Shown here piece by piece: positions 1-64,000 of a stretch of DNA of 64,000 bases. Within the stretch, counting starts at the first letter, position 1; each line of letters starts with the position of its first letter. Below the pieces are notes generated by a model. It was not told the origin of the DNA. It ran no database searches and saw only the letters and a program-made list of their open reading frames with translations. The translations under genes and the position numbers were made by a program. Location of the stretch: the NCBI RefSeq assembly GCF_000518985.1, contig NZ_JAEQ01000003.1, positions 310,001 to 374,000 on the forward strand, given 5' to 3'. This stretch comes from Chelativorans sp. J32. Lineage in GTDB: Bacteria > Pseudomonadota > Alphaproteobacteria > Rhizobiales > Rhizobiaceae.

Positions 1-2
1 AT

Positions 3-326
3 GATCCCGCCACCGCATTTGCGCGGGTACTCCAGGAGCATCCGGTGAAGCTGCGCTCGGAGCTCGATGAGCAGGGCTTACAGGCGGTTGCCTTCGATCT
101 CGACCGGCCTGCTCATATCGTTTCCACCGCCGATGTCTCGATCTGCTCTCCCTTTTGGCCGCACCAGCCGGATCTCGGGCGTCATGGGGCGCATTTCGTG
201 GGCCTTAACGCGCGCTCGCTGCCATGGAATTATTATGATCGGCCTGCAAGCGAATGCATTGCCGATCATTGGGAAAAGCACCGCCTCGAACTCTATCGGC
301 GCGTGGGGTTGGGGGAGCCGGGCTAA
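3..326 (+). CDS. C-terminal fragment of an unrecognised protein (5' end outside window)
   Basis: The frame is open from the first complete codon of the window to a TAG at 324-326, so this is the last 107 residues of a gene that begins upstream. An internal ATG/GTG exists around 45 but there is no reason to prefer it over a truncated gene. The fragment is soluble, aromatic-rich (Trp, His, Tyr) and ends in a basic helix-like tail; I do not recognise the family. It is on the same strand as the inositol operon, 239 bases upstream of ino1, and may or may not belong with it. Confidence 0.5.
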   Translation, partial: DPATAFARVLQEHPVKLRSELDEQGLQAVAFDLDRPAHIVSTADVSICSPFWPHQPDLGRHGAHFVGLNARSLPWNYYDRPASECIADHWEKHRLELYRRVGLGEPG

Positions 327-458
327 GTTGAAGCTTTGCCGGCTTCCAAAAGAAGGCGTTACGCGGACCGTCCCCGGAAACCGAGCGATTTCAGTTGTTT
401 GTCGACGTAGCCGGCTCGCGTGGCCCAGGCGCTCTACCGCGCTCCAAGCTTCAACTCT

Positions 459-483
459 GGAACAAAATCGGGGCATGCCTGTT
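459..483 (+). promoter_or_regulatory. Candidate EcfG (general stress sigma) promoter of the ino1 operon
   Basis: GGAAC at 459-463 is followed after 16 bases by TGTT at 480-483, one mismatch from the alphaproteobacterial EcfG consensus GGAAC-N16/17-CGTT. It lies 82 bases upstream of the ino1 ATG. The same arrangement with a perfect -10 precedes the glgE operon, which makes shared control plausible but unproven. Confidence 0.4.
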
Positions 484-565
484 TCCCTTCGGCCCGGAGG
501 GAGCAGCGCGGTGCCAGGGCCTACACCGCTGATCTCAGCTTCCTTGCCAGAACGGAGACGAGACT

Positions 566-1669
566 ATGCATGGTGCTCAAGTGCGCGTGGGTATTGTCGG
601 CGTTGGCAACTGCGCATCTTCATTTGTGCAGGGGCTCGCCTATTACCGTGGCGTGCGCTCCAACAACCCCATCCCCGGGATCATGAATGCTGATATCGGC
701 GGCTACCACATCGACGATATTGTCGTCAGCTCCGCTTTCGACGTGAACGCCTCGAAGGTGGGGCGCGACGTTTCAGAGGCGATCTTTGCCGAACCGAACA
801 ATACGATCCGGTTTGCGGATGTGGAGCCAATGGGCGTTCCCGTCTCGCGGGGAAGAACTCTCGACGGCATCGGTAAATATCTGCGCGACGAGATTCAGGA
901 ATCGGAAGAGCCCGAGGTCGATGTCGCCGGCGTGTTGATGGAGAGCAAGACGGAAGTGCTCGTCTCCTATCTTCCGGTCGGGTCGGAGCAGGCCGCACGC
1001 TTTTACGCGGAAGAAGCCTTGAAGGCCGGCTGCGCCTTCGTGAACTGCATGCCTGTTTTCATCGCTTCGCGGCCGGAATGGCGCAAGAAGTTCGAGGAAC
1101 GCGGCCTGCCCATCATAGGCGACGACATCAAGAGCCAGGTCGGAGCGACCATCGTTCACCGGGTGCTCACAAATCTTTTTCGCGAGCGTGGTATCAGGCT
1201 CGATCGTACCTACCAGCTCAATTTCGGCGGCAACACCGATTTCCAGAACATGCTGGAGCGGGAGCGGCTGGAATCGAAGAAGATCTCCAAAACCCAAGCG
1301 GTGACGAGCCAGCTCGGGGTGCCGATGGAACCGGAGAACATCCATGTCGGCCCGAGCGATCACGTGCCGTGGCTCTCGGACCGCAAATGGGCCTATATCC
1401 GCATGGAGGGCACCACCTTCGGCGGCGTGCCAATCAACTGCGAGCTGAAGCTTGAAGTCTGGGATTCCCCCAACAGCGCAGGCGTGGTGATCGATGCCGT
1501 GCGCTGCGCCAAGCTCGCGATGGATCGCGGCGAGGCAGGCGCGCTGGTCGGACCTTCCAGCTATTTTATGAAATCGCCGCCCGAGCAGTTCACGGACGCG
1601 GAAGCGAGACTCCGCACGTTGCAGTTTATTTCCGGCGAGGACGAGATAACGACCGGTCTCAAGCAGTGA
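566..1669 (+). CDS. ino1: Inositol-3-phosphate synthase (actinobacterial-type MIPS)
   Basis: A 367-residue protein that converts glucose-6-phosphate to 1D-myo-inositol 3-phosphate using NAD as a bound redox cofactor. The N-terminus carries the dinucleotide-binding glycine motif GIVGVGN (residues 9-15). The conserved active-site block NFGGNTD is at 219-225, followed by the Lys/Ser-rich segment [11 protein letters not shown] and the [10 protein letters not shown] block typical of the short prokaryotic MIPS form (about 360 residues, versus over 500 in eukaryotes). The ATG at 566 has a GGAG Shine-Dalgarno 8 bases upstream. The next gene starts inside the stop codon (GTGA overlap), so it heads an operon of seven genes ending at 7067. 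Inositol is not a general lipid component in alphaproteobacteria, so this gene implies a dedicated inositol product. Confidence 0.95.
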
Positions 1670-2286
1670 ACACGGTATTCCACCTATTGCGTCATGCCTC
1701 GCACGGTCATGTCGGTGCGGTCTTGACCGGGCGGCTTGCCGGCGCGCCACTTACGCCATTCGGAAGTGAGCAGGCTTTGGCGATCGGTCGCCATCTCATG
1801 GGGAAGAAGCTGGATGCCGTTTACACCAGCCCCCGGCTGCGCGCGCAGCAAACGGCGGAAATCCTTGCTCGTGAGACAGGGGTCGAGAGCGAGATCGCTC
1901 CGGAACTGGACGAGATCGATTTCGGGAGCTGGTCCGGCCGCAGTTTCGAGGAGCTCGAACGGGATCCTGCCTGGAAGCTGTGGAACGAGGAGCGCGACAC
2001 AGCGGCAACGCCGGCAGGCGACACCATGGCGGCGACCGCCGCCCGGATCACCGGCTTCATGGATCGGCTGCGCGGAGAATATCCCGGCAACACTTTCGTG
2101 CTGGTGAGCCATAGCGATGTGATCAAGGCAGCGCTTTGCCAGACCTTCGGAATCCCTTTTTCAAGCGTGCATGACTTCGAGATCGCGCCGGCGTCAATCA
2201 CCACCCTTTCCTTCGACAAAGACGGCCCAAGCCTCGTTTCACGCAATATAGAAGCCGTGCGGCTGACCGTGGGAGGCATTGCATGA
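1666..2286 (+). CDS. Histidine phosphatase family protein (phosphoglycerate-mutase-like)
   Basis: A 206-residue phosphatase of the branch-1 histidine phosphatase superfamily. The phospho-accepting RHA triad is at residues 9-11 (FHLLRHAS) and the second catalytic histidine is in the late [10 protein letters not shown] segment; the intervening [13 protein letters not shown] block is characteristic. It starts with GTG overlapping the ino1 stop by four bases. By position it could dephosphorylate inositol-phosphate or a glycosylated inositol-phosphate made by its neighbours. That is inference: the superfamily includes phosphatases for sugars, nucleotides and alpha-ribazole, and the substrate cannot be read from sequence. 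Confidence 0.85.
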
Positions 2287-3371
2287 AGCTCGTCATCTTC
2301 GGCCTGAGCATCAGTTCGTCCTGGGGGAACGGCCACGCCACTCTCTGGCGCGGCTTGGTCCGAGCGCTCGGACGGCGTGGCTGGACCGTCGTCTTCTTCG
2401 AGCGCGACCTTCCATATTACGCGGGCGCGCGGGATCTCCACGAGATCGAAGACGGAGAACTGATCCTCTATGGAGATTGGGATGAGGCGCTTCCGATCGC
2501 GCGCAGGCATCTTGCAGATGCGGATGTGGCGCTCGTCACATCCTATTGTCCGGACGGGATAGCCGCGTCCGATCTCGTCCTTTCCTCGCCGCGTCCGCTG
2601 CATGTCTTCTATGACCTCGATACACCGGTGACGCTCTCCGTGCTCGATCGTGGGGAGGCCACGACCTATATCGGTCCGCGCGGCCTGAAGGATTTCGATC
2701 TGGTCCTGAGTTATACAGGCGGCGATGCGCTGGACGCTTTGAAGTCGCGGCTCGGTGCGCGCATCGTGGCGCCGCTCTACGGCCATGTGGACCCGTGCGT
2801 TCACCGGCCCACCGCTCCCGCAGCAACTTACAAGGCGGATCTGTCCTATATCGGAACCTATGCGGAGGACCGGCAGGCAGGCGTTGAGGCGTTTTTCCTG
2901 GAGCCCGCCAGAAGGCGGCCCCATCTACGCTTCGTGATCGCGGGTGCGCAATATCCGCAGGACTTTCCTTGGGCGGACAATGTCTATTTCGTGCGGCATC
3001 TCCCGCCCGAGGAGCATCCCGCCTTCTACTCATCCTCGCGGCTGACGCTGAACGTCACGCGCCGTGCAATGGCAAAGACCGGATGGTGCCCCTCCGGGCG
3101 CCTGTTCGAGGCGGCTTCCTGTGGCGTGCCGATCGTCTCCGATTGCTGGGACGGCCTTGAGGCTTTCTTGGAACCGGGGCGCGAGATCCTGGCCGCCGTT
3201 ACCTCTGACGACGTGACGGACGCGCTTGATCTTACCGATGCCGAACTCCGGCGCATTGCCGAGGCCGCGCGGGATCGGGTGCTTTCCTGCCATACTTCGG
3301 AGCACCGCGCTGCCGATTTCGAAGCCATCGTCAACGACGTCAGATCAGCCGCCGCCGGTCGGGCGGCATAG
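2283..3371 (+). CDS. CgeB-like family glycosyltransferase
   Basis: A 362-residue GT-B-like protein resembling the CgeB (spore maturation) family. The N-terminal half has alternating beta/alpha segments starting at residue 1 ([10 protein letters not shown]). The C-terminal half has the donor-binding signature GRLFEAASCGVPIVSD, which corresponds to the Glyco_trans_1_2 domain, and the YIGTYAEDR linker motif before it. It overlaps the phosphatase gene by ATGA. There is no signal peptide or membrane segment, so it acts in the cytoplasm, presumably on a nucleotide-sugar donor and an inositol- or sugar-based acceptor made by this operon. CgeB members are poorly characterised biochemically. Confidence 0.85.
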   Translation: MKLVIFGLSISSSWGNGHATLWRGLVRALGRRGWTVVFFERDLPYYAGARDLHEIEDGELILYGDWDEALPIARRHLADADVALVTSYCPDGIAASDLVLSSPRPLHVFYDLDTPVTLSVLDRGEATTYIGPRGLKDFDLVLSYTGGDALDALKSRLGARIVAPLYGHVDPCVHRPTAPAATYKADLSYIGTYAEDRQAGVEAFFLEPARRRPHLRFVIAGAQYPQDFPWADNVYFVRHLPPEEHPAFYSSSRLTLNVTRRAMAKTGWCPSGRLFEAASCGVPIVSDCWDGLEAFLEPGREILAAVTSDDVTDALDLTDAELRRIAEAARDRVLSCHTSEHRAADFEAIVNDVRSAAAGRAA

Positions 3372-3391
3372 ACGTGCAGGGAGATACTCCC

Positions 3392-4237
3392 ATGTGGGGA
3401 ATTATTCCGGCTGCGGGATGCGGAAGCCGAATACAGCCTCTGGCCTTTTCCAAGGAGCTTCTTCCGGTAGGAAGCCGGCTTGCCGACGGATCCGAACGCC
3501 CTTGCGCCGTCAGCGAATATCTTTGCGAGCGCATGCTTGAGGGAGGGGCGGATAAGCTCTGTTTCGTCATCGCGCCCGGAAAGTCCGATATCCTGGAATA
3601 TTACGGTGGAACCTACGGGAACGCTTCCATCGCCTATGTCGTGCAACCGGAGGCAAGCGGGCTTTGCGATGCAATCTTCCGCGTCGCTCCGCTGGTTTCT
3701 CCGGAGGAACATGTGCTTGTCGGCCTGCCGGATACGATCTGGATGCCGGCCACCGGTTATCGGTCGCTTCCCGACGGCGTCCTCTCCTTCCTGCTCTTTC
3801 CGGTCGACAACCCCACCGTATTCGACGCGGTGGAGACGGACGAGGCGGGCAATGTGCTGGAAATCCAGGTGAAGCGAAAGGATGCTTCCACAAACTGGAT
3901 CTGGGGCGGGTTCAAGATGCCGGGCCGCATCCTGCATGAGCTTCTGGCGCTCTGGCGCGAGCGCGACCGCACCGACGAATATATGGGCACGCTGGTGAAT
4001 GCGTATCTTGCGAAAGGCGGGCAAGCGCGGGGCATCAAGGCCGGCGAAGCCTATGTGGATGTGGGCACGCTCGAGGGATATCGCGCGGCCAACGACCTCT
4101 TGCGGCAAACGGCGGTCGAGGAGGGCGCTCCCGCACCCGGCACGCATGTCACGGCGGGCGCTCCCGCGGGGCGCCAATTACTGGCACACCGCCGTGAACT
4201 CGTAATGTCCTTCAAGCAAGTGGAACGAGGGGTTTGA
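3392..4237 (+). CDS. Sugar-1-phosphate nucleotidylyltransferase (RmlA/GalU-like)
   Basis: A 281-residue NTP_transferase-fold enzyme that should activate a sugar-1-phosphate to a nucleotide sugar. The signature loop AAGCGSRIQP is at residues 7-16 with the conserved Lys at 21 (SKELLPVG), and the metal-binding Asp is in LVGLPDTIW. I chose ATG 3392 because an AGGGAGA Shine-Dalgarno precedes it by about 7 bases; an in-frame GTG at 3374 lacks one. The late block GEAYVDVGTLEGYRAA is typical of glucose-1-phosphate nucleotidylyltransferases. The gene sits in the operon between two sugar-handling genes and probably supplies the donor used by the glycosyltransferases. Confidence 0.85.
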   Translation: MWGIIPAAGCGSRIQPLAFSKELLPVGSRLADGSERPCAVSEYLCERMLEGGADKLCFVIAPGKSDILEYYGGTYGNASIAYVVQPEASGLCDAIFRVAPLVSPEEHVLVGLPDTIWMPATGYRSLPDGVLSFLLFPVDNPTVFDAVETDEAGNVLEIQVKRKDASTNWIWGGFKMPGRILHELLALWRERDRTDEYMGTLVNAYLAKGGQARGIKAGEAYVDVGTLEGYRAANDLLRQTAVEEGAPAPGTHVTAGAPAGRQLLAHRRELVMSFKQVERGV

Positions 4238-4240
4238 CTG

Positions 4241-5158
4241 ATGATCGAAGCTGCGATGATCTGGAACGAGCCGAACAACAAGTCCCACTGGGATCCTGAA
4301 ATCGATCCCGACTGGTCGCGCTTTGCGGAAATGGCGATCCTCGCGGCGGATGCGATCGGCAATGTGAATCCCGACGTGGTGCGTGTATTGGGCGGCATTT
4401 CGCCCATCGATCCGCTTTTCATCCAGAATTTGCAGGGCAAGGGGGTGCTCGATCACCTGGATGCCATCGCGGTCCATGGCTTTCCGCTCGACTGGAATCT
4501 CTGGCAGATCCATGAGTGGCCGCAGAAGCTCGCGGAGATCCAGCTGCTGACGCATTTGCCGGTATGGGTGAGCGAAGTCGGCATTTCCACCTTCGGCGCC
4601 GAAGAAGTACAGGTATGGGGCCTTCAGCGCACCTTTGAGCTGTTGAAGGGACGCGCCCCTCGTATCCAGTGGTACAGTCTTTTCGATCTGCCGCAGGCCT
4701 GGGGCGCCACCACGCGGCACAGGGAGGCGGAGGGGTCCTCCTATTACCGCCATTTCTATATGGGCCTCATCCGCGAAGACGGTACACCGAAGCCGGCGCT
4801 CGAGAAATTCGCCGAATGCACACCGGAATTCGGCCTCTGCCAATGGTTCCATTTCGAGGATCCGAGGCTTGATGAGGCGGTTGCCTGGATGAGGCGGCTC
4901 GGCGTCAAATATCTGCGCACGGGGCTTTCCTGGGCAGACAGCTTCCGGCCGAATGCGCTCGACTGGTTCGACCGGCAGATGGAGGCGCTCGCCGATTTCG
5001 ATGTCACCGTGACCTTCTGCTTCACGCCGGAGCATCGGGGGATCGCTCCCCACCATACCAGCGCCCCGCAAGTGCCGCAGGAATTTGCGGATTTCTGCGC
5101 CTCTATGATCGAGCGATACGCGGGAAGAGCGGACGGCCGGATGCGAGGTGCGGCATGA
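4241..5158 (+). CDS. Clan GH-A (GH39/beta-xylosidase-like) glycosidase, apparently circularly permuted
   Basis: The 305-residue protein starts almost directly with the acid/base motif WNEPNN (Glu10), which in clan GH-A barrels follows strand 4 in mid-protein. A second catalytic-type Glu is in VWVSEVGIST (Glu112, the nucleophile strand), and the barrel's last helix (GTPKPALEKFAE) ends near residue 192. After this comes what should be the N-terminal part of the barrel: LGVKYLRTGLSWAD (220-233), FCFTPEH and FADFCASMIERYAGR (282-296), the segment that normally runs straight into WNEPN. The upstream neighbour ends three bases before, and the next gene overlaps by ATGA, so no missing half is hidden nearby. 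Function is unproven; it may hydrolyse, transfer or only bind a glycoside of the operon's product. Confidence 0.7.
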   Translation: MIEAAMIWNEPNNKSHWDPEIDPDWSRFAEMAILAADAIGNVNPDVVRVLGGISPIDPLFIQNLQGKGVLDHLDAIAVHGFPLDWNLWQIHEWPQKLAEIQLLTHLPVWVSEVGISTFGAEEVQVWGLQRTFELLKGRAPRIQWYSLFDLPQAWGATTRHREAEGSSYYRHFYMGLIREDGTPKPALEKFAECTPEFGLCQWFHFEDPRLDEAVAWMRRLGVKYLRTGLSWADSFRPNALDWFDRQMEALADFDVTVTFCFTPEHRGIAPHHTSAPQVPQEFADFCASMIERYAGRADGRMRGAA

Positions 5159-6015
5159 CGGCTTTGCCCGCTGCTAGCGAGGAGGAGCTTTTCGAGCCTG
5201 CCGAATCCCTGCTGGAACTTATCTGCTCACCGGAGGGATATTCCTTCGACTGCCATGATGTGGCGGTGGTGGTTGCCCATCCGGATGACGAGACGATCGC
5301 GATCGGCGGTCAACTTGCGCGGATGCGGGGTGTTCGCATCGTGCATGTGACGGACGGCGCGCCGGCTGACATGAAAGATGCGGACGCGAACGGTTTTGCG
5401 CGTCGCGAAGATTACGCTTCTGCCCGTCGGCGTGAAGTGGAAGCGGCGGTGGCGATCGCGGGCGTCAGGCCCGAGGCGTGCCATCTCATCGGGATCCCCG
5501 ACCAGGCTTCTGCTTATCGCCTTGGCGAGATCGCTTCCCGGCTCGCGGAATTTTTCGAGTTTCACAAGATTGGCACGGTCTTCACCCATGCGTTCGAGGG
5601 CGGGCATCCCGACCACGATTCCACGGCCTTTGCAGTGCGGGCCGCGGGCCATCTGATGGAGCGGCGCAATCTGGCGCCGCCCGCGATTTTCGAGTTTCCG
5701 CTTTATCGGATGAAGCGCGGACAAAGCGTCTTCCAGGACTTCATTCCCAATGGGGAGCCGGAGTACATGATCGCACTCGACCACGAGACGGCCGAGTTGA
5801 AGCAGCGGATGCTCGCGGCCCATGGCACCCAGCAGCGTGTGTTGGGATCGTTCAAGACGAAAACCGAGCGCTTTCGGCCTATTTCGCCCTGCGATTTCCG
5901 CAAGCTGCCGAGCGAGGTGCTCTACGCCCACTACGATTGGGGCCTTCAGCCTTCCGACTGGCCCGATCTCATCGACAAGGCAAGCCGGGAACTTGAACTT
6001 CCGCAATGGCTCTGA
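5155..6015 (+). CDS. PIG-L/LmbE family zinc-dependent deacetylase
   Basis: A 286-residue member of the family that includes GlcNAc-PI de-N-acetylase, MshB (mycothiol) and BshB (bacillithiol). The zinc-binding AHPDDE motif is at residues 41-46 and the second motif HPDHDSTA starts at 151, with conserved Arg and Asp between. The extra N-terminal 35 residues are acidic and not part of the core. It overlaps the glycosidase gene by ATGA and the following glycosyltransferase by ten bases. In a locus that makes inositol phosphate and has GT4 and GT-B enzymes, removal of an N-acetyl group from a GlcNAc-inositol-type intermediate is the most economical hypothesis. The exact substrate is not visible. 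Confidence 0.88.
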   Translation: MTALPAASEEELFEPAESLLELICSPEGYSFDCHDVAVVVAHPDDETIAIGGQLARMRGVRIVHVTDGAPADMKDADANGFARREDYASARRREVEAAVAIAGVRPEACHLIGIPDQASAYRLGEIASRLAEFFEFHKIGTVFTHAFEGGHPDHDSTAFAVRAAGHLMERRNLAPPAIFEFPLYRMKRGQSVFQDFIPNGEPEYMIALDHETAELKQRMLAAHGTQQRVLGSFKTKTERFRPISPCDFRKLPSEVLYAHYDWGLQPSDWPDLIDKASRELELPQWL

Positions 6016-7067
6016 CCGTCCTCAGCGTCGCCTATCCCTTTGCTCCGGTCGGACCGGACGCGGTGGGCGGTGCGGAACAGGTGCTGTCCGCCCTCGATAG
6101 GGCTCTCGTGCGGAATGGCCATCGCTCCATCGCGATCGCCTGCGAGGGATCGCGGGTGGCGGGGGAGCTTGTGCCCCTGCCTCTGCCCGGAGGCACCATA
6201 GACGACCTGGTTCGGAAGCAAACCTGGGCGAAGCTGCGCGGGCTTATCGGCGAAGTCCTCGCGCGCGAGCCTGTTGACCTGGTGCACATGCATGGGATCG
6301 ATTTTCATGCCTATCTGCCCGAAGAGGCTCCCACGCTTGCAACGCTGCATCTGCCGCTCGATTGGTATCCGGATTGGATTTTCGAGCGTCGCATGAATCT
6401 CTGGCTCCACTGTGTTTCGGCAGCACAGCACAAGACGGCTCCGGAGGGCGCCACGCTCTTGCCTCCAATCCCGAACGGCGTCCCGCGCGAGTTGTTCGAG
6501 ACGCGCTGCCGCAAGCGCGATCATGCCATCGTCCTCAGCCGGATCTGCCCGGAGAAGGGAATCCATCTAGCAATGGAAGCCTGCCGGCTCGCCGGTCAGC
6601 CCTTGCTCATCGGCGGCCAGGTCTTTCCCTATGAGGAACATGAGCGCTATTTCCGCGAACAAGTAGTACCTTTGCTCGCTCCGGCGCGCCGCTTCCTCGG
6701 GCCTCTCGGCTTTCACAGGAAGCGGCGGCTCCTCGCATCGGCCAGATGTGCCATCGTGCCGAGCCTGGTTGCCGAGACCAGCTCGCTCACGGCCATCGAG
6801 GCGCTGGCCTGCGGCACGCCGGTGATCGCTTTCCCGCATGGCGCCCTTCCGGAGGTGATCGAACATGGGCGGACGGGCTTCATCGTCAAGGACGTGCCGG
6901 ACATGGCGCGGGCCATCGCCGCCGCATCCTCTCTCGACCCCGAGGTCTGCCGGAAGGCCGCATGGGAAAGGTTTTCGCCGGACCTGATAGAGCAGCGCTA
7001 TCTCAGCCTCTATCGGGAAATTGCCCTCGCCGCGGCACCTATGCATGCCCCGGTCCGAAACGGCTAG
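6006..7067 (+). CDS. Glycosyltransferase family 4 protein
   Basis: A 353-residue GT-B glycosyltransferase. The N-terminal acceptor domain shows GGAEQVLSALDRALVRNGH (residues about 20-38). The C-terminal donor domain carries the E-x7-E motif in ETSSLTAIEALACGTPVIAF and the GALPEVIEHGRTGF block. No membrane segment is seen. Its start lies ten bases inside the deacetylase gene, which makes it the last gene of the tightly coupled operon beginning at 566. MshA, the enzyme that puts GlcNAc on inositol-3-phosphate in mycothiol synthesis, is also GT4, so this is a candidate for an analogous step. GT4 enzymes use many donors and acceptors. Confidence 0.88.
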   Translation: MALTVLSVAYPFAPVGPDAVGGAEQVLSALDRALVRNGHRSIAIACEGSRVAGELVPLPLPGGTIDDLVRKQTWAKLRGLIGEVLAREPVDLVHMHGIDFHAYLPEEAPTLATLHLPLDWYPDWIFERRMNLWLHCVSAAQHKTAPEGATLLPPIPNGVPRELFETRCRKRDHAIVLSRICPEKGIHLAMEACRLAGQPLLIGGQVFPYEEHERYFREQVVPLLAPARRFLGPLGFHRKRRLLASARCAIVPSLVAETSSLTAIEALACGTPVIAFPHGALPEVIEHGRTGFIVKDVPDMARAIAAASSLDPEVCRKAAWERFSPDLIEQRYLSLYREIALAAAPMHAPVRNG

Positions 7068-7097
7068 GCAGGGATCGCATCGTCGCAATGATCGTGC

Positions 7098-7706
7098 TTA
7101 ATGCCGGGAAAGCGCCATGGACACACCCGACGCGATAAGGACGCTGCCGACCAGGCGATTGAGGTGCGCGAAGATGCGACCGGATTTCAGCGCCCTGCCG
7201 AGAAGCACACCTGCGAGCACATAGAGAAGCACCGCCAGCACTTCGAGCAGGAGAAAGGCGCCGCCCATGGCGGCAAGCTGGCTCCATGCCGGCGCGGAAG
7301 CATCGATGAACTGCGGGAAAAAGGCGGTGAAGACCGCTATGGCTTTCGGATTGCTGATGGCGATCAGGAAGTCGCGGCGCATCAACGCCTTGAGCGCCGA
7401 TTCCTTGGACTGCGCCTCGGCCATTGCCTTCGCCTTGCGCCAAAATTGCACGCCCACATAGATCAAGTAGATCGCGCCTGCGATCTTGATGATCGTGAAG
7501 GCCATTGCCGAGGTGGCAAGGACGGCGCCTAATCCGACGATCGTCACCAGGATAAGCAGTGCGAACGCCGGCATGCGGCCAAATCCGCCCAGCAGCGCAG
7601 GCAGGAAGCCAAGGCGTGCTCCATTCGAAAATGCCAGCATGTTGTTCGGCCCCGGCGCGCAATTCAGCGCGAAGCAGGCGGGGATGAAGATCGACCAGGC
7701 AATCAT
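7098..7706 (-). CDS. LysE/RhtB family amino-acid (or metabolite) exporter
   Basis: A 202-residue, six-helix inner-membrane exporter. The family-defining N-terminal NCAPGPNN motif is at residues 15-22 and a second conserved stretch, RRDFLIAISNPKAI, lies in the middle. I chose ATG 7706 because GAGGAA precedes it by about five bases; upstream GTG and ATG codons in frame would add a Pro/Gly-rich, non-hydrophobic leader. It is convergent with the glycosyltransferase operon and divergent from glgE, with a 256-base shared control region. Substrates in this family are amino acids or related small molecules and cannot be assigned here. Confidence 0.88.
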   Translation of the reverse strand: MIAWSIFIPACFALNCAPGPNNMLAFSNGARLGFLPALLGGFGRMPAFALLILVTIVGLGAVLATSAMAFTIIKIAGAIYLIYVGVQFWRKAKAMAEAQSKESALKALMRRDFLIAISNPKAIAVFTAFFPQFIDASAPAWSQLAAMGGAFLLLEVLAVLLYVLAGVLLGRALKSGRIFAHLNRLVGSVLIASGVSMALSRH

Positions 7707-7896
7707 CGTGTTCCTCGAGACAGTCGTGCCCTTGGGAGCCTCGCCCGATCCATAATCAACCGGGTCGGGAGGAGGGGAGGATCGCACACCTCGCCTGCCC
7801 AAGGAAGAGGTGCGTGCGGGAGAGCCGGCTTCTCCTCATCTGTTGCACGAGGGCGGCTCCGGTTCGCGAAATTTTCGCCTGCTTCGATTCTGCAAC

Positions 7897-7921
7897 GGAA
7901 CCACCGCGCAGGGACTGCGTT
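7897..7921 (+). promoter_or_regulatory. EcfG (RpoE2-type) general stress promoter of the glgE-trehalose operon
   Basis: GGAAC at 7897-7901, a 16-base spacer and CGTT at 7918-7921 match the consensus of alphaproteobacterial EcfG-dependent promoters exactly. The -10 element ends 41 bases before the glgE ATG. Trehalose and glycogen genes being in the general stress regulon is known from rhizobia, so the biological context supports the match. Confidence 0.7.
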
Positions 7922-7962
7922 GGCTTGAGCGTGGGGAAATTCTGATGAGAGATTTTTAGGAA

Positions 7963-9957
7963 ATGGACCGTCCCGGCCAGGCGCTCCTGCAAAAGCTTGC
8001 TGCAAACCGAATCGCCATCGAAACCGTCGAACCTGCAATTGACGGCGGACGTTTCGCCGCCAAGACGATTGTCGGCGAGCGTTTCAGGATCGAGGCCGAC
8101 ATATTTTGCGACGGCCACGAAATCATAGCGGCCGCCGTGCTTCATCGCCGGCGCGGCGAAAGGACCTGGAGCGAGACGCCGATGCGGCATCTCGTGAATG
8201 ACCGCTGGCGCGCCACCGTCGTCTTCGATGAGGTTGGTCATCACGAGTTCAGGATCGCTTCTTGGCGCGATCTCTTCGCCACATGGCGCATGGACACCGC
8301 AAAGAAACACGAAGCGGGGCAGCAGATAGCGCTGGAACTGCAGGAAGGGCGGTTGCTGGTCGAGAAGGCCCTCGGCGTGCGCACCAGCGGGACCCCTCAT
8401 GACCGCTCGGCGCTAAAGGCGCTCCTGGCGGAAGTGACTTCCTCGGCATCGGAAGGCGATGCGCTTGCGGTTTTGATGAGCGAAGACATGGCGGTGTTGA
8501 TGCGCCGCCTCGCCGTGCGCGTAAACTTCACCCAGACGGATACGATCTTCCCGGTGTTCGTTGACCGGGAAAGGGCAGGCTTTTCCGCCTGGTATGAACT
8601 GATGCCGCGCTCGCAGTCAGGCAGTCCGGACCGTCACGGTACTTTTGATGACGTGATCACCAGGCTTCCCTATGTTCGCGATCTCGGCTTTGACGTGCTT
8701 TATTTTCCGCCGATCCACCCGATCGGCCGCACCAACCGAAAGGGGCGCAACAACAGCCTCACCGCGGGTCCCGATGATCCCGGCAGTCCCTATGCCATTG
8801 GTGCCGAGGAGGGCGGTCACGATGCAATCCACGCCGAACTTGGCACCTTTGAGGATTTCGCCAGGCTGGTGCAGGCGGCGCGGGAGCATGGGCTCGAGAT
8901 CGCCCTCGATTTCGCCATCCAGTGCTCGCCCGACCACCCGTGGATAAGGGACCATCCGGAATGGTTCGATTGGCGGCCGGACGGCACGATCAAATTCGCC
9001 GAGAACCCGCCGAAGAAATACGAGGATATCGTCAACGTCCATTTCTACCGCGATGCGATCCCCGGCCTCTGGTACGCGTTGCGCGACATCGTCCTCTTCT
9101 GGCTTGAGAAGGGTGTCCGCATCTTCCGCGTAGACAATCCGCACACAAAGCCGTTGCCCTTCTGGGAGTGGATGATCGAGGAGGTGCGTCAGGTCGATCC
9201 GGGCGTGATCTTCCTCGCCGAAGCGTTCACCCGGCCGAAGATGATGAAGCGGCTCGCCAAGGTCGGCTTCAATCAGTCCTATTCCTATTTCACTTGGCGC
9301 AACACGAAATGGGAACTTACCGAATATCTGACGGAACTCACACAGACGGACTGCCGCCATTACATGCGGCCGAACTTCTTCGTGAACACGCCGGACATCA
9401 ATCCTTATTACCTCCAGACGAGCGGGCGCCCGGGTTTTCGGGTGAGGCTGATGCTCGCTGCCACACTAGGCACGAATTACGGCGTCTATAGCGGGTTCGA
9501 GCTTTGCGAGGCAGAGGCCATGCCGGGCAAGGAAGAATATCTCAATTCGGAGAAATACGAGATCCGAGCATGGGATTGGGACCGGTCAGGGAACATCAAG
9601 GTCGACATCATGTTCGTGAACAGGCTGAGGCACGAAAACCCGGCGCTCCGGCAGTTCACCAACCTCAAGTTCTACAATGCTTGGAACGACAACATCCTCT
9701 ATTTCGGGAAGTACACGGACGACCTGTCAAACTTCCTGCTCTTTGCCATCAATCTCGATCCCCATAACCCGCACGGCGCCCATTTCGAGGTGCCGCTGTG
9801 GGAGTTCGGGTTGACCGATGATGCGATGATCGAGGCGGAGGACCTCGTCACCGGCCAGCCCTTCACTTGGACCGGGAAGGTCCAGCACATGTTTCTCGAC
9901 CCGCACCAGCGCCCATACATGGCCTGGCGGCTGATACCTCCAGGAAATCGCCGATGA
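7963..9957 (+). CDS. glgE: Alpha-1,4-glucan:maltose-1-phosphate maltosyltransferase (GH13_3)
   Basis: A 664-residue enzyme that transfers maltose from alpha-maltose-1-phosphate to the non-reducing end of alpha-1,4-glucans. The order is the N-terminal GlgE-specific beta/helical region (about 1-200), the catalytic (beta/alpha)8 barrel and a C-terminal beta domain. Catalytic residues by motif are the nucleophile Asp391 (FRVDNPHTKPLPFWEW), the acid/base Glu420 (FLAEAFTRPKMM) and the transition-state Asp478 (NTPDINPYYL); this spacing agrees with characterised actinobacterial GlgE enzymes. It is first in a seven-gene operon and overlaps treS by ATGA. With the maltokinase in the next gene it forms the trehalose-to-glycogen route. 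Confidence 0.96.
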   Translation: MDRPGQALLQKLAANRIAIETVEPAIDGGRFAAKTIVGERFRIEADIFCDGHEIIAAAVLHRRRGERTWSETPMRHLVNDRWRATVVFDEVGHHEFRIASWRDLFATWRMDTAKKHEAGQQIALELQEGRLLVEKALGVRTSGTPHDRSALKALLAEVTSSASEGDALAVLMSEDMAVLMRRLAVRVNFTQTDTIFPVFVDRERAGFSAWYELMPRSQSGSPDRHGTFDDVITRLPYVRDLGFDVLYFPPIHPIGRTNRKGRNNSLTAGPDDPGSPYAIGAEEGGHDAIHAELGTFEDFARLVQAAREHGLEIALDFAIQCSPDHPWIRDHPEWFDWRPDGTIKFAENPPKKYEDIVNVHFYRDAIPGLWYALRDIVLFWLEKGVRIFRVDNPHTKPLPFWEWMIEEVRQVDPGVIFLAEAFTRPKMMKRLAKVGFNQSYSYFTWRNTKWELTEYLTELTQTDCRHYMRPNFFVNTPDINPYYLQTSGRPGFRVRLMLAATLGTNYGVYSGFELCEAEAMPGKEEYLNSEKYEIRAWDWDRSGNIKVDIMFVNRLRHENPALRQFTNLKFYNAWNDNILYFGKYTDDLSNFLLFAINLDPHNPHGAHFEVPLWEFGLTDDAMIEAEDLVTGQPFTWTGKVQHMFLDPHQRPYMAWRLIPPGNRR

Positions 9958-12900
9958 ACACCATGGAAAGGCTTGCTTCGGAGATCGCAGCGCCCGGTGA
10001 GGACGAAGCGTTGCAGGTTGTGGCGCCCGCTGGCCCAACGCCACCGGACTGGTACAAGGACGCTATCATCTACCAGCTCCACATCAAGGCCTTCCACGAT
10101 TCCAACGGTGATGGAATGGGAGACTTCAATGGCCTGATGCAGCGGCTCGACTATATCGAGCGGCTGGGCGTGAACGCGATCTGGCTCCTACCATTCTATC
10201 CTTCGCCGCTCAGGGACGACGGCTACGACATCGCGGACTACCGCTCCATCAATCCTTCCTATGGGACGATGCGCGACTTCCGCCGTTTCGTCGCCGAAGC
10301 CCATCGCCGCGGCATCCGCGTGATCACGGAACTCGTCATCAACCACACCTCGGACCAGCATCCCTGGTTCCAGAGGGCGCGGCACGCACGAAAGGGTTCG
10401 GCTGCGCGCAACTTCTATGTCTGGAACGATGACGACGAGCGGTACCCCGAGACGCGCATCATCTTTCTGGACACGGAGAAATCGAACTGGACCTGGGATC
10501 CGGTTGCCGGCCAATTCTTCTGGCATCGCTTCTATTCCCACCAGCCGGACCTCAATTTCGATAACCCCCGGGTGCTGGAGGCGGTTATCAAGATCATGCA
10601 TTTCTGGCTGGACATGGGGGTGGACGGCCTGCGGCTCGACGCCATCCCTTATCTGGTCGAAAGGGATGGGACGAACAACGAAAACCTCCCCGAGACGCAT
10701 GAGATCCTGAAGAAGATCCGCCGCGCGCTGGACGAGAAATATCCGGACCGGATGCTGCTCGCCGAGGCGAACCAGTGGCCGGAGGACACCCGGCCCTACT
10801 TCGGCGAGGGCGACGAATGCCACATGGCGTTCCATTTCCCGCTGATGCCGCGCATCTATATGGCGCTGGCGCAGGAAGACCGTCATCCGATCTCCGACAT
10901 CATGCGGCAGACGCCGGAAATCCCGGAGAGCTGCCAGTGGGCCATCTTCCTGCGCAACCATGACGAACTCACGCTCGAAATGGTCACGGATCGGGAGCGC
11001 GATTATCTCTGGCGCACCTATGCAGAGGATATGCGCGCGCGCATCAATCTCGGCATACGCAGGCGGCTTGCCCCGCTCATGCAGAACGACCGGCGCAAGA
11101 TCGAGCTGATGAACGCACTGCTCTTCTCCATGCCCGGCACGCCTGTCGTCTACTACGGCGACGAACTCGGCATGGGCGACAATATCTATCTCGGCGACCG
11201 GGACGGTGTGCGCACGCCCATGCAGTGGTCGCCCGACCGCAATGGCGGCTTCTCGCGCGCCAATCCGCAAGCACTCTACCTGCCGCCGATCATGGACCCG
11301 GTCTACGGCTACCAGACGATCAATGTGGAGGCGCAGGAAGCAGATCCATCGTCGCTGCTCAACTGGGTGCGGCGCATGATCGGAGTGCGAAAGCAGCACT
11401 CCGCTTTCGGGCGTGGCGACTTCACGATGCTCTATCCGCGCAACCGGCGCATCCTCGCCTACACACGCAGCGACGCCAACGAGACAATACTTTGCGTCGC
11501 AAATCTGTCGCGCTCGCCTCAGGCAGTTGAGCTCGATCTTTCAAAGTATCGCGGCTGCGTGCCGATCGAACTCGTCAGCCAGTCGCCATTCCCGCCGATC
11601 GGCGATCTTCCCTATATGCTGACACTTACCGGCTACGGCACCTTCTGGTTCGTGCTTGCGAGCGAAGCGCAGGCGCCGGACTGGCATAGCAATGTGCCGG
11701 AGCCGCTGCCGGAATTCATCACGCTCACCATGGTGGGCGGCCGGATCGAGCGGGCGCTCGAGGGCCGCGAGCGGCGACAGCTCGAGCAGGATGTGCTGCC
11801 GCAATTCATGCTTCGGCAACGTTGGTATGGGGCCAAGGGCGAGGCGATACGCTCAGCCGGTATCCGGGAAATCGCCAAGCTGGGCGACGAGGCGGGCCTG
11901 CTCACCATCGCAGACGTCGAGCTCTCTATTTCCGGACGGCAGCAATATCTCCTGCCGCTGACCGTGCTCTGGGGTGAGGAGAATGTGCAGTTCGGAGCGC
12001 CCAAGCTTTCGGTGACGCTTGCGCGCGTGCGCAAGGGGCCGCAACTCGGCGCCCTTATCGATGGCTCCTATGACGATCGCTTCGCTGCCGAGCTGATGCG
12101 CCGCATGCAGGAGAACCAGGAGATCGAGGTCTCAGGCGGGCGCCTGCGCTTCTATGGCAATGAGCAACTCTCGGCCCTTCGTTTCGAGGAGCCACCGTCG
12201 CCGCTCATGGGAGAGCAGAGCAACGTCTCGGTGGCATTCGACCGGCAGGTTCTTCTCAAGATTTTTCGGCGCCTGAGGCCTGGCGACCAGCCGGAAGTGG
12301 AGGTGGCGCGGTTCCTGACGGAAGTGGCCGGCTTCCGGAACACACCCGCCTTCCTCGGGATGGTGGAATATGAGGAGGAGGCCGGCGCGAAGACGGTTAT
12401 CGCCAGCGTTTCCGGTTTCGTGGAGAACCAGGGCGATGCCTGGAGCGTCTTCGTGCATGCGCTCGAGCGGCAGATCGAGGATGAGACGCTTGCGCCCCCC
12501 GCCGCGGGCAACGGCGCGCCGACAGAAGGACAAACAGCGCAGTTCCTCTATCCGCTGGATCTGCTTCGCACGCTCGGGGAGCGGACCGGAGAAATGCATT
12601 CGGCATTCGCCATCGAGACCGATTTGCCGGCATTCCGCTGTGAGCCGATACGCCGCTCGGATATCTCGAGCTGGATCAAGGACCTGAAGCAGCAGGTCGC
12701 ACTTGCGCGGGAAGGGCTGGTTCGCAATCGGGACCGCCTGCCCCTCAATACGAGGGAAAATGTCGAGCAGCTTCTCTCATTGAAGCACCAGATCGACACT
12801 CGCGTGAACGAACTCAGCAAAATTGCGCCTTCCGGCAAGAAATCGCGCATTCACGGCGACTATCATCTCGGCCAGGTGCTCGTATCGAAGCAGGACCTCT

Positions 12901-13304
12901 ACATCATCGATTTCGAAGGCGAGCCGCGTCGAAGCCTGGAAGAGCGCCGAGGGAAAAGCTCGCCCTTGCGCGACGTTGCCGGCATGCTGCGTTCCTTCGA
13001 CTATGCCGCGTGGACCGCGGTGCGGCAGGTTGCTGCCCGTCTGCCCGACCAGGCGCGCGACAGCGCCGCTCTTGCTCGCCAATGGCAGCGCCGCATGAGC
13101 GAGGAATTCCTGGAGGGCTATCGTGCGGCTGCTTCGGGCGCACAGAACCAGCCGCAAGACGAGACTGCGTGGCAAGCATCGCTCGAACTTTTCCTGCTGC
13201 AGAAGGGTTTCTACGAAATCAATTACGAACTCTCCAATCGTCCGGATTGGGTGGGCATTCCAGTCCGAGGCGTGCTCGACCTGGTTCAAGGGAGAAGCGG
13301 ATGA
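9954..13304 (+). CDS. treS: Trehalose synthase fused to maltokinase (TreS-Pep2)
   Basis: A 1116-residue fusion. The N-terminal part (to about residue 580) is GH13_16 trehalose synthase, which interconverts trehalose and maltose, with nucleophile Asp229 ([11 protein letters not shown]), acid/base Glu271 ([12 protein letters not shown]) and Asp337 (RNHDELTLE). The C-terminal part is maltokinase (Pep2), which phosphorylates maltose with ATP; the catalytic loop HGDYHLGQ is at 967-974 and the metal-binding DFEG at 986-989. I chose ATG 9954 because it overlaps the glgE stop as ATGA, the same junction used along the operon. The two activities make trehalose into maltose-1-phosphate, the substrate of GlgE. 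Such fusions are known in several proteobacteria; in mycobacteria the two are separate. Confidence 0.95.
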
Positions 13305-15514
13305 ATATCGCTGCCGAAGCGGCCCCTTGGAGGCTCGACGACCCGCACGCCATCGGCGCGCTGGTGGCTGGCAGGTGTAACGACCCGTTCTCGGTGCTGG
13401 GGCCGCACGAGACCGCAGCCGGGATCGTGCTGCGCGTGCTCCGACCGGAAGCCGAAACGGCAGAAGCGGTCGAGCCGGATACAGGCAAGAGCCTCGGCAA
13501 GTTGCTTAAGCGCCATGCGCGAGGCTTTTTCGAAGGACTGATCTCAAGGGAGCCGACGGTTCCCCGGTACCGGCTTCGCTTCACGCGCGAGGGGGAGAGT
13601 TGGGAAGAGGAAGATCCTTATCGCTTCCCCAGCACTTTTGGCGAACTCGACCTTTATCTGATGGGGGAGGGGCGTCACCAGCGCCTCTACGAAAAGCTCG
13701 GCGCGCATCCGATGACCTGCGACGGAGTGGCAGGCACCCGCTTCGCCGTGTGGGCGCCCAATGCGAGCCGCGTCAGCGTCGTGGGCAACTTCAACGGTTG
13801 GGACGGCCGCCGTCACCAGATGAGGCTCCATCCAGGCGTCGGCGTGTGGGAGATCTTCGTGCCCGATGTCCGTCCGGGAGAGCTCTATAAATACGAGATC
13901 ATCGGTAACGGTGGTGAACTGCTTCCACCAAAAGCCGACCCCGTTGGTTTTCGCGCCGAAATACCTCCGGCTACGGCCTCGATAGTCCACGGCTTGCCGC
14001 GGATGGAGTGGAGCGACGGTGAGTGGATCGAACACCGCATCGGGAAAAACGACCGGCGTGCACCCATCTCGATCTACGAGGTGCATCTCGGCTCCTGGCG
14101 TCGGCACGAGGACGGCGCCTACCTCACCTATGACGAACTTGGCGATCAGTTGATCCCCTATGTGAAGGAGATGGGCTTCACCCATATCGAATGCATGCCG
14201 GTCAGCGAGCATCCGTTCTCCGGCTCATGGGGCTACCAACCAGTCGGGCTTTACGCGCCGACGAGCCGCTTCGGCACGCCGGAGGAGTTCGCCCGTTTCG
14301 TCGATCGCTGCCACCAAGAAGGCATCGGCGTGATCGTGGACTGGGTGCCCGCGCATTTCCCTTCCGATGCGCACGGGCTCGCCCGCTTTGACGGCACGGC
14401 GCTCTACGAACATGCCGACCCGCGGCTCGGCTTTCACCGCGACTGGAACACGCTGATCTACAATTTCGGACGACGCGAGGTGGCGAACTTCCTGACGGCG
14501 AACGCTCTCTTCTGGCTCGATCAATACCACATCGACGGGCTGCGCGTGGATGCCGTAGCCTCGATGCTCTACCTCGATTACAGCCGCCAGCCCGGCGAGT
14601 GGGTCCCCAATGTGCACGGAGGCAACGAGAATCTGGAGGCGATCGCCTTCCTCCGGGACACGAATACCGCGCTTTTCGGCGCACATCGCGGCGCCACCTC
14701 GATCGCGGAGGAATCGACGGCGTTTCCGGGCGTGTCGCGGCCCGTCTATGCGGGCGGCTTGGGCTTCGGCTTCAAGTGGAACATGGGCTGGATGCACGAC
14801 ACGTTGGACTATATGCGCCACGAACCGATCCATCGGCGGTTTCACCACGACCGCATGACCTTCGGCCTGATATACGCCTTTTCGGAGAACTTCATCCTGC
14901 CCCTTAGCCACGACGAGGTGGTGCACGGGAAAGGCTCGCTGATCGGCCGCATGCCCGGCGATCGCTGGCAGAAATTCGCGAACCTGCGCGCCTACTTCAC
15001 CTTCATGTGGACCCATCCGGGCAAGAAGCTCCTCTTCATGGGCGGCGAGTTCGCCCAGGAGAGGGAGTGGAACCATGACTGGCAGCTCGATTGGCACCAT
15101 CTGGAAGACCCGATGCATCAGGGCGTACGCGATCTCATTCGCGACCTGAACCTGATCTATCGGAACGAACGGTCGCTGCATGAGCTGGATTGCGAACCGG
15201 AAGGCTTCGAATGGATTGATGCTTCGGACCCCGGCATCAGCACCTATGTCTACCTGCGAAGGGGCACGGGAGATGCGCGGCCCGTCGTCATCGCATGCAA
15301 CTTCACCCCCGTCGTGCGCGAGGATTTCCGCATCGGCCTGCCCCATGCGGGAAGCTGGCAGGAAATCATCAATAGCGACGACCGGCGCTACGGCGGCTCC
15401 GGCGTCGTCAATGGAACCGTTACAGCGACGGAAGAACCGTGGCACGGGCGGCCGGCTTCAGCCAGCTTGAGGCTGCCTCCATTGGGTGCCGTCGTGCTTG
15501 CCGGTGCTTCATGA
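13301..15514 (+). CDS. glgB: 1,4-alpha-glucan branching enzyme (GH13_9)
   Basis: A 737-residue enzyme that introduces alpha-1,6 branches into glycogen. It has an N-terminal N1 region, a CBM48 domain ([20 protein letters not shown]), the catalytic barrel and a C-terminal beta domain. Catalytic motifs are Asp417 ([10 protein letters not shown]), Glu470 ([11 protein letters not shown]) and the third Asp in [12 protein letters not shown]. The length matches E. coli GlgB (about 728). The ATG at 13301 sits in the treS stop (ATGA) behind an AGGGAGA Shine-Dalgarno. In-frame upstream codons inside treS are not used. It branches the linear chains built by GlgE. Confidence 0.97.
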
Positions 15515-17604
15515 CAGGGGTTTCCTACTTGCGCGTAGATACTGGCCTTCCATATCCGCTCGGCGCCACCTGGGACGGGTCCGGCGTCAATGTCGCCGTT
15601 TTCTCGGCCCATGCCGAAAAGATCGAACTGTGCCTTTTCGATGCCCAGGGGCGGCGAGAGATCCGCCGCATTCCCCTGCCGGAATATACGCATGAGGTAT
15701 GGCACGGTTACTTTCCGGATATGCGGCCGGGGCAGGTTTATGGATTGAGGGCCTATGGCCCGTATGATCCCGCCAAGGGACATCGGTTCAATCCGAACAA
15801 GCTCTTGATCGACCCTTATGCGAAGCTGCTCATCGGCGATATCCGCTGGCATGACGCTTGTTTCGGTTACCGGGTCGGCGGCGCACGGCAGGATCTCGCG
15901 ATGGACCGACGCGACTCCGCTTTTGTCATGCCGAAATGCGTTGTGACGGACACGGCGGCCACATGGGGCAACGATGTGCGTCCGCATCGGCCCTGGGAAG
16001 AGACGATCATCTACGAGGCCCATGTGAAGGGCATGACCGCGCTCCATCCGGACATTCCCGAACAGATGCGCGGCACCTTTGGCGGGCTCGCGGACTCCCG
16101 GGTGATTGACTATCTCGTCAAGCTTGGCATCACGGCGATCGAGCTCCTGCCTGTGCAGGCGTTCTTCGACGACCGTTACCTGGTCGAGAAACGCCTTACG
16201 AACTATTGGGGCTACAACACCATCGGCTTTTTCGCGCCGGCTCCGCGCTACATTTCACCGGGCGGCGGCCTGCACGAGTTCAAGCGGATGGTGCGCAAGC
16301 TGCACGAGGCCGGCATCGAGGTGATCCTCGACGTGGTCTATAATCATACGGCTGAAGGGAGCGAGCTTGGGCCCACGCTTTCCTTCCGCGGGCTAGACAA
16401 TGCCAGCTACTACATCCTCGGCGATGATCCTCGTTACTATTACGACACGACCGGCTGCGGAAACACGCTGAACCTGAAGCATCCGCGCGTGTTGCAGATG
16501 GTGATGGATTCGCTGCGTTACTGGGTCGAGGAATGCCATGTGGACGGCTTCCGCTTCGATCTCGCAACGGCGCTCGGCCGCGAGCGCGACAGCTTCGAGC
16601 CATCCTCGGTGTTCTTCGATACGGTGCGGCAAGACCCTGTCCTGTCGCGTGTGAAGCTGATCGCGGAACCGTGGGACTTGGGTCCGGACGGCTATCAGCT
16701 CGGCAATTTCCCTCCGGGCTGGGGCGAGTGGAACGGTGCCTATCGCGACTGGGTCCGCAGCTTCTGGCGCGGCGACGAACGGGCAGCGCCGGATCTCGCG
16801 AGCGGTCTGCTCGGTTCGGCCGGCATGTTTGACCGGCGAGGTCGCAGACCGTGGGCGAGCGTCAATCTCATCACGGCGCATGACGGTTTCACGCTGCACG
16901 ACCTCTACGCCTACAACGAACGGCACAACGAGGCGAACAAGGAGGACAATCGCGACGGGCACAGCGACAACCGAAGCTGGAACTGCGGTGTCGAGGGCCC
17001 GACCGACGACGAGAACATCAAGGCGCTCAGGGCCAAGATGCGCCGCAACGCCATTGCCACTCTGCTTCTCTCCCAGGGCACGCCCATGATCCTCATGGGT
17101 GATGAAGTCGGCCGCACGCAGAACGGCAACAACAATGCTTATTGCCAGGACAATGAGATAAACTGGCTGGCATGGGGCAATCGGGAGCCGGAGGATGATG
17201 CCTTCCTCCAATTCGTCCGCCGGCTTATCGCATATCGCCGCGCCCATCCGCGTCTGCGGCTGAAGGATTTCCTGCACGGAAAGATCGTCGCGGAAAAGTA
17301 TCGCGACGTTTCCTGGCTGCGGCCGACGGGCGAGCCGATGACGGACGAGGATTGGGCCGATCCCGGTCTCAAATGCTTTGGGCTGATGCTCTGCGATGAG
17401 CGCGGCACGTGCATATTGATCCTGTTCAACGCCTTCCACGAACCGCTCGAGTTCAATCTTCCGCGCGAACTCGGTGCTGCCGGATGGAAGGTGACGATGC
17501 GTACGGACACCGGACAGTGGCCGGTATGGGAAGCAATGCGTGCTCCGCATACCCTGGAACTCGCCGACCGCTCGATGGTTGTGCTGGAAGGCCGTGTACG
17601 ATGA
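15511..17604 (+). CDS. glgX: Glycogen debranching enzyme GlgX (GH13_11 isoamylase type)
   Basis: A 697-residue enzyme hydrolysing alpha-1,6 branch points. It has an N-terminal CBM48 domain ([20 protein letters not shown]) and a catalytic barrel with [10 protein letters not shown], nucleophile Asp350 ([14 protein letters not shown]), acid/base Glu386 ([16 protein letters not shown]) and the third Asp in [12 protein letters not shown]. The start is ATG 15511 overlapping the glgB stop; an in-frame GTG further upstream lies inside glgB and is unlikely. GlgX releases linear maltodextrins, which are the substrates of the TreY, TreZ and MalQ enzymes encoded directly downstream. Confidence 0.96.
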
Positions 17605-19424
17605 ACAATTCCTCCTTCCAGACGCGCTGGGGCGCTCAACTCCGCGACGATGGCGCCGCCGTTTTTCGGCTGTGGGCGCCTGCGGTGGACAAGCTGGTTC
17701 TGCGGCTTGGCGAAGACGACGACCGCGAAATGGAACGCCGCGATCACGGCTGGTTCGAACTGGAAGCAAATCGCTTGGAGGAGGGAACTGCATATCGGTT
17801 TATCCTTCCGGACGGCATGGCGGTTCCCGATCCTGCTTCTCGCGCACAGGAGAGCGACGTACACGGCCCGAGCCTGTTGATGGGCTCCTCCTTCGATTGG
17901 CAAGCGGAGAACTGGGCCGGGCGGCCATGGGAGGAGGCTGTCGTTTACGAGCTCCATCCGGGCACTTTCTCACCGCACGGCGGGTTCGATGGGATTCGGC
18001 GCAAGCTGGACTATCTTGCGGAAATAGGCTTCACCGCCATCGAGCTTATGCCGGTGGCCCAGTTTTCGGGAAACAGGGGCTGGGGATATGACGGCGTCCT
18101 GCCCTATTGTGCCCACTCGGCCTATGGCGGTGCGGCCGGCTTGAAACAGCTCGTGGACGCCGCGCACGAGCGCGGCCTGATGATGATCCTCGACGTCGTC
18201 TACAATCACTTCGGGCCGGACGGGAACTATCTAAGCCTCTACGCTCCTGATTTCTTCGACCCCGACCGGCATACCCCGTGGGGGCCCGCGATCCGCTTCG
18301 AGGAGCCGGCAGTTCGTGCCTTCTTTCTCGATAATCCGATCTACTGGCTCGAGGAGTTCCGCTTCGACGGCCTCCGTTTCGATGCCATCGATCAAATCAA
18401 GGACAAGAGCGAAAAGCCGATATTGGAAGAGATGGCACGCAATATCCGCGCGACTTTCCCGGACCGGCATATTCATCTCATGACCGAGGATGAGCGCAAC
18501 ATCGTGGAACTCCACCCGCGTGACAGCGCAAACAGCCCGATTCTTTTCACGGCGGAATGGAACGACGACTTTCATCATGCAGCGCATTGCCTGGCGACGG
18601 ATGAGGATGCCGGTTACTATGCAGGCTTTGCGGACGATTCCGTTGGGCATCTCGCGCGGGCGCTGGCAGAAGGCTTCTGCTATCAGGGCGAGCCCTATGC
18701 TCCGCGCGAGGGAAAACCGCGAGGGGTGCCCAGCGCGGGGCAGCCGCCGCTTGCCTTTGTCGATTTCCTGCAAAATCATGACCAGATCGGCAACCGTGCG
18801 TTCGGAGAGCGACTGACGGTCTTGACGGACGAGGAAACGGTCGAACTGCTGACGGCGGTGCTTCTCCTCAATCCGCAGGTTCCCCTCGTCTTCATGGGGG
18901 AGGAGTTCGGAGAGACAAATCCCTTCCTCTTCTTCACCGACTTCCACGGGGACCTAGCCAACGCCGTAAGGGAGGGGAGGCGGCGCGAGTTCAAGGATTT
19001 CGGGCATTTCAGCGGCGAACAGGCCGAGAGGATTCCCGACCCCAACGCGCTTACCACCTTCGAAGCATCCATGTTGAACTGGGATCGCGTGGAGACCGAA
19101 GAAGGGCGCAAGCGGCTCGATCTTTTCCGTCGTCTCTTGGAGGTGCGCAAAGCGCATCTGGTGCCTTATCTTGGTCGGATGCCTTCGATGCAGGGGCAGG
19201 CGGAGCGGCTCGCAGACAAGGCCTTCTCCGTGCGCTGGCGCATGGATGGACGCCTCTTGCTCATGGCGGCGAATTTCGGCAGCGACATGGCTGTTGCCGG
19301 AGAAGGCTTTGCGCGTTCCAGGGCAATTTACGAGAGCAGGCAGGGCGTGGAGGCAGCGCTGCTGAGAGGGGCATTGCCGGAACGCAGTGTGGCATTCCTC
19401 GTAACTGAAGAAGCCGACACATGA
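17601..19424 (+). CDS. treZ: Malto-oligosyltrehalose trehalohydrolase (GH13_10)
   Basis: A 607-residue enzyme that cleaves trehalose from malto-oligosyltrehalose produced by TreY. It has an N-terminal E-set domain, a barrel with VVYNHFGPDGNYL, nucleophile Asp261 (DGLRFDAIDQIKD), acid/base Glu296 (LMTEDERN) and the third Asp in FLQNHDQIGNRA, plus a C-terminal beta domain. The ATG at 17601 overlaps the glgX stop (ATGA). Its partner treY is not adjacent: malQ lies between them, which is less common than a direct treZ-treY pair. Confidence 0.95.
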   Translation: MNNSSFQTRWGAQLRDDGAAVFRLWAPAVDKLVLRLGEDDDREMERRDHGWFELEANRLEEGTAYRFILPDGMAVPDPASRAQESDVHGPSLLMGSSFDWQAENWAGRPWEEAVVYELHPGTFSPHGGFDGIRRKLDYLAEIGFTAIELMPVAQFSGNRGWGYDGVLPYCAHSAYGGAAGLKQLVDAAHERGLMMILDVVYNHFGPDGNYLSLYAPDFFDPDRHTPWGPAIRFEEPAVRAFFLDNPIYWLEEFRFDGLRFDAIDQIKDKSEKPILEEMARNIRATFPDRHIHLMTEDERNIVELHPRDSANSPILFTAEWNDDFHHAAHCLATDEDAGYYAGFADDSVGHLARALAEGFCYQGEPYAPREGKPRGVPSAGQPPLAFVDFLQNHDQIGNRAFGERLTVLTDEETVELLTAVLLLNPQVPLVFMGEEFGETNPFLFFTDFHGDLANAVREGRRREFKDFGHFSGEQAERIPDPNALTTFEASMLNWDRVETEEGRKRLDLFRRLLEVRKAHLVPYLGRMPSMQGQAERLADKAFSVRWRMDGRLLLMAANFGSDMAVAGEGFARSRAIYESRQGVEAALLRGALPERSVAFLVTEEADT

Positions 19425-21238
19425 CCGACGAACTCGACAGGCTTGCAGCCGCACACGGCATCGTCCGATCCTACCGAGCGCTGGACGGCACGATCTCACA
19501 TGCCTCGGATGACGCGGTGCGGGCGATCCTTGGCATTCTCGGCGTGGAAGGGAGTGCGGAAGAGGGCAATGACCCTCACGGTCAATTTCCCCCTCCGCCG
19601 CAGGCGCCGCAGGGGGCCGCATGTTTCCTCCCCGACTTCCTGCGCCATGGCCGGGCTTGGGGCATCACCTGCCAGCTCTACGGTTTGAGGTCCCAGCGGA
19701 ACTGGGGGATCGGCGACTTCGAGGATCTTGCCCGCCTCGGGGAATTCGCGGCTGGAATGGGCGCGGATTTTCTCGGCGTCAATCCTCTGCATGCCCTGTT
19801 TACCGCCGAACCGCAGAAGGCAAGTCCATTCTCTCCCAGTGACCGCACCTTCCTCAATCCGCTTTATATCGCGGTGGATCGAGTAAAGGGGTTCGATACA
19901 ACGCTCGATCTCGACGAAAGTGCTTTGGCGCCTCTCAGACAAAGCGAGTTGGTGGATTACAGAGCCGTGGCGGAACACAAGCTTGCCGTGTTGCGCCGGA
20001 TCTTTCAGCGCACTCGCGAAGACGATCTCCAGGGCAGCGCCACCTTCAGGGAGAAGGGCGGCGAGCCCCTGTGGCGTTACGCCTTGTTCGAGACAATCAG
20101 CCTCGAAATGGTGCGTCAGGGCGGCGGAACGGGTTGGCATGCCTGGCCTGAAGAGCTCCAGGATCCGACAAGCGAAGCGGTAAAGCGGTTCGCGGAAGAA
20201 CGGCGGGAGGAGATCGAGTTCCAGATCTGGCTTCAGTGGGTGGCCGATCAGCAGCTGGAGCAGGTATCCGGACGGCTACGGTCGGCCGGCATGCGCATCG
20301 GGCTCTATCTCGATCTCGCTGTAGGTACTGCGCCCGATGGAGCCGCCACCTGGAGCGACCGCAGCTTGACACTGGTGGGCGCGGAGATCGGAGCCCCGCC
20401 GGATATGTTCAATCCCGAGGGCCAGCGCTGGGGCTTGGCCCCCTGGTCGCCTTCGGAAATCGCAGCGCGTGATTTCCGGCCGGTGCGGCGCTCCTATGAA
20501 ACCATCCTGCGGCACGCCGGCGCGCTCCGGATCGATCACGCCATGAGCCTCTACCGGCTCTTCTGGATCCCGAACGGCTTTCCGGCCGGGCAGGGGGCCT
20601 ATGTCCTCTATCCCATGCCGGAGGTGGTCGGCGTCCTTGGCGAGGTATCCCAGCAGTCCCGCGCGGTCATCATCGGCGAGGATCTGGGCGTCGTGCCGGA
20701 AGGCTTTCGCGAGCAAATGGACCACGCAAACCTGCTCGGCTATCGCATCTTCTATTTCGAGCGGAACGACCATGGCTTTATTCCGCCCGAACATTGGCCA
20801 CGTTCCGCACTCGCGTGCATCGGCAGTCATGACACCAACACGCTTGCGGGCTGGTGGACGGGCAGCGACATCGACGAGCGCCAGCGGATAGGTCTTTACG
20901 ACGAGGAAGCGGCGCATCGGGAGCGCGAGCGGCGGCGGCGCGAGAAGAATGAGGCGATCGAGATGTTACGGGCGCGCGGATACGAAGCGGGCGAGGATTT
21001 CAGCGAAGCCGTTGCGGCCGGCATCCATCGCCTTGTGGCCAGCTCGCCCAGCTATCTCTTCGCTGCACAGATGGAAGACCTGCTCGGCCTGACCGAGCAG
21101 CCCAATATCCCGGGGACTGTGGACGAGCATCCGAACTGGCGGCGTAAGCTTCCCGTCTTGATCGAGGAATTGGGAAGTGCATCCATCCTGCGCACGGTCA
21201 TCGATGCGATCCGGCAGGAGAGACCGTGCGACAGATGA
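19421..21238 (+). CDS. malQ: 4-alpha-glucanotransferase (amylomaltase, GH77)
   Basis: A 605-residue enzyme that disproportionates maltodextrins. GH77 motifs are nucleophile Asp372 (LRIDHAMSLYRLFWIP), acid/base Glu420 (IIGEDLGVVPEGFR) and Asp471 (GSHDTNTLAGWW). The N-terminal region before the barrel (about residues 1-75) is shorter than in E. coli MalQ. It overlaps treZ by ATGA. In this operon it can lengthen short dextrins left by GlgX and TreYZ, making them usable again by TreY or GlgE. Confidence 0.95.
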   Translation: MTDELDRLAAAHGIVRSYRALDGTISHASDDAVRAILGILGVEGSAEEGNDPHGQFPPPPQAPQGAACFLPDFLRHGRAWGITCQLYGLRSQRNWGIGDFEDLARLGEFAAGMGADFLGVNPLHALFTAEPQKASPFSPSDRTFLNPLYIAVDRVKGFDTTLDLDESALAPLRQSELVDYRAVAEHKLAVLRRIFQRTREDDLQGSATFREKGGEPLWRYALFETISLEMVRQGGGTGWHAWPEELQDPTSEAVKRFAEERREEIEFQIWLQWVADQQLEQVSGRLRSAGMRIGLYLDLAVGTAPDGAATWSDRSLTLVGAEIGAPPDMFNPEGQRWGLAPWSPSEIAARDFRPVRRSYETILRHAGALRIDHAMSLYRLFWIPNGFPAGQGAYVLYPMPEVVGVLGEVSQQSRAVIIGEDLGVVPEGFREQMDHANLLGYRIFYFERNDHGFIPPEHWPRSALACIGSHDTNTLAGWWTGSDIDERQRIGLYDEEAAHRERERRRREKNEAIEMLRARGYEAGEDFSEAVAAGIHRLVASSPSYLFAAQMEDLLGLTEQPNIPGTVDEHPNWRRKLPVLIEELGSASILRTVIDAIRQERPCDR

Positions 21239-23799
21239 CGCTTCCCTGTGCGACATACCGGCTGCAATTCCGCGAAGGCATGACCTTCGAAAGGGCGGCG
21301 GAGATCGTGCCTTACCTGGCTGAGCTTGGCATCAGTCATCTCTATGCCTCGCCCATTTTCACGGCCGCTCCCGGTTCCACTCACGGCTACGATGTGGCCA
21401 ACCACCAGGAGCTCGACCCCACGCTTGGCGGCGAGGAGGGGTTTTCGCTCCTGGCAGAAGCGTTGAAGGGTCACGGCATTGGCCTGCTTCTGGATATCGT
21501 TCCCAATCACATGGCAGTCTCGACGGCCAATCCGTGGTGGCGAGACGTGCTGAAGCATGGCAGGCAAAGTGCCTATGCCAGCCATTTCGACATCGACTGG
21601 AATGCGCCGAAACTGCTCCTGCCCGTCCTGGGCGAACCCTATGGCGAGGCACTTGCAGACGGCAAACTCCAGCTCCGTATGGACGAGGAAACGGGTGAGC
21701 CGGTCTTTGGCTATTACGACCTTTCCTTGCCGCTTTCGCCCGACTCCCTTTCCCTTCTGCCGGACAGCGATCCGGATGATCCCGCCGCTTTCGGCCTGAT
21801 GCTGGAAAGGACGAGCGACGATAAGGACTTCCTGCACCAGCTTCACGAAGCTCAGTGTTGGCGGTTGGCCTATTGGCGTCTCGCCCGAGAGGCGCTCACC
21901 TATCGCCGCTTTTTCGAAATAGCCGATCTGATCGGGGTAAGGGTGGAAGATCCGGCCGTATTCGCCGACGTTCACAAGCTGCCTCTGCGGCTTGTAAAGG
22001 ATGGGATCGTGGACGGTCTGCGGATCGACCACATTGACGGGCTCGCCGATCCGAAGGCCTATCTGGCGGAACTGCGGAAAGCCTCCGGCCTAAATTATGT
22101 CCTGGTGGAGAAGATCCTCGGGCCGGATGAGGATCTGCGCGGCGAATGGCATTGCGCGGGCAGCACCGGATATGAGGTGGCGCGGCTGATCACCGCGCTG
22201 CAAGTCGAGTCAAGCCACCGCGATGCCATGAACAAGGGCTGGACCGGGTTCACCGGCAACGACGCCCAGTTCACAAGCCAGGTGCTTGCGGCCAAGCGTC
22301 GGATCCTGACCATCAATCTCGCTGGAGAATTGGACGGGCTCGTCCGCATTGCGGAAGCGATCGCCTCAGAGGACGTAGCCACGCGCGATTTCGGTCGTGA
22401 TGCCCTGCGGCTTGCGATCGTGGAGCTTGCTTCCGCCATGCCGGTCTATCGCAGCTATATCGACGGGGACGGCGCTTCCGACGAAGACAGGCAAGTGATC
22501 GAGAAGGCGGTGAGCCGGGTGGAACGCGGGCGCGAGGTGGAAGACGATCGGGTGATCGCCTTCATCGCATCGCTGCTCCTCGAACCCACCGGCGGCTCAA
22601 GCACGCGGGCACAATTCGTCACCCGGTTCCAGCAGACGACCGGGCCGCTGATGGCGAAGGCTGTCGAAGATACGGTCTTCTATCAATTCAACCGGCTGAT
22701 CGCATTGAACGAAGTGGGAGCGGAGCCGGATGAGTTCGGGCTCGACCCCGAGGTCTTTCACGCGGCTATGATCAAGAGGGCGGAGATCTGGCCGCATGCG
22801 CTGTCGGCAACCGCCACGCATGATACCAAGCGCGGCGAGGATGCACGTGCCCGGCTTGCCGTCATCAGCGAAATGCCCCAGGAGTGGGCGGCGGCCGTGA
22901 CACGCTGGCACGAGGCCGCGGAGGATCTGTGCACAAATCTGCCGCGCGGGCCTGCCCCTACGCCCGGCACCGAATGGTTGTTCTACCAGGCTTTGGCAGG
23001 CGCTTGGCCTGCCGACCTCTCCCTACAGGACGAGGCGGGCCTGCAGGAGCTTGCCGATCGCCTTTCCGCCTTCATGACCAAGGCCCTGCGCGAGGCGAAG
23101 CGCCAAACCAGTTGGACCGACCAGAACGAACCTTACGAAAAGGCCGTCGAAGATTACGTTCGTGGCGCCTTCGCGCCGGAGCGACGAAGTTTCCTGCGGG
23201 AGGTGCGCGCCATCATTGCGACCATCGAGCCGGCCGGCATCATCAACAGCCTGAGCCAACTCGTCATGAAGCTTACGCTTCCCGGGATTCCCGACATCTA
23301 TCAAGGGTGCGAACTCTTCGATTATAGCATGGTCGATCCCGACAACCGGCGCGCCGTCGATTTCGATCTGCGGCGGAAGCTTCTTCACGAGGTTCGCGAC
23401 ATGCCCGTGACCGAAGCAATGGAGCGCTGGCGGGAGGGGCTGCCGAAGCTTTGGCTGCTGCATCGCCTGTTGCGGCTTCGCCGCGCACATGAAGGCATCT
23501 TCGCTTATGGCGATTACGAGCCCGTCGAGATCACAGGCGACGAGAACATGCACGCGATCGCCTATGCGCGTGCCCTGGAAGGAAGGCGCGTGGTCGTGGC
23601 GGTGCCGCGCCTAGTACTCAGGCATTGCGAGCCCGGTCGCCCCTCCTGGATCAGCAGCGCGTTCGGGCGCACGATGCTGCAGCTGCCCAGCGGCTCCGGG
23701 CGCTACAGGACATTGACTGGGCAGGTCGTGGAAGAGCGGGAGATACCGCTTTCAATGGTTTGGAGAGAGCTTCCGGTTGCCGTGCTGGAATCCGCTTGA
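21226..23799 (+). CDS. treY: Malto-oligosyltrehalose synthase (GH13_26)
   Basis: An 857-residue enzyme (with GTG start) that isomerises the reducing-end alpha-1,4 linkage of maltodextrin to alpha,alpha-1,1. It opens with the family block CATYRLQFREGMTF. Catalytic motifs are Asp268 (DGLRIDHIDGLADP), Glu295 (VLVEKILGPDEDL) and the third Asp in ATATHDTKRGEDARAR. Two starts are possible: GTG 21226, with AGGAG five bases upstream, and ATG 21235, which would give the ATGA overlap seen at the other junctions of this operon. I prefer 21226 for its Shine-Dalgarno. It is the last gene of the operon, followed 20 bases later by a hairpin shared with the convergent gene. Confidence 0.95.
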   Translation: MRQMTLPCATYRLQFREGMTFERAAEIVPYLAELGISHLYASPIFTAAPGSTHGYDVANHQELDPTLGGEEGFSLLAEALKGHGIGLLLDIVPNHMAVSTANPWWRDVLKHGRQSAYASHFDIDWNAPKLLLPVLGEPYGEALADGKLQLRMDEETGEPVFGYYDLSLPLSPDSLSLLPDSDPDDPAAFGLMLERTSDDKDFLHQLHEAQCWRLAYWRLAREALTYRRFFEIADLIGVRVEDPAVFADVHKLPLRLVKDGIVDGLRIDHIDGLADPKAYLAELRKASGLNYVLVEKILGPDEDLRGEWHCAGSTGYEVARLITALQVESSHRDAMNKGWTGFTGNDAQFTSQVLAAKRRILTINLAGELDGLVRIAEAIASEDVATRDFGRDALRLAIVELASAMPVYRSYIDGDGASDEDRQVIEKAVSRVERGREVEDDRVIAFIASLLLEPTGGSSTRAQFVTRFQQTTGPLMAKAVEDTVFYQFNRLIALNEVGAEPDEFGLDPEVFHAAMIKRAEIWPHALSATATHDTKRGEDARARLAVISEMPQEWAAAVTRWHEAAEDLCTNLPRGPAPTPGTEWLFYQALAGAWPADLSLQDEAGLQELADRLSAFMTKALREAKRQTSWTDQNEPYEKAVEDYVRGAFAPERRSFLREVRAIIATIEPAGIINSLSQLVMKLTLPGIPDIYQGCELFDYSMVDPDNRRAVDFDLRRKLLHEVRDMPVTEAMERWREGLPKLWLLHRLLRLRRAHEGIFAYGDYEPVEITGDENMHAIAYARALEGRRVVVAVPRLVLRHCEPGRPSWISSAFGRTMLQLPSGSGRYRTLTGQVVEEREIPLSMVWRELPVAVLESA

Positions 23800-23818
23800 G
23801 GCAGGCTCCGGCTCGGCG

Positions 23819-23836
23819 CGGGGCAGTGGTGCCCCG
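23819..23836. terminator. Hairpin between convergent treY and DUF2934 gene
   Basis: A perfect 7-bp stem (CGGGGCA / TGCCCCG) with a GTGG tetraloop lies between the stop codons of the two converging genes. On the plus strand it is followed by a moderately T-rich stretch but no clean T run, so it is a plausible but weak bidirectional terminator. Confidence 0.5.
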
Positions 23837-23837
23837 T

Positions 23838-24113
23838 CTACATTGTTTTCTTGGCGCGTCTGGAGGGAGCGCCATTGTTGGTCTTGGCGCCATTACGGCG
23901 GGTACTATTGGAGGAGGCTTCCTCCTTCTCCGGAAAATCTTCAGGCATAGGCGGGATTTCCGCGGATTCCGGATCTGCCTGTCCGCCCTCTTCGGCCTCG
24001 ACCTCTCGCGCCGCCTGCACCCAGTGATCCCACGCACGGCCCTCCGGACGCCCTTCCTGCTCCCATAGTTCATAGGCTCGTCGCCGGATCCTGTCTTCTT
24101 TCTCCGATGTCAT
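23838..24113 (-). CDS. DUF2934 domain protein
   Basis: A 91-residue protein whose first 45 residues match the small DUF2934 domain common in Hyphomicrobiales (RIRRRAYELWEQEGRPEG then WDHWVQAAREV). The remainder is an acidic, Pro/Glu-rich linker and a basic tail (SRRAKKTM). I chose ATG 24113 because GGAGG lies 7 bases upstream; longer in-frame starts have no such site. Function is unknown. A candidate EcfG-type promoter precedes it, and it sits next to the trehalose operon, so a stress-related role is a reasonable guess only. Confidence 0.8.
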   Translation of the reverse strand: MTSEKEDRIRRRAYELWEQEGRPEGRAWDHWVQAAREVEAEEGGQADPESAEIPPMPEDFPEKEEASSNSTRRNGAKTNNGAPSRRAKKTM

Positions 24114-24136
24114 GATCGTCCCTCCGTTTGCGGCAA

Positions 24137-24162
24137 AACCCCCATGCCAGGCACATGGTTCC
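24137..24162 (-). promoter_or_regulatory. Candidate EcfG-type promoter of the DUF2934 gene
   Basis: On the minus strand GGAAC (24162-24158) is followed after 17 bases by GGTT (24140-24137), one mismatch from the GGAAC-N16/17-CGTT consensus. It lies about 24 bases upstream of the start codon. This is weaker than the glgE promoter but independent of it. Confidence 0.4.
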
Positions 24163-24237
24163 GAGGGTAAGCCCTTCGAGGGACGAAAAGACGCAGGCGT
24201 GGCGGCCACACTTGCGCCCGCCGTTCAGCCAGGTCCG

Positions 24238-24267
24238 AAAGGCCGGTTTCATAAGGAAAACGGCCTT
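24238..24267 (-). terminator. Candidate terminator of the formaldehyde dehydrogenase gene
   Basis: Reading the minus strand just downstream of the dehydrogenase stop, AAGGCCG and CGGCCTT form a 7-bp stem separated by 15 bases, followed by a short T/C stretch. It is weak because the loop is long and the T run short. Confidence 0.4.
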
Positions 24268-24278
24268 GATTGCCGATG

Positions 24279-25406
24279 CTAATAGACGACCACGCTTCTG
24301 ATGCTCTCGCCCGAGTGCATGAGATCGAAGCCCTTATTGATCTCATCAAGCGTCAGAATGTGGGTGATCATCGGATCGATCTCGATCTTTCCGTCCATGT
24401 ACCAGTCGACGATCTTCGGCACATCGGTGCGGCCTCGCGCTCCGCCGAAGGCCGTGCCTTTCCACACGCGCCCGGTGACAAGCTGGAAGGGACGCGTTGA
24501 AATCTCCTGGCCCGCGCCGGCCACGCCGATGATGATCGACTGGCCCCAGCCGCGATGAGCAGATTCGAGCGCCTGGCGCATGACCGTTACGTTGCCCGTG
24601 CAGTCGAACGTGTAATCGGCTCCACCGATCGTGTCGGCGCCGCGTTTTGTCAGGTTGACGAGATAGGGAACGAGATCCCCGCCCACTTCCTTCGGATTGA
24701 CGAAATGCGTCATGCCGAAGCGCTCGCCCCATTCCTTCTTGGAATTGTTGAGGTCGACGCCGATGATCATGTCCGCGCCGGCCAGCTTCAAGCCCTGGAT
24801 GACGTTGAGGCCGATGCCGCCAAGACCGAACACGATCGCTGTCGAGCCGATCTCCACCTGCGCCGTGTTGATGACGGCGCCGATGCCGGTCGTCACGCCG
24901 CAGCCGATATAGCAGATCTTGTCGAAGGGGGCGTCCGGATTGACCTTCGCCACGGCGATCTCGGGCAGCACGGTGAAGTTGGAGAAGGTGGAGCAGCCCA
25001 TGTAGTGATGCAGCTTTTCGCCATTGAGCGAGAAGCGCGAAGTGCCGTCGGGCATCACGCCCTGGCCCTGGGTAGAGCGGATTGCGGTGCAAAGATTCGT
25101 CTTGCGGGACAGGCAGGAAGGGCACTGGCGGCATTCGGGCGTATAGAGCGGAATGACGTGATCGCCCTTCTTGACGCTGGTCACGCCCGGGCCCACGTCG
25201 ACAACGACGCCTGCGCCTTCATGGCCGAGGATCGCCGGGAACAGGCCCTCCGGGTCGGCGCCGGACAGCGTGAAATCATCGGTATGGCAGATGCCGGTCG
25301 CCTTGATTTCCACCAACACCTCGCCCTCGCGCGGCCCCTCGAGGTCCACTTCCATGATCTCAAGCGGCTTACCGGCGGCAATGGCTACGGCGGCACGGGT
25401 CTTCAT
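24279..25406 (-). CDS. frmA: S-(hydroxymethyl)glutathione dehydrogenase / class III alcohol dehydrogenase
   Basis: A 375-residue zinc, NAD-dependent medium-chain dehydrogenase that oxidises S-hydroxymethylglutathione in formaldehyde detoxification (and can reduce S-nitrosoglutathione). Catalytic zinc ligands are visible at Cys40 (GICHTDD) and His62-Glu63 (GHEG). The structural zinc ligands are Cys92, Cys95, Cys98 and Cys106, and the Rossmann motif is GLGGIGL. ATG 25406 is preceded by AAGGAG eight bases upstream; an upstream in-frame ATG lacks support. No esterase (frmB) gene is adjacent here. Class III assignment follows the overall length and the conserved CGVTTGIGA segment. Confidence 0.95.
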
Positions 25407-25549
25407 GGCTCTGTCTCCTTCTTGTCTCGGCGGGCCGGCCGCGAAGACCGGCCCGAGGAATCTCATTGGGCGTTGTTACATGCTTTACGCAGGGGTGCCA
25501 GAGCCAGAGAGCGCCTGGCGACATGCCCGGCGCCTGCTGATCTTGTCCT

Positions 25550-27352
25550 TTACGCAAAGCCCTTCGTGAGCTCCAGTGCCTGCCGTTCGAAGAGCCGGCG
25601 GTAGATGCCGCCCTCGAGCCGGATGAGCTCAGCGTGGTCACCCTCCTCGACGACCCGCCCCTTGTCGAAGACCAGGAGGCGGTCGAGAGAACGCACCGTC
25701 GAGAGCCGGTGCGCGATGACGAGGGTCGTGCGCCCGACCATCAGTCGCTCCATCGCCTGCTGGATCAGAACCTCCGATTCAGAATCGAGGCTCGAGGTTG
25801 CCTCGTCGAAGATCAGGATCGGAGCATCTGCCAGGAAGGCGCGGGCGATCGCCACGCGCTGGCGCTCGCCGCCTGAGAGCTTCACGCCCCGTTCGCCCAC
25901 CAGCGTTGCGTAGCCCTTCGGCAGGCTGGCGATGAAATCATGCGCGCTGGCGAGCTTTGCCGCGTGCTCGATCTCTGCCATGGTAGCGCCTGGTCGCGCA
26001 TAGGCGATGTTTTCCGCCAGCGAGCGGTGGAAAAGGATCGGTTCCTGCTGCACGATCGCGATCTGCGACCTGAGCGACGATTGCTGGACCTTCGAAATGT
26101 CCTGCCCGTCGATCAGGATTCGACCGCCGGTCACGTCATAAAGCCGCTGGATCAGCTTGACGAAGGTCGTCTTGCCGGATCCGGAATGGCCCACCAATCC
26201 GACCCGCTCGCCGGGCCTGATGGTGAGCGAGAAATCCCGGTAGAGCGGCAATGCATGGCCGTGATAGTGGAAGGTGACCTTCTCGAAATCGATCTGTCCG
26301 TCACGCACGAGAATAGGCTTTGCGCCGGGCCGGTCCTCCACCCCTAGCGGCTCACCATGAATGGCGACGAGCTCTTCCAGATCGTTGACCGAGCGTTGCA
26401 GGTTGCGCACGTGCATGCCGACGTCGCGCAGATAGCCCTGCAGGACGAAGAATGCCGTAAGCACGAAGGCTATGTCGCCCGCCGTCGCCCGGCCACCCAT
26501 CCACAACACGATGGCAAAGCCGATCACGGATGCCCGAAGTACCAGCAACGTGACGCCTTGCGTCGTACCGTTGATCGTACCGCGCACCCAACCCCTGCGG
26601 GTGCGATCCTGCCACTTCCCGATGACATGCAGGAGACGCCGCTCCTCGCGCCCCTCCGCGCCGAACGCCTTCACCACCGCATTGCAGGAGACGGCGTCGG
26701 CGAGCGCGCCGCCAAGCCGTGTATCCCAAGCGTTTGCGAGACTTGCGGCAGGCGCCACATAGCCAAGCGAAAGGGAAACCGTCAGCGCGACATATATGAT
26801 CGAGCCTATGGCGATGATGGCACCCATCAGAGGCCAGTACCAACCCAATATGATGGTGGAACCCACCAGCATGACAAGCGAGGGGAGCAGGGCCATCAGG
26901 AGCGTGTCGTTGAGGAGGTCGAGCGCCCACATGCCACGCGTAATCTTGCGCACGGTCGAGCCGGCAAAGCTGTTGGCATGCCAGTCGGTCGAGAAGCGCT
27001 GAATGCGGTGGAACGCATCGGACGCAACCTCCGACATCATCTTCAGCGTAAGATTGACGATCGCGATGAAGGCGATGTGCCGCAGGACGATGGCCCCGGC
27101 CGAAAGGCCGAGCAGCACCAGAAACGCGGTGATTGCCGCGTTCCAGGCCAGTTCGTCCGTGGCCGCCCCGCGCGCCACCGCGTCAACGAGCCGGCCTGAA
27201 TAGAGCGGGGTCAGAACGTCGGCCATCGTAGACAGCAGAAATGCGCCGACGATGACGGCCAGCCTGCGCGGCTGCCGGCGCCAATGCAGGCCACAGAAAC
27301 GAAACACGTCGCCAAAGGCATTGCCTTTGAGGGCATTGCGAAAAGAAGCCAT
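25550..27352 (-). CDS. ABC exporter half-transporter (TMD-NBD), homodimer type
   Basis: A 600-residue half transporter with an N-terminal six-helix exporter-type membrane domain (about 30-330) and a C-terminal nucleotide-binding domain. Walker A is GHSGSGKTT, the signature is LSGGERQRV and Walker B is ILIFDEATSSLD with the catalytic Glu present, so both sites of a homodimer would be competent. I chose ATG 27352 over GTG 27361, which would add three residues and falls in a hairpin. It is divergent from another exporter pair across a 504-base gap that holds two palindromes. The substrate is unknown; lipid, peptide and drug exporters share this architecture. Confidence 0.88.
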   Translation of the reverse strand: MASFRNALKGNAFGDVFRFCGLHWRRQPRRLAVIVGAFLLSTMADVLTPLYSGRLVDAVARGAATDELAWNAAITAFLVLLGLSAGAIVLRHIAFIAIVNLTLKMMSEVASDAFHRIQRFSTDWHANSFAGSTVRKITRGMWALDLLNDTLLMALLPSLVMLVGSTIILGWYWPLMGAIIAIGSIIYVALTVSLSLGYVAPAASLANAWDTRLGGALADAVSCNAVVKAFGAEGREERRLLHVIGKWQDRTRRGWVRGTINGTTQGVTLLVLRASVIGFAIVLWMGGRATAGDIAFVLTAFFVLQGYLRDVGMHVRNLQRSVNDLEELVAIHGEPLGVEDRPGAKPILVRDGQIDFEKVTFHYHGHALPLYRDFSLTIRPGERVGLVGHSGSGKTTFVKLIQRLYDVTGGRILIDGQDISKVQQSSLRSQIAIVQQEPILFHRSLAENIAYARPGATMAEIEHAAKLASAHDFIASLPKGYATLVGERGVKLSGGERQRVAIARAFLADAPILIFDEATSSLDSESEVLIQQAMERLMVGRTTLVIAHRLSTVRSLDRLLVFDKGRVVEEGDHAELIRLEGGIYRRLFERQALELTKGFA

Positions 27353-27359
27353 GATGTTC

Positions 27360-27382
27360 ACCGGATACGCAGGGCATCCGGT
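27360..27382 (-). promoter_or_regulatory. Inverted repeat just upstream of the ABC exporter start codon
   Basis: ACCGGAT (27360-27366) and ATCCGGT (27376-27382) are perfect 7-bp arms with a nine-base spacer. The repeat ends eight bases before the ATG at 27352, so in mRNA it would form a stem beside the ribosome-binding region. It may be an operator or a translational control stem; neither can be decided. Confidence 0.4.
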
Positions 27383-27409
27383 CCCAAATAGAGATTTTGA
27401 AGAATGGCG

Positions 27410-27429
27410 TTGGACAGAAGACTGTCCAA
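27410..27429. promoter_or_regulatory. Palindromic candidate operator
   Basis: TTGGACAG (27410-27417), spacer AAGA, then CTGTCCAA (27422-27429): perfect 8-bp arms in a 20-base palindrome. It is located 58 bases upstream of the minus-strand ABC exporter start, within a divergent promoter region, which suits a dimeric repressor site. No regulator gene is adjacent. Confidence 0.45.
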
Positions 27430-27856
27430 AAGCGCTGCCGGTTTAATGAAAATGCGCTTCCTGGTGGAGGCGCACGGGCGGCAGTCGCCTTGAGAACCCG
27501 GCGTGGCCGGCGGTCTGTGACCTAACCGTGATGCCGGAACATCAAGCCGCTGCCTTCATGGGAAGAGCCGAATGCTGGCATTCGTGACCTCCTTGGAAGG
27601 GCTAAACGGGAGGAGGCTTCTTATACAAAGAAGATGCCCAGGCCAAGCCCTTGGAACCGGTTCGTCCGGATATGTGGCCGTCTTGCAACATATCGACGCC
27701 CGGCCCGGGCTGCCGAGAGTAACTTTGAAATTCCAGCTTCTCATGCGGAAAAGTACTTGAAAGGCCGTAGCATTGCCTTATTGCCTGAGAAGTATTTCTG
27801 ACGGCGAGTCGTCGGACGCGCCGCCGCGTTAAGCCAAATCAATCTGGAACATCATC

Positions 27857-29725
27857 GTGAGTAGCGAAGCCATCGGCAGCGCGACGAAGCCTCGGGACGC
27901 GCTTGCGCATGTGAATGCGGCGAGCTGGGGCAAAGGCCTCAACATACTGGCCCGCATCACGCGCATGAATTTCCGCCATCCCTGGCAGGTGACGTTTGCG
28001 ATCGGTTCGACCATCATCGCAGCGACCCTGCAGCTGTCGATCCCACAACTTTTGGGCCGCGCGGTCGACCAGGCCCAGAGCGTTTTCGCAGGAGGGGCGG
28101 CGGGGGCGGTTGCCGAGCAGGCGCTTTGGACCTCCGCTCTGCTGCTTCTTGCGGTCAGTACGCTACGCGGCCTGTTCACCATGTCGCAAAACTATTTCGC
28201 CGAAGCTGTGGGCCACCATATCGGCTACGAATTGCGGCTCGCCTGCTACGAGAAGATCCAGCGGCTTTCTTTCTCGTTCCACGATCAGGTGCATTCCGGC
28301 GATCTCATCACCATCGGCATGCTCGATCTGGAAGGCGTGCGGATGTATTTTTCCACCGGCCTGGTCCGCGCCGTGCTGCTGTTCATGCTGATCGGCATCG
28401 GCGCCTATTTGCTTCTTTCGACAGATCTCGTGCTCGGTCTTCTGGCTTTGAGCTTCGTGCCTTTTGTGGCGTGGCGCTCCTCGGTGACGCAACTCACGTT
28501 GCGCGCCACCTGGCTTGATCTGCAGGAGCGCTTGTCGGTCCTGAGCCGTGTCATGGAGGAAAATCTCGGCGGCATCCGCGTGGTGCGAGCTTTCGCCAGC
28601 CAGGCCTACGAGATGCTCAAGTTCGACCGCGCCTCCAAGAATGCGCTCGATCTTGCCCATGAGCGCGTCAACATTCGCGTCCGCAACACGTCGGCCATGA
28701 CGTTCTCCTTCTTCTTTTCCATGGGGTTGGTGCTGCTCTTTGGCGGCAGGAAGGTGATGGCAGGCGAAATCAGCGTCGGCACGCTCGCCACCTTCCTCAC
28801 CTTCATGACCATCCTGCAGATGCCGGTCCGGCAGATCGGTCTGATGGTGAATTCCTTCGCACGCGCGTCGACATGTGGCTCCCGGCTGTTCGGTCTTCTG
28901 GACATGGAGGTGGCCATCAAGGATGCGCCGGACGCAAAGCCGCTCGAGATCGAGAACGGCACGCTCCGGTTTGAGGATGTCTCCTTCGCTTATCCCATGG
29001 CGGCGGAACGGCCGATCCTTAGGAACGTCAGCTTCGAGGCGAGGAAGGGTGAAACGATCGGCATTGTCGGCCCTCCCGGCTCGGGCAAGTCGACCATCGC
29101 GCATCTGATCCCGCGCTTCTACGACGTGACGGGTGGACGGATCACGCTCGACGGCCAGGATATTCGCGACGTCACGCTCGGCTCCCTGCGCAAGGCCGTG
29201 GCGGTGGTCCAGCAGGATGCGTTCCTCTTCACCACGACCATCGAAAACAACATCGCCTATGGTGACCCCTGGGCGCATGAGCAGCGTATCGAGCGCGCAA
29301 GCGGATATGCCCAGCTCCACAATTACGTCCTCGGATTGCCGGCCGGCTACAAGACGGTGGTGGGCGAACGCGGCGTTTCGCTTTCGGGCGGGCAGCGCCA
29401 GCGCCTCACCATCGCTCGAACCATGATGCTGCGGCCGTCGGTCATCATCTTCGACGATTCCACCGCTGCCATCGACGCGGCAACCGAGCAGCGCATCCGG
29501 TCGGCCATGCGCCAATTTGCGAAGGATCGGGTGACCATCATCATCGCGCATCGGCTGAGCTCCCTCATGCATGCTGATCAAATCCTGTTCGTCGAAAACG
29601 GTGAGATCGTCGAGCGCGGCACTCATGAGGATCTTCTGGCCAAAGGCGGCCGCTACAAGGCCCTCTACGATCTGCAGGTGCGCCCGGGCGACGAGGTGCT
29701 GAACGAGTATGGGGAGGCAGGCTGA
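27857..29725 (+). CDS. ABC exporter half-transporter, degenerate-site subunit of a heterodimer
   Basis: A 622-residue TMD-NBD half transporter. Walker A is GPPGSGKST and the signature is canonical (LSGGQRQRL). Walker B is VIIFDDSTAAID: the residue after Asp533 is Asp534 where the catalytic Glu normally stands. Together with the neighbour's altered signature this predicts one degenerate and one competent ATP site, as in heterodimeric bacterial exporters such as TM287/288. The start is GTG 27857; no strong Shine-Dalgarno is seen. The next gene starts in its stop codon (TGATG), supporting a stoichiometric pair. The substrate is unknown. Confidence 0.88.
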   Translation: MSSEAIGSATKPRDALAHVNAASWGKGLNILARITRMNFRHPWQVTFAIGSTIIAATLQLSIPQLLGRAVDQAQSVFAGGAAGAVAEQALWTSALLLLAVSTLRGLFTMSQNYFAEAVGHHIGYELRLACYEKIQRLSFSFHDQVHSGDLITIGMLDLEGVRMYFSTGLVRAVLLFMLIGIGAYLLLSTDLVLGLLALSFVPFVAWRSSVTQLTLRATWLDLQERLSVLSRVMEENLGGIRVVRAFASQAYEMLKFDRASKNALDLAHERVNIRVRNTSAMTFSFFFSMGLVLLFGGRKVMAGEISVGTLATFLTFMTILQMPVRQIGLMVNSFARASTCGSRLFGLLDMEVAIKDAPDAKPLEIENGTLRFEDVSFAYPMAAERPILRNVSFEARKGETIGIVGPPGSGKSTIAHLIPRFYDVTGGRITLDGQDIRDVTLGSLRKAVAVVQQDAFLFTTTIENNIAYGDPWAHEQRIERASGYAQLHNYVLGLPAGYKTVVGERGVSLSGGQRQRLTIARTMMLRPSVIIFDDSTAAIDAATEQRIRSAMRQFAKDRVTIIIAHRLSSLMHADQILFVENGEIVERGTHEDLLAKGGRYKALYDLQVRPGDEVLNEYGEAG

Positions 29726-31638
29726 TGGCACAGGGCCATGCCGGAGAGCTGGAAGCCGAACGCAATGATGTGCGAGATGACGGACGCCGGCCGCCGCGCG
29801 CGGTGGTGGGCTCGCACCGCATCGAAGAGGAGATGTTCGGCAGGGCGTTCGACAAGAACATCGTCAAACGCATCTGGGCCTTTGTGAAGCCCTACCGCGC
29901 CAAAGTCTATGTTGCGGTGGCGGCCGTGCTGATCTTCACGGCCACCCAGCTCGTCATTCCGCTGATCATCCGCTACGCGATCGACCACGGCATGGCGCTC
30001 GGCGGGATCGACCTCCTGCCGCTCTTCATTGCCTGCGGCGCTTTCCTGCTTGCGATCCTGATCAATTATGCTGCCAGCTACACGCAGGAGACCGTGGTCG
30101 GAAAAGTGGCAGAGAATGTCCTCTTCGACATTCGCCGCGCGATGTTCGGTCATCTGCAGAGGGTGTCGCTTTCCTTCATGGACAAGACGGAGGTGGGGCG
30201 GCTGATGTCGCGCCTGCAGGGAGACGTCAACTCCATGCAGGAATTCCTGGAAACCTGCGTGCTCTCGGTTGGCGACATCGCACTGCTCTTCGGCATCGTC
30301 GTCGTGATGCTGTGGCTCGATTTCCGCCTTGGCCTGCTCACGCTTTCCGTGTTGCCCGTCCTCTTCATCGTGCGGCTCTTCTGGCTGCCGCGCGCCCGTA
30401 ACGCCTTCATGGCCGCGCACGAGACGAACTCCGTCGCGAACGGCGCGCTCGCCGAGGCGATCCACGGGGTACGTGCCGTGCAATCGATGGACCGGCAGCA
30501 GGTGAACTTCGTCCTTTATGACGACAAGGCGCACGCCAATCTGAAGACACATCTGACCGCCGCCAGATACGCCCAGGTGATGGTGCCGATCGTCGACACG
30601 CTCACGGGCATCGCCATGGCCGTGGTGATCGTGGTCGGCGGCTCGATGGTCGTGAATGCCAGCCTCGATATTGGCGTGATGGTCGCATTCCTCTTCTACA
30701 TCCAGCGCTTCTTCGACCCTATCCGCTCGCTGACGCTGCAATATTCGGTGATGCAGCGCGCCATGGCTTCGGGCAAGCGGCTGACGGATGTACTCGACGT
30801 CAAGGTGGACGTTCAGGACAAGCCGGACGCCAAGGTGCTTTCGCCCGACATGGACGGCTCGGTCGAGTTCAAGGATGTGACCTTCGGCTACAATCCCAAG
30901 CACCCGGTGCTGAAGAACGTCTCGTTCCGGGTCAATCCGGGCGAGACGGTGGCATTGGTCGGGCCGACCGGTTCGGGAAAGTCCAGCGCCATGGCGCTGG
31001 TCCATCGCTTCTACGATGTACAGCAGGGGCAGGTTCTGGTCGGCGGCCATGACGTGCGCGATCTCACGCAGGAATCGCTCGGCCGCCAGATCGCCATGGT
31101 GCTGCAGGAGCCATTCCTCTTCACCGGCACCGTGTTCGAGAACATCCGCTATCACATGACCGACGCCACGCGCGAGCAAGTCATCGAAGCGGCGAAGGCG
31201 GTGGGCGCACACGACTTCATCATGACCCTGGCCGGCGGTTATGATGCGATGCTGGAGGAGCGGGGCGGCAACCTGTCTCTCGGCCAGCGTCAGTTGATCA
31301 GCTTCGCCCGTGCGCTCGTTGCCGACGCGAAAATACTGGTGCTGGACGAAGCCACTGCCAATATCGATAGCTATACGGAGATGTTGATCCAGAAGGCGCT
31401 GGTGAAACTGCTCGAAGGGCGTACCGGCCTCGTCATCGCCCACCGTCTCGCGACCATCCGGGGCGCCGACCGCATCATCGTCCTGCAGAACGGTCAGCTG
31501 ATCGAAACCGGCAACCACGACCAGCTCATGGCAAGAGGCGGGCTTTATTCGAAGCTCTATAACCTGAACTATGCTTCCTTCGACGATATCCCCGAAGAGG
31601 AACTGCAGGCGAGCGCGCAGAGCGGATCAACGACATGA
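29725..31638 (+). CDS. ABC exporter half-transporter, catalytic subunit of a heterodimer
   Basis: A 637-residue TMD-NBD half transporter with an extra hydrophilic N-terminus of about 45 residues. Walker A is GPTGSGKSS and Walker B is ILVLDEATANID with the catalytic Glu. The signature is LSLGQRQ (517-523), with Leu in place of the usual second-position Gly. Pairing this Walker A/B with the partner's LSGGQ forms the competent site; this LSLGQ faces the partner's Asp534 site. It overlaps the previous gene by one base. The genes are followed by a hairpin and the convergent MFS gene. Confidence 0.88.
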   Translation: MAQGHAGELEAERNDVRDDGRRPPRAVVGSHRIEEEMFGRAFDKNIVKRIWAFVKPYRAKVYVAVAAVLIFTATQLVIPLIIRYAIDHGMALGGIDLLPLFIACGAFLLAILINYAASYTQETVVGKVAENVLFDIRRAMFGHLQRVSLSFMDKTEVGRLMSRLQGDVNSMQEFLETCVLSVGDIALLFGIVVVMLWLDFRLGLLTLSVLPVLFIVRLFWLPRARNAFMAAHETNSVANGALAEAIHGVRAVQSMDRQQVNFVLYDDKAHANLKTHLTAARYAQVMVPIVDTLTGIAMAVVIVVGGSMVVNASLDIGVMVAFLFYIQRFFDPIRSLTLQYSVMQRAMASGKRLTDVLDVKVDVQDKPDAKVLSPDMDGSVEFKDVTFGYNPKHPVLKNVSFRVNPGETVALVGPTGSGKSSAMALVHRFYDVQQGQVLVGGHDVRDLTQESLGRQIAMVLQEPFLFTGTVFENIRYHMTDATREQVIEAAKAVGAHDFIMTLAGGYDAMLEERGGNLSLGQRQLISFARALVADAKILVLDEATANIDSYTEMLIQKALVKLLEGRTGLVIAHRLATIRGADRIIVLQNGQLIETGNHDQLMARGGLYSKLYNLNYASFDDIPEEELQASAQSGSTT

Positions 31639-31645
31639 ATGAGGC

Positions 31646-31667
31646 CCACCCTCCTCAGGGAGGGTGG
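31646..31667. terminator. Hairpin between convergent ABC exporter and MFS genes
   Basis: A perfect 9-bp stem (CCACCCTCC / GGAGGGTGG) with a TCAG loop lies in the 36-base gap between two convergent stop codons. No T run follows on either strand, so the terminator call rests on stem strength and location. Confidence 0.5.
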
Positions 31668-31674
31668 AGCGGGA

Positions 31675-33300
31675 TCATGGCACTTCGGGATTTTCCTTAA
31701 TCGGCATGTCGTCATGCATGGGGACTGTCTGGCGTTCGATCATACGGTGAACGCGAGGGGGCCGGTCACCGCGATGCAGCCTTCTGAGCTTTGCGGTGAT
31801 CTCTGCATCCGCTTTGGTCCGGCGCAGATTGTGGCGGATATATTCCACCCAAGTGGGCACGTGGTAGGTTTCGGTCCAAAGGTTCGGATTTTCCAGGTCG
31901 CGAAGAAGCGCCCACTGGCGCGCACCGTCGCGAAGCCGGATACGCCGCCGTTCGGCCATCGCCGCCAAAAAGGCAGGCACGTCCTGCTGCTCGATTTCAT
32001 AGTCCACCATGATCATGATCGGACCGCTGCGGGCGCGCAGATCGAGTCTCAAGGCGGGTTCCTCGAACTCGCCCAGCGGGTCCAAATTGAGCTTGGCGAA
32101 TTCAGGCAGTGCAAAGCGCAAGCTTATGACCACTGCGAAGATCAGCGTGGCAGCCGAGGCGACGAGGGCCGTGGTCGGCCCGTAAGTATCTGCCACGAGA
32201 CCCCAAAGCCAGCTTCCCGCGGCCATGCCGCCGAATGTCGCCGTCTGGTAGATGGAGAGCGCACGGCCGACCACCCAACGCGGCGTGGAGAGCTGCACCG
32301 AAACGTTGAAGAGCGAAAGGGTCAGCACCCAGCATGCACCGGCAGGCAGCAGGCTGAGGCAGCTCAGCCAGACCTGCCCGCTCAAGCCCAATATGGTTGC
32401 GCTCAGCGCGAATACGACAAAGGCACCGCGCGCGATCGTCTCGTTGTTGAAGGTCTCGCGGACGCGGGTGTTCAGCAGTGCACCGCCGATCGCGCCTATT
32501 CCGAAGCTGCCGAGCAGGAGGCCGTAGGTGATGGCACCGCCGCTTATAAGGTCTCGCGCTACAAGGGGCAGCAGCGCCAGGATCGCGACACCGCCAAGGC
32601 CGAAAAGGAAGCCTCGCGAGATGACCCGCAGCAGGTTGGGCGACATCACGACATAGCGGACGCCCGCAGACACCGCATGGCCGAAAGCCTCCCGGGGAAG
32701 GGACGCCGGAAGCCGGCGATGCTTCCAGCGCAGAAGGGCCAGGATGAGCGGTAAGTAGCTAATCGCGTTGAACGCGAAGGCCATTGCTGCTCCAGCAGCG
32801 GCAACGATGACACCGCCTATCGCCGGGCCGACGCTGCGCATCAGGTTGAAAGCCATGCTGTTCAGCGTAACCGCCGCGGGGATGTCTTCCCTGGGAACGA
32901 TATCGCCCATGGAAGCCTGCCAGGAGGGATTATGAAGCGCGGTGCCGCAACCGATCAGAAAGGTGAAGGCAAGAAGCAGCCAAGGCGTCATCACGCCCAG
33001 GATGGTCATCACGGCCAGGGCGACGGAGACGATCGTCATGAGGGTCTGCGCAACCAGCATGATGAGCCGCCGGTCGAAGCTATCTGCCAGCGCTCCGGCC
33101 GCAAGCGAGAAGAGCATCACAGGCAGCGTGGTTGCCGATTGAACCAGCGCGACCATGTCGTCGGAGGCGGCGATGGTCGCCATCATCCATCCGGCGCCGA
33201 CCGCCTGGATAAGGCCGCCTAGATTGGAAACCAGGCTCGCTGTCCAGAGAAGGCGGAAGTCGATGCTTTGAAAGGGCTTTGCGAGAGGCGATCCGGGCAC
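31675..33300 (-). CDS. MFS exporter with C-terminal monooxygenase-like domain (transmembrane secretion effector type)
   Basis: A 541-residue protein of the MFS_3/EntS-like group. Residues 1-410 form a major-facilitator fold with the cytoplasmic loop GALADSFDRR between helices 2 and 3. About 130 residues follow that resemble a small antibiotic-biosynthesis-monooxygenase-like domain (IMVDYEIEQQDVPAFLAAM, then WALLRDLENPNLWTETY). This two-part layout is usual for the family. The start is GTG 33300. It is divergent from ilvD across a 246-base gap and probably exports a small molecule; the substrate is unknown. Confidence 0.85.
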   Translation of the reverse strand: MPGSPLAKPFQSIDFRLLWTASLVSNLGGLIQAVGAGWMMATIAASDDMVALVQSATTLPVMLFSLAAGALADSFDRRLIMLVAQTLMTIVSVALAVMTILGVMTPWLLLAFTFLIGCGTALHNPSWQASMGDIVPREDIPAAVTLNSMAFNLMRSVGPAIGGVIVAAAGAAMAFAFNAISYLPLILALLRWKHRRLPASLPREAFGHAVSAGVRYVVMSPNLLRVISRGFLFGLGGVAILALLPLVARDLISGGAITYGLLLGSFGIGAIGGALLNTRVRETFNNETIARGAFVVFALSATILGLSGQVWLSCLSLLPAGACWVLTLSLFNVSVQLSTPRWVVGRALSIYQTATFGGMAAGSWLWGLVADTYGPTTALVASAATLIFAVVISLRFALPEFAKLNLDPLGEFEEPALRLDLRARSGPIMIMVDYEIEQQDVPAFLAAMAERRRIRLRDGARQWALLRDLENPNLWTETYHVPTWVEYIRHNLRRTKADAEITAKLRRLHRGDRPPRVHRMIERQTVPMHDDMPIKENPEVP

Positions 33301-33546
33301 CGTATCCGACCTTGAACGTGACAGCTTGCATAGGGTTCAGGTTGCAGCATCAGGCGTGACGATTAACGACTCGTTCTCGAAGCGCAATCCCCAAGGAGAT
33401 ATAGCGCAGGTTCGGTTTTTGAACCGCCGCCATCGGCGATGCGCCGGTGAAGCTTGCGCTTCGCCTGGTCGGGGTTTATCAACGAGCCCGTATGGTGGCC
33501 CTTGCGCTGCCGGTCTGTCCTGTCCTGATTTCACGTCTGGAAGAAA

Positions 33547-35382
33547 ATGCCAGCTTATCGCTCTCGCACGACTACCCATGGCCGCAACATGGCCGGAGCA
33601 CGCGGCCTCTGGCGCGCCACCGGCATGAAGGACTCCGACTTCGGCAAGCCGATCATTGCCGTCGTCAACTCCTTCACGCAGTTTGTGCCGGGGCACGTGC
33701 ACCTGAAGGATCTCGGCCAGCTCGTGGCGCGCGAGATCGAGGCGGCGGGCGGCGTGGCCAAGGAGTTCAATACGATCGCGGTGGACGACGGCATCGCCAT
33801 GGGCCATGACGGAATGCTCTATTCGCTGCCGTCGCGCGAGCTGATCGCGGACTCGGTCGAATATATGGTGAATGCGCACTGCGCCGACGCCATGGTCTGC
33901 ATCTCCAATTGCGACAAGATCACGCCGGGCATGCTCATGGCCGCATTGCGGCTCAACATTCCTGCCGTCTTCGTCTCCGGAGGGCCGATGGAAGCGGGCA
34001 AGGTCGTCCTCTCCGGCCAGAAGAAGGCGCTGGACCTCGTAGACGCGATGGTCGCCGCCGCGGATGACAGCGTAAGCGACGAGGACGTGCAGGTGATCGA
34101 GCGCTCGGCCTGCCCTACCTGCGGCTCCTGCTCGGGCATGTTCACCGCCAATTCGATGAACTGCCTGACCGAGGCGCTGGGCCTTGCGCTTCCGGGCAAC
34201 GGCTCGACACTTGCCACCCATGCCGACCGGCGGCGGCTTTTCGTCGAAGCGGGGCACCTGATCGTGGACCTTGCGCGCCGTTATTACGAGCAGGACGACG
34301 AGAGCGTTCTGCCGCGCAAGATCGCCAGCTTCGCCGCCTTCGAGAACGCGATGACGCTCGATATCGCCATGGGCGGCTCGACCAACACCGTTCTGCACCT
34401 ACTAGCGGCGGCGCACGAGGCGGAGGTGGACTTCACCATGGAGGACATCGATCGCCTTTCCCGGCGGGTACCGGTGCTTTGCAAGGTCGCTCCCGCCACT
34501 TCGAATGTGCATATGGAAGATGTGCACCGGGCCGGTGGCATCATGGCGATCCTGGGCGAACTTGATCGTGCGGGCCTGATCACCCGCGATCTTCCGACCG
34601 TCCATTCCACCACGCTTGGCCATGCCATCGAGCATTGGGACGTTGCGCGCACGAACAGTCAGAAGGTACGCGAGTTCTTCATGGCCGCGCCGGGCGGCGT
34701 GCCGACCCAGCAGGCCTTCAGCCAGGACCGGCGCTGGGACGAACTCGACCTGGACCGCGAGAACGGCGTCATCCGCAGCGCAGAACATCCCTTCTCCAGG
34801 GATGGCGGACTTGCCGTTCTGAAGGGCAATCTGGCCGAGGACGGCTGCATCGTGAAGACCGCAGGCGTGGACGAGTCCATCCTCACCTTTACCGGCCCAG
34901 CCAGGGTTTTCGAAAGCCAGGACGCGGCTGTCAAAGGCATCCTGAGCAATGAGGTCAAGGCGGGCGATGTGGTCGTCATCCGCTATGAAGGGCCGAAGGG
35001 CGGACCTGGCATGCAGGAGATGCTCTACCCCACCAGCTATCTGAAGGCGAAGGGGCTTGGAAAAGCCTGCGCGCTGGTGACGGATGGGCGCTTCTCGGGC
35101 GGCACTTCGGGCCTTTCCATCGGGCACGTGTCACCGGAAGCTGCCAATGGCGGGCTTATCGGCCTGGTGCGGGAAGGTGACCTCATCGAGATCGACATTC
35201 CGAACCGTAAGATCCGCCTGGCCGTGGACGATGCCGAAATCACGCGCCGTCGTGCGGAGCAGGATGCCAAGGGCTGGAAGCCGGCGGAAAACCGCAGGCG
35301 TCAAGTGACAACCGCTCTCAAGGCCTACGCCGCCTTTGCCACGAGCGCCGACAAGGGGGCCGTTCGCAAGCTGCCGGACTGA
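33547..35382 (+). CDS. ilvD: Dihydroxy-acid dehydratase
   Basis: A 611-residue iron-sulfur enzyme of valine, leucine and isoleucine biosynthesis that dehydrates 2,3-dihydroxy-3-methyl acids to 2-oxo acids. Cluster-ligand segments are visible: NCDKITPGM and [11 protein letters not shown]. The N-terminal [20 protein letters not shown] and the late [12 protein letters not shown] and GRFSGGTSG blocks are family signatures. The length matches E. coli IlvD (616). The ATG at 33547 has a GGAAGAAA element close upstream. It stands alone, with no other ilv gene in the window. Confidence 0.97.
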
Positions 35383-35451
35383 ACCTGCAGCTTGCGTCGC
35401 CCATCGCTTCACGCACCCAATTGCGGAAACGATGGCCGATTGCGTGGAAGC

Positions 35452-35631
35452 CTATCGCTGATCGCCCGGGGGTGTCTGGCACGCAGGCTCCCCCTTTGCG
35501 TCCCGTGCCATGCATTCGGCACGATCGAAGCTCTCGCCGGTGGTCCGAACGGCACTCGCCATCCCGCCCATCCCGCAGCCGGAAAGGAACCCGGCAATTG
35601 CCGGGAACAGGACCAGGGAGCGGAAAGTCAT
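35452..35631 (-). CDS. Small putative lipoprotein
   Basis: A 59-residue protein starting at ATG 35631 with a hydrophobic leader (MTFRSLVLFPAIAGF) and a lipobox LSGC (Cys19), predicting cleavage and lipidation in the periplasm. The mature part of 41 residues is short, with two more cysteines and no recognised domain. A longer in-frame start at 35697 would place a basic stretch before the leader and is less likely. It is convergent with ilvD. The function is unknown. Confidence 0.55.
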   Translation of the reverse strand: MTFRSLVLFPAIAGFLSGCGMGGMASAVRTTGESFDRAECMARDAKGEPACQTPPGDQR

Positions 35632-35896
35632 ATTGCGAGACCGCACCGCTCGAAATCTTGCTCTGCCGTCCATCCTAGCGCCTCTGCCATGCCTCATGGA
35701 AGTCAGGTAGCGTTAGTGATCCCAAGCTTCAACTGGTGGACGGCGTTTCACGTCGGCGAAGGGGCATCTGGCAGGAATTTCCCCTGCATCGCTTCTCGGA
35801 AGCATTTCTATCCCTCCATCAGACTGGCAGTTCCCCCGAAATGGACATAATCCTCATGGGCGCGGGAGAATGCCGCGCTGTTTTCGGAGCCATGCC

Positions 35897-37498
35897 ATGA
35901 CTGTTCACGATCTCTCACGCCGCTTGCTGCTCAAGGGGAGCACGTTTCTGTTCGCCTCGACCGTGATGCCCAAAATCGCTTTCGCCCAGGCTCCGGGCGG
36001 GCGCCTTGTCGTGGCGGCGGATTCGGAACCGAAGAATCTCAATCCGGCCATCGTGGCCTCGAATGGCGTGTTTTTCATATCGAGCAAGATTGTCGAGCCT
36101 CTGGCGGAAGCCTCCTACGATGGGCCGGAGGGCCTTGCGCCGCGGCTGGCGGTTTCGTGGGAGGGCTCGGATGACGGGCTTTTCGCGACATTCTGGCTTA
36201 GGGAAGGGGTGACCTGGCACGACGGCCAGCCCTTCACCTCGGCAGATGTCGCCTTCTCCGCGCTCCAGGTTTGGAAACCGCTGCAAAATCTCGGCAGGTT
36301 GGTCTTCGCCAATCTGGAGGCGGTCGATACGCCCGACGAGCATACGGCGATCTTCCGCTTCTCCAAGCCTACTCCCTTCCAGCTCATCCGCAATGCGCTT
36401 CCGGCCGTCACGGCGGTGATACCGAAGCATGTCTTCGCAGACGAAACCGATATCGCGACGAGCCCGAAGAACAACCAGCTCATCGGCACCGGTCCTTTCA
36501 AATTTGCGGAGTACCGGCCAGGCGAATACTACCGGCTGGTCAGGAACGAGGATTATTGGGGCGAGGGCCTGCCCAAGCTCGACGAGATCATCTACCGCGT
36601 GCTGCCGGATCGTGCGGCGGCTGCCGGCGCGCTGGAGGCCGAGGAGATCCAGCTTGCCGCTTTCAGCCAGGTGCCCCTCTCCGATCTCGCGCGCATTTCC
36701 AAGGTGGATGGCATCGTGGTCTACACCAAGGGCTATGAGGCGCTCACCTATCAGCTCGTCGTGGAGATCAACCATCGGCGCAAGGAACTCGCAGACTTGA
36801 AAGTCCGGCAGGCGATCGCCCATGCAATCGACAAGGATTTCGTCGTAAACACGATCTTTCTCGGTTACGCGACCGCGTCGACCGGCATCGTTCCGAAGAA
36901 TGCGCCGGAATTCTACGATCCTTCCGTGCCGACTTACGATTTCAACGTCGAAACGGCCAATGCGCTGCTGGACGAAGCGGGTTATTCCAGAGACGCGAAC
37001 GGCACCCGCTTTTCGCTGAAGCTTCTGCCCGCGCCCTATTTCAGCGAGACTCGCCAGTTCGGGGATTATTTGCGCCAGGCGCTGGCCAAGATCGGGATCG
37101 ATGCGCAGATCGTGAACAATGATTCGGCAGCGCACCAGAAGGCCGTTTACACCGATCATGATTTCGACCTGGCGGTGGCTCCTCCTGTCTTCCGCGGCGA
37201 TCCGGCCATCTCGACCACAATCCTGGTGAGGAGCGGCATTCCCGCGGGCGTGCCCTTTTCGAACCAGGGCGGTTTCCAGAATGGCAAGCTCGACGCGCTG
37301 ATCGACAAGGCCAACACGACCGTCGATACGGCGGAACGGACTGAACTCTTCAAGCAGTTCCAGAGACTTGTCGCCGAGACATTGCCGCTTATCAATGTCG
37401 CGGAATGGGGATTCGTTACCGTGGCACGCAGCAACGTCAAGAATGTCTCGAACAATCCGCGCTGGGCCGTTTCCAACTGGGCGGACACCGAAGTCTAG
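35897..37498 (+). CDS. Peptide/opine ABC transporter substrate-binding protein (SBP family 5), Tat signal
   Basis: A 533-residue periplasmic binding protein of the DppA/OppA family. The N-terminus has a twin-arginine motif (SRRLLLKG, residues 7-14) followed by a moderately hydrophobic stretch and a likely AFA-QA cleavage site, predicting Tat export. Family blocks include RLVVAADSEPKNLNPAI and NQLIGTGPFKFAEY. I chose ATG 35897 because GGAG precedes it by seven bases; ATG 35870 would put nine residues before the Tat motif. It heads a five-gene importer operon; a 136-base gap separates it from the permeases. The ligand is not readable from sequence. Confidence 0.9.
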   Translation: MTVHDLSRRLLLKGSTFLFASTVMPKIAFAQAPGGRLVVAADSEPKNLNPAIVASNGVFFISSKIVEPLAEASYDGPEGLAPRLAVSWEGSDDGLFATFWLREGVTWHDGQPFTSADVAFSALQVWKPLQNLGRLVFANLEAVDTPDEHTAIFRFSKPTPFQLIRNALPAVTAVIPKHVFADETDIATSPKNNQLIGTGPFKFAEYRPGEYYRLVRNEDYWGEGLPKLDEIIYRVLPDRAAAAGALEAEEIQLAAFSQVPLSDLARISKVDGIVVYTKGYEALTYQLVVEINHRRKELADLKVRQAIAHAIDKDFVVNTIFLGYATASTGIVPKNAPEFYDPSVPTYDFNVETANALLDEAGYSRDANGTRFSLKLLPAPYFSETRQFGDYLRQALAKIGIDAQIVNNDSAAHQKAVYTDHDFDLAVAPPVFRGDPAISTTILVRSGIPAGVPFSNQGGFQNGKLDALIDKANTTVDTAERTELFKQFQRLVAETLPLINVAEWGFVTVARSNVKNVSNNPRWAVSNWADTEV

Positions 37499-37634
37499 GA
37501 ACCTTCGGAGACATCGGCAGAGGGTCTGCGTTCCTTCATGCCTCCCTCTGGCCTGCCTGGTCAGAGAGGGGTACGAATGGGTATGTGTTCCTCCGGCTGA
37601 ATTCAGCTGAATACCGCTCCCCATCGAGATCCAT

Positions 37635-38624
37635 ATGAAACGGGCGTTGCGATTGCTTAGGCGGAGACTGGTGAGCAGCATTCCGGTGCTGCTCATCGTC
37701 ATCGTCGGCACATTTTTCCTGCTGGAACTGGCGCCCGGAGATGCCGTCGACGCCTATCTCGTCACCATTGGCGGGGGGGATCCGGCGCTCGTCCAGGCGC
37801 TCAGGGAGAGCTACGGCCTCGACCAGTCGGCACTGGTGCGCCTCTGGGTCTATCTCACTTCGCTCGCGCATCTCGATCTTGGATGGTCGGTGCAGTTCGG
37901 GCGACCTATCCGTGACCTGATCCTCGAGCGGCTGCCGAATACAATGTGGCTGATGGGAGCTGCTCTCGCACTTTCCTTCACACTGGGCTCCTTGCTCGGC
38001 ATCATCGCCGGGGCGCGCCCGGGCAGCGTGTTTGACCGGTTCTTCTCGATCGGATCCCTTGCGCTTTATGCGGTGCCGAGCTTCTGGCTCGGGCTTGTGC
38101 TCATCATCATCTTCGCCGTCCAGCTACGCTGGTTACCGACGTCCGGGATCGAGACCATCGCGTCCGGCAAGACGGGGCTGGCACGGGCAATCGATATCAC
38201 TCGTCATCTGGTTTTGCCGGTGAGTGCATTGGGCCTCATTTATCTCGCACTCTTCCTGAGGATGATGCGCGCCGGCATGGCCGAGACCTGGCGGCAGGAT
38301 TTCGTGCTTGCAGCCCGGGCCAAAGGGCTGGCCCGGCGGCGGATCGTGCTTAGGCATGTGGCGCGCAACGCGCTGCTTCCTCTCGTCACGATGCTTGGTC
38401 TCCAGGCGGCGGCCATGCTGGGCGGCAGCGTCGTCATCGAGAGTGTTTTCGCGATACCGGGATTTGGCCGGCTGGCGCAGGAGGCGGTGGCTGGGCGCGA
38501 CGCGCCGCTTTTGATCGGCATCATCATCGTGAGTGCCGTGCTGGTGCTCATCATCAATCTTCTGGTCGACATCGCCTACGCCTTGCTTGATCCTCGCGTC
38601 GGCGCATCGGAGGGGAGGGCGTGA
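37635..38624 (+). CDS. Peptide-type ABC transporter permease (DppB-like)
   Basis: A 329-residue inner-membrane permease with six predicted helices and the BPD_transp_1 domain. The N-terminal RRRLVSSIPVLLIVIVGTFF helix and the periplasmic loop LRESYGLDQSALVRLWVYL are typical of DppB/GsiC. The EAA-type loop is near VLAARAKGLARRRIVLRHVA. It overlaps the DppC-like gene by GTGA. Confidence 0.92.
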   Translation: MKRALRLLRRRLVSSIPVLLIVIVGTFFLLELAPGDAVDAYLVTIGGGDPALVQALRESYGLDQSALVRLWVYLTSLAHLDLGWSVQFGRPIRDLILERLPNTMWLMGAALALSFTLGSLLGIIAGARPGSVFDRFFSIGSLALYAVPSFWLGLVLIIIFAVQLRWLPTSGIETIASGKTGLARAIDITRHLVLPVSALGLIYLALFLRMMRAGMAETWRQDFVLAARAKGLARRRIVLRHVARNALLPLVTMLGLQAAAMLGGSVVIESVFAIPGFGRLAQEAVAGRDAPLLIGIIIVSAVLVLIINLLVDIAYALLDPRVGASEGRA

Positions 38625-39451
38625 AGACGGTCTCTCGCCTCATCCGCTCTCCCGAGGGCCTGGCTGGGCTGATCCTTCTGGCCCTGCCGATTGCAGCGGC
38701 CATCTTCGCGAATGTCCTCTTCCCGGCCGATCCGCTCTCCATCGCAGGGCCGGCATTGGTTCCTCCGTTCAGCGATCCGGCGTTTCCGCTGGGAACGGAT
38801 CGCCTCGGCAGAGATGTGCTCGCAGGCCTTGTCCATGGGGCGCGGGCTTCACTGGCGGTCGGGCTTGCCGCGGCTCTGGTCGCGCTCGCCATCGGTTCAC
38901 TCGTAGGCACCGTCGCGGGTCTGGCTGGGGGCTTGGCGGACGAGGTCCTGATGCGCGTGGTCGAAGCATTTCAGATCGTACCCGGCCTTCTCCTGGCGCT
39001 TGCCTTTGTGAGCGTCCTTGGAGCTTCTCTTCCTGTCGTGGTGCTTGCCATTGCACTCGGCGCCTGGACTGGTCCGGCCCGGCTTGCCCGTGCCGAGGTC
39101 CTTTCGATCCGCGAGCGTGACTATGTCGCTTCCGCGCGCGTGATCGGCATGCACCCGGCGGAGATCGCCTTCCGCGAGGTGTTGCCGAATGCGCTACCGC
39201 CTGTGCTGGCGCTGAGCTCGGTCATCGTGGCGGGCGCCGTGCTCATCGAAGCAGCCCTTTCCTTTCTCGGTCTTGGAGACCCGAACACGGTCACTTGGGG
39301 TGCGATGATTGCGGAGGGCCGCAATGTGCTTCGCTCCGCACCTTATCTCTCGATCATCCCGGGCATTGGCCTCGTTATCACAGTCCTCGGCGTTTACTTC
39401 TTCGCGGAAGGCTTGAACAATGCCCTCGCTGTGCGTGGGATCCGCTCATGA
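38621..39451 (+). CDS. Peptide-type ABC transporter permease (DppC-like)
   Basis: A 276-residue second permease. It has the DppC N-terminal layout, a single helix followed by a periplasmic segment ending in PLGTDRLGRDVLAGLVHGAR, then five helices with the EAA loop YVASARVIGMHPAEIAFREV. The start is GTG 38621, inside the preceding stop codon, and the next gene overlaps by ATGA. It forms the membrane heterodimer with the DppB-like protein. Confidence 0.92.
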   Translation: MKTVSRLIRSPEGLAGLILLALPIAAAIFANVLFPADPLSIAGPALVPPFSDPAFPLGTDRLGRDVLAGLVHGARASLAVGLAAALVALAIGSLVGTVAGLAGGLADEVLMRVVEAFQIVPGLLLALAFVSVLGASLPVVVLAIALGAWTGPARLARAEVLSIRERDYVASARVIGMHPAEIAFREVLPNALPPVLALSSVIVAGAVLIEAALSFLGLGDPNTVTWGAMIAEGRNVLRSAPYLSIIPGIGLVITVLGVYFFAEGLNNALAVRGIRS

Positions 39452-40233
39452 GCCTGCCGATCGCTATCCTTCACGGCCTTTCGGTGCGCTACCGTGCGGG
39501 CGGAGTGGCGCATGCCGCGCTTTCATCGGTAAATCTCGAGATTCTCGAAGGCGAGCGGCTGGCGATCATCGGCGAGAGCGGTTCGGGGAAGAGCACGCTG
39601 GCACTCGCGCTAGCAAGCCTGCTGCCGGAAAACGCAGTCCAGGGAGGTGTGATTTCATGGCCGGGGCTCGGCCGCGAGCCTGTTGCGGGCCGGGATATCG
39701 GTTTCATATTCCAGGATGCGAGTGCAAGTCTGAACCCGGTGCTGACAATCGGCGAGCAGATTGCCGAGGTGGTGCGACGGCACAAGGGGCTGGGCTGGCG
39801 CGCAGCCTTGGCGGAGGCGCAAGAACTGCTCGCAAAACTGCGGATTCCGCGATCCGAGCAGGTGCTTCGGTCGTTTCCACACCAGTTCTCCGGCGGTCAG
39901 CGTCAGCGGATCGCCATCGCTGCGGCAATTGCCGCCGGCCCGAAATTACTGATTGCCGACGAGCCGACCAGCGCGTTGGACACGATCGTGCAGGCCGAGA
40001 TCATCCGTTTGCTTAACCAACTTGTGCGCGAAGCGGGCACGACGCTCGTGTTCATAACGCATGACATAGCGCTTGCTTCCGGCTTTGCCGACCGCATCGC
40101 CGTTTTTCACCAGTCTCGCCTTGTGGAGACGGGGGAAGCACGGCGTCTCCTTACCGATCCGAAGGAGAACTATACGAGGCGGCTGATCGAGAGCAGCATC
40201 GACCTGACGACACCGTCTATGGTAGCTTCATGA
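39448..40233 (+). CDS. Peptide-type ABC transporter ATPase (DppD-like)
   Basis: A 261-residue ATPase with Walker A GESGSGKST, signature FSGGQRQRI and Walker B LLIADEPTSALD. I chose ATG 39448, which overlaps the permease stop; an upstream in-frame ATG would lie inside the permease gene. It is shorter than E. coli DppD (about 327) because it lacks the C-terminal oligopeptide_ABC extension with the iron-sulfur-type cysteines. Confidence 0.9.
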   Translation: MSLPIAILHGLSVRYRAGGVAHAALSSVNLEILEGERLAIIGESGSGKSTLALALASLLPENAVQGGVISWPGLGREPVAGRDIGFIFQDASASLNPVLTIGEQIAEVVRRHKGLGWRAALAEAQELLAKLRIPRSEQVLRSFPHQFSGGQRQRIAIAAAIAAGPKLLIADEPTSALDTIVQAEIIRLLNQLVREAGTTLVFITHDIALASGFADRIAVFHQSRLVETGEARRLLTDPKENYTRRLIESSIDLTTPSMVAS

Positions 40234-41015
40234 TGCTGCTGTCGGTCGAAGGCCTATCGAAGACCTATCCGAGCGGAGCGCGTCAGGTGCCGGCGCTCAA
40301 GGATGTCTCGCTAACGCTCGATCGGGGCAGGACGTTGGGGCTGGTCGGTCCGTCGGGCAGCGGCAAATCCACGCTCGCTCGCGTTCTTCTACAACTGGTG
40401 AAGCCTGATGCTGGCAGCGTCGTATTCCGGGGCACCGATCTCTGCGCTTTGAGAGGCGCTGAGCTTCGGGCAATGCGCAAGCATCTCCAGATGGTGTTCC
40501 AGGAGTCGCTCACAGCCTTCAATCCGCGCGCAACCGTGGCTGATGCCATCGGCGATCCGCTCCGTATCCATCGGATTGCCGGGCGCCGAGAGCGGCCGAG
40601 CCATATCGCGGCGCTGCTGGAGCGGGTGGGCCTGTCCCCTGCGCTCGCGCTTCGCTCGATCCACGAAATCTCCGGCGGACAGCGTCAACGTGTTGCAATC
40701 GCTCGCGCCATTGCCACCGGCCCGGATCTCATCGTGCTCGATGAAGCGGTCTCGGCCCTTGATGTGACGGTCCGAAGCCAGATCCTGGAATTGCTGGTTT
40801 CGCTTCAACGCGACAGGGGTATCGCTTATCTCTTCATCTCTCACGACCTTGCCGTGGTGCGGGCGATTTCTCACGACATCGCCGTAATGGATGGTGGGCG
40901 GATCGTTGAGCATGGACCTTCAGCGGAGGTGACCGACAATCCAAAGTCGGACACGGGACGGGCCCTGGTGGCAGCCGTTCCTCGCATCAATTATCAAGCC
41001 GGCGGTGCCAGATAG
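40230..41015 (+). CDS. Peptide-type ABC transporter ATPase (DppF-like)
   Basis: A 261-residue ATPase, the last gene of the importer operon, overlapping its partner by ATGA. Walker A is GPSGSGKST, the Q-loop region is LQMVFQESLTAFNPR, the signature is ISGGQRQRV and Walker B is LIVLDEAVSALD. It pairs with the DppD-like subunit to drive uptake. Confidence 0.9.
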   Translation: MMLLSVEGLSKTYPSGARQVPALKDVSLTLDRGRTLGLVGPSGSGKSTLARVLLQLVKPDAGSVVFRGTDLCALRGAELRAMRKHLQMVFQESLTAFNPRATVADAIGDPLRIHRIAGRRERPSHIAALLERVGLSPALALRSIHEISGGQRQRVAIARAIATGPDLIVLDEAVSALDVTVRSQILELLVSLQRDRGIAYLFISHDLAVVRAISHDIAVMDGGRIVEHGPSAEVTDNPKSDTGRALVAAVPRINYQAGGAR

Positions 41016-41095
41016 GTCTTGAGATTATCGGCCTGAGTATGAAAGCTCCGGGCCTCCCTGACGGAGCGACCCGATCCATGTTGCCGTCCCGCAGA

Positions 41096-41590
41096 TCAGC
41101 GCCCGGCCAACCAGCTGTTGCATTGTTTATAATAGCCGTTGTTCATGCCGATCCATTTCAAGCCGCCATTGCCGCCGGTGGCCTTATTGGCGCGATACTG
41201 GTCCAAGCAAGTAAGCATGCGTGCCGTTCTCGGAGGTTCGTCTGAGTACTGTTCGGAGATGGCAGACGGGAAAACAACATCTCCTGTCCCTGGACTAATG
41301 TCGTCGTCGGTGTTTTCCTGGACCTTGATGCTCGACGTTACTTCTTCGCCGGCATCTACCGGCATCATCAGGACCGCCGCGCCGTGCCTATCGCTTTTAA
41401 CGATGGCGGCATTCCCGCCGCATTCAGTTTTGCGGAATTCGCTCCACCTCCTGGCCTTGAGGATACCAGCCTGCTGGGCTGTTTGATGTTTCGCGCATTC
41501 CAACACTGCCATAGCGTTGGATGGTGCCGAAACGGGAAAATGCAACGAGGTAGCCGTGGCAAAGAATATGCTTGCAATCCAAACTATCAT
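41096..41590 (-). CDS. Secreted hypothetical protein
   Basis: A 164-residue protein with a Sec-type signal (MIVWIASIFFATATSLHF, cleavage probably after SA near residue 22). The mature part has four or more cysteines (VLECAKHQ, KTECGGNA, MLTCLDQY, YKQCNSW) suggesting disulfides. ATG 41590 has a GAGGG site 5-6 bases upstream. I do not recognise a domain. It is a lone gene between the peptide importer and the sugar importer, with somewhat lower GC than its neighbours. Confidence 0.6.
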   Translation of the reverse strand: MIVWIASIFFATATSLHFPVSAPSNAMAVLECAKHQTAQQAGILKARRWSEFRKTECGGNAAIVKSDRHGAAVLMMPVDAGEEVTSSIKVQENTDDDISPGTGDVVFPSAISEQYSDEPPRTARMLTCLDQYRANKATGGNGGLKWIGMNNGYYKQCNSWLAGR

Positions 41591-41763
41591 AACGCCCTCT
41601 AAACGAAACGTCGGAGATTTGCCGCGGCCATGAGCCTGGCAATCCGCCGGCAGGGCTCAGGAGAACGCAAGCAGGCGCCTATCTCAAGGATGTTTACGCA
41701 TTTGGGTTTAGGGCAACGTAACGGTGCGATTTCAGTTTGCTTAAAGATATTGACAGGTCCGTG

Positions 41764-42591
41764 CTATTTTACCGCGCCTTCGGTGAGACCGCTGACAAAG
41801 CCGCGCCCGACAAATGCAAAGAGCGTTACGACGGGAATGATAGCTACGGAAGCACCTGCCAGAAGCAGGCCCCAGTCGATCTGGTACTGGCCGATAATGC
41901 CCGAGAAGCCGACCGGCAGAGTGCGCTTTGCATCGGAAAGGATGAGTACGGAAGCGAAGACATATTCCGTCCAGGCCGTGATGAAGGCATAGATGCCGAC
42001 GCTTGCGATGCCCGGCGCAATCAGCGGGATCATGATGTGGCGAAGCAGGGTCAGCGTCGGCGCGCCGTCCATGACGGCTGCTTCTTCGATCTCCTTGGGG
42101 ATGCCGGCCAGGAAAGATCGAAGCATCCAGATCGCAAATGGCAGGGCAAAGGCTGTGTTGACCAGGATCAATGCGGGCAGACGATCAACAAGTCCTACTT
42201 TGGCGAAAAGGCCGAAAAGCGGGATCAGGACCACGATCGATGGGAAGGCGTAAGCGAGCAGGATCGTCCGATAGGCGATTGCACGGCCGGGAAAACGCAA
42301 TCGGAAGAATGCATAGGCCGCCGGCAGGGCAAGGAGCAGGGTGAGTACGGTCGAGGCGGTCGCGACGATAAGGCTGTTTATCAAATAGACCGGATAGTCC
42401 GAAGCCGAAAAGAGCTTCTGGTAATGCTGCAGCGTAAAGGAATGAGGGATCATCGTCGGCATGCGCGCGATGATTTCCTGCGGTATTTTGATAGACCCGG
42501 TGAGAACCCACCAAAAGGGCAAGCCGATCAAAGCCGCGAAGAAAAGAAGACAGGCGGCAAGAACGACATTCCAGCCGAGACCACGACTCAT
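41764..42591 (-). CDS. Carbohydrate ABC transporter permease (MalG-like)
   Basis: A 275-residue permease of the CUT1 family with six helices. The EAA loop is EEAAVMDGAPTLTLLRHI and the C-terminal segment is QYQIDWGLLLAGASVAIIP. The first helix is LAACLLFFAALIGLPFWWVL. It overlaps the MalF-like gene by four bases. It is the last gene of the sugar locus transcribed leftward. Confidence 0.93.
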   Translation of the reverse strand: MSRGLGWNVVLAACLLFFAALIGLPFWWVLTGSIKIPQEIIARMPTMIPHSFTLQHYQKLFSASDYPVYLINSLIVATASTVLTLLLALPAAYAFFRLRFPGRAIAYRTILLAYAFPSIVVLIPLFGLFAKVGLVDRLPALILVNTAFALPFAIWMLRSFLAGIPKEIEEAAVMDGAPTLTLLRHIMIPLIAPGIASVGIYAFITAWTEYVFASVLILSDAKRTLPVGFSGIIGQYQIDWGLLLAGASVAIIPVVTLFAFVGRGFVSGLTEGAVK

Positions 42592-43460
42592 CGCTCCTCC
42601 CCTTTCTCCAAAGTGCGTGTCGCAAGTATGGCGAAAGCCATGAGCAGGACCGTGGCGATGACCGAGATGGCTGCCGCCTCGCTCAGCCGGTAGCCCTTGA
42701 AGGCGGTTTCATAGATAAGAACGGGCAGGGTGCGCGAGCCGCCGGCCGGCCCGCCGGCCGTCAAAAGCCAGATGATGTCGAAAACGTTGAAGGAGAGCAG
42801 CGTGCCGATAACGGCCAGCACCGAAAGGGTGGGAGCAAGCAGCGGCCAGGTGATGCTTTTGAAGCGTTCCCAGGCATTGGCGCCGTCAATGCGCGCGGCC
42901 TCGTAAAGCTCTTCGGGCACGCGTGTGAGCCCTGCCAGTACCATGAGCGCGATGAAGGGAAACCAGCGCCAGGAATTGATGAAAACGAGAGTGGCCATCG
43001 CCGTCCAGGGGGTTGCGAAGAAGCCCACCGGCCTTTCTATGAGACCGGCCTGAAGGAGGAGCGGATTTATCATGCCGCCCGAAGTGGAGAACAGCCATCG
43101 CCAGATGACCACGACCACGACCGTCGGCACGATCCAGGTGATGATGATCCAGGTACGCGCGATGCGCACGCCCGGGAACTTCTCGTTGAGCACCAGGGCG
43201 GCTGCAAGTGCCAGCGCGGTTTGAAGGACGGCATTGGCCAAGACCCAAACGGCGCTGAGGCCGACGGCGCGCCAGAATGCCGGCGCGCCGAGAACACGCT
43301 CGTAATTGGAAAGCCCAACAAAGGCGCCGGGCGAACCGATTACCCTCACATCCTGCAGCGAAAGCAGGACCGCCTGAACCAGGGGCCATCCCAGAATGGC
43401 GGCGAGGAAGAGGAGCGCCGGCGCTACGAAGGCGAACGCGATGGCTCGGGATTGCAGCAT
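42588..43460 (-). CDS. Carbohydrate ABC transporter permease (MalF-like)
   Basis: A 290-residue CUT1-family permease with six helices and the EAA loop YEAARIDGANAWERFKSITW. The N-terminal helix is AFAFVAPALLFLAAILGWPL. It starts 14 bases after the binding-protein stop. It pairs with the MalG-like subunit. No ATPase gene of the MalK/UgpC type is found in the locus, so the transporter may borrow a general one encoded elsewhere. Confidence 0.93.
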   Translation of the reverse strand: MLQSRAIAFAFVAPALLFLAAILGWPLVQAVLLSLQDVRVIGSPGAFVGLSNYERVLGAPAFWRAVGLSAVWVLANAVLQTALALAAALVLNEKFPGVRIARTWIIITWIVPTVVVVVIWRWLFSTSGGMINPLLLQAGLIERPVGFFATPWTAMATLVFINSWRWFPFIALMVLAGLTRVPEELYEAARIDGANAWERFKSITWPLLAPTLSVLAVIGTLLSFNVFDIIWLLTAGGPAGGSRTLPVLIYETAFKGYRLSEAAAISVIATVLLMAFAILATRTLEKGEER

Positions 43461-43474
43461 CCGGCGCGGCTTCC

Positions 43475-44764
43475 TTACTGTTTTGACACTTCTTCCATGC
43501 GCGCCTGACCGGCAGCCACTGCCTCCTCGGCGCTCTGGCCATTTACGACCATGTTCTGCAGCGTCTCAGCGATGATGTTCTGTGCCGAGATCGCGGCGAT
43601 GGAGGGGAAGGTGCGGCCGCTGGTGAAGCCGAACAGGCGCCCATTCGCGGCATTCTGGATGACGGTCTCGATCTGGCTCTTGTATTTCTGCACCATCGGG
43701 TCAGACCAGAAGCTCTCAGCCTTGGCGCCATCTGCAGTCACGGGCATGAAGAGGCCAGGTTCCATGTTGAGGAAGCGGCCGTAGTTTTCCGGCTCCAACA
43801 GGAAGGAGATGAATTTCTCCGCAGCCTCGCGTTTGGCTTCGTCCTTCGCGAGGATCATGACGGCGTTGGCATAGGAGATCGTGTTATGGCCCTCCTGGCC
43901 TTCGGCATGGGGGATGGCTGCCACGCCAAGATCGGCCGCGTCGCCTTCGGCCTGGGTGTCGTAGGTTGCGATGACGGTAAACTGCAGCACCATCGCGCAG
44001 CTTCTCGAGGAGAAGCAGGCCTCCGCCTCGCCCCAGGTCCAAGAGGTGGAATCTGCGGGCGACATCTTATGCATGTCCGCGTAGAACCGATAAGAGGCGA
44101 CCGTTTCCGGATTGTCGAAGCGCAGGCTGCCGTCTTCGTTGTAGATCTCGGTCGCACCGCCGTTCACCATGAAGGAATAGACGGTCTGATCCGTATAGAG
44201 CTGCTTGTTGGCCGGCAGGCCGATACCGTAAACGCCGTCCTTGGAAAGTGCTTCAGCCGCTGCCTTCCACTCTTCCCAGGTCTCCGGTACCTCGATGCCC
44301 GCCTCCTGGAACACGCTTTTGCGGTACCAGAGGTTCATCGCCATATTGTAGAGCGGTACGGCCCAGACCCCGCCATCATAGCTGTAGGCCTCGACAGCGC
44401 TGTCGACGAAGTCGTGCTTGGCATCAAGCTCCTTGACGAAGTCCTCGACGGAGTTGAGCGCCCCGATATCCTTCAGGATCGGCGTAAAGTCGGGAATGGC
44501 GAAGAGGAGATCGGGGCCCTGGCCGGCCGCGATGGCAGCCGGTGCTTTTGCATAGACCTCGCCCCAGTTCTGAGGCTCCTGCTTGACGACGATGTCCGGA
44601 TTGGCGGCGTTGAAGGCATCGATCACTTCCTGCACACGCTGAACGCGATGCGGCGGCTGCTCCATATGCCAGAGTGTCAGCTCCACCTTGTCCTGTGCGA
44701 GTGCGGCCGAAGCCGGAGTCATCAGAGTGGCGCCCGCAAGCGCGGCTTTCAGTAGCGTTCTCAT
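43475..44764 (-). CDS. Carbohydrate ABC transporter substrate-binding protein
   Basis: A 429-residue family-1 extracellular binding protein. A Sec signal (MRTLLKAALAGATLMTPASA) is followed by the typical opening VELTLWHMEQPP and VIDAFNAANPDIVV. ATG 44764 has AGGGA about eight bases upstream; a longer in-frame start would prepend a charged stretch to the signal peptide. Being next to a SIS isomerase and a sugar kinase suggests that the ligand is a sugar, amino sugar or sugar alcohol. Confidence 0.92.
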   Translation of the reverse strand: MRTLLKAALAGATLMTPASAALAQDKVELTLWHMEQPPHRVQRVQEVIDAFNAANPDIVVKQEPQNWGEVYAKAPAAIAAGQGPDLLFAIPDFTPILKDIGALNSVEDFVKELDAKHDFVDSAVEAYSYDGGVWAVPLYNMAMNLWYRKSVFQEAGIEVPETWEEWKAAAEALSKDGVYGIGLPANKQLYTDQTVYSFMVNGGATEIYNEDGSLRFDNPETVASYRFYADMHKMSPADSTSWTWGEAEACFSSRSCAMVLQFTVIATYDTQAEGDAADLGVAAIPHAEGQEGHNTISYANAVMILAKDEAKREAAEKFISFLLEPENYGRFLNMEPGLFMPVTADGAKAESFWSDPMVQKYKSQIETVIQNAANGRLFGFTSGRTFPSIAAISAQNIIAETLQNMVVNGQSAEEAVAAGQARMEEVSKQ

Positions 44765-44804
44765 TGTTGGTTCCCTTTTCCCTGTTGGCACCCCAATCAC
44801 ATTG

Positions 44805-45533
44805 TCAGAGATGCGGATTCCGGGGTCGGAATCGCGCAACCAGCTTTGCATTGACCTCCTTCGCGCCAGGCATATTGGCGCTCAGGTAAATCGGCGCGTC
44901 GCCGTCAGACGAAAGCCGCGCTGCGACGCCCGCAAAGATCGCGTTGATGATGGCCACGCCAATGGCCGTGGAGACCGGGCCGACCTTGAGCTCGCTTCCG
45001 GGAACCGACAGGACCGCGTCGCCCGGAGGCGCTCCATTGTCGAGCACGATATCGGCGAGATCGGCAAGGCGCGTACCGCCTTTGGCTGCCGCCGTGGAAT
45101 AGTCGAGGGACGTGATCGCGATCACGCGCGCCCCCTTTTCCCGCCCGTACCGCGCGGCTTCGAGCGGCGCGGCATTGATGCCGGAATTGGACGAGACGAA
45201 AAGAATATCGTCCGGGCCGATGCCGTAACGGTCGAGGATCGGCCGGACGACACCTTCCATGCGCTCGTATATGGTGCCGGTCACTGCCCCCTCATGCAAC
45301 ATTATGGGAGCGGCGAGGATCGGCACGGTTATCGCAAGTCCGCCGGCTCGGTAGTGTACCTCCTCGGCGATCATATGAGAATGGCCCGTGCCGAACACAT
45401 AAACCCGGCCATCGCGACGTACCGTCTCCACGATCGCCTCCTGCGCGCGGCCAATGGGTTCGGCAAGATCGCTGCGAAGTTTCGAAATCCGCTCGGCGAG
45501 ATCGGCAAGGTAGTCGTCGGCAACGGAAGTCAT
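44805..45533 (-). CDS. SIS-domain sugar isomerase/phosphosugar-binding protein
   Basis: A 242-residue single SIS-domain protein, cytoplasmic, with the N-terminal binding loop [15 protein letters not shown] (about 44-58) and a second SIS block [20 protein letters not shown]. It resembles the UPF0309-type SIS proteins often found in sugar ABC operons. SIS proteins isomerise or bind phosphosugars; here it probably acts after the FGGY kinase. Its start overlaps the GntR gene by four bases. Confidence 0.85.
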
Positions 45534-46264
45534 GATGGGTTGGCGGCTCCAATCGAGAGGTTGATTTTCATGACGAAGAAGTCGCCCCGGTATACGGAGC
45601 GGACGAATTCCAGCGCCTTGCCGTTCTGATCGCGGGTGAGGCGGGTAAGCTTCAGCACCGGGGCGCCGACTTCGGTGTGCAGGGTCCTGGCCGTCTGGCC
45701 GTCGGCGATGCTGGCCGTCAGGCTCTGCTCCGCGCGGGTGGGTATCAGGCCGAATTCAGAGCGGAGGATCTGATAGAGCGATGCGTGGCCGAAATTGGCG
45801 AGCTCCAGGAGCCCCGGAGCACGATCCGCGGCGATCTCGGTGTTTTCCAAGGCGACTGCGGTTTCGTCCACGAGGCGCACTCGCACGAGCCTGTGGACCC
45901 GCCGCGCGCGGCCGAGGCCAAGCGCCAGACGACACGTCTCGTCGGGCGAAAGGGTTTCGGAGGAGATGACGACGCTTGAGGCTTGCCGCCCCTGCCGGGC
46001 CATTTCCTCCGTGAAGCCGGCAAGCGTCTCGAGCCGCTGCTCGATCCTGGGCTGGCCCACGAAAGTGCCTTGGCCGCTGCGGGTTTCGAGGAGGCCTTTC
46101 TGCGAAAGGTGCTGAATGGCTTGGCGAGCGGTCATGCGGCTCACACCGAGCTTTTCCGCAAGTGCCCGCTCGGAATCGATCTTCTCGCCGGCGCGCAGCC
46201 TGCCGGAACGGATTTCCGCCTCAACTTCCGAGGCGATCCTCAGATAAAGCGGTGCGTTGCCCAT
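45530..46264 (-). CDS. GntR-family regulator, HutC/UTRA subfamily (1)
   Basis: A 244-residue repressor. The N-terminal winged helix-turn-helix contains [19 protein letters not shown] (about 38-56), and residues from about 80 form a UTRA effector domain ([16 protein letters not shown] to GDFFVMKI), which in this subfamily binds sugar phosphates. It is the first gene of the isomerase-importer block. Two palindromic HutC/NagR/DasR-like sites lie 16-50 bases upstream of its start, so it probably represses its own operon. Confidence 0.9.
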
Positions 46265-46279
46265 TGGCTTCCGCTAGTA

Positions 46280-46293
46280 ACGGTATAGACCGA
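46280..46293. promoter_or_regulatory. HutC/DasR-like operator half of a tandem pair (site 1)
   Basis: The core GGTATAGACC (46282-46291) fits the tGGTnnAnACCa pattern of NagR/DasR-type GntR regulators and is the exact inverse complement of site 2. It lies 16 bases upstream of the GntR start codon. Confidence 0.65.
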
Positions 46294-46300
46294 TTGTTAC

Positions 46301-46315
46301 GTGGTCTATACCACT
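46301..46315. promoter_or_regulatory. HutC/DasR-like operator (site 2)
   Basis: GTGGTCTATACCACT has the core GGTCTATACC (46303-46312) in a near-perfect palindrome, very close to the DasR/NagR consensus. Its centre is 21 bases from that of site 1, two helical turns. A TTGACT on the minus strand at 46341-46336 could be the -35 of the regulated promoter. Confidence 0.7.
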
Positions 46316-46342
46316 GTCGCGCCGGCTTGGGCTGGAGTCAAT

Positions 46343-47845
46343 TTAATTTTCGCATTTCAGCAGCTTGTCGCGTGCTTCGCGATACTGGGCGAGGGCGGTG
46401 CGGAGCGCTTCCGCGCCCTCGGAATCCGGTTGGTAGCGCGTGCCTCCGCCCGAAACGGAGGAGGAAGCCTCGACGATCGAGGGGAAATGGCCGGCGGCGG
46501 TCGCCGCGAGCAGGGCTGCGCCACGCGCACCGAACTGCGTACCCTTCGGCACCAGCACGTCTTTTTCTGCAAGGTTCGCGATCATCTGGGCCCAGAGCGG
46601 GTTCTGCGCTCCACCGCCAGTGAGAAGAACACGGTCTCCGGTGAAATCCAAAGCGTCGAAAAGGTCGCGCATCGCGAAGGCAACGCCTTCCATCACCGCG
46701 CGGAAAAGCGCTGCGCGATCGTGGCGTGGGCTGAGGCCGTAGAATTGAGCGCGGGCGTGGCGGTCAACCACAGGAGCGATGATGCCGCTTTCGGAAAGGT
46801 ATGGCAGGTAAACCAAACCATGAGCCCCGGCGGGAACGACGTCGATCATCTCGTTGATCATATCGAACCGCTCCGGATGCGAGGCAAGATCCGGTGCGAG
46901 CGCCGAGAACGCCCAATCGAGATTGAGCGTGCCCGCGACATTCACCATCGCGCGATACCAGCGATGGCCCGGCAGCGTGAAAAGAAGGCCCAGATCCCTG
47001 GGTTCGAAAACCGGCCTGTCATGGCAAACGCCCACCATGCAGGTGGTGCCGAGGACAGCGGTCGCCGTGCCTGTGGACAGCCCACCCGCCCCAATTATGG
47101 TGGCCGGTACGTCGCCCGCGCCTATTCCGACCGGCAAGCCGGCACGCACGCCGATAGCTTCCGCCACAGTCGGGCTGAGGCCGCCAATGAAGCTCTCGGA
47201 ATCCATGACCGGCGGCAGCAGATGGGCCAGTGCCTCGAGATCGAAAAGCTCGATCATTGCCGGATTGCGGGAGCGCTCCCGCGCGCTGCCGGGGACGACG
47301 GAAGCCTCGCTGCGGTCGGTCGCAGCAAGGCCGGTCAGCCTCATGCGAAGGAAATCCTTGTAGCTCATGACGTAGCTGGCGCGGGCGAGAATTTGCCCTT
47401 CGTTCTCTGCCAGCCAGGCGAGCACGGGAAGGGTGCACCCCTGCTGCAGCATGGAACCGGAGGAGAGGAAGATGCGGCTGAGGAACTGCGGATCGGCGGA
47501 AAGACGACGGTCGATCCAGCTTTGAGCGCGACTGTCCTCCCATGTGATGCCTGGCCGCAGGGCATTGCCTTTGCCGTCGACGACCCAAGCGCCCACCATC
47601 GCCGCCGTCAGGCCGATGGCTGCAATCCGATGCGCATCTTCGCCGATCAGCGCGGCCACCTCTTTCAGGACCGCCAGCGCAGCCTGCCACGCCTCCTCGG
47701 GATCCAGTTCGCTCCAGCCGGGATGCGGGCGCGATAGAACGGTCCTGCGGCTTGCCTCTGCAAGCTGTCGCCCGGTCAGATCAAAGACGGCAGCTTTCGT
47801 AACCGACGTGCCCGCGTCGAGGCCGATGAAGAGCGGAGCGCTCAT
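46343..47845 (-). CDS. FGGY-family carbohydrate kinase
   Basis: A 500-residue sugar kinase of the xylulokinase/ribulokinase superfamily. The N-terminal phosphate-binding block is GLDAGTSVTKAAVFD (residues 8-22) and the C-terminal adenosine-binding block is VLLTGGGAQNPLWAQMIAN. The catalytic Asp is expected in ITWEDSRAQSW. The exact substrate (ketose or sugar alcohol) is not readable. It overlaps the second GntR gene by four bases and lies 78 bases upstream of the first GntR gene, so all may be cotranscribed. Confidence 0.9.
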   Translation of the reverse strand: MSAPLFIGLDAGTSVTKAAVFDLTGRQLAEASRRTVLSRPHPGWSELDPEEAWQAALAVLKEVAALIGEDAHRIAAIGLTAAMVGAWVVDGKGNALRPGITWEDSRAQSWIDRRLSADPQFLSRIFLSSGSMLQQGCTLPVLAWLAENEGQILARASYVMSYKDFLRMRLTGLAATDRSEASVVPGSARERSRNPAMIELFDLEALAHLLPPVMDSESFIGGLSPTVAEAIGVRAGLPVGIGAGDVPATIIGAGGLSTGTATAVLGTTCMVGVCHDRPVFEPRDLGLLFTLPGHRWYRAMVNVAGTLNLDWAFSALAPDLASHPERFDMINEMIDVVPAGAHGLVYLPYLSESGIIAPVVDRHARAQFYGLSPRHDRAALFRAVMEGVAFAMRDLFDALDFTGDRVLLTGGGAQNPLWAQMIANLAEKDVLVPKGTQFGARGAALLAATAAGHFPSIVEASSSVSGGGTRYQPDSEGAEALRTALAQYREARDKLLKCEN

Positions 47846-48585
47846 TGTGGGTCGAAGCTCCCGTCCTTCAGTTCGGCGACAAAATCATAGGCGTCACCGC
47901 GATAGAAGGATCTCGTATATTCCACCGGACGCTCGTCCTTTCCGTAGGAAACACGTTCCATGAGAAGGGCCGCCGATCCGCGCGGGACCTCGAGCAGCTT
48001 CGCCGAAGCGCCGTCGAGCGAGACCGCGCTCAAACGCTGGGTGGCCCGCACGGGGCGGTGGCCGCGGTCGGCGAGGAGCTGATAGAGCGAGCCCGTGCCG
48101 GGGTCTGCGCCATCCAGGATATGTGCCGGCACGGCTGCAGTCTCGATCGCCAGCGGAATCCTGTCCGCAAGCCGGAGCCGCTTCAGCCGCATGATCTTCT
48201 CCTCGCCGGAAAGGGCGAGCGCGGCCCTTTCATCAGCCGCCGCCTCCAGGACCGCCAGGGCCAGGACAGTTGTCATCGGGCGATAGCCGCGTTTCGTCAT
48301 GTCCTCGGAGAAGGAGGAAAGCTTCCACAAAGGCTGCTCGATACGCGCCGGCACCGCGCGGACGAATGTGCCGCTGCCCTGGCGCGTCTCGAGAATGCCG
48401 ACCTCGCACAAATTTCTGTAAGCGGCCCTCACGGTGACGCGGGCGATGCCAAGCTCCTCCGCCAGGCTGCGCTCGGTGGGAAGCGCGCTGCCCACCGCGA
48501 CCTTACCCTCGCTTACCCGCTTTGCCAGGGCATCGGCGAGCCGGCGGTAGGCCGGCCCCGGGCCGTCCTCGATTTGAAGTTCCAT
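47842..48585 (-). CDS. GntR-family regulator, HutC/UTRA subfamily (2)
   Basis: A 247-residue regulator with an N-terminal winged helix (IARVTVRAAYRNLCEVGILE) and a C-terminal UTRA domain (PLWKLSSFSEDMTKRGY onward). I chose ATG 48585 because GAGG lies six bases upstream; an in-frame ATG at 48612 would add nine residues without a Shine-Dalgarno. It is related in layout to the other GntR of this locus but clearly a different protein. It heads the kinase transcript and has a 12-base palindrome 56 bases upstream. Confidence 0.88.
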   Translation of the reverse strand: MELQIEDGPGPAYRRLADALAKRVSEGKVAVGSALPTERSLAEELGIARVTVRAAYRNLCEVGILETRQGSGTFVRAVPARIEQPLWKLSSFSEDMTKRGYRPMTTVLALAVLEAAADERAALALSGEEKIMRLKRLRLADRIPLAIETAAVPAHILDGADPGTGSLYQLLADRGHRPVRATQRLSAVSLDGASAKLLEVPRGSAALLMERVSYGKDERPVEYTRSFYRGDAYDFVAELKDGSFDPQ

Positions 48586-48640
48586 CCTTGCCTCGGATTT
48601 GGGCTTCGGCATGGGTGGGGATCTAATGCCAATCTAGGAC

Positions 48641-48652
48641 CGATTGCAATCG
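48641..48652. promoter_or_regulatory. Palindromic candidate operator of the GntR-kinase unit
   Basis: CGATTGCAATCG is a perfect 12-base palindrome in the 79-base gap between the GntR and TetR genes. CAATC 12 bases to the left forms a second repeat with GATTG. It does not match the HutC/DasR consensus, so the assignment is tentative. Confidence 0.35.
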
Positions 48653-48664
48653 AGGCGAACTATG

Positions 48665-49192
48665 TCACCCAGGCAGCATGCTGCGCAGGCGGGATAGCAC
48701 GAGATCGCACTCCGCTTGATTCAGGATATCGGTTCCGAACACCTTATGGCATCGCAGGCCTTCGAGCGCCAGGAAGATGAGCAGTATGGAGTGGTGCTCG
48801 CCCGCCGACTTCATCCGGTCGAGCATTTCGCGATTGAAGGTGCGGATGGGCGCCAGCAATTCCGGGTCTTCCGCCATCGCGGCAAGCAATCCCGAAGGAG
48901 GCGGCGTCGCCTTCTGAAGTTCCTCCATGACGACCGCAAAATATTCCGCGGCCAGTGAATCGCCGCCTTTCCCTAGCCTTTCTTCGAGTGCGGCCCTAAA
49001 ATCGTCTATATACTGCTGAACGAGGGCCTTCAGCAGAGCCGCCTTGGTGGGGAAGTTGTAGAGCAATCCCCCCTTGGAGATGCCCGCGCGGGCGGCGACA
49101 GCATCCAGCGAAAGGTGCGCCGAGCCTTCCATTTTGGCGAGCTCGGTCGCAGCATTCAGTATCTTTTGTCTGGTGTTTCTACCGCTTGCCAT
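48665..49192 (-). CDS. TetR/AcrR-family repressor
   Basis: A 175-residue regulator. The N-terminal helix-turn-helix contains LDAVAARAGISKGGLLYNF (about 29-47) and the remainder is a helical ligand-binding domain with FLALEGLRCHKVFG. I chose ATG 49192 since the 35 residues added by an upstream ATG are not family-like and run into the operator region. It is divergent from the RND efflux genes, which it most likely represses; the palindrome in the gap fits this. Confidence 0.88.
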   Translation of the reverse strand: MASGRNTRQKILNAATELAKMEGSAHLSLDAVAARAGISKGGLLYNFPTKAALLKALVQQYIDDFRAALEERLGKGGDSLAAEYFAVVMEELQKATPPPSGLLAAMAEDPELLAPIRTFNREMLDRMKSAGEHHSILLIFLALEGLRCHKVFGTDILNQAECDLVLSRLRSMLPG

Positions 49193-49213
49193 TGCCGATT
49201 TCCGCCGGGCCTG

Positions 49214-49219
49214 TTGACA
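49214..49219 (+). promoter_or_regulatory. -35 element of the RND efflux promoter
   Basis: A perfect TTGACA lies just before the palindromic operator; a weak -10 candidate, TACAGT, is at 49235-49240 with a short spacer. An operator within this core would occlude RNA polymerase. Confidence 0.45.
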
Positions 49220-49240
49220 GAACCGTCCAGACGGTACAGT
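49217..49240. promoter_or_regulatory. TetR-type operator between repressor and RND genes
   Basis: The core ACCGTC-CA-GACGGT (49222-49235) has perfect 6-bp arms; symmetry extends outward to 49217 and 49240 with only two mismatched pairs. It is placed in the 131-base divergent gap, overlapping the end of the TTGACA element, as expected for an AcrR-like repressor. Confidence 0.65.
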
Positions 49241-49323
49241 AACTTCGCGACTTTCACAACTTGCCGCTCGGATGCCCGGTGCCAAGGCGTTCAACACAGA
49301 TTTCCGCGGACGGAAACCTACCC

Positions 49324-50547
49324 ATGGTCAAACGTTTCATAATCGCTTTCGTGCTCGTTGCAGTGATCGCCGGGGCGCTCATTGGCTTCAACATCTTCCG
49401 AGATAATGCGATCGAGCAGTATTTCGCAAATATGCCGACGCCGACGCTGACCGTGTCGACCACGACCGTGGAGCCATCGACCTGGACGCCCAACATTGCT
49501 GCCATCGGTACCATGGCTGCGGCGAACGGCGTGGACCTCACGGTTGAGACGAACGGCGTCGTCGAGGAAATACTGTTCGAGGCGAATGGCCGGGTGAATG
49601 CCGGGGATATTCTTGTCCGTCTCAACGACGAGATGCAGAAAGCCGACCTCGCTGCGGCGCAGACCCAGGCCGCCTTGGACCAGCAGACGCTGGAACGCGC
49701 CCGCGCGCTTCAGCAGCGCGGCGTCGGCACGCAATCGAACCTCGATCAAGCGGAAGCGGCGGCTTCTGCTTCGGCCGCCCAGGTGCAAAAGCTTCAGGCG
49801 GCGTTGAACCAGAAGGTGCTGAAAGCCCCGTTCAGCGGCACAATCGGTATCCCGCGGATCGATCTCGGACAGTTTCTGACCCCGGGAACGATCGTTGCCA
49901 CGCTGCAAAACCTCGACACGATGCGGGTGGACTTCACGGTTCCGGAGCAGCGCTTCGCAGAACTCGAGATGGGACAGCCGGTAAGGCTAGGGCTGACCGA
50001 GGACAACATGCCTTTTGAAGGCAGGATCATCGGCATCGATCCGAAGATCGATCCGTCGACCCGACTTGTTTCGGTGCGGGCCGAGGTGACCAATCCGGAG
50101 GGCCGCCTCAATCCGGGCCAGTTCGTGCGCGTACAGGTCGGGCTTCCGGCGGAGGACAATGTCATCGCGGTCCCCCAGACGGCGCTCGTGACGAGCCTCT
50201 ACGGCGATTATGTGTATCGGCTCCGCCCGGCTGAGGACCAAAATACCTCCAGCGCGCCGGCGGCCGACCAGGCCCAAGCAGCCGAGCAGGAGCAGGCCTC
50301 TACCGAGGGCAACGCGGACTCCGCTTCAGGGCAACCAGCAGGCCAGTCCGGCGAGGAACAGGTCTTCGTCATAGACCAGGTTTTCGTGAAAACCGGTCGC
50401 CGTTCCACGGGATCGGTGGAGATCGTCGAAGGCCTCAAGGCGGGCGACGTGGTGGTCAATGCCGGACAGAACCGCTTGACGAACGGCGCTCGCGTTCGGA
50501 TCGACAATTCGGTGCAGCCGGTACAGGTCGGTAGGAGCGAGCAATGA
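49324..50547 (+). CDS. RND efflux periplasmic adaptor (MexA/AcrA-like)
   Basis: A 407-residue membrane-fusion protein with an N-terminal signal/anchor helix (IIAFVLVAVIAGALIGF), a lipoyl/hairpin region with a short coiled coil (LDQAEAAASASAAQVQKL), a beta-barrel domain (FTVPEQRFAELEMGQPVRL) and a membrane-proximal domain. Inside the last there is a Gln/Ala/Ser/Glu-rich insertion at about 304-344, unusual for the family and probably a flexible loop. ATG 49324 was chosen over an upstream in-frame ATG because the signal helix follows directly. It overlaps the pump gene by ATGA. Confidence 0.92.
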   Translation: MVKRFIIAFVLVAVIAGALIGFNIFRDNAIEQYFANMPTPTLTVSTTTVEPSTWTPNIAAIGTMAAANGVDLTVETNGVVEEILFEANGRVNAGDILVRLNDEMQKADLAAAQTQAALDQQTLERARALQQRGVGTQSNLDQAEAAASASAAQVQKLQAALNQKVLKAPFSGTIGIPRIDLGQFLTPGTIVATLQNLDTMRVDFTVPEQRFAELEMGQPVRLGLTEDNMPFEGRIIGIDPKIDPSTRLVSVRAEVTNPEGRLNPGQFVRVQVGLPAEDNVIAVPQTALVTSLYGDYVYRLRPAEDQNTSSAPAADQAQAAEQEQASTEGNADSASGQPAGQSGEEQVFVIDQVFVKTGRRSTGSVEIVEGLKAGDVVVNAGQNRLTNGARVRIDNSVQPVQVGRSEQ

Positions 50548-53500
50548 ATATTTCCGCTCTTTTCATAAGGCGGCCTGTTCTTTCCACGGTTCTCGCCTTC
50601 CTGATCCTGCTTCTTGGCATCCAGGGCCTCTTCAATCTCTCCGTGCGTGAATATCCGGAGGTCGAGGAAACCGTCATCACCGTGACGACGACTTATCCCG
50701 GCGCAAGCCCCGACCTCATTCAGGGCTTCATCACGTCGCCGATCGCGGCGGCGGTCTCGACCACGGAGAACATCGACTACGTCTCCTCTCAGAGCCGGCC
50801 ATCCGCGAGCGTGGTGACGGTGCAGATGCAGCTCGGCTCGGACCCGGACGCTGCCTTGACCGAGGTGATGTCCAAGGTTCAGCAGGTGCGTGGGCAGCTC
50901 CCCTCCGAGGCGGAGGACCCGACCATCGTCAAGGGCACGGGCATGCAATTCGCGATCATGTACATCGCGTTGCAGAATCCGAACATGACGCCCGAGCAGC
51001 TGACGGAATATATCGAGCGCGTTATCCGGCCGCGGGTGTCCACCATCCAGGGCGTGGCTGAAGTGCAGATCATGGGCGCCCAGAATTACGCGATGCGCGT
51101 CTGGATCGATCCGGTCAGGCTTGCCGCCCGTGGTGTTACTGCCGGGGAGGTCGTAACGGCCATCAACGCCTCCAACTTCCTTTCGGCACCCGGCAAGACC
51201 AAGAACGAGTATGTCGCCTATCCGATCACGACCGAGACGACGCTGCAGACCCCCGACGCCTTCGCTGCGCTGCCGCTCAAATCGGAAGGGGACGAGGTGG
51301 TTCGGCTGCGAGACGTCGCCGATGTGGAACTCGCTGCCGAGAGCACCGAGACCATCGTGAATTTCAACGGGCGGCCCGGCACCTTTATCGGCATTTTCCC
51401 CACGCCGTCCGCCAATCCGCTGGATACCGCCGATGCCGTAATCGCGGAAATGCCGGCAATTCAGGCCACGCTGCCGGAAGGCATGACGATGGAAGTGGTC
51501 TATGATGCGACCGACTCCATCAGCGCCTCGATCGAAGAAGTGTTCAAGACCATCGCCGAGGCGGTCGCCATCGTCGTGGTGGTTATCCTTCTGTTCCTCG
51601 GATCTTTCCGCTCCGTTCTGATGCCGATCGTGACGATCCCGCTGTCGCTGATCGGCGTCTGCTTCCTGCTGTTCGTTGTCGGCTTCTCGATCAACCTGTT
51701 GTCTCTCTTGGCGATGGTGCTTGCGATCGGCCTTGTCGTCGACGACGCTATCGTGGTGGTCGAAAACATCCACCGCCACATGGAAGAGGGCATGGGGCCG
51801 TTCCAGGCTGCCTTCACCGGCATGAAGGAGATTTCGGGACCCGTCGTGGCCATGACGATCACGCTTGCCGCCGTGTTCGCGCCTCTCGCCTTCACCGGCG
51901 GCCTGACAGGCTCTCTGTTCCGTGAATTCGCTTTCACGCTGGCTGGTGCGGTCATCATCTCCGGTATCGTCGCGCTGACGATCACGCCAATGATGAGCGC
52001 CCGCATCCTCAAGTCCGGGTCTCATAGCCGGTTCCAGAGCTTTGTGGACCGGACCTTTACTCGGCTCGAAAACCGTTACGAGCGGCTGGTATCGGGATCG
52101 CTGAAATACCGCCCGGTGACGCTCATGATCGTCATCGCGCTGGTGAGCCTCACCGGGTTCCTCTTCTTCAAGACGTCGAGCGAGTTGGCGCCGGAGGAGG
52201 ATGTGGGCGCTCTCTTCTCGCTGGTGAATGCGCCGCGCTACGCAACCTCCGAATATACAAAGCTCTACACCGACCAGATGCGCGATCTCACCGAAGACAT
52301 TCCCGAACTGAGGGTGGACTTCTCCGTCGTAGGCTTTGGTGGTCAGACCAATAGCGGCATCGCGCTCTGGGCTTTCAAGGACTGGGCCGACAGGGATCGC
52401 TCGCAGAAGGAGATCCAAACCGATATCCAGGAGCGCCTGAGCAAGGTGGCTGGTGTGCAGGCGCTTGTCTTCGCGCCGCCCACGCTACCTGGTACAGGCG
52501 GCGGTTTGCCGATTTCTGTAGTGGTCCAGTCGACGGGCGATCCGAGCCAGGTCTATGAGATCGCCGAGGAGATCAAGAACAAGGCGCAGCAGAGCGGCCG
52601 CTTCATCGTGGTGCAGAACTCGATGTCTTTCGACGCTCCACAGGTCACCGTTTCGGTGGATCGCGAGCGCGCCGCCGCCCTCAACATCCCCGCTAGCGAA
52701 ATCGGCCGCACGCTCGGCGCTCTCGTGGGCGGGGGCGCGATCTCCCAGTTCGACCGGGACTCGAACAGCTACGACATCATCACCCAGGTGCCCCAGGCCT
52801 ATCGTGCAAATCCGGAGGATCTGGGCAGCTATTTCGTACGCAGCGCGAGCGGGGATATGGTGCCATTGTCCGCGGTGGTGTCTATCCAGACAAATGCCTC
52901 GCCGGCCTCCATCGAGCAGTTCAACCAGCTCAACTCGGCCACGATCTCGGCGCTGCCCTTGCCTGGCGTTACCACCGGCACGGGCCTGCAGACGATCGAG
53001 GACATTGCGCGCCAGACGCTGCCGGAGGGCTTCTTCCTGGATTATTCCGGGCAATCGCGCCTGGAGAAGGAGCAGGGGAACACCATCCTCATCGCTTTCA
53101 TCCTGGCGGTCATCGTGATCTATCTGGTTCTCGCGGCGCAGTTCGAAAGCTTCCGCGATCCGCTGATCATCATGATGTCCGTGCCGCTGTCGATCTTCGG
53201 CGCAATCGTGCCGCTCAATCTGGGTCTGGGAACGCTGAACATCTATACGCAGGTGGGTCTGATCACGCTGATTGGCCTGATCACGAAACACGGCATTCTG
53301 CTGGTGGAGTTCGCGAACCAGCAGCGTGAGATGCATGGGCTTTCCCGGCTGGAAGCGATTATCGCTTCCGCGAAGGTGCGCCTGCGCCCGATCCTCATGA
53401 CGACCGCTGCGATGGCGCTGGGTGTCGTGCCGTTGATCCTCGCACAGGGCGCCGGTGCCGCGGCGCGGTATTCCATGGGCATCGTCATCTTCTCGGGCAT

Positions 53501-53618
53501 CCTGATCGGCACCCTCTTCACGCTTTTCGTGGTTCCGATGTTCTACACCTTTATCGCGAGCAAGCATGTTCACATACGGGGCCAGGTGCCTGAGGAGCCG
53601 GCACCGGCACATGCCTGA
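50544..53618 (+). CDS. RND multidrug efflux permease (AcrB/MexB-like)
   Basis: A 1024-residue inner-membrane proton-driven pump with the 12-helix RND layout and two large periplasmic loops. The proton-relay aspartate pair is in GLVVDDAIVVVEN and the conserved Lys of helix 10 in GLITKHGILLVEF. N-terminal FIRRPVLSTVLAFLILL and the FIGIFPTPSANPLDTA segment are family-typical. No outer-membrane factor gene follows, so it probably uses a shared TolC-like channel. The transported compounds cannot be inferred. A clear terminator follows. Confidence 0.95.
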   Translation: MNISALFIRRPVLSTVLAFLILLLGIQGLFNLSVREYPEVEETVITVTTTYPGASPDLIQGFITSPIAAAVSTTENIDYVSSQSRPSASVVTVQMQLGSDPDAALTEVMSKVQQVRGQLPSEAEDPTIVKGTGMQFAIMYIALQNPNMTPEQLTEYIERVIRPRVSTIQGVAEVQIMGAQNYAMRVWIDPVRLAARGVTAGEVVTAINASNFLSAPGKTKNEYVAYPITTETTLQTPDAFAALPLKSEGDEVVRLRDVADVELAAESTETIVNFNGRPGTFIGIFPTPSANPLDTADAVIAEMPAIQATLPEGMTMEVVYDATDSISASIEEVFKTIAEAVAIVVVVILLFLGSFRSVLMPIVTIPLSLIGVCFLLFVVGFSINLLSLLAMVLAIGLVVDDAIVVVENIHRHMEEGMGPFQAAFTGMKEISGPVVAMTITLAAVFAPLAFTGGLTGSLFREFAFTLAGAVIISGIVALTITPMMSARILKSGSHSRFQSFVDRTFTRLENRYERLVSGSLKYRPVTLMIVIALVSLTGFLFFKTSSELAPEEDVGALFSLVNAPRYATSEYTKLYTDQMRDLTEDIPELRVDFSVVGFGGQTNSGIALWAFKDWADRDRSQKEIQTDIQERLSKVAGVQALVFAPPTLPGTGGGLPISVVVQSTGDPSQVYEIAEEIKNKAQQSGRFIVVQNSMSFDAPQVTVSVDRERAAALNIPASEIGRTLGALVGGGAISQFDRDSNSYDIITQVPQAYRANPEDLGSYFVRSASGDMVPLSAVVSIQTNASPASIEQFNQLNSATISALPLPGVTTGTGLQTIEDIARQTLPEGFFLDYSGQSRLEKEQGNTILIAFILAVIVIYLVLAAQFESFRDPLIIMMSVPLSIFGAIVPLNLGLGTLNIYTQVGLITLIGLITKHGILLVEFANQQREMHGLSRLEAIIASAKVRLRPILMTTAAMALGVVPLILAQGAGAAARYSMGIVIFSGILIGTLFTLFVVPMFYTFIASKHVHIRGQVPEEPAPAHA

Positions 53619-53641
53619 GCGTGTGGTGACGCAAGATCAAG

Positions 53642-53670
53642 AAGGGGCCGCCAAGGCCCCTTTTTTCTTT
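53642..53670. terminator. Rho-independent terminator after the RND operon (bidirectional)
   Basis: AAGGGGCC (53642-53649), loop GCCAA, GGCCCCTT (53655-53662) and then TTTTCTTT give a classical intrinsic terminator for the plus strand. On the minus strand it follows the HlyD gene by about 14 bases with a weaker T stretch. Confidence 0.85.
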
Positions 53671-53683
53671 GGCATATGATTGA

Positions 53684-55018
53684 TCAGTGCTCTGCGAAGG
53701 CCCGCGACATGCTGTCTGTGACCGGCTTTGTCAGATAATTAAAGAAGGTCCTTTCCGCGGTCTGGATCAGGATCTCTGCCGGCATTCCGGGCGTGGGGGT
53801 GAAGCCGACCACCCGCGAGATTTCGTCCGGTGGGAGCCGGACACGGGCCAGGTAGAATTCCTGCGGCGCCGTCGGCTCGCCCTTCAGAGCATCGGCGGAC
53901 ACGTAGAAGACCTCGCCATTCAGAACGGGCGTGGTTCGCTGGTTCAGCGACACCAGACGTACGATTGCCTTCTGCCCCACCCTGACATCGTCGATCTCGT
54001 TTCGAGGCACGTGCGCTTCGATGATGAGGGGCGCGTCCGCCGGCAGGATTTCCATGATTCCCTTGCCGCTTTCGATCACGCCGCCGGGGGTGTGATAGTT
54101 CATGCGGATAACGGTGCCACCGACCGGCGCGTTGATCGTTGCGCGCTGGAGAACGTTCTTCGCCGCGCGAGACTGTTCCCGCACGGAATCCAGTTCCGCC
54201 TGAATGCCCTGGAGTTCATCCAGCACCGCCTCTCGGTAAGCGGTCTCGGTCTGGATGATCTGCTGCTTCTCCTTGTTCATCTGCGAGCGGGTTTCGGACA
54301 CTTCCGCGGCAAGGCGCGCGATCTGGCCCGTCGCCTCCGCAATTGCCCGCTGAATGGCCTTGATTTCCGTCTTGCGGATCAGCCCCTTCTTCAGCAGCAC
54401 CTCTTTCCCTTCGGCTTCCTCCCGCAGGAGACTGAGCTGTATGATCGTTGCTTCCCTTTGCTTCTCATATCCTTCGGCGCGGTAGCGCAGCGCCTCGATG
54501 TTTTGTTCGAGAAGCGCGATCTCGCTGCCAAGCTTGGTCTTCCAAGCTTCGAAATTGAGCCGTTGCGCCTCCAGAATAGGCGCGACCTCGGGGTCGGTGC
54601 GATTGTCGGCGAGGATCGCGGGAAGATCGAGTTCATCTCTGCCGTTCAGCTGTGCGTAGAGGCGGGCCGACATTGCCTCCAGCCGTACCTGCCGAAGGAA
54701 TAGCTCCCGCTCCTTGGCAAGGGCGGCCGTTTCGTCGAGCCGGATCAGCGGCTGTTCAGCTTCGACGCGATCACCTTCGTTCACCAGGATTTCCTTGATG
54801 ATGCCGCCTTCAAAATGCTGGACGATCTTGTTCTGCCCCGTGGCGACGAAACTGCCCTGCGCGATCACCGCTGCAGCAAGCGGCGCGGTGATTGCCCAGC
54901 CTCCGAAGCCGCCGAAGGTCACGCAGAGCAAGACCAGGCCGAGCGTCGTCTGCCGCCTGATGGAGCGGGGCACCTCTGAAAACCACTCGATATCATGGAC
55001 CTTCGCTATATCAGACAT
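53684..55018 (-). CDS. Type I secretion membrane-fusion protein (HlyD/PrsE family)
   Basis: A 444-residue adaptor with a short cytoplasmic N-terminus, one transmembrane helix (LGLVLLCVTFGGFGGWAI, about 26-43), a lipoyl half-motif (VNEGDRVEAEQPLIRLDE), a long coiled-coil hairpin (about 95-290) and a C-terminal beta-barrel with the HlyD-family VGFTPTPGMPAEILIQT block. It connects the ABC subunit to an outer-membrane channel, which is not encoded here. It is the last gene of the secretion locus, 67 bases after the ABC gene. Confidence 0.93.
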   Translation of the reverse strand: MSDIAKVHDIEWFSEVPRSIRRQTTLGLVLLCVTFGGFGGWAITAPLAAAVIAQGSFVATGQNKIVQHFEGGIIKEILVNEGDRVEAEQPLIRLDETAALAKERELFLRQVRLEAMSARLYAQLNGRDELDLPAILADNRTDPEVAPILEAQRLNFEAWKTKLGSEIALLEQNIEALRYRAEGYEKQREATIIQLSLLREEAEGKEVLLKKGLIRKTEIKAIQRAIAEATGQIARLAAEVSETRSQMNKEKQQIIQTETAYREAVLDELQGIQAELDSVREQSRAAKNVLQRATINAPVGGTVIRMNYHTPGGVIESGKGIMEILPADAPLIIEAHVPRNEIDDVRVGQKAIVRLVSLNQRTTPVLNGEVFYVSADALKGEPTAPQEFYLARVRLPPDEISRVVGFTPTPGMPAEILIQTAERTFFNYLTKPVTDSMSRAFAEH

Positions 55019-55085
55019 GGTGCACCCTCCCGCGGAACGCGCCGGACGAGAGACAGATTTGTTTCGGTCCCACCATGAACGGCTC

Positions 55086-57353
55086 TCAGTGAATTTGCTG
55101 ATGACCGAAGGCGCCGCCTTCGATGCTCACGCCGCGCGCTTCAAGGGCCTGCACGACATCTTTACGCATGCCGAACAGAGCCACGGTGCCGTTCACGAGC
55201 AGGAGAACCTTGTCTACTGCCTCGAGGAGGGAAGGGCGCTGCGTGATCGTGATGACGGTGATCTTGTTTTCCCGAGCGTGCTGAAGCGCACGCAGCAAGG
55301 CTGCATCTCCGGCGCTGTCGAGGTTCGAATTCGGTTCGTCCAGAACGACAAGGCGCGGGTTGCCGAAGAAGGCGCGCGCAAGTGCGATCCGCTGCTTCTG
55401 TCCGCCGGATAGCGGTGAGCCGTCCGCCGCCACCAGCGTCTCATAGCCGTGCGGCAGATTGGCGATCATCTCATGCACATCCGCCAGCCTCGCGGCCTCG
55501 TAGATCTGAGCGTCCGTCGCGTCATCCCGCATGCGGGCAATGTTGGCCTTGATTGTGCCAGGGAAAAGCTGAACATCCTGCGGCAGATATCCGATGTTCT
55601 CACCGAATTGCCGCTGGTCCCAGTTGCGAAGATCCATAAGATCGAGCCGTACGCTTCCCGAAGTGGGCAGGATCGAGCCCACCAGCATCTTGCCGAGCGT
55701 TGTCTTTCCCGCACCGGAATTGCCGATTACCGCGAGGGAATCGCCAGGGGAAAGGGCAAAGGAGACGCCGTTGAGCACTACCCGCTTCGTTCCCTGTGGC
55801 ACATAGAGGAGCCGCTCGACGTCGAGCCGACCCTCCGGGCGGGGCAGGTTCAGGCGTTCTAGATTGAGAGGCGAGGATTTCAGGAGGTTCGAGATGCGCT
55901 CGAAGGCGGATCGCGACTGGCTGTACTGGTTCCATCCTTCGATGGCGCCCTCGATGGGAGCCAAAGCGCGGCCCGCGATGATAGAGGCGGCGATCACCAT
56001 TCCTCCGGTGATCTCCCCTTCTATGGAAAGATAGGCGCCCCAACCAAGCATGCCGACCTGAGTGAGGAGCCGGGATGCCTTGGAGAGCGTGGCAAAGACA
56101 ACGTTGCGGTCCTGGGCGATGACCTGTGCCTTGAGGGAGCTCGCCGTGTCCTTGCCCCAGATCTGCACGGCTTCCGGGATCATGGCCAGCGCGTTGATGA
56201 TCTGTGAGTTGCGGGACATGGATTCCAGATGAAGATTGGCTTTCACCTGTGCCGCATTGGCTTCGCTGAAAGGCTTGGCCGTTGCGCGCTGGTTGAGCTG
56301 GGTGAAGGCGAGAAGCAGAAGCCCCGTGAGCACGACGATAAAGCCGAGATGCGGATGGATGAGGAACACGGCGACCACGAAGAGTGGGGCCATGGGCGCA
56401 TCCAGAAAGGCGAGCAGCGTGCGGGAGACCAGGAAAGAGCGAACTTGCTGGAGGTCGCCGAGGGTCTGATACTCACGCCCGTTGCTGTAGAGCGAGGCGC
56501 GCGCCGCCGCACTCAGGATCGGTGCTCCGAGTTGAGCGGCAAATTCCACCGCAGTCCGCATCAGGATGACGCGGCGGATCGCATCGAACACCGTCTGGAG
56601 GAGGACTGCGCCGATGATGACGAGCGTCAGCATCACCAGCGTGTCCAGCGACCGGCTGGTCAGGACGCGGTCTGAGATCTGGAAGAGGTAAATCGGGATG
56701 GCGAGAACGAGGATGTTTGTCGCCACGGTGAAGAGCATGACGATCGCAAGGTTTCTGCGGACGGCGGTGAGGCCCGCCTGCAGGCAAGCGGCGAAGTCGA
56801 TCGGACCCAGCCGCTTGTGAAACACGCCGTCGCCGCCGCCCGCTGGCAGGGTCCCCGGTCCTCCGCCCCCCGAAGCCGCCGGTTTCTCAGGGGCACGCGC
56901 CTTGGCCTCGATGGAATGTTCCTCTCGCTCCGGAGAGATCATCCCGGCCGAAAGCGCTGCTCCCTCGCGTACTTCCTTGACTGGTTCCTCGACCAGCACC
57001 TTCTCTTGCTCGACCGATCTGCCGGGTGGCGCTTTCCTTCGGGCGGGTGCGGCTTCATCAGTGTGAGCGATCGCTTCAGCGCCATTCATAGCTGATGGCT
57101 TTTGCGTTTCTTGCGTGCCGGCGGCGGGTCGCGCGGCTACCGCGGCCTGCCTCTCTCTTTCGACCGTGTCGAAGACCTCCAGGACCAATTGGTCGATCAA
57201 GGTATCCTTTCGAGAAACCCGCTCCTGCTCCGAGGACATGGGATGGGAAAGACGGTCATGGCCGGCCGAAAAGCCGTCACCCGTCGAAGGCGGGCGCGGA
57301 AACCCATGCTTCCAGGTGCTGGGAGGCGTTGCGGCGGGGATTATTTCCGACAT
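55086..57353 (-). CDS. Type I secretion ABC transporter (PrtD/PrsD type) with long N-terminal extension
   Basis: A 755-residue inner-membrane ATPase-permease. Residues about 185-480 are the membrane domain (first helix LAIVMLFTVATNILVLAIPI) and 510-740 the nucleotide-binding domain with Walker A GNSGAGKTT, signature LSGGQKQRI and Walker B LVVLDEPNSNLD. There is no C39 peptidase. Before the first helix lie about 185 residues of hydrophilic, Glu/Ala/Pro-rich, probably disordered sequence that PrtD-like proteins (about 570 residues) lack. ATG 57353 gives the full frame; an internal ATG at 57239 has no Shine-Dalgarno. It follows the 657-residue protein gene by 16 bases and should export the proteins encoded upstream. 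Confidence 0.9.
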   Translation of the reverse strand: MSEIIPAATPPSTWKHGFPRPPSTGDGFSAGHDRLSHPMSSEQERVSRKDTLIDQLVLEVFDTVERERQAAVAARPAAGTQETQKPSAMNGAEAIAHTDEAAPARRKAPPGRSVEQEKVLVEEPVKEVREGAALSAGMISPEREEHSIEAKARAPEKPAASGGGGPGTLPAGGGDGVFHKRLGPIDFAACLQAGLTAVRRNLAIVMLFTVATNILVLAIPIYLFQISDRVLTSRSLDTLVMLTLVIIGAVLLQTVFDAIRRVILMRTAVEFAAQLGAPILSAAARASLYSNGREYQTLGDLQQVRSFLVSRTLLAFLDAPMAPLFVVAVFLIHPHLGFIVVLTGLLLLAFTQLNQRATAKPFSEANAAQVKANLHLESMSRNSQIINALAMIPEAVQIWGKDTASSLKAQVIAQDRNVVFATLSKASRLLTQVGMLGWGAYLSIEGEITGGMVIAASIIAGRALAPIEGAIEGWNQYSQSRSAFERISNLLKSSPLNLERLNLPRPEGRLDVERLLYVPQGTKRVVLNGVSFALSPGDSLAVIGNSGAGKTTLGKMLVGSILPTSGSVRLDLMDLRNWDQRQFGENIGYLPQDVQLFPGTIKANIARMRDDATDAQIYEAARLADVHEMIANLPHGYETLVAADGSPLSGGQKQRIALARAFFGNPRLVVLDEPNSNLDSAGDAALLRALQHARENKITVITITQRPSLLEAVDKVLLLVNGTVALFGMRKDVVQALEARGVSIEGGAFGHQQIH

Positions 57354-57369
57354 TGAGGTTCTCGACCAA

Positions 57370-59343
57370 TCATCCGAGCATTGTGTTCACGCCGTCGGAA
57401 TGAAGGTAATCGACCTCGCCCTGATGTGCTGGAACGTAGTCGGGTGAGTCTGCCCCGGCCATGTCGTCATCGAGGAAGGCGACTGCTTCATTGACGAGGG
57501 CGTCAGGGTTCTGGCCCCAAATATCCGGCTCGGTGGAGATGATATCGGCCTGGATCAGGACTTCGGTGGAGTAATGCCCTTCGCCGACATAGGTCTTGCC
57601 GAGGGCGTCGAGGTCCATGATCGCGGCGTTGTTTGCAAGCGTATTGCTGCCAGTGGTTACAGACCAATCGGCGCCGGGATAGCCTTTCGTCGCGTCCATA
57701 GCCAAGGCGAGCTGGTCGCTGTCGCCCAGGATATTGGTCTGCTTAATATACTGCAGGTTGAGGAGGTCTCCGCTGATATAGAGGACACGCAGCGCGCCGA
57801 TGCCCGCGAAAGCGCTGTCCGAGAGAACTCCGCTATTTATGTAGTCTTCGCCGGCCGCAAGCTTTTCAGCCGTTTGGCGGTAGGCTTCGGGCATCGCCTC
57901 GAACCGGTCGGCGTCGCCGACATTGTAGATATAAGCCTGGTTCCAGAGCAGGTTGCCGGCGGTCGACAGCGACCCTTCGCCGGTGGTCTCAAAGCCATTG
58001 ACCGCCCCAACGAGATCGTTGTCGTTCAGGATGTTCAGCTGCTGGATGATGCTGGCATCGTAAACATTGCCGCCGATGATGATGAGGTCGTAGCCGAAAC
58101 CGATCTGCTCCAGCGAAATATCGTTATAGGCGTTGTTTTCTCCCGAATAGATGCGGCTGGTGACGCCGGACGAGGAGAGGATGCCGATATCGTTGTCGGT
58201 CATGAGGGTGAGCTGCTGAAGCCAGTTCATGATCATGAGATCGCCTTCAATCCGGGTGACCACCCAATGTTCGGGAAAATCCGGCTCTGGATCGAGCGTC
58301 GAATTTTGTTCGCCGAAATCACCGAAGCGTTCGAACGTGGCGATGTTGAAGCTCTGCGTCGGGTCGCTCTGGCGTATCCAATCGCCGACGGCAGAGCTGA
58401 CATAATCCCCGTCACACCAGGCATTGACCTGGATGATCGCGTTGATCTCCACATGCTCGCCCATCACCGCGGTGACTGGGGCGCCGGTCCAGTAATTCTT
58501 GAGGATAGCGTTGTTGACGAGGGTGTTGCTGCCGGTGTCGACCGTCACGGATACGTCGATTTCGACGCCATGCTCCGTGAGCTGGACATTGCCCTGGCTT
58601 TCTTCCTCGCTCTCGTCCTCGAAACTATGGTGGTCCTCGAATCTCGGTATGTCGCCCTCGATCCTAGCTCCATTCACGAAGGATCCGACGATCTGTTCCG
58701 ATTTGACGACCGTGACGTTGTCCGGTTGATCCTCGGGCAGGGCGTTCAGGATATCGGCAGCGGATTTGACGAACGCGACGACCTCCTCGGCCGTTCCCGG
58801 CATCTCGAGCTCGTCGAGCGGCATCAACTCGGCGGCATCTTCGGCAAGAGCTGCCAGCTGCGAATCACCCACCGCGTCGGGAGAGAACACCAGGCCATGT
58901 CCGCCCACGCCGAAATAATCGTCGTCGGACAGCGTGATCTCCTGGAACAGATAGCTCGCGACCGAGCCGACCGGCTCGATCTCCGGCAGAAGGATACGAT
59001 GAGACCCGCCATAGATCACATTCGTGAGGGAAGACTCGCCGGATAGCGGGTCATAGCGTCCGCCCAACGGAACTTCGAGCCTGTTGAAGGCGAGGTTCTG
59101 CGCCGGATAGATCGGAATGATTGGCTGGGGCGGAGCCTGATAGGCAAGTCCAGGCTCATAGCCCAAAAGCTGATAAGGTGCCTCGAACGGGACGTGCTCT
59201 TGAGGCAGGTCGGGGATTGATGTCTCCGCGGTTTTTCTTGCCTCGAACTCCCGGTACGCCTCCCTGAGGCGCGCTTCCTCGATCGTGATCCCGAACAGGC
59301 CGATAAAATGTGCAATGGCTTCAGTGACCCGATCCATCTGCAT
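57370..59343 (-). CDS. Putative type I secretion substrate or partner, acidic and internally repeated
   Basis: A 657-residue soluble acidic protein, no signal peptide, no RTX nonapeptides. I see three copies of a segment ending in Q-x-x-[NT]-[IL]-x-x-D-x-D at about 365-387, 423-445 and 523-545 (for example QQLNILNDNDL). A longer two-copy repeat starts TGSNTLVNNA at 270 and TGSNTLANNA at 564. QEITLSDDDYF at 134-144 matches QNANISDDDYL of the adjacent Gly-rich protein. The gene lies directly upstream of the T1SS ABC gene, with GAGGAG near its ATG. Similar proteins occur beside T1SS genes in rhizobia and are called type I secretion proteins without experimental role, as far as I know. It could be cargo or a cargo-binding partner. 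Confidence 0.7.
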   Translation of the reverse strand: MQMDRVTEAIAHFIGLFGITIEEARLREAYREFEARKTAETSIPDLPQEHVPFEAPYQLLGYEPGLAYQAPPQPIIPIYPAQNLAFNRLEVPLGGRYDPLSGESSLTNVIYGGSHRILLPEIEPVGSVASYLFQEITLSDDDYFGVGGHGLVFSPDAVGDSQLAALAEDAAELMPLDELEMPGTAEEVVAFVKSAADILNALPEDQPDNVTVVKSEQIVGSFVNGARIEGDIPRFEDHHSFEDESEEESQGNVQLTEHGVEIDVSVTVDTGSNTLVNNAILKNYWTGAPVTAVMGEHVEINAIIQVNAWCDGDYVSSAVGDWIRQSDPTQSFNIATFERFGDFGEQNSTLDPEPDFPEHWVVTRIEGDLMIMNWLQQLTLMTDNDIGILSSSGVTSRIYSGENNAYNDISLEQIGFGYDLIIIGGNVYDASIIQQLNILNDNDLVGAVNGFETTGEGSLSTAGNLLWNQAYIYNVGDADRFEAMPEAYRQTAEKLAAGEDYINSGVLSDSAFAGIGALRVLYISGDLLNLQYIKQTNILGDSDQLALAMDATKGYPGADWSVTTGSNTLANNAAIMDLDALGKTYVGEGHYSTEVLIQADIISTEPDIWGQNPDALVNEAVAFLDDDMAGADSPDYVPAHQGEVDYLHSDGVNTMLG

Positions 59344-59386
59344 GAGTGCTATCTCCTCTCAAGATCGGCTGACTGCTGGCCATGAA

Positions 59387-59410
59387 GACTGCGCGGTGAC
59401 CCGCGCAGTC
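59387..59410 (-). terminator. Strong hairpin between Gly-rich gene and downstream secretion genes
   Basis: GACTGCGCGG (59387-59396) pairs perfectly with CCGCGCAGTC (59401-59410) around a four-base loop, 45 bases past the Gly-rich gene stop. There is no T run, so partial termination, processing or 3'-end protection of the Gly-rich mRNA are all possible. Confidence 0.55.
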
Positions 59411-59455
59411 CCAGTTTCATCGGCTCGCGCCGGCGAAGCCGACAAAACGCCCCCC

Positions 59456-61102
59456 TTAGGTGGTTGCGTCGTCGAAGTCTTCGCCTGCGACGGAACTCGT
59501 GAGGTCGCCGCCGACCACGGTCATGTCGATCGCGTTCTGCTGCAGGTTAGCCCCCATCACGATTTCCTGGTTGAAGGCGCTCGTGCTGACGATGGAATCG
59601 GCCGTTGCCGTGCTGTGCCCGTAGACATAGCCGTCGTCCCCATTACCAGTGCCCCAGCTTCCGCCGTCGCCGCCTGCGCCGCCGGCGCCCGTGAAGGCCG
59701 AGCCGCCCGCGCCACCTGCGCCGCCGGGACCGGCTGATGCCCAGCCGCCGAAGCCGTCGCCGCCGTCACCGCTTACCCAGGCGCCGCTCAACGCGCCGCC
59801 ACCTACGCCACCGCCAGCCGTTGCATCGCCGGCCGTGGGATCTCCGCCCGTTGCGGCGCCGCTGGCAGCAGCCCCGCCAATGCCTGAACCGCCTGCGCCA
59901 CCCGCGCCGCCAGTTCCTACACCGCTACCCGTTCCGGTGCCGTCTCCGGTACCGGTTCCAGCAGATGCGCCGCCAGCACCGCCTGCGCCACCCGGACCAG
60001 CGCCTCCACCAGCGCCGCCCGCAGCGCCGCCTGTCGTGCCGCCATCGCCAGCGGTATTGGTGCCGCCAGCACCGGCAGCACCGGTGTCGCCGCCGATATT
60101 CAGGATGGGGATGATCGGCAGGAAGCCATCAACGCCGTCGCCGGCAATGGCGTCGCCGCCATTCGCGTCGTCTGTGTCTCCGCCATTGGCGTTGCCGCTC
60201 GATCCGCCGTCACCGCCATTGCCACCATCTGTGTCGCCGCCACGGGCTCCGTCACCAGCGAGTGCAGCTCCGACCCCCAGCCCGAGGCCGAGGCCGAGCC
60301 CGGTACCCGTTCCGATACCGCCATCGCCGCCGCGCGCGCCATCGCCGCGGCCGCCATCGGCACGTCCGCTGTCTGCATTGCCACCGGCGGCATCGCCGCC
60401 CGTTGCCGCGCCGCCTGACGCCGCGCCGCCAACTGCCGCACTTGTAGCCGTGCCGCTGCCATTGCCACCAATGCCGCCGCCCGAAAGGGCAAGGCCGCCG
60501 AAGCCGCCATTCCCGCCGTCGGCGTCGGCATCTGAACCGCCGTCACCACCGATACCGCCCGCGGAGATGCCGTCATCCGATTCTGCGATGCCGCCATCGG
60601 AATCGATCGTCTGGCTAAAAGTACCGTTGTTGGTGACCTGGGCGTTCTCGAGATAGTCATCATCCGAGATATTGGCATTCTGACTGATGACGTTCCCGAC
60701 ATCATTGCCCGCACCGTTGAGGGCATCGTTCAGCACGTCAGCGAAATTGACGTTGAACATGCCTTCGATGGTGCTGTTGTCGATATCAGCAAAGTCGTCG
60801 TCGGAGGGCTCATAGCCGGTCAGGTCAATACCAACGTCGACCGTCACCGCGGTGGTGCTGGTATTCGTATTCGTGTTGCCGTTGGTGTTGCTGTTGACGC
60901 CAGTGCTGCTGCTGGTGGCCGTGGACGTGCTGTCGGACGAATTGTCCGTCGTATTTGTGTTTGTGTTCGTGCTCGACTGCGTCTGTTGCTGCTGCTGTTG
61001 CTCGCGCTGCTGCTGTTGTTGCTGTTCGCGCTGCTGTTGCTGCTGCTCTTGTTCCTGCGCAGGATCGAACCAACCAAAAAGATGGTTGTTGTTGCTGCTC
61101 AT
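59456..61102 (-). CDS. Poly-Gln/Asn and glycine-rich low-complexity protein, putative T1SS substrate
   Basis: A 548-residue protein in blocks: a start MSSNNNHLFGWFDP, a Gln/Glu/Arg repeat (16-40, three copies of about eight residues like EQQQQQQR), a Thr/Asn/Ser tract (41-84), a folded-looking acidic stretch (85-170) with QNANISDDDYL at 141-151, a long Gly/Ala/Asp/Thr-rich region (about 171-505) with one hydrophobic island (FLPIIPILNIGG), and an ordered-looking C-terminal 45 residues containing NLQQNAIDMTVVGGDL. No Sec signal and no true RTX repeat. ATG 61102 has GAGG eight bases upstream. The position before the T1SS genes and the uncleaved C-terminus suggest secretion as a matrix or surface protein. 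The function is unknown. Confidence 0.75.
   Translation of the reverse strand: MSSNNNHLFGWFDPAQEQEQQQQQREQQQQQQREQQQQQQTQSSTNTNTNTTDNSSDSTSTATSSSTGVNSNTNGNTNTNTSTTAVTVDVGIDLTGYEPSDDDFADIDNSTIEGMFNVNFADVLNDALNGAGNDVGNVISQNANISDDDYLENAQVTNNGTFSQTIDSDGGIAESDDGISAGGIGGDGGSDADADGGNGGFGGLALSGGGIGGNGSGTATSAAVGGAASGGAATGGDAAGGNADSGRADGGRGDGARGGDGGIGTGTGLGLGLGLGVGAALAGDGARGGDTDGGNGGDGGSSGNANGGDTDDANGGDAIAGDGVDGFLPIIPILNIGGDTGAAGAGGTNTAGDGGTTGGAAGGAGGGAGPGGAGGAGGASAGTGTGDGTGTGSGVGTGGAGGAGGSGIGGAAASGAATGGDPTAGDATAGGGVGGGALSGAWVSGDGGDGFGGWASAGPGGAGGAGGSAFTGAGGAGGDGGSWGTGNGDDGYVYGHSTATADSIVSTSAFNQEIVMGANLQQNAIDMTVVGGDLTSSVAGEDFDDATT
59588..60592 (-). repeat. Glycine-rich low-complexity coding region
   Basis: About 335 codons dominated by Gly, Ala, Asp, Ser and Thr in irregular GGxGG-like runs, superficially like mycobacterial PE-PGRS proteins. 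The DNA is imperfectly repetitive and very GC-rich, which creates a long proline-rich open frame on the opposite strand. Confidence 0.8.
60983..61057 (-). repeat. CAG/CAA triplet repeat encoding poly-Gln with Glu/Arg
   Basis: Roughly three tandem units of 24 bases encode Q5-6 blocks separated by R-E. The unit structure invites slippage, so copy number may vary between strains. Confidence 0.8.
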
Positions 61103-61598
61103 CGTCGTGTCCTCTATCGGAGGCCGCGACAGCTTGACCGCTATTCATCTCCTTAGGGTCTTCGCCGTGCTGCCGTTGGATTTTGGTTGATAATGGCGGC
61201 CGGACGCGTAGGGCGCGGCGGACGCCTGCCAGATCATCTTCTCTTCTCTTGCAGTCCTCCCGTTGGCTCCAGCGGGGCGCGGTACCCAAGGCTCGATCGG
61301 GCGAAATGAGCCCGGCTCGATCCGCATTCCCGGTGGTCAGAGGTGGGAGTCTCTCGCTGGAGGGGCTCTGAAAGAAGACGGCAGTTCGGCCTAGCGAGGT
61401 CTTAATAAGAGGCGGTTGAAGGGTAGTTTGCCAATCAGAAGCGAGGCGTCTGTCATCAAAATCGATTGCCTCACAAAGCTACGAATCCGCCCCAGATCTG
61501 GCTGAATGGTCGAGCCAATACCCCATTCGGCGGATTTCACCTCTCTTGCGATAAGCTAAACTCGCGCGCTCGCCACGGGGTGCAGCGCGGGGAACGTC
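61103..61598. other. Intergenic region upstream of the secretion locus
   Basis: A 496-base divergent gap between the Gly-rich gene (minus) and the 161-residue gene (plus). It must carry promoters for both, but I find no convincing -35/-10 pair, no EcfG-type GGAAC element and no strong palindrome. The part around 61380-61560 is less GC-rich than its surroundings. Confidence 0.5.
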
Positions 61599-62084
61599 AT
61601 GCCAAGACTCCAGGAAATCCTTCTGCTGGTCGGACAGCTCAACTATACGTGGACCAACACGGAAAGCCTGCTCATCTATCTCATTGGGGGGCTTGCGCGG
61701 GTAGACAAGGAAACCGCCATCGTCATCTTTCTGACGCTCAATACGACCCGCGCCCGCATCGATCTGGTGGAGCGGCTTGCCAAGATGCAGAAGACGCCGG
61801 CCGAATGCCGGGCCGAAATCCTCGAAGTCACCAACCGTCTTCTGAAAGAGGCAGGGCTGCGCAACAAGTTCAATCACTGCATCTATTCGTTCGATCCCGA
61901 AAGCGGACGCGGCATCACGCAGCTGATGCGCATCTTCGAGAGCAGGGAAGAGATCAAATACGGTAAGGTGGAGAGATTGGACGAGCGGGAAATGGCGCGG
62001 ATCCGGAAGAGCATTGCCTCGCTCGTCGACCTTAACAAGGCGATCTGGGCGATCGCCCGCAAATACGAGTTCCCGATCTCCTGA
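61599..62084 (+). CDS. Hypothetical helical protein with HEPN-like RNxxxH motif
   Basis: A 161-residue protein, probably all-helical, without signal peptide or membrane segment. The segment LRNKFNHCIYSFD contains an Arg-Asn-x3-His arrangement that resembles the HEPN signature (R, a polar residue, then His after 4-6 residues), preceded by long helices (ARIDLVERLAK, EVTNRLLKEAG). HEPN proteins include RNases and substrate-binding subunits of defence and toxin-antitoxin systems, but no nucleotidyltransferase or antitoxin gene is adjacent. The ATG has a GGGAA element close upstream. I cannot assign a function. Confidence 0.6.
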   Translation: MPRLQEILLLVGQLNYTWTNTESLLIYLIGGLARVDKETAIVIFLTLNTTRARIDLVERLAKMQKTPAECRAEILEVTNRLLKEAGLRNKFNHCIYSFDPESGRGITQLMRIFESREEIKYGKVERLDEREMARIRKSIASLVDLNKAIWAIARKYEFPIS

Positions 62085-62086
62085 AC

Positions 62087-63283
62087 CTAGCTCGCTTCCG
62101 ACCCGGCCTCGTCCCCGGTGGTGCCGTTGAACCGTTGCGCGAGCCCTTCCGGATCGAGCGGTTGGCCGGCCATCAACATCTCGGCCGACTTGAACGCTCC
62201 GGCCACCAGACGCAGAAGCGGTTCTGGGCCGAGCATTTCCAAGGGCATACCCATCTGCCCTTTCCCGGGGCTACGCGGCGGCCAGACCCTCAGCCCGAAA
62301 TATCGTGCGGCCTTGCGGTCGATATCCCCCCAATACTGGATGATCGCGGTGCCAGCGGCGGCTTTGGCAAGCTTGCCCAGCGCGGTGATATCCAAACGCA
62401 TCTTGTTGGTCGGGCGTTGCGCCAGGACGACGGCGTCCCAGGGATGGGCAAAGACGACATCCGAGTTCTGGAAGACCACCACCTGCGCTCCGGCATCCCT
62501 CAATCCGCGCTGGAGATTATAGGCGAGCGGATTATCGCATATGAGCGCGATCACGGCCCGGTCCACTTTCACGCCCGCAGCCTCGAACATTCTCAGCAGC
62601 AGCGCGGGCTGGAACTCGGCGCCGCCGATCAGATCGTGCGACTGGTTGATCGCCGCAACCTGCACCTGGTGCTCGCGGACGGCCTCGATGTCGAGATCGT
62701 CTTCCAGCACCATCCACGCCTCGCGCATGGTGGCGATGACGCCGTTCTGCGGCAACAGCTCGATCATCGATCGGGTGATCGGGCGTATCGGCTCGCTGTT
62801 GAGCAGAAGATTGGCGGTGCTGCAGGTGTGATGGTCGATGCGCTCGCGCATGCTCAGCGCCTGCTCCACGCGGGCGAGCGCGGCGAGCGAATGAGTGATT
62901 TCCGCCGCCTCCTGGGCCGAGTAATAGCGGTTGGAGGGTCGGGTGACGGCGGTCACTCCCGCAGCTCCGGCGAGGAGCGCGATGGTCGCCGCCGCGGCCA
63001 TATAGCCGCTTGCGGCCGGCACGACCACGTTTAGGCCCTTCAGATTGAGGTTGAAGCTCTCGGTCATTCGGTGAATGAGCGACAGCATCAGGGGCATGTC
63101 CGTTTGCGAGATCGATCTCTGGGAACTGCTAGCGTGCCACATTACCCGCTCGCAACCCGTTTGCCGACACTCATCTGCCTTCGCTCCTGCTTCGCTTGTC
63201 GTGGCCGCATGAACGATCCCTCGGTGAAGCGGCTCACCGGAGATACGGAAAAACCTTAGGTCTCTCAGGGCTGTATCGCTCAT
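62087..63283 (-). CDS. Unrecognised 398-residue protein with Rossmann-like segments
   Basis: A soluble protein of 398 residues from ATG 63283; a later in-frame start around MPLMLSLIHRM (residue 63) is possible. From residue 80 the sequence alternates beta-strand-like and helical segments: GLNVVVPAASGYMAAAA, then NGVIATMREAWMVLEDD, VDRAVIALICDNPLAYNLQ, AQVVVFQNSDVVFAHPWDAV. This pattern suggests one or two Rossmann-like domains. It ends two bases from the convergent 161-residue gene stop. I do not recognise the family; the nearby glycosyltransferase hints at polysaccharide metabolism, but that is only context. Confidence 0.65.
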   Translation of the reverse strand: MSDTALRDLRFFRISGEPLHRGIVHAATTSEAGAKADECRQTGCERVMWHASSSQRSISQTDMPLMLSLIHRMTESFNLNLKGLNVVVPAASGYMAAAATIALLAGAAGVTAVTRPSNRYYSAQEAAEITHSLAALARVEQALSMRERIDHHTCSTANLLLNSEPIRPITRSMIELLPQNGVIATMREAWMVLEDDLDIEAVREHQVQVAAINQSHDLIGGAEFQPALLLRMFEAAGVKVDRAVIALICDNPLAYNLQRGLRDAGAQVVVFQNSDVVFAHPWDAVVLAQRPTNKMRLDITALGKLAKAAAGTAIIQYWGDIDRKAARYFGLRVWPPRSPGKGQMGMPLEMLGPEPLLRLVAGAFKSAEMLMAGQPLDPEGLAQRFNGTTGDEAGSEAS

Positions 63284-63440
63284 GCCTTGCCCACACGCCC
63301 CCCCATTTGCGCATCAGCAAGGCAATCATAGAGCCGCGCTTTTTCGATGTTGACCGAATATTTGGGCAGAATTACCAACGCATAGGTGTTAGCGGTCTCA
63401 TCTAGTGAGCGTATCCGCTGTCCTGATCTAATCATTTGGG

Positions 63441-63462
63441 ACCGCGGCAGGCCGTTCGCGGT
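63441..63462. repeat. Inverted repeat (small stem) in intergenic region
   Basis: ACCGCG (63441-63446) and CGCGGT (63457-63462) are perfect arms around ten bases. It directly abuts the larger hairpin at 63465-63518, forming a two-stem element. Confidence 0.5.
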
Positions 63463-63464
63463 GG

Positions 63465-63518
63465 ATGAACGCCGACAGGCAGCCTTTGCTGTCGCAGGGC
63501 TGCCTGTCGGCGGTTCAT
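63465..63518. repeat. Long near-perfect hairpin between glycosyltransferase and 398-residue gene
   Basis: The left arm 63465-63484 and right arm 63498-63518 pair over 20 bases with a single bulged G, around a 13-base loop. It lies 35 bases past the stop of the minus-strand glycosyltransferase. No T run follows, so it is either an unusual terminator or a repetitive intergenic palindrome. Confidence 0.7.
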
Positions 63519-63552
63519 GGCTGTTCTAATTTGGGCCTCGGGCGAAGCCGCG

Positions 63553-64000
63553 CTATGCCGCCGCTTGAGCTGGGAAGACCGGCTGATCGGGCTGCAACGG
63601 GTTCAGTTTTTCGTCGATGATCTGCTGCATGCGCAGCTTGAAATTGGCTTCGCTGAACTGGGCGGCGTGATCGCGAATAAGGTCAGGGCGGAATGTTCTT
63701 TCCATGGACTGGAATCGCCGTACCGCCTCGACCAGTTCCTGCACGGACTGCTCATGGAACAGCAGGCCCGTGCGCCCTGGAATGACGCTGTCCAGCGCAC
63801 CTCCGCGCCCATAGGCGATCACCGGCCGGCCGCTTGCCATGGCTTCGACGGGCACGATCCCGAAATCCTCTTCACCCGGAAAGATGAGCGCGCGGCACCT
63901 GGAGAGCATCTCCTTGAGAAGCGGGAAGGGCGCGCGCCCGAGGAAGCTCACGGTCGGTCCGGCAATGCGCCTCAACCGCGCCATCTCGTTGCCTTCGCCA
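63553..64000 (-). CDS. Glycosyltransferase family 4 protein, C-terminal part (5' end outside window)
   Basis: The frame stays open to the window edge, so at least 148 residues of a larger GT-B enzyme are present. The visible part is the donor-binding domain: GEGNEMARLRRIAG, VSFLGRAPFPLLKEMLSRCR, then the GT4 signature EDFGIVPVEAMASGRPVIAY. An internal ATG at 63984 is not the start. The GEEDFGIVPVE form is common in mannosyl- and rhamnosyltransferases of exopolysaccharide and O-antigen clusters. Acceptor and donor are unknown. Confidence 0.88.
   Translation of the reverse strand, partial: GEGNEMARLRRIAGPTVSFLGRAPFPLLKEMLSRCRALIFPGEEDFGIVPVEAMASGRPVIAYGRGGALDSVIPGRTGLLFHEQSVQELVEAVRRFQSMERTFRPDLIRDHAAQFSEANFKLRMQQIIDEKLNPLQPDQPVFPAQAAA

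Follow-up and report, generated by a model that had tools for sequence, protein, structure and literature searches.

The seven-gene operon at positions 566–7067 (+ strand) of the window, a 64,000-nucleotide stretch of the Chelativorans sp. J32 genome, was found to be one half of a split pathway, the other half of which lies at a second locus (L041) about 106 kb away in the same genome; the two halves adjoin in many relatives. This is probably a widespread bacterial stress pathway building a small inositol-containing sugar molecule, and on balance we favor the reading that the operon represents the inositol half of a sigma-EcfG-controlled, cytosolic pathway assembling a small inositol-containing oligosaccharide. 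No description of the gene cluster turned up in the open-access literature searched, and none is given in the available portions of PMC8877191, PMC3892343, PMC6180224, PMC3616915, PMC3596328, and PMC12542648.

All seven genes were found on the plus strand where the original prediction had placed them, with neighbors that overlap by 4, 4, 4, and 10 bases or stand 2 and 3 bases apart, and Pfam and NCBIfam upheld its family calls for Ino1, the phosphatase, the CgeB-like glycosyltransferase, the nucleotidyltransferase, PIG-L, and GT4. The first gene (566–1669) encodes an actinobacterial-type myo-inositol-1-phosphate synthase which, judged by its sequence, is a true Ino1 (485 bits over 354 residues to the Mycobacterium enzyme 1gr0) and not the mycothiol equivalog, its TIGR03450 score of 535 bits lying below the equivalog cut-off of 638. 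Conservation was examined in the 80 best-scoring of at least 515 loci, chosen by the GH-A protein described below; because these are the best-scoring loci, close relatives of the window's GH-A protein are overrepresented in the counts, and relatedness among genomes inflates all counts. Ino1 was found near that enzyme in 76 and the histidine phosphatase (1666–2286; PF00300, 158 bits), a candidate inositol-phosphate phosphatase, in 79 of these 80 best-scoring loci, and the neighborhood is thus conserved beyond this genome. The CgeB-like glycosyltransferase C1 (2283–3371; PF13524, 142 bits) occurs in 47 of the same 80 best-scoring loci and the sugar-1-phosphate nucleotidylyltransferase (3374–4237; PF00483, 40 bits) in 46, the latter being distant from RmlA, GalU, and AglF (best scores of 55 bits in NCBIfam and 35 bits in PDB).

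The product of the fifth gene (4241–5158) matches no Pfam or NCBIfam model. The suggestion that it resembles a clan GH-A glycosidase holds as far as the landmarks of the clan are concerned, but profile, model, and rotation comparisons indicate that their order is swapped, a permutation which had been missed. The predicted structure (pLDDT 84, pTM 0.85) has eight strands, with residues 1–185 supplying strands beta-4 to beta-8 and residues 190–297 supplying beta-1 to beta-3, and not the usual beta-1 to beta-8 order. In this model, E10 follows the strand at 2–7 and E112 lies within the strand at 108–113, matching the Glu residues expected after beta-4 and at beta-7 of a GH-A barrel; by analogy with the clan we take them to be the acid/base and the nucleophile, respectively. 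Rotation by ~186 residues gave the best comparison with each of seven unpermuted domains (scores of 280–338 vs. -45 to -10 unrotated). Both model and alignments thus indicate that the protein is naturally circularly permuted and begins at strand beta-4. To our knowledge there is no other GH-A example, and none turned up in a literature search. That no Pfam or NCBIfam family recognizes the protein could suggest that it is a relic without catalytic activity or an artefact of assembly, but this is most improbable given the confident model with its permuted strands, the invariance of M1, E10, and E112 across 35 aligned rows, and matches over residues 1–286 or further in all of the 80 best-scoring loci (of at least 515).

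The permuted form tracks Ino1. Within 397 genomes of the order, Ino1 was present in 31/31 of those with the permuted form, at a distance of 1.7–8.1 kb in every case, and in 0/5 of those with the unpermuted form only. The genus gave the same picture, with Ino1 in 9/9 permuted vs. 0/6 unpermuted genomes, the one remaining genome being devoid of both forms and of Ino1. Of the 361 order genomes that carry neither GH-A form, 50 also gave a TIGR03450-type match (weak and partial in 8 cases), and Ino1 is therefore not confined to this pathway. The idea that the two GH-A forms strictly exclude each other was considered and rejected: it holds in the genus and in a class sample (six permuted, six unpermuted, none with both), but 3/397 order genomes carry both, one of these unpermuted matches being weak and partial, so the exclusion is not strict.

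At the second locus the gene order is Gfo, ADH, Epi1, Epi2, GT4b, Ca, Cb, Cc, and Epi3, with the genes for three epimerases and four glycosyltransferases oriented divergently from the ADH-Gfo/Idh pair. In 41 of the 80 best-scoring loci, Epi1 lies no more than ~10 kb from the permuted enzyme. Several genomes that lack Ino1 (L050, L053, L056, L057, L058, and L062) carry the second locus too, and inositol is therefore not needed for the whole pathway. Two further genes are patchy (rSAM in 10 and PPM in 6 of the 80 best-scoring loci), for which reason products may differ between lineages. Sinorhizobium meliloti 1021 carries the pathway on pSymB, and as this is a laboratory model the product can be sought there by single-gene deletion. 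A link to the neighboring GlgE/TreS operon was rejected; GlgE accompanies the permuted enzyme in just 3 of the 80 best-scoring loci, and its adjacency here is therefore local.

The operon's own locus (L034) extends leftward past the window edge into a unit ordered methyltransferase, GNAT, and UNK346. The methyltransferase passes the TIGR04290 model (397 bits, cut-off 300), and such a gene lies near the permuted enzyme in 69 of the 80 best-scoring loci. The GNAT protein (PF13480; L034:8561–9523) is encoded ~0.5 kb left of the window edge and ~1 kb from Ino1. The original statement that no acetyltransferase is present was consequently wrong; the window begins inside the locus. UNK346 closes the unit; this 267-aa protein starts outside the window at L034:9523, and its C-terminal 107 aa are encoded at 3–326 (+ strand). 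Pfam and NCBIfam gave no match for it and its single-sequence structure model reached a pLDDT of 32 only. Homologs exist at 68–82% in L043, L044, and L065, with a divergent one in Skermanella (L036).

A sigma-EcfG-type site (GGAAC-N17-GTT; 459–483, + strand) ends 82 bases before the ino1 start. The motif is published in PMC3892343; a relaxed (GGAAC-N16..18-GTT) and a strict (GGAAC-N16..17-CGTT) form were counted, and the ino1 site is of the relaxed form. There are 3 matches in the window vs. 1.1 expected, which makes the single site GGAAC-N16-CGTT at 7897–7921 (+ strand) weak alone; it precedes the GlgE-led operon, a neighbor outside the pathway. Among the 80 best-scoring loci, counting matches with at least 80% coverage and at least 250 bases upstream, the relaxed motif precedes 63/76 Ino1 and 25/41 Epi1 genes, compared with 292 of 12,622 background 250-mers (2.3%), and the strict motif only 21/76 and 15/41, compared with 0.55%. 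In 22 loci from the window's genus and near relatives (matches of at least 70% with at least 300 bases), sites were found before Epi1 in 15/15, Ino1 in 8/8, ADH in 10/12, and the methyltransferase in 7/13 cases, these being the seven where it heads a unit; the internal genes tested in these 22 loci had no site, except for Epi3 in 1/15. Putative general-stress promoters of the sigma-EcfG type are thus located at the heads of the transcription units. The genome also encodes NepR, and by its promoter sites the pathway appears to be under the general-stress switch.

The last two genes form an optional module. PIG-L (5155–6015; PF02585) has intact AHPDDE and HPDHD motifs, neither of which varies across the 13 rows of an alignment that excluded the fragmented L127 copy. 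A protein search placed it near the permuted enzyme in 12 of the 80 best-scoring loci, cross-checked by gap lengths where GT4a stands behind the GH-A gene. GT4a (6006–7067; PF13692/PF00534) was found in 26 of the 80, one at 32% identity. Of the aminosugar-inositol pathway originally proposed, an inositol-linked product is still plausible, but the operon does not stand alone, and the aminosugar steps are an addition that varies between loci. The module, together with Ino1, the phosphatase, and the upstream GNAT, could suggest a low-molecular-weight thiol of the mycothiol or bacillithiol kind, in which GT4 and PIG-L make GlcN-inositol and cysteine is then added, the more so since the mycothiol model is the best NCBIfam model for Ino1, though below cut-off. 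However, the best MshC score in the whole genome was 242 bits (cut-off 485.1), as expected of an ordinary CysRS; the MshC model also gives matches below cut-off in 13/14 control genomes. BshC had no match at E 0.001, compared with matches in 3/14 controls. GT4a is far from MshA (127 bits to 7fg9, 36 bits to MshA 7qsg, and 34 bits to TIGR03449 with its cut-off of 462.5), and the search left 68 of the 80 best-scoring loci without a PIG-L match. Mycothiol and bacillithiol were rejected because their ligases MshC and BshC are missing, in agreement with the original statement that no MshC-like ligase is present and that the end product is not mycothiol; any thiol of this kind is highly unlikely.

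The product is most likely a cytosolic, stress-induced, inositol-containing oligosaccharide. In the pathway we propose, Ino1 would convert glucose 6-phosphate to inositol phosphate, from which the histidine phosphatase would free inositol. Sugar nucleotides would be supplied by the nucleotidyltransferase, the epimerases, and the ADH-Gfo/Idh pair, and the chain would be built by the CgeB-like and GT4 transferases and methylated by the TIGR04290 methyltransferase. The permuted GH-A enzyme, which would replace the unpermuted, epimerase-fused enzyme of Ino1-less relatives, may trim or transglycosylate an inositol-bearing intermediate. PIG-L, GT4a, and GNAT would provide a variable decoration in which an N-acetyl-hexosamine is added, deacetylated, and re-acylated.

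The many glycosyltransferases and nucleotide-sugar enzymes would also suit an exported or surface glycan (exopolysaccharide or LPS decoration) with its export genes elsewhere, as would the polysaccharide pyruvyl transferase and FrhB-like neighbors in Ensifer/Devosia-type loci and the fact that the best solved match of the GH-A profile is PslG, which we take to be a glycosidase of the Psl exopolysaccharide. Yet the six recurrent neighbor families identified by Pfam within ~10 kb in the 80 best-scoring loci include no transporter, flippase, or polymerase, and among them no Wzx, Wzy, ABC exporter, or polyprenyl-phosphate transferase. This identification is partial, as the survey kept unassigned frames of at least 120 aa with codon-position GC bias and rarer families were judged from the start of the sequence only, and a recognized transporter missing within 10 kb is compatible with export. 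A surface glycan is accordingly given a minor share of probability. A phosphatidylinositol-type or GPI-like lipid headgroup is less likely again. GPI synthesis pairs PIG-L and GT4 on inositol, as would be the case here, but the six families also include no lipid-phosphate transferase, and bacterial PI-phosphate synthase uses inositol 1-phosphate, which a phosphatase beside Ino1 would drain. The secreted glycoside and lipid headgroup once offered as alternatives have thus found no support.

In the alphaproteobacterial general stress response the switch is known, and many effector genes are without function. Here a conserved set of more than a dozen enzyme genes is apparently, by its promoter sites, under that switch, and, if the cytosolic oligosaccharide reading is true, its product would add a new class of protective metabolite. 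More tentatively, and with the odds somewhat against it, Alphaproteobacteria may make a new family of general-stress-induced cytosolic inositol oligosaccharides, in which the switch to inositol accompanied the emergence of a new enzyme through permutation of a GH-A glycosidase and its release from the epimerase fusion. Under this reading, the molecule would be an unrecognized protectant in rhizobia (including S. meliloti 1021) as well as in Methylobacterium, Microvirga, and Roseomonas, and PIG-L, GT4a, and GNAT would decorate it with aminosugars in a lineage-specific manner. The enzyme would in itself be a clear-cut case of circular permutation in nature, affecting a very common catalytic barrel, and its unpermuted relative persists in sister species within the same pathway.

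Among known systems, the pathway shares its methyltransferase with the TIGR04290/TIGR04295 hypothetical oligosaccharide cluster (NCBIfam meth_Rta_06860 and B12_rSAM_oligo), both models being hypothetical equivalogs with no function assigned in the NCBIfam listing. The TIGR04295 B12-binding radical SAM protein was not found in L034 or L041 and is present in the 10 rSAM-bearing loci of the 80 best-scoring. In Bradyrhizobium sp. 195, window-type genes adjoin one that encodes a TIGR04295 protein (715 bits, cut-off 400). The present pathway differs in being split over two loci and in its added PIG-L, GT4a, and GNAT. Mycothiol synthesis (Ino1, MshA, phosphatase, MshB, MshC, and MshD) resembles it in the Ino1 type and in the GT4, PIG-L, and GNAT enzyme classes, but here there is no MshC, the GT4 is not MshA-like, PIG-L is optional, and the glycan machinery is much larger. 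The permuted protein matches PslG (5bx9, 4zn2) over half its length in sequence, and GH10 XynB (4pmy; 159 columns, rmsd 3.8) and GH2 beta-glucuronidases (~185–216 columns, rmsd ~4) over half its length in structure, whereas whole-length alignments (GH5 5ecu, mannanase 1gvy) are poor (rmsd ~11, TM ~0.3). It retains the Asn-Glu-Pro after beta-4 and the Glu at beta-7, whose roles presumably follow those in clan GH-A, but runs from beta-4 to beta-8 and then from beta-1 to beta-3. The GH70 glucansucrases, which are permuted barrels relative to GH13, are likewise glycosidases whose barrel has been circularly permuted in nature, but they belong to another clan.

The seven tightly spaced plus-strand genes of the original prediction are present at window positions 566–7067. 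Pfam and NCBIfam identify six of them as Ino1, a histidine phosphatase, a CgeB-like transferase, a nucleotidyltransferase, PIG-L and a GT4 glycosyltransferase, and neither database gave a curated family for the fifth gene (4241–5158, plus strand), which encodes a circularly permuted, clan GH-A-like glycosidase (the GH-A protein). Ino1 aligned over 354 residues (485 bits) with 1gr0, the enzyme of Mycobacterium tuberculosis, and the window's PIG-L retains intact AHPDDE and HPDHD motifs, both invariant across 13 rows. The window's left edge falls inside the locus. The C-terminal part of UNK346, a family-less protein, occupies 3–326, left of the operon, and a GNAT gene (PF13480) and a methyltransferase gene (TIGR04290, 397 bits with a cut-off of 300) lie just beyond the edge. 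The predicted lack of an acetyltransferase was therefore an edge effect.

A second locus lies on the same contig about 106 kb to the left (about 189.4–201.7 kb of NZ_JAEQ01000003.1), where Gfo/Idh and ADH genes are divergent from a set encoding epimerases (Epi1–3), a second GT4 (GT4b) and further transferases (Ca, Cb, Cc) in the order Epi1-Epi2-GT4b-Ca-Cb-Cc-Epi3; the 2.6 kb between the two divergent sets contain other reading frames. The operon and second-locus sets are side by side in many of the 80 named loci that a search with the GH-A protein retrieved (the best 80 of at least 515 relatives), and also in Bradyrhizobium sp. 195, where each of two conjugative plasmids (L037 and L038) carries a joined cluster that also holds TIGR04295 and phosphopentomutase. 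Counted up to about 10 kb from the GH-A gene, the 80 loci contained the phosphatase in 79, Ino1 in 76, the methyltransferase in 69, Ca, Cb and GT4b in 50 each, C1 (the operon's CgeB-like transferase) in 47, the nucleotidyltransferase in 46, Epi1 and Epi2 in 41 each, Cc in 37, Epi3 in 27, GT4a (the operon GT4) in 26, GNAT in 25, PIG-L in 12, TIGR04295 in 10 and phosphopentomutase in 6, all of which are lower bounds, as the stretch is under 20 kb in some loci and the search had a limit of E 1e-8. A family of ~590-aa proteins without Pfam match (L087:6367-8124 and homologues) is present in 36 of these loci, mostly adjoining Ino1, and is also found in Azospirillum (L039) and Sinorhizobium meliloti (L149). 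Behind the GH-A gene, Ensifer/Sinorhizobium-type loci (L074, L087, L089, L122, L136, L138, L149) encode an FrhB-like protein and a polysaccharide pyruvyl transferase; their methyltransferase is at the far locus end (L149) or was not seen within the stretch examined.

Of the 12 loci with PIG-L, 9 share the window's arrangement, in which PIG-L separates GT4a from the GH-A gene. Many Mesorhizobium loci lack PIG-L and have GT4a immediately behind the GH-A gene, and the order C1-nucleotidyltransferase-PIG-L-GT4a-GNAT-GNAT is found on a Skermanella plasmid, where no Ino1 is annotated within about 12 kb. By these arrangements, PIG-L, GT4a and GNAT behave like a module that varies between loci. The predicted locus is real and conserved, but only half of it had been seen and the weight was put on an optional part. 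In Bradyrhizobium retamae (L127, about 10956–12994) the PIG-L and GNAT matches are fragmented, which points to decay or to errors in sequencing.

Related species with loci of the second type carry a conventional GH-A domain fused ahead of Epi2, as a single open frame in L057 and as open frames of 683–742 aa in seven near relatives. Residues 7–184 of the window protein correspond to the C-terminal part of the fused domain and residues about 190 to 294 to its N-terminal part (7/7 loci), and in all seven the global alignment score, -45 to -10 without rotation, rose to 280–338 when the window protein was rotated by about 186 residues. Positions 3–161 of a profile of the permuted proteins match PslG residues 132–298 (E 4e-4); its C-terminal part matched N-terminal parts of other glycosidases more weakly (E 0.2–0.3, not significant alone). 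The predicted structure (pLDDT 84, pTM 0.85, 35 sequences) has strands at 2–7, 47–53, 75–80, 108–113, 142–145, 197–200, 224–230 and 254–260. Close Foldseek fits (rmsd about 4) to GH10 XynB and GH2 glucuronidases span roughly half to two thirds of the model, and whole-length alignments (to clan GH-A enzymes such as 5ecu and 1gvy, and to other barrels) gave rmsd about 7 to 12. All 35 rows have glutamates E10 and E112. Outside the window's class, an unpermuted relative (G791:C5:17036-17740) lies in a 382-aa frame; the conventional order thus also occurs in a shorter, apparently unfused frame.

The permuted form is tied to Ino1 in samples that share members (each includes the window's genome, and the phylum sample repeats several of the order genomes) and whose counts are raw, uncorrected for relatedness. 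Among 16 genomes of the genus, nine have the permuted form (Ino1 9/9), six the unpermuted form (0/6) and one neither form nor Ino1. Among 397 of the order, 31 have the permuted form, always with Ino1 1.7–8.1 kb away; eight have the unpermuted form, three of them together with the permuted one and five alone (Ino1 0/5). A TIGR03450-type match was found in 50 of 361 order genomes with neither form (8 of the 50 weak and partial); these genomes (G028, G026, G040, G331 and others) may use inositol in another way. The class sample (289) gave six permuted, six unpermuted (one by a single piece only) and none with both, and the phylum sample (388) gave 12 full-length permuted proteins, all in the window's class, and nine others unpermuted or partial.

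Sites of the form GGAAC-N16..18-GTT precede the heads of transcription units. In the 80 loci they were found upstream of Ino1 (63/76) and Epi1 (25/41), and rarely elsewhere: methyltransferase 5/69, Ca 4/39, Epi3 2/25, phosphatase 1/78, C1 1/47, nucleotidyltransferase 1/46, GT4a 1/25, GH-A 0/80, GT4b 0/43, Epi2 0/39, Cc 0/29 and Cb 0/28, with a background, true sites included, of 292/12,622. In 22 loci of the genus and near relatives, sites precede Epi1 (15/15), Ino1 (8/8), ADH (10/12) and the methyltransferase (7/13, namely the seven heading a unit), as well as Epi3 (1/15), none of the remaining core genes and, among flanking genes, MetE (1/5). The strict motif is less common (21/76 Ino1), so the signal rests partly on the relaxed form. 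The literature gives GGAAC-N16-CGTT for Rhizobium etli sigma-EcfG1 (PMC3892343), and the same motif stands at the RpoE2 targets that PMC6180224 lists for S. meliloti. A NepR gene is present in the window's genome. S. meliloti 1021 pSymB (L149) has the same core set, with sites before Ino1, Epi1 and ADH, and no match for C1, the nucleotidyltransferase, PIG-L or GT4a. One EcfG-type site (7897–7921) also precedes an alpha-glucan/trehalose-type operon at 7963–23799, encoding GlgE, a TreS-like protein, GlgB, three further GH13 enzymes and GH77.

Two features stand out most: the promoter class and the permuted GH-A protein. We infer that the product is an inositol-containing oligosaccharide made in the cytosol during general stress, and that the window's lineage has a decoration module for it; the permuted enzyme would probably act on an inositol-bearing intermediate where inositol-less relatives use the fused form. 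An exported polymer is spoken against by the six recurrent neighbour families identified by Pfam, none of which is a transport or polymerisation gene (rarer families were judged from sequence start only), and this argument is weaker than that against a thiol: profile searches found no MshC above cut-off and no BshC in the window's genome, and GT4a is not like MshA of the mycothiol pathway, in agreement with the prediction that the product is not mycothiol in the absence of an MshC-like ligase. The NCBIfam names of TIGR04290 and TIGR04295 ("B12_rSAM_oligo"), both hypothetical equivalogs, show that related families have already been recognised as such by curators; "rhizo-twelve" may be a label for this system.
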